DNA of 64,000 nt from Saprolegnia diclina VS20 (lineage: Eukaryota; Oomycota; Saprolegniomycetes; Saprolegniales; Saprolegniaceae), in the NCBI RefSeq assembly GCF_000281045.1, contig NW_008246081.1, positions 407,178 through 471,177 on the forward strand, given 5' to 3'. The position numbers were made by a program, and so were the translations under genes. The notes below the pieces were generated by a model that worked only from the letters and a program-made list of their open reading frames with translations, ran no database searches and was not told the origin of the DNA. Below are positions 1-64,000 of this stretch, piece after piece; position 1 is the first letter of the stretch, and each line of letters opens with the position of its first letter.

Positions 1-962
1 AGATGGCGCTCAAGTGGCACCCGGACAAGAACCCGGACAACGCCGAGATGGCACAGAAGAAGTTCCAAGAGGTCAACGAAGCCTACGAAGTCCTCAGCGA
101 CAAGCAAAAGCGCACGATTTACGACCAATACGGCGAGGAAGGTCTCAAGGGTGGCATGCCTTCGCCCGGTGGCAGCCCCAGCGGCGGCGGCGGCTTCTTC
201 CCGGGTGGCAACGCCTCGTTTGGCGCGTCCAGCGGCGGCTTTCCCAGCGGCTTTTCGTTCCACTCGACGGACCCGACCAAGATTTTCGAGCAATTTTTCG
301 GCACGTCCAACCCGCACGAGGCCGAGCACATGGACCCGATGTTTATGTTTTCCAACATGGGCATGGGCCGCCAGGGCTCGTTTGGCACTGGCTTTGGCAG
401 TCCGCAGCGCAAGTCCAAGCGTCCCGAGCCGCTCAAGCGCGACCTCGAGTGCACGCTCGAGCAGCTCTACACGGGGTGTAGCAAGAAGCTCAAGATCACG
501 CGCAAGATTTACGACGACCGCACCAACGCCATGCGCGAAGAAGAGAAAATTCTCGAGATCCAAGTCCACCCGGGCTGGAAGGCTGGCACGAAGCTCACGT
601 ACGAAGGCGAAGGCGACGTCTTGCCGGGTCGATTAGCCCAAGACATTGTGTTTGTCATCCAAGAAAAGACGCACCCTAAGTTCAAGCGCGACGGCGACAC
701 GCTCGTTTACACGGCCAAGATTTCGCTCAAGGACGCGCTCGTCGGCAATGGCACGCTCTCGATCAAGACGCTCGACGGACGCCACGTCGACATGCGCCTC
801 GACGGCGTCGTGACGCCAACGACGCGCAAGGTGTTTGTGGGCGAAGGCATGCCGCTCTCCAAGAATCCGCAGCGCCGCGGCGACCTCCACGTGCAATTTG
901 ACATTCAGTTTCCGACTACGCTCAGTGCGTCGCAAGCCGATCTCATTCGCCAGGCGCTTTAA
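1..962 (+). CDS. DnaJ/Hsp40 class B co-chaperone, 5' partial
   Basis: The start lies outside the window; bases 1-2 are the end of a codon and the frame runs from 3 to TAA at 960-962. The visible 319 residues begin inside the J domain with the HPD motif (WHPDKN, about residue 6), which stimulates Hsp70 ATPase. A Gly/Phe/Ser-rich linker follows (about 50-125), then the two beta-barrel substrate-binding domains (from [11 protein letters not shown], about 145, to the end). There is no Cys-rich zinc finger between linker and C-domains, so this is type II (DNAJB1/4/5, Sis1-like), a cytosolic or nuclear chaperone. The length fits the family minus about 25 missing residues. It converges on the next gene with 70 bp between stop codons. 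Confidence 0.92.
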
Positions 963-1032
963 TCGTTTAGTAGCTTGAAAGAGTAGCATAGTCGACTAAT
1001 ATATATGTATGGACGTTTAAGGACGCAGGTGC

Positions 1033-1800
1033 TTACAACGTCCCACGTCGGCTGAACGAGGGCCGGTGGAACCCGGGCGCAAGCTGCTCGAGGAGCACTT
1101 CGTTGTTGAGGGCGTGCGTCTCGGAAATGTCGTCCGAGATAGGCGCTGCCTGCTGCTTCTTCATGCGCACATAAATAGAGTCCTTCATCGCATGAAGTTC
1201 GCGCTCGAGGTTGTCGAGCGCCGTCACTGCCGGCACGTTGGCGTAGACTTGGACTTCGAGGAGCGTGACCATGCTCATCATCTCTTCGAGGAGGCGCGTC
1301 TCCATCTTGCGCTTCTCGACCTTGACCGAGAGCACTTGTTTCTGGAGACGGTTCACAACGTACTCTTGCTCTTGCTCGAGCTCGTTCTCAAGGTTGACCT
1401 TGTCCAAAATGGCGTTTTGGCTGCCAGGGTTGGCGTTCAACGCGGCCTCAAGCTGCTTTTGGAGGCGATTGACCATGAACTCTTGCTCCGTCTCGAGCTT
1501 GTTCTCAAGGTCAATCTTGTCTTGCTGGAGCTGGCGCAGCTTGCGCTGGAGCGTGTTGGTCAGAAACTCTTCTTCACGTTCGACCGAAAGCGCAAGCTGC
1601 TCCTTCTCTTGGCGAAGCTGGCCCAAGCGCATGAGCAGCTTGTTCGTGAGGCGCTCTTCCGACCGCTCGGCGTCCGAGCCAAAGCGCACGAGCTCTTCGC
1701 GCGACCGGCGCAGCTCGGCCTCGAGGAAAGCGTTGCGGCGCGTGAGCCGCTCGACCTCGGTCTCGGCCGTCGTAGTCGTCTCGGGCGCGCTCGTGGGCAT
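1033..1800 (-). CDS. CCDC6: CCDC6-like coiled-coil protein
   Basis: Intronless reading frame of 255 residues on the minus strand. I chose the ATG at 1800 (MPTSAP), because the in-frame ATG at 1848 lies close to the promoter motifs at 1865-1884. Almost the whole protein is coiled coil, with the repeated signature E(E/Q)EF(L/M)xNxLQ(R/K)(K/Q)L seen three times, which is characteristic of the CCDC6 (H4/PTC1) family. It ends in a short S/R-rich tail. Animal CCDC6 is about twice as long and has a proline-rich C-terminus that is missing here. The animal protein is linked to the DNA-damage response and phosphatase control; its role in oomycetes is not known to me. The family call rests on the heptad signature only. 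Confidence 0.75.
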   Translation of the reverse strand: MPTSAPETTTTAETEVERLTRRNAFLEAELRRSREELVRFGSDAERSEERLTNKLLMRLGQLRQEKEQLALSVEREEEFLTNTLQRKLRQLQQDKIDLENKLETEQEFMVNRLQKQLEAALNANPGSQNAILDKVNLENELEQEQEYVVNRLQKQVLSVKVEKRKMETRLLEEMMSMVTLLEVQVYANVPAVTALDNLERELHAMKDSIYVRMKKQQAAPISDDISETHALNNEVLLEQLAPGFHRPSFSRRGTL

Positions 1801-2850
1801 GCTGGTGTCGGAAGCGCGAGGAAGATATGCGAATGCGCCAGAGACCAAACCAAAATTTCCAGACTCCGGATAACATTATCCGGAGATCGCAATAAAATCG
1901 CCACCGGTTCTTTCCGCACCAGCTGGGGCAGAGGCACGGAGCGTATCTTGAGCGGTCCCAGCGTCCGGCGGCCACCGCCGACAAGCGCTCGGCTCGACGG
2001 CCATGCAACCGCTGGGCTGGCGCCGATGGAAGCACGACGAAGTTGATGTATCAGGCCCTCGCTACACACACGTATCGCAGGCAACCATGCCACCGTGTAC
2101 CGTGTAGTGCTGGCTCCAGCTGGCGACGACGCCGCGCGCTGGCAGCCGTCGAAAGGTACTCGCATGCATCGAGCCGCTTGGCCTCGCAGGTGCTCCGCGG
2201 GAGGAGCATTTTCGTCTTGTGCAGTGTCGTGCACGTGCACTGCAACGGCAGGCAATCTTCCGGCGGCGCGAGTTTTATGCGTGCGACCTGTGCGACCGCG
2301 TACGACATGTCTAGCAATGGCGTCAGTCGCATCTGCCCATGCGCCGACATGACGGCGACGAGCCCACGCCGCGTGCAGCATTGCACAGGAAGTTTTGTCG
2401 GCGCCATGACGCCGCCGTCGCGGCGAGCGGCCAAAGATACTTTTTGCGTGCTTGGCTGTGCAGTTCCGATTTCACAGGTGCTGGTCGTCGCGGCTTCTGA
2501 GTTGGCTGAGAGCGATGAGCAGAGCCGACATCTCGTTGAAGACGTGGCGTCGAAGTTGAGAGCAGCAGCGGCAAGCACACATCCTCTCTCGTCGAGTCGC
2601 CGGACAAAAGAAGCTCGGCGCATAAATAGGGTGCGCTCGCGGCTTCTACTGCAAGGCGTACGTCGCTGTGTTGTGCGATCAGGAGATCTTGCAGTCGTGG
2701 GTGCTGGCCACGCAACCGAGCGATGCGATGATGACCCGTCGTCATGTCCGACCTCCAAGGAGCATTGCGATCGGACCAATTTCTGGTTCATGTGCTACGA
2801 CAATGAAACATCAAAACTGGTTGTGGGCGCTATTGTAGTTTTAAATAATC
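1801..2850. other. Intergenic, 1.05 kb, no gene recognised
   Basis: Apart from the promoter motifs next to 1800, I see no convincing gene. Open frames exist on both strands (for example minus 2323-2745), but they have no recognisable domain, no clear splice-linked continuation and Arg/Ser-rich compositions typical of shadow frames in GC-rich DNA. The frame at minus 2500-2745 has a faint ankyrin-like rhythm (repeated Leu-Leu turns), too weak to call. Confidence 0.5.
1865..1884. promoter_or_regulatory. Two TCCGGA palindromic motifs upstream of the CCDC6-like gene
   Basis: TCCGGA occurs at 1865-1870 (CTCCGGATAAC) and 1879-1884 (TTATCCGGAG), 65-85 bp upstream of the chosen start. They match the recurrent ATCCGGAT-type palindrome found upstream of several other genes in this window. 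Promoter function is inferred from position and recurrence. Confidence 0.5.
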
Positions 2851-5184
2851 TCAGACGCGGTCCCTTGTGAGCGTGTCGATCTGACGTTGGTAGAGCTGCT
2901 TGCACTCGCGGAACTCGGTCTCGAGCTCGTCGAGCTGCTCCTCCTTCTCACCAAGAAGCTCCAACAGCACGTTCTGGCGCACCGTCACGGTCTCGAGCGC
3001 CGCTTTTGTGGATGCGAGCTCCGCGGCTGACGTTTCCAGGGCCGCGTTCTGCTGCTGGAGCGTCGCAATCGCTTGGCCGCTCGCCGCTTTGACCGCCTCG
3101 AGCTCGTCCACTTGCTGCTTGAGCAGCGCCGCTTCGCTCTCGCGGAGGCGCACCTTTTGCTGGAGTTGGTGCCACTCGACCAGCGAGACATCGCCCGTCG
3201 TTGCACTTGCGCGCTCGGATACGAGGAGCTCGGCCGACGACTTGCGTTCGCGATACGATGGCCGCGATCGGTCGGCCACCTGCTGCTCGAGCTGCCGGAC
3301 CTGCGCCAAGTACGTGCTTTCTTGAGCCTTGGCGCGAGCGAGGTCGGTGGTCAGCGCCGCAATGACCGCGTTCGTGTCGTTGTTCGAGTGCGTCGCCGCC
3401 GCAGCTTTCTCGGCTTCGAGCGCTGTGATGTAGCTCTTGAGCCGGGTGAGCTCCTCGAGGTGGGCGGCCTCGTCGACTTCGAGCGTCGTAATGCGTGCCG
3501 TGGCCTGCTCGAGCTGCTGCTGCACGGCGTGGATCTGGCTCTGCCACGTTTGAATGTGCTCTTCCAAGCCGCGGCGCGTTGCGACTTCGGACGCGAGTTG
3601 CGCTTCGAGGTTGCGACAGTTGAGCGTACTCGTCTGGAGCTGGACGTCGGCCGACTGCTGGAACGTGCGCCAGAAGAGCTCGCGTTGCTGGTGCTCTTGC
3701 TGCAGCTGCGAGAGCTGTCGAAGGAGCGGTTGTGTCGCGCCCGTCGTCTCCTCGGCGAGCGAGTCCATGCGCAGCACCGTATCCTGGTACCGCTTCTTCC
3801 ACGACGCAATTTCAGTGCGCCAGAGCTCTTCCCGGCGCGCAGCGTCGCGCTCGACGGCGGCCACGCGCTTTTGCATCTCAACCAGCGTCGACTCGAGCAT
3901 GCCGTTGTCGGCGACCGCGCTCTGGGAGGCTTCCAGCGCCACCTTGTCGGCGGCCCACTGCGCCTGCTGCGCTTCCAGCTCTTGGACGCGAACGTTGGCG
4001 GTCTCCAGCGCTGCTAACGTCGCCCGGAGCTCGTCCGATTGGGCTTGGAGTTGCTGGAGTTTGGCGTGCGTCACCTTGCGCTCGTCCTCGGCCTGCACGA
4101 GGTGGCTTCGCGCCGTCTCCCACTTGGCCTGGGTCGTCTCGAGCGCGGCGACGGTCTGCGCATGCTCATCGAGGAGGTCGTTGTTGTCTTTGCGCAGCGT
4201 CCGCAACCGGGCTTCGTACTGTCCTTGCTTGACCGAGAGCGCTTGGCCTTCGTCCAACAGCTGCGACAACTGCTCCTCTTTTTCGTGCAAAGCGTCCTGC
4301 AGCTGCGCGACGACAGCGTCCGAGGAGGCTGCCGACTTGGCGGCATCGAGCTCGTCCATCAATTTCGTCATCTTGGCTGACGCGGACAAGAGTTGATTCT
4401 CGCGCTCCGTCAAGAGGGCCTGCGTCTTGGAGAGCTCGGCTTGGAGGGCTTCCATCGCAGCCGAGTCCTCGGTGGACGAGGGTGTTAGCGACGACGTCGA
4501 GGACGGGCGCTCATCCCCGTCGGTGAGCACCGTCGATACACTGGATCCAATGGAGAGCGAGCTACCATCCTCAGGTTTCTCCTCAGACGTGGTCGGAGGT
4601 AGCGTCACACTTGCCACTTGGATGGGCGTCGAGTGGGCCTTGATGTAGTCGAGGGCGGCAGCGTTGGTAGCATCCTCTGAAGTCATATCATCTCCGCGCT
4701 TTTCAGTCGTTGGTGGTGTCGGTGGCGGTGGCGAGGATATCTCTGGCCTTACAGGCGACATTTGAGCGACGGGTGCAGCCGGCTTGGTGGACGGAAAGGT
4801 GACGCTGGGCGACTTGACGGCCACGGATCGCTTCTCATGGTGCGACGACGGCCCGAGGTTCCACTCGGAGAAAAAGTTGAGTGGCTTCTTATTGCCGTCG
4901 GACGACCGGGGTGGCGTCGGGATGCTGGTCTTGGCAAAGTTGTTTGCGGTTGTTGCTTGGTGCTGGGCGGATGTCGGGTTGGACCGTGGCGGTGACGGCG
5001 CGGGCGCTGGATGCAGTGGCGGTGTCATGCCGGTGCTTCGCTGCGGCGAGGCCCGCGGCGCCGGCTTGCCATTAGCGACTGCGTCATCGAACTGCTTCTC
5101 GACGTCGTCCTTGAGCTTATGCACATGCTCGAGGCCTTGCGACACGATGGTCGAGAGGTTCACCTTGGACGCGAACCACGCCAT
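2851..5184 (-). CDS. TMF1: TMF1-like golgin (long coiled-coil Golgi protein)
   Basis: A single open frame on the minus strand. I start it at 5184 (MAWFASKVN), giving 777 residues; the frame extends upstream to 5313, but that stretch looks like 5' leader and holds a promoter motif. The N-terminus (M-x-W-F, then an amphipathic helix) resembles the start of TMF1/ARA160. Residues about 45-230 are Pro/Ser/Thr-rich and disordered, and about 240-777 is nearly continuous coiled coil. The last 40 residues (LLGEKEEQLDELETEF, then QLYQRQID) match the conserved C-terminal TMF segment that binds Rab6-type GTPases in the family. The expected role is vesicle tethering at the Golgi. Coiled-coil composition makes homology calls easy to over-read, so the name is probable rather than certain. 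Confidence 0.7.
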   Translation of the reverse strand: MAWFASKVNLSTIVSQGLEHVHKLKDDVEKQFDDAVANGKPAPRASPQRSTGMTPPLHPAPAPSPPRSNPTSAQHQATTANNFAKTSIPTPPRSSDGNKKPLNFFSEWNLGPSSHHEKRSVAVKSPSVTFPSTKPAAPVAQMSPVRPEISSPPPPTPPTTEKRGDDMTSEDATNAAALDYIKAHSTPIQVASVTLPPTTSEEKPEDGSSLSIGSSVSTVLTDGDERPSSTSSLTPSSTEDSAAMEALQAELSKTQALLTERENQLLSASAKMTKLMDELDAAKSAASSDAVVAQLQDALHEKEEQLSQLLDEGQALSVKQGQYEARLRTLRKDNNDLLDEHAQTVAALETTQAKWETARSHLVQAEDERKVTHAKLQQLQAQSDELRATLAALETANVRVQELEAQQAQWAADKVALEASQSAVADNGMLESTLVEMQKRVAAVERDAARREELWRTEIASWKKRYQDTVLRMDSLAEETTGATQPLLRQLSQLQQEHQQRELFWRTFQQSADVQLQTSTLNCRNLEAQLASEVATRRGLEEHIQTWQSQIHAVQQQLEQATARITTLEVDEAAHLEELTRLKSYITALEAEKAAAATHSNNDTNAVIAALTTDLARAKAQESTYLAQVRQLEQQVADRSRPSYRERKSSAELLVSERASATTGDVSLVEWHQLQQKVRLRESEAALLKQQVDELEAVKAASGQAIATLQQQNAALETSAAELASTKAALETVTVRQNVLLELLGEKEEQLDELETEFRECKQLYQRQIDTLTRDRV

Positions 5185-5229
5185 GCTGCTGCGGACGAAA
5201 TAATGGCAAGAAACATGCACCCGGCTCGT

Positions 5230-5256
5230 ATCCGGCCACGTGGCCGACATCCGGAT
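5230..5256. promoter_or_regulatory. ATCCGGAT promoter palindrome upstream of the TMF1-like gene
   Basis: A perfect ATCCGGAT sits at 5249-5256, with a degenerate copy (ATCCGGCC) about 20 bp away near 5230. Both are 45-72 bp upstream of the chosen ATG at 5184. This supports placing the real start at 5184 instead of the upstream in-frame ATG at 5313. Confidence 0.5.
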
Positions 5257-5696
5257 ACCGCGCGCGACGTCCTCGATCTTTGGTTCGTTCGTCGAAGATC
5301 CAGCGCGTGACACGCCGGCTGGCGCCGCCGCCGCCGCAAGACGAGGACGCCACGACGCGACCTGCGGCTCTCAGCGACCTCTACGCACGAAGCTGCGTTC
5401 TCAGTCTCCATGCTATCGCGCCGGGTGGTTCGTTGCTTGCTGCAAGCAAAGCGCGGTGGGCGTAGAGACGCTGCAGTAGGTGCGTACGTTGGCAACGGAC
5501 GGCATAGGTGCACGGTCCATGGTCCATGCCCAGAGTAGCGCAGCGCCAAGCACGAATGCTCGAAGGACGAGGGTCTTCTATGGACCCGTGCGCTAACGGT
5601 ATATGAGCGCCGGCTCGCTTCGAATATGTCGGCCAGACCGACACTGCATGCTAGCTGGTATTGCAGCGGCTTGAAGTAGTCATGTACATCACGTTA
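5257..5696. other. Intergenic, about 440 bp
   Basis: Stretch between the TMF1-like promoter and the XPA stop codon. Frames present here are short and without recognisable domains. I see no RNA gene and no clear repeat. Confidence 0.5.
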
Positions 5697-6309
5697 TCAG
5701 AGCTTGTGGTATGTTACACGCAGGCCGCACGCACAGGCCTTGACCCAGAGACCATCGCCTTGGTCTTCGTGTGTGTCGTACGCATGCTCGTGCTCGGCGA
5801 CTTCGACGGGCTTGGCCTTCTTGGCTTTGGGCGCCTGGACGAGGTACCTCAGTGACGAAATATAGAGCGGTGTGAATCCATACCGAAGCGCCACTCAGGG
5901 TTGAGAGGCTTGCTTTTTGCTTGCCGTAGCTGGCGACGACCGACTTGGTGCGCGATACCGCCTTCTCGAACCGCTTCCTCTCGCGCTGCTCCTTCTCTAC
6001 CAGCATTTTCTCGAGGCTACCAAACAATTCGATGCACGCGGTCTCGCACGTCTTGGTCAAATAGAGCTTGAGCGGTGCGAAGCGCTCGTTCTTGGGGTTG
6101 GGCCGTCGAAGGCATGGGAGGTCTTCAAAGGCGCTGTCGGGCAGCAGAAAGCGCTTCTTCGCTGAGTCCTTGGTCAATAGCACGTACGCTGGGCCCTCGT
6201 AGCGACACGAGCGACAGACGTAGAGGCCAAAGGTCGTGAAGAAGTCTTGGTCGCACGGCAGGTCCAAGTGGCAGCTCTCGCAGGCCGCCGGCGTGGCTGG
6301 TAAATCCAT
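5697..6309 (-). CDS. XPA: XPA, nucleotide excision repair damage-verification protein
   Basis: Two exons: 5884-6309 and 5697-5834, with a 49-nt intron (GTATGG...CCAG), giving 187 residues. The N-terminus carries the XPA zinc finger C-x2-C-x18-C-x2-C (Cys10, 13, 32, 35), followed by the DNA-binding core (LTKDSAKKRFLLPD, then LKLYLTKTCE, about 45-90) and a basic helix. The second exon supplies the C-terminal H-E-H...C-x-CG...Y motif typical of the family, which supports the splice. XPA is shorter here than in human (273 residues) because the N-terminal RPA/ERCC1-binding extension is largely missing. It acts in the nucleus with TFIIH, RPA and ERCC1. It is divergent from MLH3 with about 150 bp between starts, suggesting a shared promoter. 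Confidence 0.9.
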
Positions 6310-6461
6310 GGCCGCGATGGGATTGGACCAAAAGTAGCCAATCGTTTTGTTTCACACACCACGCTGCGTGAGATTTGGCGCCAACACGCACGTCCGGATA
6401 CGGAGCAAATAATAAAAATAAAATAAAGCGATCTCGGAGAAATATCCTTCCGCCCCGGATC
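6310..6461. promoter_or_regulatory. Bidirectional promoter between XPA and MLH3
   Basis: This 152-bp divergent intergenic stretch holds ATTGG (6322-6326), CCAAT (6338-6342), TTTGGCGC (6374-6381, an exact match to the E2F consensus TTTSGCGC) and TCCGGA in the context TCCGGATAC (6393-6398). Both flanking genes are DNA repair genes, so joint cell-cycle regulation is a reasonable inference; the sites themselves are directly visible. Confidence 0.65.
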
Positions 6462-8829
6462 ATGGGGACGATCTGGAAGCTCGACGACGGGACATGCGAC
6501 CTCGTCTGGGCGACGCAGCGGATCCCCGATGTCCATGCAGCTCTGCATGAAGGTAGACGCATAGGACTTCCTCAAGGAAGATGCAGCATGATCTCTAGTT
6601 ATCGTCAACGCCATCGACGCCCATGCGACCTCCGTCGTCGTCGGCCTCGGCGACGAAGGTCTCTCGTTCACGGTACAGGACAATGGTACTCCTCCATCCA
6701 CCTTCATCAGCAGCAAGGGTGATCCTCGCATTAGGTCATGGCATCCAGTCGCAAGACCTGTGTCGTCTCGTTGGCCACGCCGCAGGTACTTGTCCATCAA
6801 CCCTTGAGCATCGTTCTCATCCACTTTGCCAGCTACCTCCAAGAGAGATCGAGATATTGCTGCGCCAGGGATCTCCACGTATGGAGCTCGTGGAGATGCG
6901 CTGCTCTGCCTTGCGACCATGGCGTCCGTGACGATCGAGAGCCGCCACGAAGCCAGCTGGAATACGTACCGTAAAACCATCGAGGTCCGTGCTGGTTGCG
7001 CGGAGGCGACTTCACGAGCATGATGCAGCGGGGACATGTGACGTTCAACGGTCGTATTCGCTCCAAGCAGTGCATTCCCGGGACGCTCGTGCGAGTCCAT
7101 GACCTCTATGGGAACGTGCCTGTCCGACAGACTGCTTGGCGCGCCGCCGCATCGTCCCATCGGGCCAAACTCATCTCGTTCCTCACGACGCTTCTCTCGC
7201 GGCTGGCGATCGTTCACACGATGACATCTTTTGAGCTCATCGACCTTCGTACGCACGTCTTGCATCGTCGTTGGCTCAAAACTTTAGCAGAATGCCATGC
7301 CCGCGTCGTCGCGCTGCCTCGTGTGACGTGCCCTTTGGAGGCCTTTGCCCTCCTTGGTGGCAGTGTGCCCATTACAATACCGCAGGTAGAGATGCCCACT
7401 GTACTAGTATCGTAGTATGACGTGTCGTACTAGGCCTTTTCCTGCCACGAGGAGCGGTTCGGAATGTCGGGCCATATCGCGTTTGGCGACTTTAGCGTGG
7501 CGTCCGCGACGATGGGTGCTCGATTAGCACAGCTCAAGCGCGTCACGCAAGGTTACGTGTGCGTGAGCTTCCGAGGGCGGTGGATCCAAGCGTTTGAGAG
7601 AGAGTGCCAAGATTGCATTTACGCCCACCTCGCTTCAAGAGTCGTGTCGTCATCGCCATCCCACGAATGGCCCGTCATTGTCCTCGATGTGACTTGTTCG
7701 AGCGATGAGGTCGCTCTTGTCGACGCTACCCCGGCGCCGCGAGTCGAGTTTCGCAGCGTCAATGCCTTTTCAAGCGCCTTTGCCGCCTTTTTGCAGGTAT
7801 CGGTACCCAAGTCGGTCAAATTTGTGATGATGCTCACGAGCTGCAGGCGGTGCTGCCGCATCGCGCCGAGACGGTCCTTGTGGGTGCACCAATGCCCGTG
7901 GCCAAGCGACGTCGAGGCCTGCCAGATGAGTTTACCGATGCGATTTGGGCGCGAAGCGTGGACCTTCTTCCTTGTACTTGCAGCTTCGCGTGCTTCGAAC
8001 CAACACACGTTTCCTTGTAGCCACGCGCACCAAGCGCGCTGCAGCGATGTCACCAATGCGTCATCATCCACCCGCAGTACGCCGGCGTCGATGCACCAAG
8101 TACTTTGGCACCGCGACGGCAACCAGCCGTGACGAACCGAGGCGTCGACGGCGGCGCCTTCCTGCACACGTGGCAACACACCTGAGCGTCTTTGTGCAGA
8201 ACCCGCGCGCATCTCGTACGCTCTCGGTGCAGTTTACCAAGGCCTCGCTACGCGACATCACGGTGCTTGGTCAAGTTGACCGCAAGTTTATTCTCTTTGC
8301 GACGCGGACGTCGCCGGTGCTGCTGTGTGCGATTGACCAGCACGCCGCCGACGAGCGCATCCAGCTCGAAGCGTTGGAAGCGACGTATCTCGATGAGATG
8401 CGGCCCTTTCCTCGCACCGAACTCGACGAGCTGGTGCAGCTCCAATTGAATTTCACCGAGCAAGTCCTCGTCCAGCACCACGCGGCTACGCTGCAGCACT
8501 GGGGCTTCACGATCAACGCACGCCAGGAGCTCACGACGGTGCCTTTCGTGGTGCACCGTCAAGCCAACGAAGACGACTGCACCGAGTACCTTGTGCTCCT
8601 CGCGGACGCCGATCGGCAGCGGACACTGGCGCCCCGCCCGCCGGTGATTCTGCGCCTTTTGCACTCGCGGGCGTGCCGCAGTGCCATCATGTTTGGCGAC
8701 GCGCTCTCGCAGCGGGCGTGCGAGCTGCTGCTGGAACAGCTGAGCCAATGTCGGCTGCCGTTCCAGTGCGCCCACGGCCGGCCGTCGCTGGCCCCGCTCG
8801 TGCAGCTGCAAGACGGAGACGCGTCGTAG
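6462..8829 (+). CDS. MLH3: MLH3, MutL-family mismatch repair endonuclease subunit
   Basis: Multi-exon gene. Confident exons: 6462-6552, 6599-6685, 6735-6785, 6833-6984, 7029-7385, 7434-7796, 7847 to about 7960, and a last exon reaching the stop at 8829. The splicing between about 7960 and 8190 is unresolved (at least one small exon, frame changes). The N-terminus has the GHKL ATPase motifs: NAIDAHAT, DNGHGI, ATSKRD and YGARGDAL (equivalent of GFRGEAL). The C-terminal domain has the metal-binding endonuclease motif DQHA-x2-E-x4-E (DQHAADERIQLE), then ACRSAIMFGD and LPFQCAHGRPS, the last diagnostic of MLH3 compared with MLH1 or PMS1. It partners with MLH1 (MutLgamma) in mismatch repair and meiotic crossing-over. 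Tail-to-tail with NAP1, 42 bp apart. Confidence 0.85.
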
Positions 8830-8871
8830 GTATAAATTCAGCATTCAAAACTCATAGCATCGTGTGGATCT

Positions 8872-9971
8872 CTATTGGTTCTTGCACTCCGGGGGCTTCT
8901 CGGTCGACTCGGCGCCCGCGGGCTTCTCGAGGCCCGGGAAGGCCTTCTTGCCGCCCTTCTTGGCACGCGGCTCATCGTCGTCGTCGTCGTCCGAGAGGTC
9001 TTCGTCGTCATAGTCCTCGTCCTAGATGTCGCAGAAATAAGGATAATGCGACCGAGGAAGCAGCGACGTACGTCCTCGTCGTCTTCGTAGTCGGAATCGT
9101 CGACTTCAGCTTCGCCCGTGAACCACAAGACGGCCTGGGGCACGATGGTTTCGTGGATCGTGAAGCCGATCTGGAAGTCCGTGTCAAGTTGGTGCATGAT
9201 CTCGTCGCTCTACCACAGAGGATGCGTTAGTTCAAGCTGCCAGCACTGCAGAAGATGATGTACCTCTTCCTCTTCGTCTTCCGTGGGCATCTCGACAGGC
9301 GAGAAGAACTGAAAGAAGCTGTCGCAGGGCTCAATCTTGGTGACGAGGCGCGTCGCGCCGCCGTTCTTGGCCTTCTGCTTGATCTTCTTCTTCTTCTCGC
9401 ACAAGTTCTTGCCTTCGTTCCAGTTGATAGGCGTGCCAACAATGTTCTTGAGCATCGCATCGCCCGACGGGCCCTCGGCCACGTCGTAGACCTTGGTCAA
9501 GACGTCGTTCGTGAAGAACTCGTTGGGCGCAAAATGGAACTCGAGGCGGAAGCCGTTCGTCTCGGTGAGCGACTCGGACTTAACGTTCTTGAGGAATTCG
9601 AGCGCCGGGATATCGCGGTCCGTGATCATCTGCTCGATCATCGGGTGGTTCATGAGCGCCTTGACCCAGAACTTGGGGATGCCCACGGACGGCTCGGCCT
9701 CCTCGGCCTTCTCGTCCGCCGACGCCACCTCCTTCTCGCCCGTCACGACGAGCGCACGCTCATCGTAGAGCGGCTGGTACAGCTTCTCGTACTTCAATTC
9801 GAGCTGGCGGCGCTCTTCCTCAAACTGCGCCTCGATGACCGCCTGCTGCTCCTGGAGCGTCTTGAGGTGGGCCACGCGCGCGGCGACGGCGGGCGGCAGC
9901 ACCACCTCCGCTTCCACGTCCTCGATCACGAGCTCGCCCGTCTTCTTCGTCACTTCCTCGACCGTGCTCAT
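8872..9971 (-). CDS. NAP1: NAP1 nucleosome assembly protein (histone chaperone)
   Basis: Three exons: 9264-9971, 9072-9209 and 8872-9021 (introns of 54 and 50 nt), 331 residues, all junctions in phase 0. It starts with MSTVEEV, followed by the long dimerisation helix (about 30-75), then the NAP fold: GIPKFWVKALMNHP, LEFLKNVKSE, FRLEFHFAPNEFF, INWNEGKNL, and the FFQFFSP motif near 220. The C-terminus is acidic (poly-Asp) and then Lys-rich. The expected function is shuttling and deposition of H2A-H2B. The length and domain order are normal for the family. Confidence 0.95.
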
Positions 9972-10031
9972 GCTGCTGGTTCCGATTTCTCAACTGACGA
10001 AAGATATTCAAGAAACCATCCAGCTTCGACG

Positions 10032-10069
10032 CCAATGAAATGATCCGGATGCGACCGCCCCATCCGGAT
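10032..10069. promoter_or_regulatory. NAP1 promoter: CCAAT box plus two ATCCGGAT palindromes
   Basis: CCAAT at 10032-10036 and exact ATCCGGAT at 10043-10050 and 10062-10069, about 60-100 bp upstream of the NAP1 start at 9971. Two perfect copies of the 8-bp palindrome 19 bp apart make this the clearest example of the recurrent promoter motif. Confidence 0.6.
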
Positions 10070-10203
10070 CGCCAAGATCCCGTCGGAAAAGCCTCCAAGA
10101 TCGAGGAGCGACGTGGATGACATGGACGACGCGAGCGACGGAGGATCGATGCTATATATGTATACGGGCGCATGGTCGACTAAAACATGGGTACCCTAAC
10201 CGG

Positions 10204-12899
10204 CTACGGCCCTCGGCTCGTGCTAAAGAGCTGGTTGGCGGCGCCCTCGACGCTGCCCCGCGACGCCAGAAGGGCCGCGACCGCCTGCTCGTGGTCAAAG
10301 CCCATCTCGATGAGCTGCTTGACGCGCGTCGACTTTTGGAACCGAATACGAAGCGGCCGCGTCTGGCCTTGAATCATCTTGAGCGCGCGGTCGACCGAGT
10401 AGTGCCCGAGCGGGTGGCCGTTGGCCATGACGAGCCGGTCAAAGAGTCCGATTTGGCCCGAGGCTTCGGCGCCCATGGCCTCACCGTTGGGCAGGCGCGG
10501 GAAGGCCGTGACGCACAAGTCATTCTCAATCTTCTCCAAGTAGAGGCCGAGGACGACCGCGTCGACGGGGAACTGGACGTCGTACTCGTCGCTCTCGCAC
10601 GCCTTGTTCATAATGTTGGTGCGTGGCGGCATGGCAATGGCGGCGTTCACAGCCTTGATGCTCTGAAAGAGCGCGTTGCCTTCGTCGACCGCGCCAAAGC
10701 CGCCCGTCGACGGAAGCTGCAGCAGCGAGGTTGACGGCGATGCTGTCGGCGGCGTCGCACCGAGTACTTCTCGCAGGAGGGATTTGCCCGTGTCCGAGAG
10801 CTTGCGCTCGCGCGTCGGCGCGGCTTCTTCGGTGATTGTCGTCGGCTTCACGGCGCCCTCGACCGCACCGTTGGCCCCGACCGTAAAGTTGCGAAAGAGT
10901 GCAATCGACGAGTCCTATGTCATGTGGAGACGACGCGACGCTGCGAGAGGCGCGTACCTTGCGGTTGTCGGGCACTTCATAGAAGAGCAGCACCGGCTGG
11001 TACCGGCCCTTGACGCAGCTAGTACAAAGTACATCACGACGAGACCTCGACCATGAGCTGCGTACTGCCGGATGACGTCAGGCCAATCGCCAATCTCGGT
11101 GACCTTGCTGTCGTCAAAGAGGAGCCACGACTGGTGCGCCGTGCTGTAGAAGAAGGCAAAGTAGTGCCGGCCGTAGTAGCAGACAAAACCGCGGAACCGA
11201 TACTGGGCCTTGAGGCCACCGAGGAACTTGGCGTGCTTGGCGGCTTCGCCCTGCGCCGTGAACGCGTGCGAGAGATCCACCGAGTCGCTAATGATGTGCA
11301 GGAGCGACTCGATCTCTTCCTTCGGCGGGCTGTTGGTGGCCCACAGAAACGAGATGGCAAACACCGGGGGGAACCGCTGGATGACACGCTACGACGAAAT
11401 AAGCTCCAGACTTATTGCTGTCTCTCACCTCGGTGGCGAGCTTGCCCTTGCAGCCTTCGACTTGGCAGGACCCGTGCACGTCCATGTTGTTGGGCATCTC
11501 GCGCAGCATGTCTTCCATGTCGCGGTACGGCCGCGCGATCGCGTCCGTCGCATAGATCGAGAACACCTCCACCAGATCTGAGACGAGAACCAGAATGCGT
11601 CGAAAGGATACCAGATTGCTGTACAGCTCCCAGTTGGACGACGCGTGGCACGCGCGGCACACGGACCGGTCGTAGATCTGGTGCGAAAACACAATGTGCG
11701 GAATGCTCTTGGGGTCAAAGACCGCCATGGGCTTCTCCTCAAAGCCCGACTGGCTCGCGCTCAGAAGGAAGCTACGCGACTTGAGCGCCTTCTTATCAAA
11801 GTCCGTGAGCTCCGTCACGTCCTATCCATGTATTCATCTTTCCGTCTCCTCGTTCGCTGCTTGTACCGATTGCTGGTGCATGAGGTTGAGGATCGTGAGC
11901 AGCGTCTCTTCCGCGTCGGCCATCGAGCCTTCTTGAAACATCTTGTCCTATTGTGTCGACACTCAGCTCTTATCGTCCAGAGGGACCAACTCACCGCGCT
12001 GTAGAGGAGGCTGAGCCACTTGCGCAGCACTTTCGGGTGCAGCGCACCACTCGACGGGTCTTCGTACGCGAGCATGATCTCCTTGAGCGCGCGAAGGACG
12101 TGGGACGCGACGTCGTCCGAGTCTTTGATGATGACGTCTTGGAGCAGCCGGCGAAGCGAAATGAGGTGCCAGAAGCTCTGGATGATGACGTTCAAGAAGC
12201 AATTGTTCTCGCCTACGCAAACCTCAGCGCGCGCGCTCCATGGAGACGCTACCTGTGGCGTTCTGGAGACCGCGGTGGATCGACGCGCCTTTGGTCCAAA
12301 TCTCCGACGATGCTTTTGGCCCTGCGTTCACAGCAGCGGTCTTGGGCGGCGAGGACCCGGAGCGCATGGGCGCAGGGCGAGGCGCGATCGACTTTGGTAC
12401 GGTCGTGAGGTGCTCGACCCATTGGAAGAAGAGGTCTTCCGTCTTGACGTCGATCTCGAGCACGCAGGGCCGGTTCTCCTTGTCGAGTGCATGGAGGTAA
12501 AAGCCCCGGTTGCGCTTCTCCCATGGCACAAACCTACGCGCTGCTTTGAGACCATGTGGGCCATTAAGGACGGCAATATACTTCAAGTCCGAGTACGACT
12601 TGGCCGACGGGTTGGCCAGCGTCGCCGCCAACTCGTCCGACGATGGCTGGAACTTGAACGTGAAGAGAATGAGCGATGCTATGTTGCTCGGATGGACGGC
12701 GAGGACGCTGTAGCGTTGGTGCCGGGGCCGCTGCGCGCACGCCATGAGGCCATTGCAAAGACGACGACCTAACCGAGGCTTACCACGTTGACGTAGCTCT
12801 GCGTCTTGATGATGAGCCAGCCTTGGTAGACCTCGATCGGCGACGTCTACAAGGTAGGTCCATCAGCGGGCGTCGACCTCGGCAGGATCCGCGGACCAT
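10204..12899 (-). CDS. PH-USP-UBA protein, ubiquitin-specific protease family
   Basis: Exons: 12897-12899 (ATG only), 12784-12846, 12253-12730, 11995-12212, 11867-11947, 11429-11821, 11066-11388, 10958-11018 and 10204-10914; introns are 40-53 nt and the total closes to 776 residues. A PH-like domain comes first (YQGWLI, then FFQWVEHL, about 1-120). The catalytic core follows, with the Cys box GLQNATGENNCFLN, a CxxC zinc-binding segment (CRACH...CQVEGC) and the His region CYYGRHYFAFF. A UBA domain closes the protein (VKQLIEMGFDHEQA, about residue 735). The Cys and His boxes resemble the divergent USP subgroup that includes USP53/54 and plant UBP-related proteins, so activity is uncertain. The first exon is the least certain part. 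Confidence 0.8.
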
Positions 12900-13343
12900 G
12901 ATGATGAAGGGTTGTGGCCGGCGCCTCGAGCTTTGATCGCCCCTCGCCGTGCACGCAGGACTGATGATGACACACGCTCCAGATGTTATAACACACGTTG
13001 CGAAAGGCGCACCGACGCGTCCCCCCACCTCCTTCGTAATGTGCTCTGTGCCTTCCTTGACGCCGCCGTGTCGTCGCCACCGGCACTCTATCGTACACGC
13101 GCCGCTCCATCCACTCGATCCTCCATCCTGCCGGCGGTCAAGGACGCAAGAAAGGGCTGCATGTGGCAGGAGCGGGTGCGAGATTGCGGTGTTATAACAC
13201 GGTGTAACGTGGTAGCACTTGAAGTTGGCAAGATATTTGTCACCTCTGCCGCGTTCGGTGCAAGACGCGCCGTCCCTGAGGCCATCGAAGGAAGACTGAC
13301 TGAACTACGATATTGGTACACGGCTAACAAGACTCCTAATATC
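12900..13343. other. Intergenic, about 440 bp
   Basis: Space between the 5' end of the PH-USP-UBA gene and the 3' end of the LRR gene, both on the minus strand. It must contain the USP promoter. I see no ATCCGGAT motif here and no coding frame I would support. Confidence 0.5.
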
Positions 13344-15119
13344 TCAACTCCGCTGGTCGTCGTCGTCGTCGTCACCGAGCAACGTCTCGATCAACGCGGC
13401 CGAGTGGTCCACCGAGTGGAGCGACTTGACGAGATAGTGCAGCTGCCGCAGCACCGTGAGCACTTGGCGCTTGACGTCGACCGTCACGTCGTCCCGGACC
13501 ATGTTGAGCAGTCGCCGCTACACACAAAACGTCAGCTACGTGGCGTGTACGATGAGGACGAGGACCTCGACACGTGGGTAGATGGCGAGGCGCGACACGT
13601 GCACATTGTCGGGTGCAAGCTCCAAGGAGAGTCGTCGGCGCTTCGTGCTGGGCTCCTCGACGCCGTCGCAAATCAGGTCGGGGCAGTAGTACTGGCACAG
13701 CGCTTGGAGCTCGTCTGCGTCAAAGTGCAGAGCCGCGATCTTGGCGAGCACTTTGCGCGACTCGGTGAGGATGTACGCGGTGTGCGCCGCCTCTTGCTCT
13801 TGCTGCTGCTGTTGCTGCTGTTGCTGCGCGAGCTGTGTCGGGCCTTCGTCCGGCGACGCCTCCTGCGCGCGGATGCAGTCGAGGACGGCCTCGTTGAGGG
13901 CGCAGACCGCATGCGACGCGGCGAGTTCGAGCGGCTCGGGCAACGTGACCGGGTACGTCTCAATGTCGGCCGCGTACCCGAGGTTGATGCCTGTGAGCTT
14001 GAGCAGTGGCAGCGCCGGGTTCATGTGCATGGCGGTGATGATGCACTTGGCCGCGTACTGAAGCGCGTCGGCTTTCGAGAGCGCGGTAATGTTGGGCGGC
14101 GGCCGGACCATGTACTTGGTGGAACTCCAGTCGTGCCCTTCGACGAGGAGGCCCATGAGCGACGTCGACTTGCGCAGACCGAGGCTCACGTCGCGGAGCC
14201 CGAGCAGCGACAAATTGCAGTAGCTGAGGTCCACGACCCGCAGCGTCGACGAGTTGGCGATGCAGACGCCGAGCGCGCTTGCGCCCACGTCGCCGACCGG
14301 GTTGTTGTCCATGTAGAGGTTCTCGAGCGTATTGGTCGAGATGTGCAGCGCCTCGGCGAGCGCGAGCGCGCCGGCCGAGTCGATTTCGTTGAGTCCAATC
14401 TCGAGCGTTGTGAGGGACACGCGAGACGTCATGAAGGCAGCGACGAGGTACTTGAGCCCGGACGCGCGCACATGGTTTTGCCCGAGCATGAGTTCGCGCA
14501 GCTGCCGGTTGTGGGGCAGCGCGTCCGCGATGTGCATCATGCCTTTGACGCCAAGGTTGTTGGTGCCCAAGTAGAGTGACTTGAGCGAGTGGTTGGTCTT
14601 GAGCGCAGTTGCAATGTGCAGCGCACCCTCGTCCGTGATGCCGTTGCCGCTCAGATACAGCGCCTGCAACGTCGTGTTGACTTGAAGCGCGCGCGAGACG
14701 TCGGCGGCGCCTTCGACGCCAATGCAGTTGCCGCTGAGGTACAGCGTTGTGAGTGTTTGGTTCGTCTCGAGGGCCTTGGCGACCGCGGCGAGGCCCTTGT
14801 CCGTGATGCCGTTGAACCCAATGTCGAGGACGAGTAACGAGTGGTTCGAGGCGAGCGCCTTCCCGATGAGCAAGGCGCCTCGGTCACCCAGGTCAAAGCC
14901 GCAGAGCTTGAGTGACTGGAGGATGTTGATGTCGGTGCGGACACGCCGCAAGAGATCGTTTGAGAGCGACGTGGCGAGGTAGCCCTTGACACGCGCTTCC
15001 AAGATCGAGCGCGCCATGAGCTTCTTCTCGCGGCTGTCTTCGCGGTCGTCGTCTTCTCCTGGGCACGAGAACGTCATTCGATCCGACGAATACTTGTAGC
15101 GCGAGCTCAGTTCGCCCAT
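13344..15119 (-). CDS. Leucine-rich repeat protein of the ribonuclease-inhibitor type
   Basis: Main exon 13566-15119 and last exon 13344-13517 (48-nt intron), 575 residues from the ATG at 15119 (MGELSSRYK). About nine RI-type LRRs (28-29 residues, pattern L-x2-L-x-L-x2-N-x-I/L-x2-x-G) run from about residue 70 to 330, for example LDIGFNGITDKG and LYLSGNGITDEG. After them come a linker, a poly-Gln run (nine Gln near 13801-13830), a helical region and an acidic tail ending in six Asp. This is a soluble, NLRC3/RanGAP-like LRR array without NACHT or TM segments; the function is unknown. The frame stays open upstream to 15488 and the promoter motifs lie at 15330-15389, so an upstream coding exon or a longer N-terminus is possible. 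Confidence 0.8.
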
Positions 15120-15329
15120 GTAGCCCTTCCCAGGCAGCGACGAGGACGAATTCCGGCGCAGCTTGCAGAAGCCTTCCTCAAGGGAGGAGAAGGACGGCGA
15201 CACCGTGCGGGAGGAGGCAGCTCTTGCTCTCCGCGGGTATCCGTCGACGATCGGGCAAGGACGGCCGGTGCAAGCGCCGATATCTTGAGCCCAATTGGAA
15301 GGTCGGTCGCGGGCACCACTTTTATTCCT

Positions 15330-15463
15330 ATCCGGATACGCTGCCACCCACGCCAGCACACGCTTCGCGCCCGGCGCACGGTATCCGGAGGACCCCCCGG
15401 ACCAATCGCAGCGCGCGTGGGACGTCGGGGTCACGCGACGGCCGCCATGGCGCTTCTCATTGG
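15330..15463. promoter_or_regulatory. Promoter motifs upstream of the LRR gene
   Basis: ATCCGGAT at 15330-15337 (within TATCCGGATAC), TCCGGA at 15384-15389, CCAAT at 15402-15406 and ATTGG at 15459-15463. They are more than 200 bp from the ATG I chose for the LRR gene, further than at other loci. That suggests an unrecognised first exon or a long leader between 15119 and 15320. Confidence 0.5.
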
Positions 15464-16281
15464 TCGAAATCAGCGGCGCGGCGGTCACGGGACACGGCGT
15501 TTACGCTAGCACGTTGCACAATCAGCCCATCGTGTCTATCGCGAAATCTCCAATGTCAAAGAAAGCGCGCTCCGTCGTACTTGATCTTTGTCCCTTCCGA
15601 GCTCAAGTAACCTCCTCCTCTTCTTCTACGCTGGAGCAGTGACGGCTGCGCCGGGTGCCAGCGCGGCTGTTGACGGTGTAACCCTCGATCGACTTGCCAC
15701 GTTGGCCCGCAACGGCGCCGCACTAAGCTTCCGTTTGACGCACGCCGAGAGTTCAAGCCGAGTGCCTGTCTTTGCCTTTCTAAGATCACGGTGTGCACCG
15801 CGACGGGCGTGTGCCCTCGCCTCGATGCTTCGCTTTTTGACGCGCTGAAGGACAACGTGGTGGGTGCGGTGGATATCCCTGGACATCGACTTCAACGTTG
15901 CTGCTCCCTGCCATGAGGCATTACGTGGACAGGGTATAATGTGCATACAAATAGCATGTCAAATGTCGGTTTGGGATGCAGAGACTGGGCTTTTGTATCA
16001 GGCCCGAGATGCGTGCATGGCTCTTGGCCCGAAGGCCCGACGGGATTTTTAAAAATGTTGCACTGATCTCTCTAAAAATGTATGTCGTTGAACCCATCTT
16101 TTGAAAAATCAATATTTGAATGGGCCGGGCCTTGTCGCACTGTCCAACACAGAGTGAATATTGAATGTGTCCGGCGAGCAGATAGGGATTCAAAAATTCA
16201 GCTGCTCGTAAAAAACGACCAGCCTGACTCGCACCCGCGAAAGCCATTTCCGAATTCCCGGCCTCCCAAGTAAACCTAACG
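15464..16281. other. Intergenic, about 800 bp, possible broken coding fragment
   Basis: An ATG at about 15553 opens a 29-codon frame. Further on, near 15760-15910 on the plus strand, another short frame looks coding-like. The two are separated by stops in all frames and I cannot join them with plausible introns or recognise a family. From 15950 to 16270 the sequence is more AT-rich and looks non-coding. Confidence 0.4.
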
Positions 16282-16662
16282 ATGGACTGCGAAGACCTCT
16301 GCGCGTGCATGATGTGCGGCGCCCTCTGCGGTGCCTGCTGCGCCGCCGCCGACGACGATGACCGCCGCCGCCAGGGCCCCGTCGTCGTCCAGACCGTCCA
16401 GCCCGTCATGGTCGGTGGCCAGTACCCGCAGCAGCAAATGTATGACCAGTACGGCAACCCCGTGTACATGCAGCAAGGCCAGCCCATGTATGCCCAGCAA
16501 GGCCAGCCCATGTACGCTCAGCCCGGCCAGCAAATGTACGCCCAGCCCGGCCAGCAAATGTACGCCCAGCCCGGCCAGCCTATGTATGGTCAGCCGCAGC
16601 CGCAGTATGGCGTGCCGATGGCGCAGCCTGCCCCGGGCTACCCTGGTGCCAACAAGGTCTAA
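16282..16662 (+). CDS. Small Cys-rich protein with MYAQPGQ tandem repeats
   Basis: Intronless, 126 residues. The first 22 residues hold seven Cys (pattern C-x4-C-x-C-x2-C-x3-C-x2-CC), then Asp/Arg-rich residues, then a Pro/Gln/Tyr-rich repeat region built from an 8-residue unit (GQPMYAQP/Q) repeated five times, ending in a Gly/Pro-rich tail. There is no signal peptide or TM helix. The layout (Cys cluster plus XYPPX-like repeats) recalls small palmitoylated or annexin/ALG-2-binding adaptor proteins, but I do not recognise a named family. The clustered N-terminal cysteines could be lipidation sites; this is inference. Confidence 0.72.
   Translation: MDCEDLCACMMCGALCGACCAAADDDDRRRQGPVVVQTVQPVMVGGQYPQQQMYDQYGNPVYMQQGQPMYAQQGQPMYAQPGQQMYAQPGQQMYAQPGQPMYGQPQPQYGVPMAQPAPGYPGANKV
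16477..16596 (+). repeat. 24-bp coding tandem repeat, five units
   Basis: Five consecutive 24-bp units start at 16477, 16501, 16525, 16549 and 16573, each coding for GQ(P/Q)MY(A/G)Q(P/Q). Units three and four are identical at DNA level, indicating recent duplication by slippage or unequal exchange. Confidence 0.9.
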
Positions 16663-17047
16663 CCAACCTTGTCATCTTTAACTCATATATATATCATGAC
16701 CTATTCGATCTTGCCACGGTCTCTGCTTCATACGCTTCGTTCCTGCGGTCGCCTCGCCTCATCAATGCGCCGCATCCTCCCATGCACCCAGGGGTTACCC
16801 ATAGGTCGTCGAGTCGAGATCAGGTCAGGAAGCGCAGGTTCCTGGTCGCGGGAGGCGGCTGCGGCTGAGAGAGGATCGTCAGTCACGTCAAGATCCAGCG
16901 CGCCAAAATAAGTTGGACGTGCAGTAGCGCAACGTCGTTGGAGTATCCAGTTGCTCCGGTGAAATCATTCGGCTACTCGAACCGGTTACAATTGGGGACG
17001 AGCCAACGCCGTCAAACCGGTTCCAACACGAACCGGCAAACACAAAC
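16663..17047. other. Intergenic, 385 bp, with AACCGGTT copies near its end
   Basis: No gene seen. AACCGGTT occurs at 16980-16987 and 17015-17022, with a partial copy (AACCGGCA) at 17031-17038, just upstream of the next start at 17048. ATTGG at about 16992 may be a CCAAT box. Regulatory function is inferred from repetition and position. Confidence 0.5.
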
Positions 17048-17936
17048 ATGCAATTCCATCAGCGGGCCGACCTCAGCGGCGCGTCCGAGGCCGTGAGCTT
17101 GAGCGCGACGCGGCAGCGTGTGAGCGCAGTGCCGGTCGAGCTCACGCTCCCAAACCAACAAGTTCTACTGGTACACGGAGCCTGAGCCCGTCATGCGCTG
17201 CACTCATGCTATGTGCCAGGGCTTCCCGAACCGACCACCTCCGCTCGACGCTGCCGACGATGGGGCCTTCAACAAGGTAGCGCATGCTATCGCCCTTGTC
17301 ACGCACGGTATGGATGCGTATATAGGCGGTGTTTATGACCAACGCTATGCGCAAGCATCCCGATGTGCGCGAAAACCAGGTACCGCCATCTCGCTGGCCG
17401 TCAAACAAGCTGTACTCTAGATCCTCTTTGGCATCTTTGCAGTCGTCAACGTTCTCTTTACGAGCGCGTTCTTCCTACCAGCAGACGCCTACGGTATCCA
17501 ACGACGAGCCATCTTGATGGTGCTTGACACTGCACCCAGGTCACGCATGGTACGACGTTGGCCCGTTGCCGCCGCAGGTCCCGACTACGTGGCCCGGTCG
17601 TCTCGCTGTGCTTGCATCGACAGGCGTCTCGCTCGTCTGCGGCGCCTATGGCGTTTACAAAAAGCGCCGATCCATCCTTCTGCTCTTCCTCCTCTGTATG
17701 TCCTTGTCTCCTCGGCGACTTGACTCATTTGGGTCGTAGACACTGCCGCACAGGATGCGCTGCTCTTGATGTACCCGCCCGTGTTTCTCTTGGTCCTTCG
17801 CATTCCCGTCGATGTCGTCTTGTGCGGCCTCGCGTACAGCATGCATGCAGCACTGGTACTACATACCCCCTCCATGGTATCGCTCATGCTTCCTTTCTAG
17901 TCGGCGCGGTGGTTTGTGACGAGCAATAAAAAGTAG
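17048..17936 (+). CDS. Uncharacterised multi-span membrane protein (about four TM)
   Basis: Seven exons: 17048-17119, 17163-17276, 17326-17379, 17421-17493, 17540-17695, 17740-17855 and 17901-17936; introns are 41-49 nt and the sum closes to 206 residues. The model is supported because frame and hydrophobicity continue across every junction. Four hydrophobic stretches are visible: ILFGIFAVVNVLFTSAFFL, LAVLASTGVSLVCGAYGVY, RSILLLFLL running into DALLLMYPPVFLLVL, and VVLCGLAYSMHAAL. The soluble N-terminus includes a Pro-rich loop, and the tail is short and basic (SNKK). I do not recognise the family. It ends 37 bp from the stop of the membrane J-protein on the opposite strand. The first exon is the weakest part. 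Confidence 0.55.
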
Positions 17937-17973
17937 CTTGCTTCTTCGTCATTACGGGAGGGTCGCAATGCGC

Positions 17974-19034
17974 TTACCCAAAGATGTAGTTCATGACCAT
18001 GTAAAAGCCCACTGCGTAAACAAAGCCAGGGATCGGGAGGCCGCCCCAGGGCTGGACAACTGGCGCGGGCTGGATGAGCTCCTGCTCTTGAGGCGTCGGG
18101 GCGTTCGAGGCCGCGTCGGCGGGATCGCGCTTGTCGGTCTTGGCACGGCGCACGTGGCCGACACCTTGGAGTTCACCTTGCAGCTGGCGCATGCCCATCA
18201 TGATCATCTACGCAAGGTCAATGTGCAAACGATTGCACGCTGCCGTTCGTACCTTGTTGCTCTTGAGAAGCTCCATGCTCAGATCGTAGTTTTCTTGGAG
18301 GATGTTGCGCACGAAGAAAGCGCCCATGGACCGGCACCCGTTCATGAACGGCGGGTAGAGCAAGTGCATAAACTGCACGAGCTCGTACACGGTGATTTGG
18401 GGAAAGAAGCGCGGGGACAAGCCACCCTATATCGACACTTGTCGTCACTTCGGATGCATCGCGAGAGTACCTTGGCGAGCGTAATATTGATCTCGGCGAC
18501 AAACATGAGCAGGCAGCCCGAGTAGCTCCACGCGCGCACGTCCGAGACGTCGCCGAGCGTCATGACGTACGTCAAGATGCCCCACACAATGTAGTACGAG
18601 AGGAGGCTCGTGATACGGCTGACGTCCGTGAGCGGCTCTTTTGAGAGAGCAGTCGCTTCGCCGTAAAAATCGTACACGTCGCGCTTCTCCGAGTCGCTCA
18701 AGACGTCGTACGCGATGCGGAGGCGGTTGAAGTCGTCGGCGGCCGTCGGCGACGGGTTCTTGTCCGGGTGCAGCTCCACAGAGCGCGTCCGGTACGCTTT
18801 CTTGATATCGTTGAACGAGCAATCGCGCGAGACGTCGAGCATCGCGTAAAAGTTGGGTGGGTTGTTAGCGATCTCGAGCCCGATCGAGATGCTCGCGAGC
18901 GCGACGAGGAATCCGATCGAGTAGAAGATTGCCATCGTGCGGGAGAAGCGCCCGGGCGCCCGAATCCAGTTGAGGCCGGGGTTGACCACGGTCGAATAGA
19001 CCACCATCGTCGTCACGAACTGCGAGTGCCCCAT
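17974..19034 (-). CDS. Membrane-anchored J-domain protein
   Basis: Three exons: 18471-19034, 18253-18426 and 17974-18207 (introns of 44 and 45 nt), 323 residues. I start at 19034 (MGHSQF) because CCAAT boxes lie about 80-115 bp upstream. An N-terminal hydrophobic helix (MAIFYSIGFLVALASISIGL, about 35-54) is followed at once by a J domain (NFYAMLDVSRDCSFNDIKKA, with HPD in LHPDKNPS), then two or more TM helices (YYIVWGILTYVMTL, SGCLLMFVAEINI) and another at the C-terminus (GFVYAVGFYMVMNYIF). The order TM-J-TM resembles ER-membrane J-proteins that recruit Hsp70 to the cytosolic face. Exact orthology is unclear. Confidence 0.83.
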
Positions 19035-19396
19035 AGCTGCTGCGTCCTGCGTCCGTTGCGTGCTCGTCGCCGCAAGAAATACACAGCCGTCGGTCTGTCG
19101 TGACACGAGGCCATTGGTCAAAACCGTGCAGCGGTATCCGATGCCATTGGTTTAAATACTGGAAAAATAGAAAATACCTCTGTGTTTATAGCCAATCCAG
19201 GCGTGTCACTGGCAACCTGCGATGGCATGACCGACTTCAACGAACGCTGGCACGTGGCAGCACCAGCGCCGAGTATGATACGCGAATCGCTTGCGGAGAA
19301 GCCGCACACGACCAACGAGGCCTTCCCTGCGCAACGTCCAAATAAGATCTAGGGACACTGGGTCCGTGGAGTTTCGTGGTCTAAAATTATTCCGCC
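19035..19396. promoter_or_regulatory. Divergent promoter region, J-protein and RSPH14
   Basis: On the J-protein strand, CCAAT boxes appear at 19113-19117 and 19146-19150 (both read ATTGG on the plus strand), with an AT-rich TTTAAATA at about 19151. No ATCCGGAT motif is present. The half nearer RSPH14 shows no obvious element. Confidence 0.45.
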
Positions 19397-20683
19397 ATGC
19401 CGCAAGCCGAGGCGGCTGTCATGAGCGCCCGCATCAACCACCTGCGCAACCCTGGCGCGACGCTCTACAAGACAACCACCGTGCGTCATCTAGGTCGCGT
19501 CGAGGCCAAACCGAACGCGGCTCTCATTGCCGACAACGCCGTTGTGGAAGCGTTTGGCGCCGACAAGTGTCCCAAGCTGGTCCGTGCCCCCTCCGCGCGA
19601 TGCCATCATGCTCTTTGTCGTTTAGGCTCAACTCCTCAAGGAAGAGAACGAAAATACGCTTTTGCATGCACTGCGCTGCATCGCGGGCGTGCTCAAGATG
19701 CCGACAGACGTGGTCAACAGCACCCACGACGAACACCACGTGCTCGAGCCGCTCGGCAACCTCGTGTACCACAACAACGCCGCGATCCGCCGCTTGGCGG
19801 CGACGGCCCTGCGCGTCTTTGCGTCCCACGCCGTCGGGCGCGCCGAGCTTGTCCGGTACCGAACGATGCGCAAGATTCTCAAGGTCTTTGGCCGCAACGA
19901 CAACGAGCTCATGGAGCCGCTCTTTGATACAGCGCTGCATGTGAGCTCGACCATGTCGGGCGTCCGCGAGATGAGCCAACACGGGTACCTCCCGCTTTGC
20001 GCGCTCTGACGTATGCGATTCAAACTGTATTTGCATGTAGGTACCCGGCGGTCATTCTCGAGAAGCTCAAGCGTGATGCGTCCGACAGCATCCGCGTGCG
20101 CGCGCTCCAGCTCCTCAAGGCGTTTGTGAACGACGGGATTCCCAGCACTGTCCTGCACATCGTCGAGCTCGGCGGTGTCGACGCAGTCGCCAAGTTTATC
20201 CACTCAAAGAACAAAGACGTACGTGACGAGATGCATCAACTTGTGACGCGCGCCTGTCTGTAGGTGCGCACGGCGGCGCTTCAAACCACCGGCGCGATGC
20301 TCTACTTGGAGCAAGGACGTAATAGCGCGATGCTCAATGGCGTCGCCAAGAAGCTTTGCGGCGTGCTCCAAGACCGAGACTCGTCTGTGAGCATTGTCGC
20401 CGCGGGCGCGCTCATGGTCCTCGCAGTCCACGACGGCGCCAAGCGCGAGATCTACGAGCTCGGCGCCCACACGGGCTTTCTCGCGCTCTTACATCGCCCC
20501 GAGTACGGCGTCCAGCTCAATACGCTCAAGCTCGTGACGGTCCTCGCCGCGCACCCGCTCGCGCGCGACGCCATGCGCACCAAGCAAATGGAAAAGACAA
20601 TGCGCGACATGACCGAAGATACGAACGAGCTGCTCGCACGCTCGGCCAAACTCGCGCTCCGGGCTGTGCTATGGACGCCGTAA
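19397..20683 (+). CDS. RSPH14: RSPH14-like radial spoke protein (armadillo repeats)
   Basis: Four exons: 19397-19579, 19626-19984, 20041-20218 and 20264-20683 (introns of 46, 56 and 45 nt), 379 residues. The protein is all helical with armadillo/HEAT-like repeats (for example RRLAATALRVFASHAVGR and SVSIVAAGALMVLAVHDGAK). The final segment, ending LARSAKLALRAVLWTP, resembles the C-terminus of RSPH14 (RTDR1), which ends in a similar x-Ala-x-Arg-V-x-x-W-x-P motif. RSPH14 belongs to the radial spoke head/neck of motile cilia. The length is close to the animal protein (about 350). Its neighbour is a dynein light chain, fitting a flagellar role in zoospores. Confidence 0.78.
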
Positions 20684-21011
20684 TACCAGCTCTCAACAAC
20701 ATTATACAGACTCCGTTGGCAGATGACGCACATTGTTGATAGCAGTGTCAATGGTGGATCGACAGCAAGCAACGTGTCGTATCATGGTGCACAGTACCCT
20801 AGTCCTCGTCGAGTCCGAGCCCTACCCCGATGCGGCGTCGCTGCCCGCCGCACGCCGTATTAGCGGTGCTGCGTCGCCAAGAAGGGACAGCAGCTCTGAG
20901 AGACCTCCTGCGAGTGATGGCCACGTGCAAGCTGCAAAGGGCATGATCGCGGTTCGAGTGTTTAAAACTCGGGAAGAAACGCGCCGGATCATTGGTGAAG
21001 CGGCGCGGATC
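20684..21011. other. Intergenic, 328 bp
   Basis: Separates RSPH14 from the roadblock gene. It contains a TTTAAA element at 20970-20975 and CCGGATCATTGG about 25 bp upstream of the roadblock ATG, probably its promoter. The frame of the roadblock exon is open upstream through this stretch but does not look coding. Confidence 0.5.
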
Positions 21012-21408
21012 ATGTCGGAGGTTGAAGAGACGCTCGAGCGCATCAAGAACCACAAGGGTGTCGAAGGCTACGTGATTGCGGACAAGAACGGCGCGGTGCT
21101 GCGCCGCCACCCGCACATGGACACGGCGAGCGCCGAGCGCTACTCGAGCTTCATGAAGGAGCTCACGACGAAGGCGCGCGGCGTCGTGCGCGACCTCAAC
21201 CCCAAGGTACGTACGACCACGACGACGCTCTTTCCGACATACGATGCATGTAGAACGACCTGCAGTACCTGCGCATTCGCCTCAAGAAGTTTGAGATCCT
21301 CGTCGCCCACGGTACGACAAACCTCGCGTCTGCCCGCTCATGCATGCACTCGTAGAGAAGGAGTTCCTCGTCATTGTGATTCAGAAATGGTCGCCCAATG
21401 CGACGTAG
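21012..21408 (+). CDS. DYNLRB: Dynein light chain, roadblock/LC7 type
   Basis: Three exons: 21012-21206, 21254-21311 and 21356-21408 (introns of 47 and 44 nt), 101 residues, the usual size. Starts MSEVEETLERIKNHKGV and shows the full roadblock fold: GYVIADKNGAVLRRHP, RGVVRDLNPKNDLQYLRIR, KKFEILVAH, then FLVIVIQ near the end. These match the conserved RDL-P-NDL-x-FLRIR and FLIVIQ family motifs. It is a homodimeric subunit of cytoplasmic dynein and of axonemal inner-arm and IFT dyneins. It converges on MCMBP with 42 bp between stops. Confidence 0.95.
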
Positions 21409-21450
21409 GACGACAAAGAAGCAATACAATCGTTGCGTGTACAGTCGTAT

Positions 21451-23211
21451 CTACGAGAGGCCGTGGAGGCGGGCCTTGACGAGCGCATGGCGGGCGACGA
21501 CGTAGTCCCAGTCGTCTTTTGTCACGGTGGCGTGACCGACGCTCACAGCATGCAGTCGCACAACGCGCACCAAGCGGTGCAAGTCGTCCGCCTACCCCGA
21601 GCATGAACCGTCATTGCATCGAAAGTGGTCATACCCCAACAGTCGCGTCGGCTCGGCGCTGGTCAATGTACCACTGCTCGGCCAGCGCCGCGCCTTCGTT
21701 GCCCAGGTCCGTGTTAAAGTGGCGGTAGACGGCGAGGTAGATGCGAAAGCACTGCAGCAGCGCGTCCGAGTAGGGTCCATCTCGCGTTGTCGTCGTCGTT
21801 GGCTGCAGCGGGACGTACAGCGTTGTCGGGAGGATCGACTAGCAGCAGCTGAGTGCATGGAACGACCGTCGGAGGCGCACCTTGGAGGTCGAGACACAAA
21901 TGACTTTGGTATCTTGGTTGAACTCTTTCTTGTAGAACCGAAAGTCGTAGGGCAGCGCTTGGTGCTCGACGAGCGTCATGAGCGCAGCCATGTTGTGCGT
22001 CCCCTTGTCATCGAGCTACACGTCGGTAGATGCATAAAAGCCACATGCAGCAGTCAATGAACCTGTCCCGTGGTCAAGTTGGCCTCGTTGACGACGAGCG
22101 TGCTTCCGTCCGGCAGCTGCAGTAGCCCCGGGTGGAGGTACTCGATGTCGTAATCCTAGCATCCGACGACGTAAGCGCCAGGCAAACACACAAGCCATAC
22201 CTTTTGAGGAAAGTAGAGCGCGTCGTGCAAGGCGGCGAGCGACAAGTCCAACGACAAGCACGATGGCACGAGCGCATGCAACGACTGCTCGAGCCCGGTA
22301 AAGTCCGTCGCGCTCATGGATGGCCAGATCACGTTGAGCGAGAGGTGCCCGAACGGCATCGAGACGTCCGAGCGGTTGTAGACGCGCGAGAGGAGCACGA
22401 GCAGGAGGTACTCGGCCACGACCATATCGCCGTGCGCCGCTGTCGTAGCGAGGTACCCCAAAAGCTGCGCCCGCATCTCCTCCACGGACGTTGGCTGACC
22501 CAGCCGCTGGGCCCACTCGGCAGCGGCCCACGCCGTCGGGTTGGCCATGTCCTCGCGGAAACCGACGTCCTGACCAAAGGATATCTCGCTGGCGTCTACC
22601 TCGCTCTATGAGCCCCTCTTTCTTCGCGCTAGTACGGTCGTACCTGTGGCGTGCAGCGTAGGAATGAACTCGATGGCACGCGCCTTCTCTTGCACCGTCG
22701 CGCTGTCGGCGTCTTTCCATTCGATGTCCATGTCATCGGGCGCCGCCTGCGGCGTCAAGTCGAGCTCGCCCACAAACTCGTACACGTGGTTCACTTTCCA
22801 TAGCGTGCTGCCGTACGCGCGGACAATCACCTGGAACGGCGTCGGCGCCAGCGTCGTCGGCAGCGCCATGGGCTCGGACACGCGCACCGCCGGCGCTGGC
22901 ATCGCAGCGTCCACACACTCCTCCTCCTCCTCGTTCTCCCGTCGCTTAGTCTTGCGGCTACCACGGCTGGCGGCAGCCGTTGGGTGCGCTACCTCGGCGG
23001 TTGCAGCGGACGTTGCAGTTGCAGATGCCCACGCCGTTTGCGCTGGGAGGGCTTCGCACCGGTACGGCGTTGTCTCGACGTACGTCTCGGCGCCATCCTT
23101 CAGTAGCAGCTGCGGCTGCCCAATGTCCCGCACGAGGCCAACGAAGCGCACGGTCGCGCCATGGGCGATGACGCCTTGGTCGAGCCGCGGCCGCGTCAAG
23201 AGAGCTGCCAT
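21451..23211 (-). CDS. MCMBP: MCM complex-binding protein (MCMBP / ETG1)
   Basis: Six exons: about 22636-23211, 22201-22605, 22063-22155, 21881-22015, 21635-21838 and 21451-21591, about 517 residues. The N-terminus has a beta-rich segment (ATVRFVGLVRDIGQPQLLL) and YEFVGELDL. The core has GDMVVAEYLLLVLLSRVYNR, a hallmark of the family, then FGHLSLN, LVPSCLSLDLSL, LQLPDGSTLVVNEANLTTG and GTHNMAALMTLV. The C-terminus ends ADDLHRLVRVVRLHAVSVGH, matching the MCMBP tail. The protein binds MCM3-7 and helps MCM assembly and unloading in S phase. The first intron is problematic: the only donor keeping frame makes it 30 nt, so the 22606-22635 boundary is tentative. Confidence 0.9.
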
Positions 23212-23224
23212 GCTTCGATTTTTT

Positions 23225-23309
23225 AACCGGTCACCGGATAACCGCGGGCGTTGAGTGGTCAGAGGAAGCCTTCATTTCGAAATCCCCACAGCGCCACCCA
23301 AGTCGCAAG
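23225..23309. promoter_or_regulatory. Short divergent promoter, MCMBP and cold-shock gene
   Basis: Only 98 bp separate the two start codons (23211 and 23310). Within it are AACCGGTCACCGGATAAC (from 23225), a half-match to the recurrent palindrome, and a TTTCGAAAT element at about 23275. Confidence 0.45.
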
Positions 23310-23870
23310 ATGGCCCGTAGCACTTCCCCGTCCCCTCGCCGTGAGCGCAGCCTCTCGCCCGCCGGCCGCGGTGGCGACGACCGCCGGTCGCGCTCGCGCT
23401 CGCGCTCGGGCCACCGCAACGACGGCCCCAAGCGCATGCGCGGTACGGCCGCCCGCTGGAACGAGAAGGGCTTCGGCTTCATCAAGCCCGAGGACCCGTC
23501 GCAGAACGACGTGTTCTGCCACTTCACGTCGATCCAGGACGGCAACTGCCTCCACGAAGGCGACACCGTCGAGTTTGAAATCCGGTTCGACGAAGCCAAG
23601 GGCAAGGACCGCGCCGAGAACGTGACGGGCGGCCGCACCGAAGACCGCCGCGTCGGTGGCCGCTCGGGCGGTGAGTGCTACGACTACAAGCAGGGTCGCT
23701 GCCACCGTGGCGACTCGTGCAAGTTCTCGCACGACGGCGGTGACCGTGGTCGCAGCCGTGACCGCTATGACGACCGCCGCTACGACGACCGCCGCAGCCG
23801 TGACCGCTACGATGACCGCCGCGGCCGTGATGATCGCTACGACGACCGCCGCGGCCGTGACCGCTACTAA
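23310..23870 (+). CDS. Cold-shock domain protein with CCCH zinc finger and RD repeats
   Basis: Intronless, 186 residues. An N-terminal SR-rich segment (about 1-35) is followed by a cold-shock domain (about 42-108) with RNP1 (KGFGFIKP) and RNP2 (DVFCHFTSI), then a CCCH zinc finger C-x7-C-x5-C-x3-H (CYDYKQGRC to CKFSH, about 122-140), and a C-terminal repeat of RYDDRR/GRD units (about 148-186). All three modules bind RNA or RNA-binding proteins, so a role in mRNA binding, splicing or stability is likely. The combination of one CSD and one CCCH finger in a short protein is unusual among animals and plants, where CSDs pair with CCHC knuckles. Confidence 0.93.
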   Translation: MARSTSPSPRRERSLSPAGRGGDDRRSRSRSRSGHRNDGPKRMRGTAARWNEKGFGFIKPEDPSQNDVFCHFTSIQDGNCLHEGDTVEFEIRFDEAKGKDRAENVTGGRTEDRRVGGRSGGECYDYKQGRCHRGDSCKFSHDGGDRGRSRDRYDDRRYDDRRSRDRYDDRRGRDDRYDDRRGRDRY

Positions 23871-24621
23871 GCGGTCATGTGTTTTGCGTAGGTCTGGAAA
23901 CACCCGAGCAGCTCCAAGCAAAGAAGACGCGACAAGAAGGACGTAGTGTGTGACTTGGCTTAAATCCGTTCGGGGTATATATTTTCCTTTATCCACCGCC
24001 CCCATACCCGGCCGTGCGCACTGCTGTGTCGACGTCCCGGGTTTCCTCCTCGTTCCGTTCTCTCGCCGCCTCTGCATCCTGCACCACAACGCGACGGCTA
24101 CCTCTCGGTGCGGCGACTCTTCACCTCTCATCTCCACGGCGCTGGGCGTAATCGAACCAACATGAATCATCCTCTTCTGTATCATTCAATCGCTTCCTCT
24201 TGCTCATCTACTAGCAGTGCGACAAAGGCAGGAAGCGTCCATGTACCGGTAGCATGCAGCTAGGCCTCGGCGAGAATCTCGCCACGTCACCGCGCGGCTC
24301 GACCTCACAACCCGGCTTGTCAAACCTGTCAGACTTCATCCGAATCCTATGTATTTTAACAGTTCTTGACAGTCTATAATTAGTGTGATCTAGTTGTTCC
24401 CCGCTTCAATGGAAGCGCAGCCTCCAGATAGCGCTAATTGGACTGTCCATGTGCTCACCTCATGCAGCTTGGTCTGGCGAATTATATCTGTAGACGAGTC
24501 CTGTCGGCGCCTGCCATCAGTTTGGCCCGTCAAGGTTCAAGCTAAATAGTATGAATGTGAATTGGTGCATTATCATGCCTGAAATACTGTGAGGGACACA
24601 TCGTCGACGGTGCAGCGAGCC
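23871..24621. other. Intergenic, 750 bp
   Basis: No gene seen. The part at 24300-24420 is AT-rich. Antisense frames reaching back into the cold-shock gene are shadows. The PIG-U promoter should lie near 24500-24600, but no ATCCGGAT or CCAAT element stands out. Confidence 0.5.
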
Positions 24622-26145
24622 ATGACCGACGGACCACCGCGAGTCGCCGGCGTCGTCGTCGCTGGCGTTGTGCTTCGCGCGCTCATCTTCTACTACGAGA
24701 TCGACTACGTACTTCAATACCGCCCGGAACTCACGACGCCATTGAATTCGCTGGAGCGGCTTCAAGAAGGCCTCTTCCTCGCTGGCGCCGGCTTGGACCC
24801 ATACGCTGGCGACGTGTTCCACCAGCCGCCGCTCGTGTTGCTCGCCGCCATGGGCGTGCAATCGATGCCTCTTCACCTCTCGAGCCGGCTCGTGACGTGC
24901 CTCGGCGCGATTCTTCTCGACGTCCTCATTGCACTCGGCTTTGCCTCGGTCTGCCGCGCGTTCATTGCGACGCAGCACGCGCAGCAGTCGGAGAACAGCA
25001 AGGTGTGGCTCAACCACCCACCGCTCTCGCCGCTGCTGCAGCCCCGCTACCTCCCGCTGACGGTGGCTGCCGTGTACCTCTTCAACCCGTGGTCGCTCGC
25101 CACGTCCCTCGTGCGCTCGACCAGCCTCGTCACGTACGCAGCGATCGTGTGGAGCGTGGCGTTCGCCATGCAGCGTACGTCGTCGATCGGTTTGTGCTTG
25201 CGTCATGCGCTGCGTAGACCGCGTTCCGCTCGCGATCTGCCTGCTCGCGATCGCCACGTACATTGCCGTGTACCCCATCGTGCTCTTGCCGGCGCTGCTT
25301 CTCATGGCGTATCCAACCAAGCCCGTATTGTCGGCGGTGCGTTGTCCATCTCTTCTCCTGCTTGTGCTAAGACGCGTTTGCCTAGTCGTGGGGTCTTGCC
25401 ACGAGCTTCTTTCTCCTGTACCTTGGGCTCTTTGTCTACCTCTCCAAGGTCGTCATGGGCGGCTGGGGTTTCCTCGATGTACGAGCGACTTGAGGCTCAT
25501 GGGCCATGACGACCGTGTCTCGTAGGCGACGTATCTCTGGGTCGTCCGGTATCCTGATTTGACGCCCAACATTGGCATCTTTTGGTACTTCTTCATGGAG
25601 CTCTTTGACCGGTTCCGGAACTACTTCCTCTTCCTTCTGCACGTGCACCCGCTGCTGTACGTGCTGCCCGTCTACCTGCGCCTGCAGTACGTCATGCAAC
25701 TCCATTTGCCTCGAGACTCATGCAAACGATGCGATAGATGCCGTCCGCTGGCCGCCACGGGCGTGCTGCTCGGGATCTTCGCCATCTTCGTAGCCTACCC
25801 CGCGCTGGGCGACTTTGGGCTCTTTGGCACGAGCCTGCTCTTACACCCGCGGTCGCTCATCGGTACGACCACTGCCTGCGACGGGGACGATGATGGACGA
25901 TACGGCGAGTAGGCATGCGCCACACGTTTGTGCTGGCGACGGGCCTCGCGGTCGCGACCGTGCTCCTCCCCGTGATGCACTACCTCTGGCTCTTTCCGGG
26001 CTCTGGCAACTCGAACTTTTTCTACAACCAGACGCTCGTGTTCCAGCTCTTTGGCGTCAAGGTCGTTGCCGAGTTCCTCACGGCGACGCTGCGCCGCGAC
26101 AAGCAGCTCGACGAGTTTTGGAAGACGGCCAAGACCATGGGCTAG
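24622..26145 (+). CDS. PIGU: PIG-U, GPI transamidase complex subunit
   Basis: Six exons: 24622-25174, 25218-25324, 25386-25478, 25526-25686, 25738-25862 and 25913-26145; introns are 43-61 nt and the sum closes to 423 residues, the family's length. It is a multi-span ER membrane protein with conserved PIG-U landmarks: NSLERLQEGLFLAGAGLDPY, FHQPPL, YLFNPWSLATSLVRST, PDLTPNIGIFWYFFMELFD, AYPALGDFGLF and GSGNSNFFYNQTL. PIG-U (yeast Cdc91) helps the transamidase recognise proteins and attach GPI anchors. The intron at 25687-25737 is 51 nt and keeps frame, so it could be missed by gene finders. It converges on ARS2 with 47 bp between stops. Confidence 0.93.
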
Positions 26146-26192
26146 TGAGGTTTGCATACAAAACATACACGGCGCGACGCGCCACTAAGAAC

Positions 26193-28407
26193 CTACTCGT
26201 CTTGCTTTTGCTTCTTCTTGGGCGGCGGCAGCGACGTGAGCGCCGCGTCAAAGTCCAGCTCGACCTTCTTGTCCTTGAGCTGGTCCAAGTCCTGGTACGA
26301 CGTGCTCACTTGGCGCGGGTCGACCGGCAAGTCCCGCGGCAGCGGCGGCGGGCCGTCGCGGGGCATGTACGGGCGCGGCGGGCCGCGTTGGTAATACGGC
26401 GGCGGCGGGTTGTAGCCGCCGTGAAAGCCACGGCCACCACGGTCGCGATAATACCCGCCACCACCTCGGTACTGGTCGCCAAACGGCGGCGGGCCGCGGT
26501 AGCCACCACCTACAAAGGATGCATTCTGCAAGGCTCAAGACGATCCCAACACATACCTTGGCGGTAGTCGTGGGGCGGCCGGCGCATGGCGTTCGGGCCG
26601 AGCGTCGGCTGGTTGACCGTGTCGTACGGCGGCAGCGGTCGGTCCGGGTCTTCGCGGTACGACTCCCACATGTAGCTCTCGCCGACCTTGGCAATCTTGT
26701 CAACGACAAGCTCCGGGTGTTTGTTGCGAATGTGCTTCTTCACAAAGTCGACCGTCTTGAAGAGCTTGGTGCAGAGGAGGCACCGGTGCTTCCCGTCGTC
26801 GCCCGCTTTCTCCGCATACGACGTGTACACGGGCTCGAGCGCGGCCTCCTCGCGGGCTTCGATGTCGTCGACGAGCGCAGCCTCGGCCGCCTTTTGGCTC
26901 GCGAGCTTCTCGGTCGCGTTGGCCGCGATCGCCGCCTCAATACGCTCGTCCAAGGCCGCCGACCAGCCGCCCCAGCCCGCGAGCACCTTGTTGTCGCGCG
27001 TCGCAAACGTCTTGTGCTCGACCGCCTACTCGGAGACACCATGATGAAACCTCGACCACCGCACGGGACACGGTACATGGTTGTCCTCGACGTCGCGCTC
27101 GGTCGCGTCCGGACGGCAAAAGAGCGCCGGGTGCGCGTGCAGGATGTCGCCCATGTCGATGCACTGGACGCCGGCGTAATAAATAAAGTGGTGCACGCGG
27201 CGCAAGTACGCAATCACAATATCGAGCTGGGCCGCTTCCGAGAGCGTCTCCTTGCTGTCCTTGACGTGGTGGAGGACGCTCGAGACGCCGTGGGCCGACG
27301 TCGCCCCGAAGACGCTTGCGTCCAACAAGGTCGCGAGGTGCAGCGCCTGCTGAAAGTCGTACGTGATGCGCGCTGGCAGCGACATGCACGTCGGCGTCTT
27401 GATCGGCGCGCGCGACCGATGCTGCGCGACTTGGAGCCGGATCGGCGCCGGCATCTCCGGGTCTTCGACGAGCACGTTCTGGAGCTTGGGCATCGCCTCG
27501 AGCGCCGCGGCCGCCGTCTCGTAGATGATGTACGCCGACCGGTCAAAGTCCAGGTCGCGCTTCTTGGCCGGGTCTGACAAGTGCAGCTCTTGGATCGGGC
27601 CGCCCTGTCGTGCGTCATATGAGCTCAAGTGGTGTCAAGGAGGAGACGGATACCGCGTTGACGACGGCTTCGGCCAACGCAGCGTACGGGCACGAGCATG
27701 GGATGCGGCGAATGTACAGAATCCGGTTGCCTTCTTCGACGTCGTTCTGGAACGACGCTTCGTTGGCCATGTTGGCTTCGTGGAAGGAGATTTGCATGGT
27801 CGCGACACGCTCAAAGAACGCCTTGGCGTCGGCGGCCTTCTTCGCATTCTTCTGCAGCGTGAGGCGGTGGCGGATCGCAGGCGAGTAGCGCTCCTGCAGC
27901 CACTCCTCCGACTTGTGCGCGTCAAAGAAGACACGCATGAGGCCTTGAATGTACTTCTTCTTGTATTCCTCGTAGCTGCCACGTGGTGAGTATACGTCGA
28001 GAAAGAGGGACCTACCGCTGCTGGTAGACTTCGGGCGACGACTCGTCGTTTTGCTGCATCATAAAAGCCTTGTACGACATGAGCGGCTCGGGGCCGCGCG
28101 GGCGGCGCATGCGATCGTCCGGACGCTCGTTCGACCGCCTTCTGCCGCGGAACGGGCTGCGGCTGCGCCGCCGGGGCGGGCTGCGATTGCGCGGCGAGTT
28201 GGAGCGTCGTCGATCCCGGCCGCGGCTACCGCTGCGACTCTTGCTCCGGCCCGCGCGCGGAGCAGGCGCTCCACTCGACGGCGCTGGCGCGTCCGCCGGC
28301 GGTGGCGGGTTGGCGTGCTGCGCCGGAGCGTCTTCGTTGTACGGCGCGTTGTCCTACGTTGCATCGCCACGTGCGTCCTGCTGCTGCCATGGCGCGCCAC
28401 GTACCAT
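26193..28407 (-). CDS. SRRT: ARS2/SERRATE RNA-processing factor
   Basis: Exons: 28405-28407 (ATG only), 28016-28353, 27654-27975, 27077-27604, 26557-27025 and 26193-26509; introns are 40-51 nt and the sum closes exactly to 658 residues. The N-terminus is Arg/Ser-rich. It is followed by LMSYKAFMMQQND and an EEYKKKYIQGLMRVFFDAHK segment typical of the ARS2 N-terminal domain, then an RRM-like middle, the single C2H2-type zinc finger (CLLCTKLFKTVDFVKKHIRNKH) that contacts RNA and FLASH, and an RG/Pro/Gly-rich tail. ARS2 links the nuclear cap-binding complex to miRNA, snRNA and mRNA processing. The domain order is normal. The ATG-only first exon is supported by codon closure but needs transcript proof. 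Confidence 0.9.
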
Positions 28408-29296
28408 GACGGTCGGTTCTTCAAGCTCGTATTCGGCGCTTGGCAACTTTAAATGCTGGGCGCACCACAAACCTCCTTTCTTCGATTCCCATTTGGTGAT
28501 TATCCAGTGATTTTTAACCAATCAAACATAGCGGCCCTTGCTAGGCACCGACTAAACGACTAAGCCTACCGAGGGTTTCCCACATTTTTCACATTGCGTT
28601 TCACACATCGCACGTGGCACGCTCCCCGTCCTTGGCGCTCGCCAGCGCGCACCAAACACAAAGCACGACGTCTCGCACAGCGCAATAGCGCTACCACCTC
28701 AGCGGCTTGCAGGCATATCGAAACCCGATCAACAATAGAGGCAGCGCATGGAACAGCATCGACGCAACCGGTTGTTGGCCGCGTGACCAACTCGCCCTAT
28801 ACCGTCGGCTGCACCGTGCTTCTTGCATGCTCGGAGGCTCCTCATCGTTCAGTTAGTGGCTGTGTTTACGGACATGGAGCTACCCACGCGTGACTACTAC
28901 CACTACACACCAGAGCGCTGGGTGTCTCGATGGAGGAGCGATCCATCGTATGGGGCCTGGTAGGTGGCGTCGAGACGCAGGCCTGTTGGGATCTGTCAGC
29001 CGTAGCTAGGTTCCCGCGCGTTCCAAGGCCGTTGTACGAAGATGGCGCCAAGTGGTTCCGTGCCAGCTGGATCCGCGTTCAAAATAGCATTTGCCGCCAT
29101 GTTTTCCCTCCACTTTGAGCGTACTTAGCATTTCTCACCGCACTTTAGCGAGTCGCAGAGTGAAAAAAGGCGCGGGCTTTTGGCGGGAGGGCGGACTTAG
29201 TCGAGACGCATCCGGACTTGAGTGGACGCGACGCTGCCTGGCGGCGGCTACGACCCATTTTCCCTTTGAAGCCCATCATCGGTACTTGGCAGTAGC
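28408..29296. other. Intergenic, about 890 bp, divergent promoter of ARS2 and CDC6-like
   Basis: No gene recognised. CCAAT at about 28518 may serve ARS2. Short frames at 28566-28893 have no family features. The end near CDC6 contains the E2F-like and TCCGGA sites listed separately. Confidence 0.5.
29178..29216. promoter_or_regulatory. E2F-like site and TCCGGA motif upstream of the CDC6-like gene
   Basis: TTTTGGCGGGAG at 29178-29189 is an excellent match to the E2F consensus TTTGGCGGGAA, and TCCGGA lies at 29211-29216, 80-120 bp upstream of the ATG at 29297. CDC6 is a known E2F target in animals and plants, so the site fits the gene. Binding is inferred. Confidence 0.6.
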
Positions 29297-32200
29297 ATGG
29301 CGACGACGGACTGGCGACTAACTCCGCAGAACGTGGTCACGACCGATGGCGCCTGCGACGGCGTCAAGTGGCCCGCGCTCGTCTTCGCTTCGTACCAGGC
29401 CGCCAACGAGTGGCTCATCGACATCGAGCACCTCCGGCGGCTCAAGCCAGCGACCGACGTCGAAGACCGCGTCGTCTTCTACTTTGGACGGACGAGCCTG
29501 GCGCCCAACGACACTACACAGGTCGCGCTTTTACCGGCCAAGACGCTTGACGCGTCGCCGTGGTCGGCCGACGACAACTTGAGCGACGACCCCATGTACA
29601 CACACGCTATGGCCGTCGCAAGACAGTTTGCGGCCGCGCCCACGAAGCTCAAGGCGTGCGAGATTGTCTTCAACTCGTCGTTGGACAATGGCGTTGTGCC
29701 AGAGAGCCACGGCCTCGTGTCGCCCGGCGTCCACATCGCCGACGACGAGCGCGAGTGGAGCCAGCTCTTCGAGTCGATTTGGGACATCCTCGAGGCCGAC
29801 GGGTGGAGCCTCATCACGATTTCGGGCGACCTCATCTACGCCATGCCCGGCGTCGCGTTCAACAACTTTATGCCCGGCGTCACAGTCTACACGTCCAAGA
29901 AGGAGGCCTTCAAGAAGGCGCTCGACGAATATACGGCGGCCGAGCCGTCCGCTTCGACCGAGAGCCTCTGGAGCGTCATCTGGGACTACATGGAGACGCA
30001 CAAGCAGTGGAAGTCGTTCAAGATGCGCAACAACGACGTCATGTACCACGTGCCCGGCATCAGCGTCATGGACCTTGTCCAGAACGTCAACTTTTTCATG
30101 AACAAAAAGGACGCCGTGCTCAAGTTTACGAGCGAGCGCAAGAGCTTGGTCAAGAAGCGCAAGTCGCCGGACGGCGTCGAAGACGTGCCCCTCGCCGCGC
30201 CGTCGCCGCCCGTCGTCGTTGCGGCCGAGGCAAGCGTGGTGGCGCCCAAGCCGACGACTACGTCGGCGCTCCAGCCCGTTGCCCGGACCAAAAAGACAAA
30301 GAAGCGCGCGTTGAACGAGACAAGCGACAAGGAGAACAGCGACGTCAACAGCCGGTCGTCGACCTCGCACCGCCGGCGCTTTGGCGACGCCGAGTTTCCG
30401 TTTGCGCGTCTCTACAGCGTCCTCAAGGAGTTTGGCTGGACGTACGTCGCCAGCACCTTTGGCTACAAGTACGTGGTGCCCGGGCGTGACGCCAAGGGCG
30501 TCGAAGGCGTCGACCACTTTCCCACCGAAGAGGCCGTCATCGAGTTTCTTCAGAACAAGGGCCTGCTCCACGCGATCCAAGCGCATCTGCGCGGTGGTCC
30601 GATGCCAACGCTGGATTTCAATGCACCCACCGGTGTCCAGCCGCCGACAGCCAAGCCGGCAGCGACCAAGCCGGCAGTGACCAAGCCTGTCGAGCCCAAG
30701 CCCAAGACTGTCAAGCCCACGAAGCAGCGCCTCTCGTTCTCGGGCGTTGAGAACACGCCTGTCGCAGCGCCGGACGCCAAGAAGAAGGCCAAGGCGGTGG
30801 TCATCTCGGCCGAAGACGACGACACGTCCCCGATCAAGACGACGGTCACCAAGAAGGCAGTTGGCAACACTGCCAAGCTCAAGAAGCCCAAGGCAGTTGA
30901 AGGTGAGGCGGCCAAGCCCAAGAAGGTGGCAGATACTGCCAAGCCCAAGAAGACAACCGAGGCAGATACTGCCAAGCCCAAGAAGACGGCGAGCCGCAAG
31001 CTGACCATCTCGACCAAGGCGGCGGCCAAGGCCAAGGAGGTCTGTGCCGTGTCGCCGCCTCGCCGCGCAACGGGCTTCAAGTGCAGCTTTGGGCTTGTCT
31101 ACCGCGTGCTGCAGAGCCGGGGCTACACGCACAAAACCGGTCCGATGGGCTATTCGTACTTTGCCCCCGGCAAGACCGAGGCCAACGGCGAGCTCAACGT
31201 CGACTACTGGCACAACGAAGTGGACCTCGAGCTCTTCCTCAAACGCACGGGCGAGTGGGCGCGCATCTCGCGCATCCTCGAGCGCTCCTACAACGGGTAC
31301 TCGACGACTGAGAGTTCGCCGGAAGGCACGGCGGCGGCGTCCGAGGCGGGCACGCCGGCGCCGACGTCGCCCGTCCCCCGCTTCAACATGCCGTTGACGG
31401 ACGCCGCGGCCGCGTCCGGGCTCTTCTCGCCCGATCGGTGCAACGACGCCGACGACGAAGACATGGCCGTCGAGTCGTCGCCCGAAGCCAAAGCCGTAAA
31501 GCCGGTCCTTCTGCGCCAAAAGCCGCAGCCGAAGGTCAATGCCAAGAAGGCCGTACCGGTCAAGTCGTCGGTGACGATTCCTCCGTTCGAGATGAAGTTT
31601 GGTCGGCTCTTTAGCCTGCTCCAGAAGCGCGGGTGGCGCTACAAGAACGGCCTCCTCGGGTACGAGTACGCCGAGTACAAGGACCGGAAGGAGCTGCGCT
31701 CGTTCCACTCAGAAGACGACCTGATCGCGTACCTCAAAGCGACTAAGCAGTACCCTGATCTCGAAAAGGAGCTCCAGAAGGAGCACCGGCGTCGGTACAT
31801 CTACGAGTCGTCGACCGAGGGCGGGTCGGCCTCGGAGGCGCTGGTGCTGCCGTCGACGTCCGAGGACGAGACGGCGGATGCGACGTACTCGTTTGCCAAC
31901 ATTTGGCCCGTGCTCAAGGCGCGCGGGTGGACCGAGCGCAAGCCCAACACGATGGAGGACACGGCGTACACGTACTGCAACCCGCGCGGAAAGGTATACA
32001 ACAAGTCGGGTGTGGTGACGTACGCCAAGCTCGTCAAGGTCCTCGACGACGCCAAGGAAGACGACGAGAGCGAGAACAGCGACTCGGACTCGTCCAGCGA
32101 CGACGATGACAGCGAGCCTAGTGAGGCAAGCGACCCCAGCGACGACGACGACGACGGCAAGCCGACGCAAGACGACGAGACGGAGACGGAGACGGAGGTC

Positions 32201-33714
32201 GTCATCCACAAGACGCCGTCGACCAAGGCCATTGTGTTTGACACGCAGACGCCTGTGCTCCTAGACGTCGCGTCGTCGAGCGAAGAGGAGAAGACGCCAA
32301 CGACGACGTCGACACCAACGCTGACGTGGCAGCCGCCGGCTGACGAGGCGACGCAGGTGCTTACGTCGCCAGTCTCGTCGCCAGCCAAGAGTGCCGCGTC
32401 GTCGCCAGCCAAGAGCGCTGCGTCATCGCCGGCCAAGAGTGTGGGCTCGCCCGAGAAGGGCCCGTCGCTCGTGGAGCAAGAAGTGTCGCGTGTGCTCGAA
32501 AACCTCAGCCTCGCGCACCGCCCGGACGCGATGCCGCACCGCGCCAAGCAGCAAAAGATGCTCCACGACTTTGTCCGCCGCTGCGTGCATCAAAAGCAAC
32601 GCGGCAGCGCGTACGTCTCGGGCACGCCGGGCACAGGCAAGACCGCGCTCCTCCGCATCATGCAGGAGCAGATCACAAAGGAGTGGTCGAGTGCGCACCA
32701 GGCGACGCCGCTCTCTGTCCTCAACCTCAACGCGATGGCGCTCAGCGACAGCAACGGCGTCTTTACGACGATCGCGCGCAAGATGACCAAGCGGTCGTTC
32801 ACGTCCACGGCGGACGCCATTGCCGCTCTCGAGATCGCGTTCCAGAGCACCACCGAGACGACGTACGCTCTTTTCTATCAATCTATCAGTGTATCAACCG
32901 TGTCTCACATCGGTGTAGGTTGCTGATCCTCGACGAAATCGACGTGTTGCTCAACGGCAAGGGCGAGAGCGACCTCTACCGTCTCTTTGAGTGGGCGCAC
33001 CGCCCGTCGTCGTCGCTCATTTTCATTGGCATCGCCAACTCGATCGACCTCACCAACAAGTACATTCCGTATCTGCGCACGCGGTTGTGCATCCCGGTGG
33101 TCGTCATGTTCCGGCCGTACGACTACGACGCGATCCACAGCATCCTCGAGGCGCGCATCGTGCGCGACAGCCTCTTGCCCAAGGCGCTCTTTGAACCCGT
33201 CGCGCTCTCATTCCTCGCGCGCAAGATTGCGCAGCTCAACGGCGACATTCGCACGGCGTTTGACATTTGCCGGCGCGTCCTCAACCAAAAGGCCGAGAAG
33301 GAGAGTACGGGCAAGAGCTTTGCGGTCTCGCTCATGGAGATGTCGGCGACGCTCAAGCTTGTGGTCGACTTCCAAGGCTCCAAAGTGCTACAGACGCTGC
33401 CGCGCAACACGCAGTTCATCGTGTACGCGACGACCAAGATGCACCCGCGCGTCGCCAACGTCTACTCGATCCACGAGACGTACGACAAGTTTTGCGAACT
33501 GAGTCGATTGGCCGGCACGTCGGCGGCGTCGATCATGACGCTGCGCGAGTTTTACACGCAGCTTGATACGCTGTCGTCGCAGAACCTGCTGACGCTCAAC
33601 GTCAAGAAGGAGTCGTTCCGGCTCTTCATGACGAAAGAAGAAAACGAAAAGAGCTTGGGCGTCGACCCGTACTTCAAGGCGCTTCTGCGGACGTCGTCGT
33701 CCATGTCTCCGTAG
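29297..33714 (+). CDS. CDC6: CDC6-like AAA+ replication licensing factor with repeated N-terminal modules
   Basis: Two exons, 29297-32862 and 32919-33714 (56-nt intron inside a Thr codon), 1453 residues, about 2.5 times human CDC6. The C-terminal 400 residues are the AAA+ core: Walker A GTPGTGKT, Walker B LLILDEID just after the intron, sensor 1 region IFIGIANSIDLTNKYIPYLRTR, then a winged-helix end (LTLNVKKESFRLF). The wording IANSIDLT and the short gap to the winged helix fit CDC6 better than ORC1. The N-terminal 930 residues hold six copies of a roughly 60-residue module (residues about 153, 221, 365, 593, 764 and 862 onward), spaced by Lys/Ala/Pro-rich linkers and an acidic Ser/Asp stretch. 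There is no BAH domain that I can see. E2F-like site upstream. Confidence 0.84.
29753..32065 (+). repeat. Six divergent protein repeats in the CDC6-like N-terminus
   Basis: Copies start near 29753, 29959, 30390, 31075, 31588 and 31882. The shared pattern is an aromatic then a helix (IWDILEADGW, VLKEFGWTYV, VLQSRGYTHK, LLQKRGWRYK, VLKARGWTER), then a beta-like Y-x-Y or Y-x-V-PG stretch, then an acidic D/E-E-x-x-x-x-F/Y-L helix. Each copy is about 55-62 residues. Divergence at DNA level shows these are old, not recent duplications. Confidence 0.75.
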
Positions 33715-34079
33715 TCGTCATGTGTCTTTGGACCTTAGTAGACCCTCTTATTTTATCCCTTTGACATCGATACGATGCTGTGCTCTCTGCCACATCCCAG
33801 GGCTAGGGATACCGACGACCGACGTCAGCTCCGCAAGCGTATTGAGCCCTTGGTTCATGCTTCTTGCACTGATGGAGTGTCGCTGGTTGACCGACTCGTC
33901 ACGGACGAGAGGCGTCATTCGACTAGGGCAGGAACGGCGCAGCATGACGCGACCGTTGGCGTCCTCGGACCTTGTGTCCAGAGCTACTGCGTGTACCGGA
34001 AGCTCGAGGCGAGGATGAGAGATGCAGACGTGCATGTTGAGGTTAAATAGCAAGGCGCTCCCAATGGCGCATAGATAGG
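33715..34079. other. Intergenic, 365 bp, between convergent genes
   Basis: Space between the stops of the CDC6-like gene and the ankyrin gene. No gene or repeat recognised. It is long compared with other convergent gaps in this window (37-70 bp). Confidence 0.5.
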
Positions 34080-35384
34080 TTAGATCGAGTGCACGCGCTG
34101 CGTGTGGCGCATGACGTCGTAGTAGACAAACGAGGATGACCGGCCGTCGTCGATCGGCGTGTCGAGCGCGCGTTCGAGGAGCGTGACGACCGTCTCGTGG
34201 CCGAGCTGGCACGCCTTCATGAGGCTTGTTTCGCCGCGGGCGTTCTCGCGGCTGACGTCGGCGCCCTTTCGCAAAAGATACGCGACCATGGGCCCGTGGC
34301 CGTGCATGCTGGCAATGTGCAGCGGCGTGTCGCCGATCGCGCTCTGTCCGTTGACGTCGGCGCCCGCATGCACGAGCAGCCGCGCGATCGTAAAGTGGTT
34401 TTCCTGCACGGCCACGTGCAGCGCAGAGTCGCCGTTCGGTCCTGTCGCGCCGCGGACGCTGGCCGACGCCCGGACAAGCGCCTCGACAAACGGAAGCGCG
34501 CCCGTTGCTGCGCAGATGTAGAGCGGCGCGACGCCGATCGCGTTCCGGGCGTTGACGTCGACGCCGAGGAGGAGGAGGTACTTGAGGACGTCGAGCTGCT
34601 GCATGCGGCACGCCGTGTGCACGAGCGTGTCGCCCACAGCGTACGCGTCGCCGCGGTAGTCGACGACGAGGCCAGGGCCACAATCGGCGACAAAGCGCTG
34701 GACGCTCGCAACGTCGCCGGTCGAGACGCAGTGGTGCAGAAACTGGCTGCGCGTGCTAGAATTGGCCGTTGCGAGCAGTAACCGCTGCATCTCGACATCG
34801 TCGCGGGCGGCCATGAGCGCTGGGAGCCGGGATACCTGTGGATGGGACGCGAGGAGCTGGGTTACGAGGGCAGTGTTGCCGATGCTACTGGCCTGCGCCA
34901 GCACCGCGTCGTCGACGGCCGCGCCGTGGGCCAAGAGGATGTCGATTATTGCCGTTGCGCGCTTGGTGATGGCCAACACGAGCGCGCTCTCGTTGGGCGA
35001 GTGGCACTTGTTGGGCAAGGCGCCGGCGCGCAAGAGCACAGCGGATATCGCCTCGTCGGCCGCGAGCACGGCCATCTGCAAAAGCGTGAGGCCGCACACA
35101 GTCGATCGGTCGGGCGGTGGCAGCTGCGCGAGGGGGCACGTGCGCGGCGCCCGGCGCATGCAGAAGGGCGAGACGCAAACTTTGTGTTTGCTGCTGCACA
35201 CGACCGTGTGGTTGACAGTGCAGGCGTGGATCGCAATGTGCGCCTCGACAACGTTCGGGTCGCCGGCGAGCACGAGGTGCGCGAGGTCGCGGCAGCACTG
35301 GCGGTCGGCCGAGCACGTGCGCGGGCGCATGCGGGGCTCGGACACGGCCGGCGTGTACCACGCGCAAGAACCGAAGATCGACAT
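34080..35384 (-). CDS. Ankyrin repeat protein
   Basis: Intronless, 434 residues, starting MSIFGSCAWY. The first 90 residues are rich in Cys (about ten), without a motif I can assign. Residues about 95-220 contain degenerate ankyrin units (LTLLQMAVLAADEAISAVLL, SALVLAITKRATAIIDILLAHG). Residues about 250-410 hold five clear 33-residue repeats (GDTLVHTA, GVAPLYICAATG, GDSALHVAVQENH, GDTPLHIASMHGHG, GETSLMKACQLGHE). No TM helix, signal peptide or catalytic domain is visible. Such proteins are scaffolds and are numerous in oomycetes; the partner is unknown. Confidence 0.9.
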   Translation of the reverse strand: MSIFGSCAWYTPAVSEPRMRPRTCSADRQCCRDLAHLVLAGDPNVVEAHIAIHACTVNHTVVCSSKHKVCVSPFCMRRAPRTCPLAQLPPPDRSTVCGLTLLQMAVLAADEAISAVLLRAGALPNKCHSPNESALVLAITKRATAIIDILLAHGAAVDDAVLAQASSIGNTALVTQLLASHPQVSRLPALMAARDDVEMQRLLLATANSSTRSQFLHHCVSTGDVASVQRFVADCGPGLVVDYRGDAYAVGDTLVHTACRMQQLDVLKYLLLLGVDVNARNAIGVAPLYICAATGALPFVEALVRASASVRGATGPNGDSALHVAVQENHFTIARLLVHAGADVNGQSAIGDTPLHIASMHGHGPMVAYLLRKGADVSRENARGETSLMKACQLGHETVVTLLERALDTPIDDGRSSSFVYYDVMRHTQRVHSI

Positions 35385-36482
35385 GATGCGTGGTGGGAGG
35401 CGACTTAGTCAATGAGCACCCGTCGGCGCGAGGTGTGCTGGACTCAGCGCTTGCCATCTGCGCGTTCCAGCACATGTGTCACTGACCACTCGCGCGAGAT
35501 ATGGCCGAAACGACCACCGCCCGAAGGAAGCAGCCCAACCAACTTGAAGAAGAAGAAGTAGGAGAAGGCAACGGCGTCGATCCAGTCAATGACGTATTGC
35601 ATCATCATCAACCACCGCCACGAGTGCGACGAAGAAGCCACAGCACCGTGTCCGCTTCGACCACACTTCCGCATGAAGAAGCCATGTCCTCCATCATCAT
35701 CATCTTCATCATCAACATCATGGGCACTCCACGAGCAAGCTGCTATTGCTGCGCAGCGAATCGTTTCGATCCGTAGCGACCAACCGACATATCACCATGG
35801 TCGGCCATTGCAAGCACGTGTGGCTTCTAGGCGGCGGAGCTCAAAGAGCCGATGGCAACCGGTGGTGGTGGCGACGCGGTAGTACACAGTACGTACCTCG
35901 CGTCGGTTGCGGCGTTGGTTCCTCGCTTGACGGATGGATCCAGCTTCTACATGCGTCGTCTTGCGACCAGGATTACTTGATGGTAACCATGCTACATGAC
36001 ATCCGTGTTTGGTAGCAATGGAAGCTCGTCGAAAATGAGGCAAGTACGTATACGCAGCCTCGCCACGTCGCCCCATATCTCTCTCTTTTCTGCGGTGTGG
36101 AGACACGCAGCTGCACATGACAAGGTTGTCATGCGACTAAAGGCGTGGGGTTGACCGACATCTGCATGGAGCAAAACCCTTCTTCTTTCGGTGGAATCAT
36201 TAGACAGAGATGCATAACACGTATCGCAACGGAGACGACTGCAACGTCCCATTGTCAGGGCGATAGAGACGTGCGTTGGTGGTTGCATGTGGGCAGCAGC
36301 GGCCATCTTGACGTAGAAGAATGGAGCAAGCGCGCTGCCTGGCGCTATTTCCGCCAAAGGCCATTGGCCACTTTTTGCACCAATGGCCAACGTTTCATAA
36401 TCGGATTTTCATCCAATGGAAGCGACGTATTTTCGGTGGTCGACTCGCCTTTGATCATCCATCAAAAAGTCGAGACGGAACG
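35385..36482. other. Intergenic, 1.1 kb, divergent, no gene recognised
   Basis: Open frames on both strands near 35440-35880 lack family features, though minus 35444-35674 encodes a hydrophobic stretch with four Phe in a row. CCAAT or ATTGG boxes cluster close to the bL33 gene (about 36361, 36380 and 36414). I see no other element. Confidence 0.45.
35689..35722 (+). repeat. Imperfect (ATC)n microsatellite
   Basis: About 34 bp of imperfect trinucleotide repeat (CATCATCAT...CATCTTCATCATCAACATCAT) in intergenic DNA. Confidence 0.85.
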
Positions 36483-36811
36483 ATGGCCAAGGTAGATGGC
36501 GGCGCTGGAAGAAGGTCGACGGTCGATGCTCATGCACATACGATAGGGTAAGGCCAAGTCGGTCATCATCAAGCTGCTCAGCGCGGCCAACACTGGGTAC
36601 GATGCCATGGACATGGAGAAGCGGCGCTAACCTGACGCGTAGCTTCTTCTACACGACGCGCAAGAACCCGCGCAACATGCAAAAGAAGTTGGCCCTTCGC
36701 AAGGTAATAGCTTGCACGAGGATCCTGCTGCGTTCTCACGAATCGACGTAGTACGACCCCGTTGTCCGGCAGCACGTCTTGTTCAACGAGGCCAAGATCA
36801 AGAAGGGTTAA
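36483..36811 (+). CDS. MRPL33: Mitochondrial ribosomal protein bL33
   Basis: Four tiny exons: 36483-36491, 36547-36596, 36643-36703 and 36752-36811 (introns 55, 46 and 48 nt), closing to 59 residues, the normal bL33 size. The spliced protein begins MAKGKAKSVIIKLLSAANTG and contains FFYTTRKNPRN, KKLALRKYDPVVRQHVLFNE and AKIKKG at the end, all family hallmarks. With no plastid expected in an oomycete, the mitochondrial large subunit is the likely site. Only 9 nt (Met-Ala-Lys) precede the first intron, and no single exon is longer than 61 nt, so ORF-based searches would miss this gene. Confidence 0.88.
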
Positions 36812-37478
36812 ACAGCATGAACACACAAGTAGATCGAGTAGAGAAGAAGCATGGTAACTCGCCAACAATGAGCGCGCTCCCTGCTGCGTGGGTGTCTTCT
36901 TTGGTCTCTCTGACCTGCAGGCCCATCGCCTCGTACGATAAGATTCCGCCACGCACATCCTCTGCGTCATCATCCCGTACGGGCCGTGACGCACCTGCCG
37001 CGTGCACCTAGCTACCGGAGGGCACCCAGTTCCAATGATGCCATGATCTAAGCCCTTCGTCCATGCGCTGGCAGTCGGCGGAGCTTCGCCTTCCGGGCGC
37101 ATCATTATCATAGAATCCTAGTCGTTGTCGCTGTCTTTGCTGCTTGGCGACGTGGGCATAATATGTGGCAGAATCGACGACCTTAAAAGTGGCATCCCGC
37201 GTAAAGTCCAGTTGTTTATGGTCCGCGAGCTCTCTGGCGCGTCCCTGCGACGCTTCTAAAGCTGGCTCACACCACCTGCGTATGGTTGGCCTGTATCCCC
37301 TTGAGAGACCATCGTGTACATGCGCTCCTTTCCCGTCTTGTCGCGTCCACCACTGGCTTGGTTTCCCCAATAAAGTTCACTTTGCTCTTAAGTTCGGCGT
37401 CACCATGCCTAATCAGATTAATTGTGGCGTTGCAATACGCCAAGCCGCGACCGCGACAGTCCACCTTCCTATAGCACC
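36812..37478. other. Intergenic, 670 bp
   Basis: No gene recognised. AATAAAG at about 37370 could be a polyadenylation-like signal but has no gene to serve on that strand that I can see. Confidence 0.45.
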
Positions 37479-38196
37479 ATGCGCACGCGCCTCCACAACC
37501 TCCAGCGTCCGCTCAAGGCAATACGCTGCGCCGCCAAGGCCAAAGCGGCGGCGTCCGCCAAGCAAGCCGAGGCCCAGGCCTGCGAGCGCCTCCAGGCCAC
37601 GAAGAACGCGCTGGTACCGGCCCTTGCCGCCCGAGCCCGTTGACAAGTCTCGTAGATGATGCGCTTCACCAACGAAAACTCGTATCTGAACTGGGCGCGT
37701 AATGGCGTGCTCTCGTCTGGCGTCGGCGTGGCCATGTATGCCCAAGAGCACCACCGCGGCGCGCACCTGAGCGGCGCCGGTACGCTCGGCGACCACCGAC
37801 CCACGAATGTCACCTCTGTCCGTAGGGCTCTTGCTGCTTGGCTTTGGCTACATTGGTGTCGGGTCGCTCAAGTACATTCACTACGTGCTCCGGTACCGCA
37901 CGCTCATGGAGATGACGTGGCCGAGTGTCATTGCTACGTGCTCCCATGCGTCGATCGCGCTCGGGATTTGGCTCACGGCGACGGCGTCGTTCCTGGTAGG
38001 ATGGTGCTTCGACTACAACGTCCCTCATGGCTTGTCGTCGTAGGAGTCGATTCCGCTGGACGTGGATGTCCTGCTGCTGGAAGAGCCTTTCATTTCGTAC
38101 TTGCCCAATCGCATTGCCCAAGGCTTGATCGAGACGTACAATCTACACCAAGACTTATACGACGACGACGCGGTCGTGCGGCCGGGCTCGCATTAG
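37479..38196 (+). CDS. DUF202-domain membrane protein
   Basis: Four exons: 37479-37613, 37656-37779, 37826-37995 and 38044-38196 (introns 42, 46 and 48 nt), 193 residues. An Ala-rich basic helix of 45 residues comes first. Then comes a DUF202 (YidH-like) core: NENSYLNWARNGVLSSGVGVA followed by GLLLLGFGYIGVGSLKYIHYVLRYR and a third hydrophobic stretch (TCSHASIALGIWLTATASF). An acidic soluble tail follows. The three-TM layout with a Trp-x-Arg-x2-hydrophobic start matches DUF202, the domain also found at the end of VTC polyphosphate polymerases. The long N- and C-tails are specific to this protein. A mitochondrial presequence is possible given the basic amphipathic N-terminus; this is inference. 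Confidence 0.73.
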
Positions 38197-38363
38197 CCGA
38201 CGCCTTGTCTCTAGTACCGCATCGTCTAACCACCTCTATCTACGCGTGGTGCCAATATACAAAAGTTTGCTCCTTCTTCGGCAGCAAGAGCGTCGCATCT
38301 ACGGGCTTCACGCCGAACAGTCATGTTCCATCGAGTTATGCTTGCCGAGGCGCGCGACGACGC

Positions 38364-38899
38364 TTAGTTCGTGGCGTCAAAGTCAGGGTTGCGACGCACG
38401 GTGACGCCGTCCCACGTGATGTTGATGGGCTCGTAGTCGCGTTCCGGAAAGCGAGCATCGACGATGGGCGCCGCCAATAAGATATCGCTTTCGGGCGAGC
38501 GCGGCAGCGACGCGCCGTGGTCGACGAGGTCCTTCAAGATGCGCGTAATCTCATCGGGCGTCTTGTCGTCCAAGAACACTTGCTTCTCCTTGCCCCAGTC
38601 TACAGCCCATCTTAGCCATGCTGATTGCTCCACGGCGGCGCGTACCGTAGCGAGCGTACACGAACGGCTTGAGCTCCTCGGCCTCACGGTACACAAAGGG
38701 CGTGCGCGGGTTGAGCATCTTGAGCTCGTTGTAGTTTCGTCGGAAGAAGGAGCTAGACGACGCAGGTGGATGAGCGAGGTAGCGTGTCATGGCCCACGCA
38801 GCGGCGAGCTTACCGGAGGCCGCTGCTGCTCTCCGAGGTCGAGCAGGCCACGAAGCGCAGTTCCTGGACGTTGCGGGAGATTTGGGCGCGCCAGCTCAT
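38364..38899 (-). CDS. NDUFA2: Complex I subunit NDUFA2 (B8), with C-terminal extension
   Basis: Three exons: 38814-38899, 38646-38752 and 38364-38599 (introns 61 and 46 nt), 142 residues. The thioredoxin-like B8 fold is clear: MSWRAQISRNVQELRFVAC, SSGLRSFFRRNYNELKMLNP, PFVYREAEELKPFVYARYD, GKEKQVFLDDKTPDEITRIL. The matrix-arm NDUFA2 in animals is about 99 residues; here about 45 extra residues follow (from GASLPRSPE to the end), with Pro/Asp/Arg-rich composition. Promoter elements CCAAT (38957) and TCCGGA (38993) lie upstream. Confidence 0.87.
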
Positions 38900-38956
38900 C
38901 TTGCTGCCGTCTTCGTCGTCGGTAATTTGGCACTTCCCAACGCCACAAAGCCCCGA

Positions 38957-38998
38957 CCAATCGCAGGTCATACGGATAACGCACACCCATTATCCGGA
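38957..38998. promoter_or_regulatory. NDUFA2 promoter: CCAAT and TATCCGGA
   Basis: CCAAT at 38957-38961, CGGATAAC at about 38973 and TCCGGA at 38993-38998 (TTATCCGGAAA), 58-100 bp upstream of the ATG at 38899. Confidence 0.5.
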
Positions 38999-39234
38999 AA
39001 AGGCGGCCGCGATCTTGAAAGGCCGCGACCAGACCATTATACAGTAAAGGGCGATGGCGATGCATCTTGGCCTGCAGCTGCGCGCAATGGCGCCATGCTT
39101 GACTGCCTCCATGTGGTCGGCGCCGTGGCTACCGGCGGTCGATCATGCTCCGAGCCGCCCGCCCTCGTCGCCCAAGCAGGCTCTTTCTGGCGATACCGAA
39201 CGCTTGCATCAACATGCGACTACGATCTTGAAAC

Positions 39235-41087
39235 TTAAAGCAAGCTCGTGCGCACGGACGACGCCTCGCGAACGATGTCGACGTGCAAGAGCGCCTTGAA
39301 CGCCAGGAAGAGGCACCCGATGGGCAAGAGCACCAGAAACGAGACGCGCGCGACACGCGCACCGTCGGCCGAGAGCGTCGATGCATTTGTCGTCGTCACC
39401 GCACTGCCCGTCGCCTCTTGCAGCCACTTGTTGAGAAAGTACAGAATGTTGGCCTTTTGCTGACGACGCGGCGCAGGGTCGAGCGCCGAGTTGCCGAGGT
39501 CGCCGCAGTGGCCGCAGAGGTCGCAGACTGCCAAGAAGGCCGGTTGGTCTTCACTCAGCGACGCGAGCACTGACGCACGCTGCCACGGATCGTCGCCGCC
39601 GTTGGCATAAAAGATGTTGTGACCGTGGGGCTTGTCGCCGCCGTAGCGCTGGATCGTAGCGGCGACGCCAGCGGACGGGTCGACCACGTCGCCAAAGATC
39701 TCGTAGCACTGCTTCTCGTGGTAGTCGAGGTCCACGATTGACGACCGGAGGCTGTCGTGGTGCGGCGCCACCTAGTCGTCGCAACCGTTAGACGGCGACG
39801 AACACGCTGGGGTGAACCTGGAAGTAGGCGAGCTGGTAGCACTTTTGCCAGCGCCACGAGCGCACGTCGGCCCAGCGCGACGGGTCGTTCTTGAGGCAGG
39901 TCGTGTCGTAGAAGCAGCCCGCGCCAAAAGCAGCGCCGTACATGCCAATGGTAAAGTTGGCGAACGCCTACACTCCTCCTCGTATTCGGCGCGACGCGGG
40001 GTCGAAGCGCGTACCTCGGGGAGCGACACGTTGGCTTGGACGGCCGCGACCATGGGCGCGCAGAGCTGGTCCTTCTTGCCGTACTGCACGGCCATGGCAG
40101 CCGAGTCAGCGAGCATGTAGAAGAAATCCGGGTCCGCGAGCGCTTGAGCGCCAAGAAGGCCCTTGACCTATATCCACGCAACCTCAGTCGCACAAGTAAT
40201 GCAGTGCCACGAACCTCGTCGCTGCGGCCGGCGTGGATCTCGGACTCGTACGCTTTTGTGATTTGGCGAAGGGCGTCAGCACACTCTTTGCCTGCAGAGA
40301 GCGCGACCTACAAGACTGCGTGAGAGACCGCACTAGCCCCTGTGAGCAGAAACCTGTTGGTCGAAAGCGTGAAAGTTGTAGACGGGGTTGACGACACCGG
40401 ACGAGGACAAAGCCGCCACCGTCGTGTTCGGATACGCAATGCTAGCGCCAGCATCGATAAAAGCTCTCAGCAAAAGACGCGTACCGAAACCACGCCGAGA
40501 GCGCACCGGGATAGGACCCACCGACCGCGATCCACGGGTTGGACGTGGTGGAAAGCGTCGCTTGGTACGCCTCGATGAACGCCTTCAAGTCGGCGAGCGC
40601 TTGCTCGACGGTCAAGAACTTGAGGTTCTCGGTCGAGAGGTCGTCCTTGGGCAAGCTCTTCCCGTAGAAACGGTGTTCGAGGGCGACGACCTATGGCCTT
40701 CCGTTGGCGACCCAGCCAAGTAGGGCAGATACTGTCGCGTACCTTGGCACTGTGCTCCTTGGCAATCACGTCAATGTAGCCCGTGGGCATCTTGTCCATT
40801 GCGCCTTCGCCACCAATGTACATGATGATCGGGCTCTTGTCGAGCCCGCCCCAGTACGTATCGTCCACGTAGTAGCGCTGGAGAAAGTGGAGTGGCGGCT
40901 TGGGCGAAAAGTGGTCGAGCGTTTGCTGGAACCACTGCGCCTCCGGCGCCGGCGCCAGCGACACGACGGCGCCCGCCACGAGGTCCTTGAAGAGGTTGCC
41001 TCCGCGCGCATGCGTCGGCGGCAGGTGCAGCGCCGAGGCCATCGCGACGCCGCTCAGCAACGCCAGGGCAATCTTGGTCGTCACCAT
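39235..41087 (-). CDS. Serine peptidase family S28 (lysosomal Pro-X carboxypeptidase type)
   Basis: Seven exons: 40743-41087, 40485-40690, 40354-40441, 40215-40307, 40015-40167, 39818-39967 and 39235-39771; introns 43-52 nt, sum closes to 523 residues. A signal peptide ([19 protein letters not shown]) precedes WFQQTLDHF, the classic S28 opening. The nucleophile motif GGSYPG is preceded by [10 protein letters not shown]. The Asp region is [12 protein letters not shown], and the His is probably in [12 protein letters not shown]-terminal hydrophobic helix ([20 protein letters not shown]) suggests membrane anchoring, unlike soluble PRCP or DPP7. It is expected to act in the secretory or lysosomal pathway on proline-containing peptides. 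Confidence 0.93.
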
Positions 41088-41398
41088 CCTTTTTGCCGAA
41101 TGACTTCGACTCAGAAAAGATCCCACGCGCTGATTGGCTCGTGCGCAACGTCAAGGATCCTTATCATACACAGACTACACCCACGCAACTTTTAATATCA
41201 AGGAAACTCAGATCTTGGTGCCTTACGACTGGAGAGTTGGGTTCGTATAGTGCATGCGATTGCCCTTTTGTCGCCATCCGGACATCCGTATACTGTGCCA
41301 AGATCGCGACCGAAGGTCATCCATCATGTGGCGCCGCTTGTGTCCTCGCTCGGGCAGGTCGAGAGCTGCAAGGCGCCTGCTAATGAACATACGTAGAA
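41088..41398. promoter_or_regulatory. Divergent promoter, S28 peptidase and OGG1
   Basis: ATTGG (CCAAT on the peptidase strand) at 41133-41137 and TCCGGA at 41277-41282 (CATCCGGACATCCG). The latter is about 120 bp upstream of the OGG1 ATG. A short upstream OGG1 exon could also exist in this interval. Confidence 0.4.
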
Positions 41399-42607
41399 AT
41401 GGCCTGTCACCTCACACTGCAGAGCGGCCAAGTCTTCAACTGGCGCCAAGTCCAAGCGCAATGGGTCGGTGTTATCCAGCGTCACGTCATCGCGCTCCGG
41501 GAGGCCGAGTCAGCGATCGAGTACACATGCTTGCACGCGCCTCCGCTGCAAGACAAGGAAGACGACGTTCATGCACTCGTGTCATCCTACTTTCGCACTG
41601 ATGTACCCTCCCATTTGCCATTGCCAGCGGCTCATGCCATCGATAGGACAACCTCGGCGAGCTCTACGGTGCGTCGTTTTCTCCCGAGTGCGATGACTGC
41701 ATTGTCGCGTAGCGTCGTGGATGCAGCCCAACGACCAGTTCTCACCGGCCTTTGCGTCGCTGCCCGGGCTCCGCCTCATTCGGTGCGTGCATACTCTTGC
41801 TTCCATACGTGCCGCATGGCGAGCGTCCTAGCCAAGACCCGCTCGAGTGTCTCTTTTCGTTCATTTGCTCGTCCAACAACAACATTGCGCGCGTGACGCA
41901 GATGCTCGAAAAGTTACGCGCGCGCTTTGGCGACGAACTCATGACCCACGACGGCACGCCGCTGCACGCCTTCCCGACCCTCGCGCAGCTACAGGCCATC
42001 CAAGAGCCCGAGCTGCGCACGCTCGGGTTCGGGTACCGCGCCCAGTACATTGTCAAGTCGGCGGCGATTTTGCACGACCTCGGCGGCGAAGCCTACTTGC
42101 AGACGCTGCGTGCGAACGCAGACGCGGCCGCCGTCCAGACGTCGCTGACGCAGTTTGCGGGCGTCGGGCGCAAGGTCGCCGACTGCATCGCGCTCTTCTC
42201 GCTCGAAAAGCTCGAGGCAATCCCCGTCGATACGCACGTGTGGCAGATCGCTTGCCGCGACTTTCACGCCAAAGTACACTGTAGATCTGTGAATGTATGC
42301 ACGCTGAACAACAAATACGATGACGCAGGCGCACAAAAGTTTGACGCCGACCGTATACGCCCAAGTGGGCCAGCTGTACCAAGACAGGTTCACGCCGTAC
42401 GCGGGGTGGGCGCACAGGTACGACCTTTGCGTTAGTCTCTTTCGATGGTGGCATGCTAGTGTCCTCTTTGCGGCCGAGCTGGCTGCGTTCAAGCCAGCGA
42501 AACCGGCGGCCGCCAAGCCTCTCAAGCGCAAGAAGAGCGACATCGACGACTCGTCCAACAAGCCCATGAGAAAGAAGTCGACCCGCACGCGCGCCCAAAC
42601 TGCCTAG
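41399..42607 (+). CDS. OGG1: OGG1, 8-oxoguanine DNA glycosylase
   Basis: Six exons: 41399-41602, 41647-41668, 41713-41782, 41832-42273, 42329-42417 and 42460-42607; introns 42-55 nt, 324 residues. Visible motifs: LTLQSGQVFNW (substrate pocket start), RQDPLECLFSFICSSNNNIARV, the helix-hairpin-helix FAGVGRKVADCIALFS with catalytic Lys (in GRKVADC), PVDTHVWQIA with catalytic Asp, and PYAGWAHSVLFAAEL. The Lys/Arg-rich tail (LKRKKSD, RKKSTRTR) is a likely nuclear localisation signal. It is a bifunctional glycosylase/AP lyase of base excision repair. The second exon is only 22 nt. The start could lie in an upstream exon, because the N-terminal domain is slightly short. Confidence 0.93.
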
Positions 42608-42989
42608 TGGCGATACTCGGTGGTCATGGATCGTCGGGTCATGCTACTGAGCGAGAACAATATTGTCGAATGACGTTGTGGTCCCTCTTCGTATTCATAC
42701 CATACACTGTGGTACCGGAAGCGATACGCTGATAGATGCGAGATAGTAACGTTAACTTGGTGACTCTAGTAGTAACCTTAACCTCGTAGCACTGAGCACT
42801 GAATTTGTGCATCGAAGTCGGAATCGGTGGCGACACATATCTTGCCGCGGGATTGTTGTATCTTTTGGCCAAATAAAATGCAAATTGGTCGTCTTTTCTA
42901 TCCGGATACGATCCGGACCGATCATCGAACGGCCTTTTTGAGGCAGTTTGGTATTTTCGGCTGCACCCGTCGCGAGCCAGACACGAAGC
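42608..42989. promoter_or_regulatory. Promoter region of the CaMK gene
   Basis: The 380-bp stretch has ATTGG at 42884-42888, ATCCGGAT at 42900-42907 (within TATCCGGATAC) and TCCGGA at 42912-42917, 70-105 bp upstream of the ATG at 42990. The rest (42620-42850) shows no gene. Confidence 0.5.
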
Positions 42990-44270
<1,281 letters not shown>

Positions 44271-44675
44271 ACTCGCACCCTAAACCCGCTGTCAATGCAC
44301 GATGCCTCTTTTCGTTCTCAATAACACTGTTCTCTTGGCCTCAGCACACCATTTGCTATGCGGCAGATCTGGAGACTGCGTAGCCTCGAGTGCATCTGCT
44401 CCGTTTCTGTTCCATAACGCTATGGGCCATAAAGAGGAGCTGGCTACGGTTTTGCTTTTGCTACCCCGACCCCTAATGGACACCCTACCCCTCGCAGACG
44501 CCGAATTAGCTCCAAAGCTGTCCACGCATGGACGCTCCCGTATGAGCCCGTAGAATGCGCGCTGTACGATGCAATCGCCTTGTACCGGTAGTCAGCTGCG
44601 AACGCCTTTACAAGGTACTTGTGCTTCTACTTGGCGGTCGAGCGGAAACGAGAAGAAGTATTTTGCATTCGATTC
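44271..44675. other. Intergenic, 405 bp
   Basis: No gene or known motif. The frame of the next gene is open upstream to 44619, but I place the start at the signal peptide. Confidence 0.5.
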
Positions 44676-46205
44676 ATGCGGGTACATCTTGGGTGTCTCG
44701 TTGCGCTGGCCGTCTGCAGCTACGGCGCCGACGACGTTATCCGCGTCAAGACGCTCGAGCCGCAGGCCAACGACGGCGGCTTCCAGAGCCACAAGATCAC
44801 GAGCGCGCTCGGGGGCGACGGCTTCAAAAGCGAGTACCGCTGGTTCAACTCCAACATTGGCCTGCGCACCAAGCACGTGAGCGTCGGCGAGCTCGCGCGC
44901 ACCTTTTACGACGGCGTGGTTGGCACCACTAAGAAGCTCAAGTCGTATCTCGCTTCGGCTGTGCGCACCATGCAGCAGTCGCCAGCTCTTCCGACCGTCA
45001 ACAGTACTTTGGCGGGACCGCTGCTGGATCCGCGCGCCGCCTTTCTCACGATTGCCGAGTTTGTCCGCGCGTACAACATCTCGACAGAGCGCGTAAATGC
45101 TACCAAGGTGGCGTCCGTGCCGACGCTGCGTGCCTACACCTACACGGGCGTCACGTACATCAACGTCTCGGGCTCGATCGCGAGCCAGTATGCGCCGTAT
45201 CCGTCGTATACACCGAGCTACTACGCACCGTCGCTACCCAACGGTATTTTGCCGACGACCACGTACCCTTGGCCATGGGGCGGCGCGATCACGCAGCTCA
45301 ACGCGCTCGTCAAGCTTGCTGCGTCCTCCAATGCAACCGCAACCAGTGGCTCAAACGAAACACTGACCGCGATGCGCGCGATTTGGGCGTCGTTCTACAT
45401 CGTGTCGGGGATCCCCGTACCACCGATCGTACCACCGCGCACGTCGCTGGCGGTCGGCGATACATCGCAAGGGCTGGCCTTTTACGCATATCCGGCGCCC
45501 GCGGCCGGCTTTGGTCGGTCGGGCGTCACGTTCTTTGCGCCGTCGCTCTTGAACCGCAGCCTCTTGGCGATCGACCAGCTCCGATTAGCCTTCGACGATG
45601 CGCTGGACGCAGACGTCGCCGGATTGCTTCACGGGATCGAGTCGCCGTCGAGCACGTGGTACTCGGCGTACGACCGGGAGACCGACGAGCTGGCCGACTT
45701 GTGTCTCGGCAGTCTCGTCGCAGCGACATCGCGCGACGCCCCGCGCCTCTTCAACCTCCTCGTCGAGAACAACGTGCAGCAGCCGAGCTGTTTGTGGCAA
45801 GCCAACGCCTACTACTTCCGCGTCAAGGCCCGCGCGCCCCGCCGCAGTGTTTTCACAGAGGTGGGGTCCCTCGCTGCGTACGTCGGTGCGCGGGCGATGA
45901 ACGTGACGCGGCTCAAGGCGGCGCTGCGGGCTGACCGCGCGTCGGCGGTCGAGACTGCAGTACAGCGTGCCAATGCGACGAATATGCCGCCGCTAGCGAG
46001 CATGGGCGGCGGCGTCGTGCTCTTCGCAGCCAACGACGATGGCGTCGTGTTGCAGGTGATCAAGGAACCCGAGCCGATGCACTTGGTGCTTCGCGCCGTC
46101 ATTCGACTCGGCGAAAGCATGTTTTTGTCGGCCAAAGACATGGACGTCCTCGTGGCATGCGTCGCGCTGCAGCTGCTTGGCCACTCGTGTAGCCGCTGTG
46201 TATAA
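44676..46205 (+). CDS. Secreted orphan protein with many N-glycosylation sites
   Basis: Intronless. The ATG at 44676 was chosen because it opens a signal peptide (MRVHLGCLVALAVCSYG); an in-frame ATG 57 bp upstream would bury it. The 509-residue product has no TM helix after the signal, more than eight N-x-S/T sequons, two Tyr/Pro/Ser-rich stretches (residues about 165-200) and few Cys. I recognise no domain. Secretion to the cell surface, wall or outside is inferred from the signal and sequons. It could be a lineage-specific effector-like or wall protein; there is no RxLR or LFLAK motif near the N-terminus. Confidence 0.7.
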   Translation: MRVHLGCLVALAVCSYGADDVIRVKTLEPQANDGGFQSHKITSALGGDGFKSEYRWFNSNIGLRTKHVSVGELARTFYDGVVGTTKKLKSYLASAVRTMQQSPALPTVNSTLAGPLLDPRAAFLTIAEFVRAYNISTERVNATKVASVPTLRAYTYTGVTYINVSGSIASQYAPYPSYTPSYYAPSLPNGILPTTTYPWPWGGAITQLNALVKLAASSNATATSGSNETLTAMRAIWASFYIVSGIPVPPIVPPRTSLAVGDTSQGLAFYAYPAPAAGFGRSGVTFFAPSLLNRSLLAIDQLRLAFDDALDADVAGLLHGIESPSSTWYSAYDRETDELADLCLGSLVAATSRDAPRLFNLLVENNVQQPSCLWQANAYYFRVKARAPRRSVFTEVGSLAAYVGARAMNVTRLKAALRADRASAVETAVQRANATNMPPLASMGGGVVLFAANDDGVVLQVIKEPEPMHLVLRAVIRLGESMFLSAKDMDVLVACVALQLLGHSCSRCV

Positions 46206-46616
46206 CTTCTACGATCGCTACAGTGTGCTTTATTGGAGATGCCATCAAATGGGATCGATACAGGGCTCGGGTAGCTGCCTTGCGCACTCCCAGTCGTGTA
46301 GAGAAATCACGATTGATTGATTGATATTCTAGCAGAGCGTACTGGCTCACATCCACTACAATTGTAGAATGGCTAAAATACCATTCCTGCTGTGCATTTT
46401 CGTCGAGGGTTAGGGTACGAAAGTTGCTTTTGTGGTTCCACTTTGGAAAGGTCCGAATCCAGAATTGAGCTGCGATGGCGGGCATTTGGCCTCTGCCGTG
46501 GGGAATTTCAGAATCTGGAATTGCAATGTGACGCTGAACGATTCTGCTTTTGTCCATGTGATACGGCGACCGAGCGACGTGCGAGCTTTGCCACTCACTT
46601 TTCCTTTTGCTCGCTC
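46206..46616. other. Intergenic, 410 bp
   Basis: No gene seen. The P450 frame is open upstream from 46392, but the residues there are not P450-like, so this is treated as leader and promoter. Confidence 0.5.
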
Positions 46617-48098
46617 ATGGTGCTCGGGTTCACATTCGCACAAGAGACTGCAGCGGCCGTCGCCGTCGGACTTGCTTGCTTGCTCATCGCCAAAGCCGTG
46701 GTAGTCTACCGCCGCAAAGCTCGGATTGCCAAAGGGCTCGCCCATCTACCGAGTCTTCCGGGCCACAAACTACTGGGCAACTTGGTGCAACAAGGCGAGC
46801 ACATCCACGACCACTACTACTGGAAGCTGGAGCTTTTCGAGACGCTTGGGAGCACGTATGCGATGCGCGTAGACTTGCTTCTGGACGGCTCCGTGTGCAC
46901 CTCGAGCGCCGCCAACGTCCGACACATCCTCGCGACCAACCACACGAACTACGTCAAGCCAGCGATGATGCAGCGCGCGCTCGGTGAGCTCATGGGCAGC
47001 GGCATCTTCAACGTCAACCCATCCGCCTCGTCGAGCTGGAAGGCCCAGCGCAAGATCATCGCGTCGCTCTTCTCGACCAACGCCATCAAGACACTCATGG
47101 ACACCATCTTCGTCGAGCACACGTCGGCGCTCGTGTCGGAGATCGAAACACTAGGCGACGGTGCGCTCCTGGACGTCGAGGCCACTGCGCTGTCGCTGAC
47201 GACCAAGTTCACTTATGCCATGGCGTTTGGGCTCGCCTTTGAGACCGAGAACGCCACCGAGTTTCGAGACCTTTTTCGGGAAGCGAGCAACCTCAGCGTC
47301 TCGCGCTTCACGCAGCCGTGGTACCAATGGCTCGGCTGGTTCATGCCGTCCGAGTACCGCCTCGCGCGTGTCATGCGGCGCATCAACGCGCTCTGCCACG
47401 ACACGATCCGCACCAAGCGGCTCAGCGCCACAAGGGGCGACGACCTTCTCTCGGAGCTCCTCCGGCGCCAGGAAGCCGGCAACGACATGATTTCCGACAC
47501 CTTTATCCGCGACATGATGATGACCATGATGCTTGCGGGTCGGGAGACGGTCGGGAGCGGCCTCGCGTGGGTCATTTACACGGTGAGCAAGCACCCTATC
47601 GTCGAAGCGAGGCTCGTAAGCGAGCTGCAAGCCGGTGAGATTTCCTACGCGGGCGTCGGATGCATGTCGTACCTCGATGCGGTCGTGCGCGAGACCTTAC
47701 GCCTCTTCCCACCTGTGCCGTACGAGCTCAAGAGCGCTATCACGGACGATGTATGGCCCGACGGCACGTTTGTCCCGGCGGGAACCAATGTCGAATTTTC
47801 GCCATTCGCAATGGGTCGCAACGAAACCCGGTGGCCACAGGCAACGACGTTCTCGCCCGAGCGTTGGCTAAATGACACTCCACGACCAAGTGCGTTCGAG
47901 TACCCGGTCTTCAACGCGGGCCCGCGCAGCTGCGTCGGCCAAACCGTCGCGCTCCTCCAGCTCAAGGTTGTCGTCGCAAGCCTCTACCAGCGCTTTACGT
48001 TTGATCTTATTTCGCCGCTCAACGAGCCAGCGTTCGAGCTCGGTATCGGTCTCTTCTCCCAGGACAGCATTCAAGTCCGCGCGTACCTCCGGCACTAA
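46617..48098 (+). CDS. Cytochrome P450 monooxygenase (CYP86/CYP52-like)
   Basis: Intronless, 493 residues from the ATG at 46617. An N-terminal membrane anchor (AAAVAVGLACLLIAKAVVVY) is followed by a Pro-rich hinge (LPSLPGHKLLGNL). P450 landmarks: the I-helix oxygen-binding motif (AGRETVG), the K-helix ExxR (ETLR) followed by LFPPVP, the PERF-like region (PERWLN), and the heme-binding loop FNAGPRSCVGQ with the Cys ligand. The order and spacing are normal for a microsomal P450, with best resemblance to fatty-acid omega-hydroxylase clans (CYP86, CYP52, CYP704). The substrate is not determinable from sequence alone. It is expected in the ER membrane with a P450 reductase partner. Confidence 0.95.
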   Translation: MVLGFTFAQETAAAVAVGLACLLIAKAVVVYRRKARIAKGLAHLPSLPGHKLLGNLVQQGEHIHDHYYWKLELFETLGSTYAMRVDLLLDGSVCTSSAANVRHILATNHTNYVKPAMMQRALGELMGSGIFNVNPSASSSWKAQRKIIASLFSTNAIKTLMDTIFVEHTSALVSEIETLGDGALLDVEATALSLTTKFTYAMAFGLAFETENATEFRDLFREASNLSVSRFTQPWYQWLGWFMPSEYRLARVMRRINALCHDTIRTKRLSATRGDDLLSELLRRQEAGNDMISDTFIRDMMMTMMLAGRETVGSGLAWVIYTVSKHPIVEARLVSELQAGEISYAGVGCMSYLDAVVRETLRLFPPVPYELKSAITDDVWPDGTFVPAGTNVEFSPFAMGRNETRWPQATTFSPERWLNDTPRPSAFEYPVFNAGPRSCVGQTVALLQLKVVVASLYQRFTFDLISPLNEPAFELGIGLFSQDSIQVRAYLRH

Positions 48099-48569
48099 AC
48101 TCGCACTATCTGTCGACCCTAGTCCTAGTATCAACATAAAACCTGTCGTCTCCCAGTACAGTGTCAAAGTATTTATAACTCCAATGATTTGAAACGTATC
48201 ATAGGTTGATTATTGATGGCCTATCACAACAATAAGCATCTTTCGCAGCTGAAAATTGGGTACATAAATCATGTATGTTTTACATGTACAAAATGTTGAC
48301 AGCACCCTTCTTAGCGGGGTAGGGGTTCTTGGATCGCCTGGTCGCGCTAATCGTAAATTGATTAAATTAAGACTTTGCGAACAGGACGGTCCCACCCAGA
48401 AATAGGTTTTCCTCACCATGCGCTCCTAGAATATGGTGCGACTTGTCTTGAATGGCTTCTGAAAGCGGTTTCCAGTTTCCCACCTCGATGGCAACCACAT
48501 TTACGACGTTTAGCCATATTTACCGACACGACGTTCAGCTCACGAAACGCCACTGGCCCGAAACCAAAG
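48099..48569. other. Intergenic, 470 bp, AT-rich
   Basis: AT-rich compared with surroundings (48180-48400). No gene, repeat or clear promoter motif recognised. Confidence 0.5.
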
Positions 48570-49136
48570 ATGGCGATGCGACGCGAGGACACGACGATCG
48601 AATTCGAGCCCCGCGACCCGCGCGAGAAGGCCGAGAAGTACCTCAAAGCCAACAAGATCCACGTGATTCTGCAGGTAGCGCTCGCAGAGCTACTCGTCGA
48701 TGCCATCGGTCTCGTGCCAGGAGATCTGCACCAACATGATGTACATCCGCCCGACCAACCCGCGCGAGTTCATGGTGCAGCAGCTCAACCTCATTCGCCA
48801 CGCCCGCGAGAACCGGACGGCGGTACACACCACGCCGATAGTAGCCACAGGCGTCGATCGAAGTGCGGGCTAGATGACGTTCTTCACCGAGACGGACTTG
48901 GCGACAATGTTTTCCATGTTTGACACGACGAGTCAGGGCACGATCAGCCTCGTGCAGTACGACCAAGGTTCGCCCATGCGCTAGCAGAGGTGGTTGCTGA
49001 CTGCGTTCTCTTAGCCTTGCTCAACCTCGGCATCGATCGCCCGACGTTGCGCCTCCCCGAGTCGATCAACCGCGTCGATAAGAACTTATTTGTGCGCAGC
49101 ATGCTCCAGGAACTCAAAAACAACTCGTGCGTGTAG
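48570..49136 (+). CDS. EFCAB10: EFCAB10-like protein (RIIa/DPY-30-like helix plus EF-hand)
   Basis: Four exons: 48570-48674, 48721-48822, 48874-48967 and 49015-49136 (introns 46, 51 and 47 nt), 140 residues. The N-terminus has a dimerisation helix pair (REKAEKYLKANKIHVILQ, then MYIRPTNPREFMVQQL), typical of RIIa/DPY-30 folds. It is followed by an EF-hand-like unit (TDLATMFSMFDTTSQGTISL, then QYDQALLNLGI), in which the loop keeps Asp, Thr, Gln-Gly and Ile positions. This order matches EFCAB10, a small protein conserved in ciliated organisms. Its next neighbour, CYB5D1, is also ciliary. It converges with CYB5D1, with 47 bp between stops. Confidence 0.8.
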
Positions 49137-49183
49137 TCGAGAATCTGCATATGTATAAACAGTGTACAATCTTCTTTGGACGA

Positions 49184-50142
49184 CTAGAGAATCGTCAGGT
49201 CGTCGTTGTAGTAAATGTGCACAATCGGCTGGTAGTCGTCGGCGTCGAGATGGAGCTTTTCAAACTCGGCCGCTTCGTCGAGGATGCCGTTTTGCGTCAG
49301 CGTCTTGTCCATGTCGAGCGGAAGAAACTCGTGGCCGTCCAAGTACTACCCTCTCGCTTCAGTACAATAGTGTCTCTGTGACATACCTTCCACGTGTAGC
49401 TGCCGGCATGGGCATTGAACTGCAGGTCAATGTACCGCTTTTGGATTTCGTAGAGTGTCTCTTCCGAACACACCTAGGTCCAAAGACATTGATGGACAGC
49501 GACGTCAATCTGTCCAACCTGAATCGAGTGACTCTGGTGCGTCAGCGTGTTGACGACTTGGATCGAGCGCACTTTTTCGGTCATGAGCCCAATGCAATGC
49601 GCATCGTCCTACGAGGATGCCACGTCATCAAGTTGCCATCGAAGCTTTATGTGTTGTACCGTCCACCACGGCTGGAGCTCGAGCGTATTCCAATCGGTCA
49701 CAGGCTCGGGGGGTGGCACGTCGAGAAAGCGTCCGTAGGGCAAAAACGGCAAGCGAATGTTGCGGTCGGGATCGATGTGCGTCTTGACCTGCATTTTCCT
49801 CAGTCGACGTCCATGCCGTTCGTTGTACCTCGCGCGTGACGGCGTCGAACCAGTGCGTAATGTCTTCGCCAGCGTGCTGCACGAGCGGCTGCGTGAGCTT
49901 GCCACGGTGCGCTGCGATGAGCGCCGTGACATCGAGGACGCGCCCAAAGACGACGAGCCAGCAGTCCTAGCCAACATCAGCATCGAGTTTTTCGGATCTG
50001 AATAGCGCCGTACGTCGGCGCACTTGTGGATGCCGACTTCTTCGGGCGTGTAGTACCGGCGGTGGATCGTCTTGAGCTGGAACTTCATGTCGGCGTTTGA
50101 AACCTGCGTCAAAACGACCGAGGTGTGTCGTTTCATCTTCAT
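49184..50142 (-). CDS. CYB5D1: Cytochrome b5 domain protein CYB5D1
   Basis: Six exons: 50014-50142, 49829-49966, 49660-49788, 49519-49608, 49387-49473 and 49184-49345; introns 40-51 nt, 244 residues. The cytochrome b5-like fold is in exons 1-3: YYTPEEVGIHKCADDCWLVV, GRVLDVTALI, GEDITHWFDAVTREV, then RFLDVPPPEPVTDW and PWWT. The C-terminal half matches CYB5D1 to the end (LPLDMDKTLTQNGILDE, then HIYYNDDLTIL). CYB5D1 binds heme and acts in ciliary beating with radial spokes. The start at 50142 is the furthest upstream; an internal ATG at 50085 (MKFQLK) is also possible. The 50142 start overlaps the start codon of the divergent RCC1-IQ gene. Confidence 0.9.
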
Positions 50143-52991
50143 GAAGCGACGACCGCCGCCCAAGTCGGAGCAGGCCAAGCGTGCGTTCTTGCGCCGACTG
50201 GGCTCTGAAATAACCAAAGAGTCGAATGTCGTCCAGGATGCGTGGAGTCCCGGCCACAACTTTTACTCGACCACCGAAGTCCGCAGCTGGGGCAGCGGCA
50301 GCCACGGCCAGCTTGGGCTCGGCGACGACCGCCACCGTCTCGCACCCGAGATCGTCCTCGAGCTCTACCGCATCTCGACGGACCACCGCAAGCTTCAGGT
50401 ACTATCGTCTACGAATTGCATGTGTTCACAACCGTTTGTAGCTGAGCTGCAGCGAGCTTTTCACGGTTGCTGTCAACGACGAGGGCCACGTGTACCTCTG
50501 GGGCCGTCCGCCGACCGACTCGACGCTGCCGACGACCGCCAAGGTCCCCGAGCGGGTGCCGGGTCTGGACAGCATAGCGATTCAGAGCGTCGCTTCGGGT
50601 TCGGGGCACATTGTCCTCCTCTCGGCCACTGGCGCCGTCTACACGTGGGGCAAAGGCGGAAGCGGGCGTCTCGGCCACGGCGACGAGCACAGGTACGACG
50701 CCAAGAGCCCATCATGTTGCTGACGACGGTGTAGCGTCACCGTCCCCAAGCACGTCCAGCACATGCCCACGACAGCCGCCATTCAGTGCGTGGAGGAGCG
50801 AACGTAGGTGCCTAACAAGCCTTGTAGCCAAGTCGCTTGCGGCGCAGAACACACGCTTGTACTGGACGCCACGGGGCGCGCGTTTGGCTTTGGCAGCAAC
50901 CGCGCCGGCCAGCTGGGCACAGGCTCCTATTGCAATAGCAACGAACCGGCGCTCGTGGCCAGCGCCGTGCGCTTTGCCTCGATCGTTTGCGGCATGAACC
51001 ACTCGGGCGCCGTGAGCCTCGACCACGCCGTGTATACGTGGGGCTGGGGCGAGAAAGGGCGCTTGGGCCTCGGCTCGGACGCGTCTGCACATACGTACGT
51101 CGTCTTCTACTCTTGTCGACTAGAACAAGAGTAGACCAACGCGCATCGAGACCTTGCGCGATGTCAAGCTGCTCAGCTTTGGCGGGGCACACTCGCTTGC
51201 CCTTACACACAGCCGCAAGGTACCGTGTTGGATCAACATCGTTGGCTTTCGATTCAACAGGTGTATGCGTGGGGCTGGGGGGCGTTTGGCCAGGTATGGT
51301 CCCCCCTCATTGACGGCTCACAGCAGAATGGGTAGCTCGGCCTCGGCCACTGCAGCGACTCGAGCGTCCCCAAGCGTATCAAGAGCCTCGACGACATCGA
51401 GCAGATTGCATGCGGTTTTGGTCACTCGGCCGCCGTCTCGTTCGGCGGACGTCTCTATCTGTGGGGTTTTGGCGAGGAAGGGCAGCTCGGCACGGGCGAC
51501 GAAGGCAACCGCGATGTGCCGCAGCTTGTCTGGACACACAAAAGCGGCACCGCCACGGACCCGCCCAAGGTCCTCCAGATCGCTCTTGGGAAAGTGCACT
51601 CGATCGGGATCGCCGAGCTGAGCATGAGCGCGTCCCAGCGGGCCAAGCTCAATCCAGACACGATCCGCACCGCAGCCAAGCGCATCCAGCGCACCGTGCG
51701 GCACTTTTTACGCCGCACGCGGGTACGCTTGGCGTTGGTATGTCACCATGACAGCCCCACCTCGGTAGGTGCGCCGCCGACACGCCGCGTATGCGCTGGA
51801 GCGACAGACGCAGTACGAGCGAGAGCGCACCGAGGCGAGCCGACAGCTTCTCGCCGAAGAAGAAGCACGGCGCAAGCGCGACGAGCAAGTCAAGTGCGAC
51901 GCCTTGCAAGCCGTTGCCGTCGCCAAGCGCGAGCGCAAGCTGTTAGAAGTACTATGGACACGACAACCTTTGTCTCACGGCGCGGTCGATCGGTAGGCCC
52001 GGCTCACGGTGGCCACGCGGCTGCAGGCGGTGGTGCGAGGCACCCGTGCGCGGGCCAAATGTGCTGCGCTGCGAGCGCGCGCCCGGGCCGCTATGCTGGA
52101 AGCCCGCGCTGTCGAAGCTGCCGCCACCCGCGCCTGCTTCTGCGCCGACGCACTGGCTGCCTACACGGAGCAAACCGTCGCGTACCTCTCCACCGAGCTC
52201 GTCAAGCGGATACACGTCGAAGCGTTCGCTGCCATTGACGCCAGCGTGCAGCTCTCGTGGATCACAGCGGCCAACGACGCTGCCTCAGAAGCTTCGGCGC
52301 TGGCAGCGCGTGAGGCCGAGGCAGCAGCCAAGGCTGCCCGGCTCGAGAGCGAGAAGCGCGACCGCGAGACTCGGCGCCTCGAAGCCGCAGCGGCCGCCGA
52401 GGCTGCGCACCGCCAGCGCCGCGACAAGGAGATCGCGGACGCCAAAGCCAAAGCCAAAGCCAAAACCAAGGTCGTCGACGCGGTGGTCGCACCGAGGAAG
52501 GACAAGCGACGGCTCAACGAAGCCCAGCTCCGCAAGGTGGCCGCGGCGCTCAACGCGAGCCGCGAAGACCGGGACAAGACTCGACAGGAGCTCATCGAGC
52601 AGAAGCGACTACTGGACGTTCAAGAGCACGAGAAGGCTCTGCTGGCGGCCAAAGCGGACGCGGAGAAGCGGGAGCGGCTCTTCCGAAAAAGCTTGACCCA
52701 TGCGCCGTACGTCCGCGGCAGCTTGAGCTCGAGCGTCCGCGCCTTGCACATTGCCGAGACGTACCGAGGTAGATTCCTCTGTCCCCACTTGTTACGACTC
52801 GAGTCCTAGTCCTCCCCGGGGACATCAAGCCCCACTACGTGCTCGACGAGAGCGTGATGGACCCCGCGACGAGTCTGCCAACTGAGGATGGCAGCCGGAG
52901 CACGTCCAAGTACCGCATCTTCCGTGACATCCGCCGACCGTCCATCCATGGCCTCAAGAGCCCTCGGGACGAGCCCAACCAGCGCAGCTAA
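50141..52991 (+). CDS. RCC1-repeat protein with IQ motifs and coiled coil
   Basis: Ten exons: 50141-50398, 50442-50692, 50735-50753, 50808-51094, 51135-51219, 51261-51293, 51336-51722, 51769-51948, 51997-52768 and 52810-52991; introns 40-54 nt, sum closes to 817 residues. An RCC1 beta-propeller fills about 40-440 (SWGSGSHGQLGLGD, TWGKGGSGRLGHGD, FGFGSNRAGQLGTG, TWGWGEKGRLGLGS, AWGWGAFGQLGLGH, LWGFGEEGQLGTGD). It is followed by IQ-like helices (AAKRIQRTVRHFLRR, ATRLQAVVRGTRAR) for calmodulin binding, then a long Ala/Arg/Glu-rich coiled coil and a short tail. Exon 3 is a 19-nt microexon coding VTVPKH. RCC1-IQ proteins of this kind occur in ciliary settings; the flagellar role is inferred from the neighbours. 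Confidence 0.9.
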
Positions 52992-53037
52992 GACACTCAC
53001 ACGTACAAAAATCACGGATACGTAATCGTAGAAGTTG

Positions 53038-55559
53038 CTACGTCGAGTTGGTGTCGTTGAGGCGCTCCGACTCTTTGCGGTACTTGCGCAGGAGGTACGA
53101 GAGCTGCGTCGACGTCGGGCGCTTCTTGGGGTCCGTCTCAAGGCACGCGACGGCGATCGCGACAATCTCTTTCGGGCAGTCCTTGGTGAAGCTCGGCTTG
53201 AGCGTGCCTTGCACGACGCCGGCCATGATCGCATGGTCTTGGAGCTTGGAGCCGTTGGTGTGCGTCGCGTCAAAGTACGGCACGTTGCACGTGTCCATCT
53301 CCGAGAGGACGCAGCCAAACGAGTAAATGTCGACGGCTTCGTCGTAGTGGGCGCCTTGGATCACCTCCGGGGCCATCCAGCGACACGTGCCGACGCCCGC
53401 CGTCATGGTGTCTTCGAGGTTGCGGTTGCGCGAGATACCAAAGTCCGAGAGCTTGGCCCCGTTCTCCGCATCAATGAGGATGTTGCGCGACTAGATCGAA
53501 ACTGTGAGATGCGAATATACCAGATACCAGATTCTAGAGTCTGGATGAATGGACCTTGAGATCGCGGTGGATAAACTTGGGGTTGAGCGAGTGCAGGTAC
53601 ACGAGGGCGTCGGCGACGTCGATCGCGAGGTGGAGTTTGATGTTGGCCCACGTGAGCACCGTGCCGTTCGCATCGTTCTTGGTGCTGCTGCGGTCGAGGA
53701 GCGACTTGAGGTCGCCGCAGTTCATGTACTCGCAGATCGCTTGGATCGAGAGCGCGTTGGACCACGCAGCGCCAATGAACTCGACGATCTTTGGGTGGTT
53801 GAGGCGCGTCATCATCTTGATTTCCATTGCAAAGTTCATGGCGTCGTCCCACGTCCGCTTCTCGGGCAAAAGGCGCTTGATGGCCACGGGCCGGCCGAGG
53901 TAGATGCCGCTCCAGACTTCGCCAAACCCACCGCGGGAGATCAGCTGGATCTCCTGCACTTCCTGGTAGTCGATGCGCACGGCGAGGAGCTCCGGGTCGC
54001 TCAAGAGGCCGAGCGACGTCGTGTCGCGGTAGTGCGAGTCGGCCGAGACGTAATGGTTGGACGTGCCGCCGGTGCCGTCCGTGCCGAGCGACGTGCGGCG
54101 GCCGTTCTTCCCTTTCGCGCCTGCCTGGCGACGGTGCCGAAAGAAGCAGAAGACACCGAGAGCAACAATGACCACCGACCCGAGTGCGATCAAGACAATG
54201 GCCACCGAGCCTAGAGAGGTGTCCGTGGGTTCGCTGGTCATGCAGGACGACGAAAACATACTCATGGACGAATTGGCGTCGGCTGACTCGACGCCCTTGA
54301 AGCAAAACTGGGCGCTCGTCAAGGCCTTGAGCCGGTCGGGGGCGACGCCCGACCCTGCCGGACACGTCGTGACGGTGAAGTCGGCGCTGAATGTTTTGAG
54401 CTTGCGGAGCTGCGTGGTCTGCGTGTCGTCGAGGACGACATTGGAGAGCGCGTTGCCCTGGAGCCACCTAATTTGGTCGGATGAGGCGCCATGCCCATGG
54501 CAGTCGAAGCGGGTTACAGCTCTTGAAGGCCCGTCACGCTCAAGGCGGTGTACGGGAAGCTCGTGAGCTTGTTACGCGAGAGGTCCCTAGCCCAGAGTAT
54601 GTGAGTGCGCTGTTGTGCTGATGCATCAGGCGTGGCGTACAGAATCTGGACAGTCGGGGGCACCTCGGGCATCGACGTGAGCGCGTTGCCGGCCAGGAGG
54701 AGCTGGCGCACTTTTGTGATGGAGTCGACCGGGACCGACGCCAAGTTGTTGTCCGTCATGTTGCTAAGCACAGGTGAGCTGCGGGAAAGGTTGCATGCAT
54801 CTTGACGTACAGCACGGCGAGTGACGGCATGGCCTTGACGTCGAGCGGCAGCGACGTCAAACCCGCATTGACGAGGGACCTAGGACGCGTGTCATGAGAC
54901 GCGCCGCGACAAATCATGCTTGTACAGTTGCTCGAGGCTGTTGGGCAGAAGACCCGTGACGCCCGGCGCGAGCGTGCCCGAGAGGTTCATGTTGACAAAG
55001 TACCTACCAAGCCGACCTCACATGAGAATAGATTGCCGCACGTAGGCGTCGTACAGGCGCGTGAGGTGCGTGGCCGTGCCAAAGAGGCCTGGCGGGTACG
55101 TGATCGTGCGCATCGCGCCTTTCGGCGATGTAAACCCGTTGCCCGTGAGCTGGCTACACATCCATGAGCGCAATCCAGCGAGTGGGACGTGTCGTACAAG
55201 GACTGCACGCTGGCAAACTCGTCCGAGCCAAGCGACCCGAGCTCGTCGATCGGCGCGCCGGCAAAGGTGGCATCGGTGCTAATCGTGAAGTCGGCGACCG
55301 AAAAGTGCCAGAACAGCTTGTCGTCCTTGCTGCGCGAGTGCAGGTTCGGGCACGTGTACGTGAGCACGCACTCGGTGGCGCCTTGCAGCGGGAACTCGTC
55401 GCCCGTCGTGCAGTTGCCCGACTGCGTCGATGGCAGCGCCTGGCAGAGGCTCTTGGTCTTGAAGAGCACGCAGGCGCCGGACGGCTGGTTCTTGCAGGCG
55501 CCGGGGCACTGGCTGCCGGCCACGAGGACCGTCGTCTTGAGCGCACACGCCGACGACAT
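53038..55559 (-). CDS. LRR receptor-like TKL kinase
   Basis: Eight exons: 55198-55559, 55055-55153, 54926-55003, 54811-54879, 54641-54763, 54518-54586, 53555-54467 and 53038-53490; introns 44-64 nt, sum closes to 721 residues. The ectodomain has a Cys-rich N-terminus (SQCPGACKNQPSGAC, VLFKTKSLC) and about six LRRs, each close to one exon (NMNLSGTLAPGV, VNAGLTSLPLDV, MTDNNLASVPVD, SRNKLTSFPYTA). One TM helix (SVAIVLIALGSVVIVALGVF) is followed by a TKL kinase: Gly loop SRGGFGEVWSG, Lys in VAIKRLL, HRDLKSRN split by an intron, DFGIS and GTCRWMAPE. All catalytic residues are present, so an active kinase is likely. A signal peptide should precede; I could not resolve it, so an exon may lie between 55560 and 55850. 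Confidence 0.86.
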
Positions 55560-58418
55560 GCTGCGGAAGCGAATGCGAAAATGCAGCTGGCAGCGAGCAC
55601 GTTCGACGGGTGTACGGGATTGGATGATGTACGTACGTTGTACGACTGCAATGTACGGCGCAACCCCCTGCAACCACGTGACCCGCTCCTGCTAGTACAT
55701 TTCGAGCTGGTCGTCATTGTGCTGGATTGCGAGCCGGCGAGACGGAAGGACTGCAGCTCCAGCGACAGCTGCAAGGAGCATCGAGCGCGAGCCGTACGTT
55801 CGTACATTGGAGTGTACGGTACGGGATGCGATGGAAACACAAAAACCTGCGACACACCATGGCAAGCAAATCGACTAGAAAAGATACTAAAGAACTCGAA
55901 TCCAAGGACAATATTGGTTGACAGATTCGTAGGACTTTAGCAGTGGATCGAGATCGAAGAGTCTAGCCTTGGATAGTGATGAACGCACATATCCTTGGGC
56001 CAGGGTGCGTCGACCACCCACTGGTTTTGGTCGAACGGGCGAGCTTTGGCTACTCGAAACTCGGATCATTCGCACCTGGTGGCAGTGTCGTGTGCTTACG
56101 ACAGAATCCGGCGTCGTCAAATGTGGTCGACGCGCCGCGGGATCTGCTGCGTGCTCGATGGCTCCATGCTGCGCCGGATTACCTGGTAGAGTGAAGAGCT
56201 GTCTCTACCTTGCAGAGAAAGCCTCTCGCGAGTCGATTGTAGTCGAGATGTTTTGCGGCACAAGTCATCTCTGCGCATTTCGACAGAAACGAACTAGTAG
56301 GTCCAGCGTTTGTGGTCGATATACCAACGACACGACGTTGGTTGGGATGTTTGGGATGCATTCGACTAACTAAAATAACATTTTGGCAGCTCGCGCATGG
56401 CTTGACAACGACGCGTCAGCCTTCCGCCGAAAATTAGCATCCAAATACTATTGCGCCAAATATCCACAAGCGTGTCAGCCCATTACACCGCTCATTCGAA
56501 AATGATAGAACTATGATCATCGGGGGACTACCTCGTAGGATGTGGGTGGAATAGAGACCAGGCATTGGCTATAATTCGGAAATGGAGACCAGGCATTGGT
56601 CGAATAGTGGTTAAAGGGCACAGACCGGAGACCAGGCATTGGTCAAAATTGAAATAATTCAACGTGACACTCGAAGTTTGAAGCCAGGATCTTCGCTTCT
56701 TCGACATGAACCCGCCGAGCGTTGCGGCGGTTGAATCGGCAGTTGCAAACGATGGACTCCCGCAGCTCGGCGGCGAGCGGCCGACGATGCACGCGCGCGT
56801 GTGCGACCTCACTCGCTGGCCATGCTTGTCTGTCGTAGTGTGCTGTCCAAGCCACGCGCGCTCCTGTTGCACGGCGGCCAAGCGAGCGCAACGAGTGGCG
56901 TCGTACGAGACGACGTTTCCGTCACCAAGCTCGATGCGCTACCACGTCTTGGTGACCACTACGCGACTATGACTCTCGACGACAGCTTGGAGCGCCATTG
57001 GCAGCGCGCGATCCCGAGACCTCGAGACCTGGCAACTCTGCGCGGTGCCACACCATACACGAACCGGTACATTGCAGTCACATCTCATACATTGCTGGAT
57101 GTAGCGTAGCAGTGGCTAATCTCGATCGATATTATCTTATGCTAGTGATGTCTTTGACGAAGGCAGCACCATGCATGTTGCTTGCGCGTCATCGATTGAT
57201 CTGCGTCAAAGGAGACCAGGCATTGGCTGCTCGATATTTAGAGAATAGGCATTGGCTTTTCCATATTTCGAGACCAGGCATTGGCTGATTGCCAAAAAGA
57301 GCTGCCCAAGGTGGGCGGGTATACAAATTGCAAGTCATGCCTTTTGGAGTCAAAAGGTACACTTGAATTTTGTATGTGCGATGAAATGGAGCTTGAATCG
57401 CGATGGTGCCACTGCCAGTGGGACGCCCGCGACAACGAAGCGGCCATTGATCGCGCCGTTCGAGCGTCGAACTTCCCTCTTCCTTTTTCTTCTCCTCTTC
57501 GATTTTAAAAGGCACAAAGTGTTATCTCCCCACATCCTAAAGGGTACTCGCCGATCATCGCACAGCAAGATCCGCAGTCGTAGCGATACAAGCAAACGAC
57601 ATTTGGCACCATTGACAGGATGAATACACGCAAAGCTCTGTGATTGCCGCCTAAGCGAGGTCGTAGGCAGCGTCCTTGCACTGTGGAAGCTACTACCTAG
57701 TTGAAGAAGGCGATTTCTTCATTCCACCAAGGTTGTCGAAGCGACCAAGGTCGAGTTGGGTGTTTTTAGCGTCTGCATCTGACAAGCTATGCGATGGCTC
57801 TTTTCGCACGCACGTTGAATGAACCGTTTCGCCAAGATCGCAAGCCGACAACGATGGACGACGCTGCTTGGGGGAGATGGGAGATGATGCTTCTGCATGG
57901 AGACAACGATGGGCCTCCGCCATGAGCCTACGCGAGACAGGCGATGGACGCGTCCCCTCCGCGACCCTCGTGATCGGCCATGCTGCATGCGCCAGTAGAG
58001 CACCGGTAAAACGACCGCCCTCATGACCTGCCAAACGACGGTGAGGACCACGTGTAGGTGGAGAAAGCCGACTCATGTCGATGCTAGCAGTCGAATGAAG
58101 TGCATGGCGTCGCCAGGTCGCTCCTCGTCGCTATGTCAAGCTTTTGTCGCTCGGCAGAAGCTTCCCACGAGACGAGCAAGAACCAGGGCGCAAGAAACGA
58201 AGCTACCAGCTTGTCGTGCACCATCCAGCAAATTCGAGAGGCCGTGCGCCCAACGAGCAATCTCGCTGGCTCGAGTCCCTTGCCTTGTCCCAGCTCAACG
58301 ATACGAGTCCACCAGCGTTCGGACCATTCTGCGCGACCTGTCCCGCCATGTTCTCAACGGTCGCTTCTCGCGCGAGCTTCTCTCGACGCCATTGTGCCAT
58401 TGTCCCTCGACTACGAAA
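55560..58418. other. Gene-poor stretch of 2.9 kb with short direct repeats
   Basis: The longest stretch without a supported gene. 55560-55850 probably holds the promoter and signal-peptide exon of the receptor kinase. 56550-57290 contains the repeated element listed below. Frames at 56700-57110 on both strands and at minus 57693-58076 show no family features and conflict with one another. AT content is higher than in the flanking genes. No RNA gene recognised. Confidence 0.5.
56553..57286 (+). repeat. Six dispersed copies of AGACCAGGCATTGG in two clusters
   Basis: Copies begin near 56555, 56586, 56629, 57213, 57243 (variant AGAATAGGCATTGG) and 57271. All are in the same orientation, each followed by C or T. 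Three lie on each side of a roughly 570-bp block. Spacing within clusters is 30-43 bp. They may be remnants of a mobile or satellite-like element, or multiple binding sites. Confidence 0.75.
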
Positions 58419-61400
58419 ATGGCGTCGCGCATGACTGTCGCGACGAGCTACGAGAGCTTGTCCTGCTACCACCTCTTGCGCATGGCCGTCGAAGACGACG
58501 CCGGGGCGGTCGTGTTCCAGCCAACGCTCGTCGAGTCGGAGCTCCTCCGCCTTCTCGGCGCGCTGCATGTGGTCGATGGCGCCAAGAAGATGCCAGTGGA
58601 AGAGCAGCTCGGGCGCTTTGTTGACGCTAGCGACGCCGATCGGAGCATTGACGTGGTGGCCTGCTTCGGGAAGCAAGCCGCGGTCCAAGTCGAGCTCCGC
58701 CAGCGCGGGTGGTGGCTCACGAAACTCGAACACTATTTGCACGCGGACGACGAGGGCGTGTTCGTAATTGTGCTCCCCGATGCCCGGCCCAAGGTCGTGC
58801 TCTTTACGTGGCTGCTGGACAGCGCCTTTGCGCCCGAGTACTTGCGCGAGCGGGCGACATACGCGCTGCGCTTTGTGACGACGCTGACGTCGACGGTGCT
58901 GTGCTGCCTCACGGACGCCGACTGGACTGCGCTTGAATTGGCGGCGGCGGACGAGACGAACGACATTGGCTCGAGCTGGATGAAGTACTCGGTCGAGTTT
59001 TCGATTGCAGAGGCGGCAGTGCAAGACGAGATCGTGACGTGCGTTGCGCTGCCGACAACGACGCAACTGCCGCAAGGCCTTGTACTCGTGTCGTCGACGG
59101 GTCCGACAGCCGTGACATTCCGCGTGGCATCGGAGACCAGCATCACCACCAAGAAGGGTGTCGTGGGGCTGACGCCACCCACAGCCTTTGCGAAGTGGCT
59201 GGTCGATGCTGCGACAACGCACCGCCTTGAGCTGAAAGTGGGTCTCCCGAAGCCGTGTATGAAGGCGGCGCTAACAGCGTGGTGCGCGTGGCCAACGTGG
59301 GCACTGGACCGCGTGACGATTGCGGGCGTCCGCAACGACATGCGCCCCGACGTGACGACGAGGGTCGAGTGGGAACTGCACGACTTCCTCGCGCGTTTCT
59401 CCCACAATGCGAAGGTGCTTTGTTACATGGCACCCGAGCCGCGCTCGGCAGTTGCAGAGGAGCGAGCTCACGCCGAGATGATGGCCGACTTGACGAGCCT
59501 CTCAAACCAACTCGCTGGAGAGTTGCCAATTCCAGCGGACCTCTCGTCACTTCCTGCCCATGTCAAAACCATGATCAACGCGGAAGGAGAGGCGATGTGG
59601 CGCGCGACCCCACGATCGGCTGGCATCAAGTCGTATGCCGACGCTACCAAGTCCCCAAGCCAGAGTTGGCTGGTCGCCGACCACTTTGAGCCGTTTTCGT
59701 TTCCGTTTGTGGGCAAGAGTCCCGCCGCCATGGACCTCATTGTGCCCCGTATCCTTGCAGACCTGAAGGCGTACTACGACAACTGGTTATCTGCGCTGCA
59801 AGAGTTTTTGTTCGAGCCAAAAGTCGCAAGTGCCATGGTCGAGCACGCGCTTTTGCAGGCGGACACGACTGCGACGCTCTGCTGCGCCCGAGATGCTCTC
59901 ATCTACGAAGCCTTTGTCGCGGCTATTGACACGCGCAACCGTCTGCACGCGGCAACGGCGCTGACGACGACGCTCGCCAAAGGCGCCGACGCGGAGCACT
60001 TGAGTGTTGCGCAGCAGCATATTGGCGACGGTGGCCAAACGCTGTACCTTACGCACCAAGACGGACGCGCGCTCGCCCAGCTGCACTTGCCATTGCACGT
60101 CCGCATCTTGCTCGTCACGGTCGTTGACGCCGTTCTTGTCGTCGTCTACACGGACGACACCAAGACGACAGTGCGCTCGTACACGCTGCATGGGCCACGC
60201 TCGCTCAAGAAGCACGTGTCGAAGCCGTTTCCGCATGTGGTCGAGCGCTGCGACTTTGACCCGACGCAACGCACACTGGCGCTTTTTCACAGCGACACCT
60301 TTGTCGACCTGCTGACGTTTACCCCGACATTCACGAAGCTCCTTGGGCGCTCGCAGCGCGTGGATCTGCGCGTGCTGCGTCCGTTGCCTCCGTTTCGAGA
60401 CGTTTTGATGTTTGGCGGCGACCAGCCTGGTCTCTTGTGCGTGGGCGACGATGGCAGCGCGCAGTCGTACGTGCGGCAGACGCGGCAGCTGTCCAAGCAC
60501 GTACCCAAGTTTGTCGCCACACCGACGACCAAGGTGGTCAAGTTCAAGGACGGCGCGTTCATCGTGCGCCTCATGCCGCTGACCGACCAGTCCCTTCGCG
60601 TGCAAACGATGACCACGCACACCCTCGCGCCGCTGCCCGAGACGACGGTTGCGCTACCGTGTCTCCTCGACTGGAAAGCTACCGAAGCGCGCGCCTATGC
60701 CGACACGATCCTGCTCCTGGACCCGACGACGGGCGCTGTGGTGGAGCTCCAGCTGACGGTGGTCTCTGGTCAACTCGCTTGGGAGCTGCAGTGCGCACAG
60801 CAAGCGGCGCCAGCCAATTTGAACGAGTCGTCGCTGCTCTGGGCTGTCTTCCACGTGTTTGAGAAGTTTCCCGTGCGCGCCATGATGGACGAGACGTCGA
60901 GCCGCCCGGCGCTGCAGCTGCGAGCCCACGCGTCGTCGCCGGCGCGTCGCGAAGTGTTTTTAACGACGTTGGACGCGGTCATGACCAAGCTCGGAAGCCT
61001 CCAAAAAGACTTGACGCCGCTGGCGCTGGCCAAGGACGCAATCGTGGACGCGTCGCTACTGGTGTGGCCGACAATGGCGCTTGCACCGTGGATCCTCGAG
61101 CTCGTGGGCTTTGTGCCCGTGCCCATTTGTCGCGCGCAGGACAACCAGCTCCTTTTGCTGCGCGACGGCGTCACCATGGCGTTTCGCGACGGGTCGGAAG
61201 CGCACACGCTGGCGCCGCAGATTGGCTTTGGTGCTGCGAGCCACGTTCTCCGAGCGTGGAGTGGCCCTGTCGTCGTACTCACGTCGATGGGGAAGCAGTC
61301 GACTGGCAAGTCCTACTTTTTGAACCACCTCACGGGCAGCTCGTTTGCGATTTCCGGCGCGCGCTGCACGGACGGTGTGTGGCTCACGCTGCGTCAATTG

Positions 61401-64000
61401 GGTCGGTGCCTCGTGGTTGTGCTCGACTTCGAAGGCCTCGGGTCGTTTGAGCGTTCGGCGCAAGAAGACACACTGCTCTCGGTGCTCAACGCGGCCGTCT
61501 CGCGCCTCACAGTGTTTCGCATCGAGATGCGCTTTGACAAGGACGTGGACGGTATGTTTGCGAAGTTTCAGCAAGGCGTCGCGCTGCTCAAGGGCGACGA
61601 GCGCCTTTTCTGCGGCCGTCTGCTTCTCAACGTCAAGGACGTCAACCCGCACGACCAAGCGTCGGTCGTTGCCGAGTTCAAGTCGAAGCTCGAGGCGGTT
61701 TTGAGTGAAAACAAGGCCAACAACTTTGTCAAGGTCATGTATGGCGGCGGCACGACCATCACGTGCTGTCCACCGCTTGGCAACCAAGGCTATTACGATG
61801 CGCTAGAAGAAGCCGCTTGCAGCTTGCACGCTGCGCGCGCCAAGGCCTATGCGAACGGCGCCGACTGTCACGACACGCTGAACATGGTGCTGGCCAAGAT
61901 TTCGCTGCTCGACTGGACCGACATGGGCGATAATGTGCAAGCCCACAAGTTGGCGCAGCTGTGCGACGACATTCGCCATGCTCTGCGCTATGGCTGTCTC
62001 GACGATGACGAGACGCTTGGCCCGGACGACGATGCGACGATGACGGCCCAGCGACAAGCCATGGTCTTCGATTCCCATCTCGACCTGCCACCCGACGAGA
62101 TGCTCGAGTTCGAGCTGGATGCAGCCGACGACGACGTGGCGTCGACTCTGGCGTCGGCAAAAACCATCTTGTTGTGCTACCTGGAGCAGTTTCTGATGCA
62201 AGTGGACGCACCGCGCAGTCTGGTGCTGGAAGCGCGCTTTGATGTTGTGTGGAACTTTGTCGTCTGGCGCCGCGAGTACCGCGTGCGGTCGTGGTTTGCG
62301 TCGCTCGCAGCCAGTGGCCGCGACGAAGCCGATTTGCTGGACGTTTGCGTGCGCCGGATGAAGCAGTACCTGCGCCGCTGCCAGCACACGTGCGCCAAGT
62401 GCCAGCTTGGGTGTTTTGAGTCGATTTTGCACGAAGCCAACGTCGACCATGACTGCGGCACAGACCACACGTGCGCAGGCTGCTGCTCGTACTGCACGGC
62501 GGGCAATGTGCCGTGCGGGGCCGCCGCCGGACACACTGGCCCCTGCAACTGTACATACGCCAACCACACGTGCACGTCCCCCTGTGTGATGGCGAGTGCG
62601 AGCAACTGCGACGGCGACTGCCACCTGCCCGTCGACCACGACGGACCGCACGCGTGCAACGTGGCCGAGCATCGCTGCAGCCACGCGTGCACGGCGCCCG
62701 ACTGCCGCAGTCTGTGCACGCAGCTCTTTGCCATCACCCACGATCGTCACGACTGCGGATCGTCCAGTTGTATGCGTGGCTGCAGCATTGCGGGGTGCTC
62801 TCGCCTGTGCCATGTCCAAGACCACTTTCATGCTGCCGGCCATACCTGCGGCGCGGACCACCGATGCGCCACCGAGTGCGCGGCCGACGGCTTATGCGAG
62901 GTCAAGGTGCAGCGTACGCCGACGACCTTTGAGGGCGGCCGTGGCACGTTTGAATACACGCAGCAAACGATGGTCGGCGTGCGCAAAAAGTGTGCGGCCT
63001 TGCTGCCAGTCGGGGCGCTCGATCACGACGGCGCCGCGCACCGCTGCGACGCGACTGACCACACGTGCGCTGCGCAGTGCCCGTGTTGCCGCTACTACTG
63101 CACCAAAGCTGTCGGTCACGCGGGTTTGCACGCGACGTCGCACGGCAACATGACGGAGACGTACTTTGTCTCGGATGTTGCCAGCGTTGACATTGCCGGA
63201 CGGGCCTACGTGGCGGGCGAAGACGGCGTTGCCGAGATGTGTCCTTTCTTTTGTTCGAAGATGGGACGCGGCCACGTGCACTATGTCCCGTGCGACCACG
63301 CGAGCGCCGATCTCTGCAATGCCTCGGACGGGCGCCGCCACTGCACGACGGCGTTGGAGCCACACCCGACACGGCCCATGGACGAAGTGCTCCACGCAAC
63401 GTACTGGAAGATGCAAGGGTGGGAGGACCCGGTGGCAAGTGCCATGGACCGCAACGCCTTTGGCTTGTGTCCGTACCAGTGCGCGGCCCCCAGCCACAAG
63501 GAAGGCGAGACGTCATTTTGCACGTTGGAGGCCTGGCATGCGCCGGTGGTGGCCAACGCGCCGCCCGGCCACACACTCGCGCGCGGCCACGTGCTGCCAT
63601 GCACGCACACGGCGCATCGCGGCCAGGTGCACCACGTGTTTGTCCTCGACACGTCGGGCTCGATGCGCGGCCAGCGGTGGACTGACGCCAAAAACGCTGT
63701 GTACGAATACATTGCTCAGCAGCGCGCCAAGAAGGGGGCCATGTACCCCGACATTGTGTCGGTCATTTCCTTTAGCGAAGGCAGCCAAATCGTCTACGAA
63801 GGTCGGTCGCTGTGCAAGATGGGCCGCAAGACGTGTGCGGCGATTCCGTTTCGCGGCTTCGGCACCAACTACAATGACGGTCTGCGCGCGGCGATCGAGG
63901 TGCTGTCGCGCAACGACCACACGACGTACACGCCGGTGCTGCTCTTCTTTACGGACGGCCGCCCCCACCACGCGAGCAATGGCGTCGACTTGGCACGGCA
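58419..64000 (+). CDS. Giant VLIG/URGCP-like GTPase with Cys/His-rich region and VWA domain, 3' partial
   Basis: One uninterrupted frame from the ATG at 58419 to the window end: at least 1860 residues without an intron or stop. Residues about 1-900 have no domain I recognise; about 500-800 is rich in beta strands (propeller-like alternation). The G domain (about 945-1130) has P-loop GKQSTGKS, the distinctive GARCTDGVW, G3 DFEGLGSFE and a G4-like NVKD; this set most resembles the very-large-inducible/URGCP GTPases. Residues about 1320-1700 are Cys/His-rich with repeated H-x-C-x3-C patterns. A VWA domain starts at about 1737, with MIDAS residues DTSGS, a Thr in GFGTNYNDG and FTDGRP. The protein should be cytosolic. 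Function is unknown; immune, proteostasis or membrane-remodelling roles are possible. Confidence 0.82.
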   Translation, partial: MASRMTVATSYESLSCYHLLRMAVEDDAGAVVFQPTLVESELLRLLGALHVVDGAKKMPVEEQLGRFVDASDADRSIDVVACFGKQAAVQVELRQRGWWLTKLEHYLHADDEGVFVIVLPDARPKVVLFTWLLDSAFAPEYLRERATYALRFVTTLTSTVLCCLTDADWTALELAAADETNDIGSSWMKYSVEFSIAEAAVQDEIVTCVALPTTTQLPQGLVLVSSTGPTAVTFRVASETSITTKKGVVGLTPPTAFAKWLVDAATTHRLELKVGLPKPCMKAALTAWCAWPTWALDRVTIAGVRNDMRPDVTTRVEWELHDFLARFSHNAKVLCYMAPEPRSAVAEERAHAEMMADLTSLSNQLAGELPIPADLSSLPAHVKTMINAEGEAMWRATPRSAGIKSYADATKSPSQSWLVADHFEPFSFPFVGKSPAAMDLIVPRILADLKAYYDNWLSALQEFLFEPKVASAMVEHALLQADTTATLCCARDALIYEAFVAAIDTRNRLHAATALTTTLAKGADAEHLSVAQQHIGDGGQTLYLTHQDGRALAQLHLPLHVRILLVTVVDAVLVVVYTDDTKTTVRSYTLHGPRSLKKHVSKPFPHVVERCDFDPTQRTLALFHSDTFVDLLTFTPTFTKLLGRSQRVDLRVLRPLPPFRDVLMFGGDQPGLLCVGDDGSAQSYVRQTRQLSKHVPKFVATPTTKVVKFKDGAFIVRLMPLTDQSLRVQTMTTHTLAPLPETTVALPCLLDWKATEARAYADTILLLDPTTGAVVELQLTVVSGQLAWELQCAQQAAPANLNESSLLWAVFHVFEKFPVRAMMDETSSRPALQLRAHASSPARREVFLTTLDAVMTKLGSLQKDLTPLALAKDAIVDASLLVWPTMALAPWILELVGFVPVPICRAQDNQLLLLRDGVTMAFRDGSEAHTLAPQIGFGAASHVLRAWSGPVVVLTSMGKQSTGKSYFLNHLTGSSFAISGARCTDGVWLTLRQLGRCLVVVLDFEGLGSFERSAQEDTLLSVLNAAVSRLTVFRIEMRFDKDVDGMFAKFQQGVALLKGDERLFCGRLLLNVKDVNPHDQASVVAEFKSKLEAVLSENKANNFVKVMYGGGTTITCCPPLGNQGYYDALEEAACSLHAARAKAYANGADCHDTLNMVLAKISLLDWTDMGDNVQAHKLAQLCDDIRHALRYGCLDDDETLGPDDDATMTAQRQAMVFDSHLDLPPDEMLEFELDAADDDVASTLASAKTILLCYLEQFLMQVDAPRSLVLEARFDVVWNFVVWRREYRVRSWFASLAASGRDEADLLDVCVRRMKQYLRRCQHTCAKCQLGCFESILHEANVDHDCGTDHTCAGCCSYCTAGNVPCGAAAGHTGPCNCTYANHTCTSPCVMASASNCDGDCHLPVDHDGPHACNVAEHRCSHACTAPDCRSLCTQLFAITHDRHDCGSSSCMRGCSIAGCSRLCHVQDHFHAAGHTCGADHRCATECAADGLCEVKVQRTPTTFEGGRGTFEYTQQTMVGVRKKCAALLPVGALDHDGAAHRCDATDHTCAAQCPCCRYYCTKAVGHAGLHATSHGNMTETYFVSDVASVDIAGRAYVAGEDGVAEMCPFFCSKMGRGHVHYVPCDHASADLCNASDGRRHCTTALEPHPTRPMDEVLHATYWKMQGWEDPVASAMDRNAFGLCPYQCAAPSHKEGETSFCTLEAWHAPVVANAPPGHTLARGHVLPCTHTAHRGQVHHVFVLDTSGSMRGQRWTDAKNAVYEYIAQQRAKKGAMYPDIVSVISFSEGSQIVYEGRSLCKMGRKTCAAIPFRGFGTNYNDGLRAAIEVLSRNDHTTYTPVLLFFTDGRPHHASNGVDLAR

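Follow-up and report, generated by a model that had tools for sequence, protein, structure and literature searches.

What kind of protein is encoded by a frame that runs for more than 5.5 kb, without a stop codon, to the very end of a 64,000-nucleotide stretch of the Saprolegnia diclina VS20 genome (the window), and does it belong with the VLIG/URGCP GTPases, as the original prediction proposed? The frame itself is borne out: from the ATG at 58419 it continues stop-free through 1860 codons (58419–63998, residues 1–1860; forward strand, as are all protein features given below) and is still open at the window end, within a stop-to-stop frame that starts at 57999. It is the longest stop-free run in the window, and a run of this length has a chance of about 1.7e-26 per start position at the window base composition; that length and its homology to relatives exclude a chance frame. 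A run of 9613 N begins at the base directly after the window (G000:C14:407178-471177), and the C-terminus of the protein lies beyond the window. Among 11 relatives checked, eight extend 52–76 residues past the corresponding point and P0021 extends 127, while two gave no value. A 5426-aa version of the frame was rejected as an artefact of the N run. Just after that run, the frame end at C14:480791-481456 (L010) is rich in Thr/Pro/Lys/Ser repeats and has a Cys-containing tail; by eye, it looks to us like the last part of a secreted chitinase-like protein.

The original prediction also set this intronless frame against intron-rich surroundings, and suggested a retrogene-like origin or lateral transfer. 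Single-exon structure is supported for the family by three deposited S. diclina VS20 paralogue proteins, which correspond to uninterrupted genomic frames at 100% identity (P0001 over 1932 residues, P0054 over 1902, and P0011 across two overlapping loci). The contrast with the surroundings is weak, in that the window holds further uninterrupted frames of 1218 codons (its AAA match is weak and stays under the Pfam cut-off), 839 codons (TMF1 type), 654 codons (LRR) and 573 codons, the last a cytochrome P450 at 46377–48095 whose domain covers residues 126–546 of 573. Since these frames, too, are long and uninterrupted, intronlessness is unremarkable here and says little about retrogene origin, which is left unsupported; an intron consensus scan of the window was uninformative, shuffled DNA giving higher scores. 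Long uninterrupted frames with no or weak Pfam match lie at 29270–32923, 44592–46202 and 26279–27574, all on the forward strand. Upstream of the gene, a dispersed repeat of ∼1 kb (56523–57554), not part of the protein, is matched at 97% by a copy on contig C9, and in shorter pieces on C133, C6, C29 and others; it contains five exact GACCAGGCATTGG sites against 0.04 expected, and genome-wide the 15-base form is present 12 times.

The order of domains is an N-terminal alpha/beta region followed by helices, a beta-propeller, the GTPase domain, further helices, a Cys/His block and a VWA domain. In the structure model, the alpha/beta region (residues 76–163; 58644–58907) has the order strand-helix-strand-strand-helix-strand, and residues 254–510 (59178–59948) are mostly helical; the latter, with the stretch preceding it, is the fastest-diverging part of the protein among Saprolegniales. 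The beta-propeller occupies residues 511–791 approximately (59949–60791), with pLDDT of 77–93 in ten-residue blocks up to residue 780. A second G domain in the N-terminal part found no support by sequence, the hhalign comparison of the N-terminal part with the G domain (E 0.19) falling within the controls (0.061–0.56); residues 60–190 have no sequence similarity to either G domain, and what looks alike is no more than the succession of strands and helices in the model.

For conservation we aligned 48 relatives, hand-chosen and mostly full-length, from 120 listed ones with the window fragment (49 rows). The G domain (residues 926–1165 approximately; 61194–61913) adopts the GBP/atlastin fold in the structure model, with atlastin and Sey1 among the best fold matches. 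All three predicted motifs are present. The G1/P-loop GKQSTGKS (958–965; 61290–61313) has G958, S961, G963, K964 and S965 in 49/49 rows and Q960 in 48/49; G2/switch I RCTDGVW (982–988; 61362–61382) has R982, T984, G986 and W988 in every row, as does G3/switch II DFEGLG (1003–1008; 61425–61442) for D1003 through G1006. To these we add a G4-type KD (1073–1074; 61635–61640), with D1074 in 48/49 rows and K in 41, R in 4 and N in 3 at position 1073. Overall, 21 of the 236 G-domain residues are invariant, as compared to 2 of 153 in the helical region that follows it in the model (residues 1166–1318; 61914–62372). In wider sets of relatives (120 from a first search, 51 added by a second), R.T.G.W is found in 111/120 and 50/51 and DFEG in 109/120 and 50/51, while the P-loop pattern G.[QRP]S.GKS is found in 110/120 and 26/51. 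The ten first-set proteins without it are mostly Aphanomyces models; the 25 of the second set may include some whose GTP binding is atypical, or may be partial models.

The large Cys/His-rich, zinc-binding-like region of the original prediction is confirmed as residues 1319–1735 (62373–63623), a block of 417 residues with 82 Cys/His. Of these 82, 56 are invariant in all 49 rows and 13 more are kept in at least 44, as against 5 invariant among the 335 other residues, a conservation pattern that points to metal binding and to a predicted multi-zinc array; at four ligands per zinc, the 56 invariant positions would hold about 14 zinc ions. No Pfam family, zinc or other, matches these residues of the window protein in a Pfam scan, and no known fold was reported for the block by a fold search that barely covered it. 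The VWA domain was likewise correctly called, with an intact MIDAS. It begins at residue 1736 and ends beyond the window (1736–1860; 63624–63998), scores 44.3 bits with the VWA_2 profile against a cut-off of 27, and has all five MIDAS residues, which are kept in the alignment as D1744 (47/49), S1746 (48/49), S1748 (47/49), T1816 (43/49) and D1846 (43/49). None of its 125 residues in the window is invariant across the 49 rows. VWA_2 is matched in 19/21 members at E≤1; the motif D.S.SM is found in 98/120 and 33/51 relatives of the two sets, and HGNM in 94/120 and 34/51.

Some members carry additional modules, placed differently in different proteins. RING-H2 follows the VWA domain in P0021 (Phytophthora infestans, 2093–2141) and P0040 (Pythium oligandrum, 2050–2097); P0097, which groups with sponge-style rows in our tree, has B-boxes and RING at 113–153 and 783–830, before the G domain; and P0095 has N-terminal B-boxes (2–88). 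These modules raise an alternative reading, in which the protein is a giant ubiquitin-pathway scaffold whose zinc array is a ubiquitin-ligase or ubiquitin-binding module, with its assembly regulated by the GTPase. Two Pelomyxa members are even named E3 ubiquitin-protein ligase TRIP12 in the source, although that name is perhaps an annotation error. RING and B-box matches fall outside the Cys/His block in the four proteins scanned singly, and a Pfam scan of 21 members (25 of the 30 matched families shown, 20 without positions) gave RING or B-box models in a few. The block of the window protein itself matches no RING or B-box family, and in S. diclina and S. parasitica five relatives stop 52–76 residues past the window, roughly the rest of the VWA domain. 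We consider the ubiquitin scaffold rather unlikely.

How widely is this protein distributed? A first search, limited to scoring the 7983 candidates with the most words in common, retrieved 154 proteins, 120 of them listed, and a second retrieved 56, adding 51. Named relatives come, among others, from oomycetes (Saprolegnia, Achlya, Thraustotheca, Aphanomyces, Phytophthora, Pythium, Albugo, Peronospora and Lagenidium), the plant side (Calypogeia, Ceratodon, Selaginella, Ceratopteris, Cryptomeria, Taxus and Klebsormidium), dinoflagellates (Symbiodinium, Durusdinium, Effrenium and Oxyrrhis), the acoel Convolutriloba, the amoeba Pelomyxa, and the fungi Pisolithus, Lactarius, Mycena and Glomus; identifiers in the styles scpid, Mesvir1 and tig00000194 we take to be from Sycon, Mesostigma and Cyanophora. 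Neither vertebrates nor angiosperms appear among the listed names (first search, 120 of 154; second search, 56/56; many rows being nameless), which need not mean true absence. A quick tree of 58 of the 120 listed relatives plus the window protein (59 rows, with P0004 overlong) recovers oomycetes (22 rows) at SH-aLRT 100, the only support measure used, land plants (9) at 100, dinoflagellates (4) at 98 and four acoel-like rows, of which a single one is named, at 100; long branches were flagged, and its deep order is unreliable. These groups fit vertical descent within each of the four. The proposed lateral transfer finds no support: two peptide patterns gave 37 matches in prokaryote genome contigs and 18 in viral contigs, none of them confirmed as a relative. 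The G-Cys/His-VWA half is co-linear in the aligned members, and judging from these sequences we appear to be dealing with an old, widespread eukaryotic giant-GTPase family whose shared half comprises the G domain, the helices, the Cys/His array and the VWA domain; to this the window protein adds, by its structure model, the alpha/beta, helical and beta-propeller part in front. Databases already name such proteins VWFA or VLIG-type G domain-containing, and no description of the family was found among the titles retrieved from the open-access full-text literature.

Within S. diclina, the family comprises the window locus and four open loci (on C12 at 61% identity, C58 at 49%, C11 at 55/40% and C100 at 35%). 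An apparently decayed copy at G000:C10:322784-325704 has stop codons in several matched pieces. Identity with the nearest paralogue is 85% in the G domain, 69% in the alpha/beta part, 64 and 68% in the two zinc halves, 57% in VWA, 55% in the propeller and only 38% in the helical N-terminal part; with a liverwort relative, the corresponding values are 44%, 16%, 38 and 38%, 23%, 12% and 14%. By these identities, the G domain and zinc block form the constant core over long distances, while the VWA domain and the N-terminal part do not. A division into a variable reader and a frozen platform is therefore only partly true, in that near relatives keep the alpha/beta part as well as they keep the zinc block, and VWA is not specially conserved.

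The closest relationships of the G domain decide how far the VLIG/URGCP assignment holds. URGCP_GTPase (PF25683) is the best-scoring GTPase profile for the window protein, at 35.8 bits compared to 22 for RHD3 and 19.7 for GBP, yet both this score and that of a six-frame search (39.2 bits) fall below its cut-off of 55. By comparison, eight S. diclina loci with frames of 841–2206 codons reach 155–194 bits. These URGCP/VLIG loci (L012, L013 and L016–L021) lie at C9:1108346, C159:10252, C6:834747, C6:843591, C6:819740, C61:47329, C15:356344 and C7:613998; two of those on C6, ∼9 kb apart and in opposite orientation, have the same printed G-domain stretch. Many relatives of the window protein bear a precomputed PF25683.2 label, which derives from a newer model version. 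The GBP profile has a cut-off of 21.1 bits, above the protein score and below that of the six-frame search (23.7 bits), and GBP-type loci also exist in the S. diclina genome. An unrooted G-domain tree of 38 rows separates the window family (27 rows, support 98) from VLIGs (8 rows, 95) and GBPs (3 rows, 96); this was a quick search with a long-branch warning, VLIGs and GBPs were from S. diclina only, and one of 28 family rows was dropped for a missing motif. By BLAST, VLIG is the nearer of the two for 7 of the 28 members and GBP for the other 21, the scores being almost the same.

Could the window protein nonetheless be a bona fide VLIG/URGCP member that has diverged beyond the reach of the profile? 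Besides the profile ranking, the P-loop QS.GKS common to 8/8 VLIG frames of S. diclina and the RCTxG switch I in 7/8 argue for this, as does a weak C-terminal signature, CPxCxxxC...GH...H, which aligns with residues 1550–1582 (63066–63164) of the Cys/His block at hhalign E 2.2e-4 and a probability of 45%, against E 0.057–0.56 for four controls (BLAST against only a few frames gave E 3.6e-4 to 0.055). The signature is suggestive, though no proof, of a link between the two families. A whole-protein profile comparison with VLIG spanned 621 columns (E 1.3e-10, probability 96.9); what convinces in it is the G domain. Opposed to membership are the sub-threshold URGCP score, the separate G-domain group, the BLAST result for the 21 members, and the absence of VWA matches from the five VLIG frames, out of eight, that were scanned. 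We judge such membership very unlikely and have set it aside, taking the window family as a third one beside VLIG/URGCP and GBP. The GTPase motifs of the original prediction stand, with a fold that by model is of GBP/atlastin type; assignment to the VLIG/URGCP type as such does not hold.

The same fold invites another reading, in which the protein is a housekeeping membrane-remodelling or tethering GTPase like atlastin or Sey1, with VWA and the zinc array as adaptor parts. Apart from the atlastin and Sey1 fold matches, it would draw on the RHD3 Pfam model, matched by 21/21 members at E≤1, and on one stretch, residues 557–579, whose hydrophobicity (mean 2.2) would suffice for a membrane segment. 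Yet the structure model places that stretch in propeller strands, no S. diclina locus exceeds the RHD3 cut-off (the window family scoring 24–31 bits), and several diverged copies per genome are unusual for a housekeeping gene, even if such copies also fit housekeeping scaffolds. On balance, we find a membrane GTPase unlikely.

Our preferred but tentative reading, at somewhat less than an even chance, is that of a GTP-driven self-assembling coat or scaffold, most likely serving cell-autonomous defence or the handling of large foreign or damaged intracellular cargo. On binding GTP, two molecules would pair through their G domains, as GBP and atlastin do, and the helices together with the metal-clamped Cys/His half would build a coat or scaffold from such pairs. 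Helices and propeller before the G domain, being more variable, may choose the target, while the Cys/His array would serve as a constant platform for assembly or effector binding and VWA as a metal-dependent contact; RING or B-box, where added in some lineages, could lead to ubiquitin tagging. A cytosolic location is assumed throughout. We give the coat/defence reading slightly less weight since not all members have the P-loop pattern and since near relatives show no variability in the alpha/beta part.

GBPs and GVIN1 have been studied as vertebrate interferon effectors. A giant-GTPase family of this fold whose strikingly conserved Cys/His-VWA half is present in mosses and conifers, in dinoflagellates and oomycetes, in fungi, an amoeba and acoels, and probably also in sponges, would mean that the design predates animal immunity, and the question would become testable in a non-pathogenic moss. 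In its fullest and somewhat improbable form, the proposal would be that giant defence GTPases which form coats make up a third family across eukaryotes, one that arose before animals and combines some 14 invariant metal sites with a VWA domain, a faster-evolving target-recognising part ahead of the G domain and repeated gain of RING or B-box; VLIGs would be its sister line, keeping only the last zinc signature. More narrowly, the sequences point to a family of its own within the GBP/VLIG superfamily, marked by a presumably metal-binding module: the Cys/His block, a large conserved one for which we found no named family.

Compared to known systems, the window protein differs from GBP/atlastin proteins (PF02263) in being much larger and in adding the propeller, the Cys/His array and VWA, and its P-loop GKQSTGKS differs from the GLYRTGKS of S. 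diclina GBP-type proteins (3/3 frames read). Among VWA-domain proteins, it is set apart by having VWA fused with both a Cys/His block of 417 residues and a GBP-fold GTPase. With VLIG/URGCP proteins, which include human GVIN1, it shares a giant single frame and a GBP-like G domain that follows a long N-terminal part, as well as the P-loop, mostly the switch I motif and, weakly, the C-terminal signature described above. It departs from them in switch II (DFEG in the window family, DTEG in 8/8 S. diclina VLIG frames) and in the HxCxxxC motif, which occurs five times in the window protein and not at all in the eight VLIG frames, some of which are partial. The parallel with GVIN1 is one of fold and size only; oomycetes are not known to have interferon. 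A second LG domain, such as has been reported for GVIN1 (PMC11974893), was undetected by sequence in the window protein. By fold and size, GVIN1 is nonetheless the nearest worked example, a human protein reported to coat cytosolic Burkholderia thailandensis and to block actin tails (PMC11974893).
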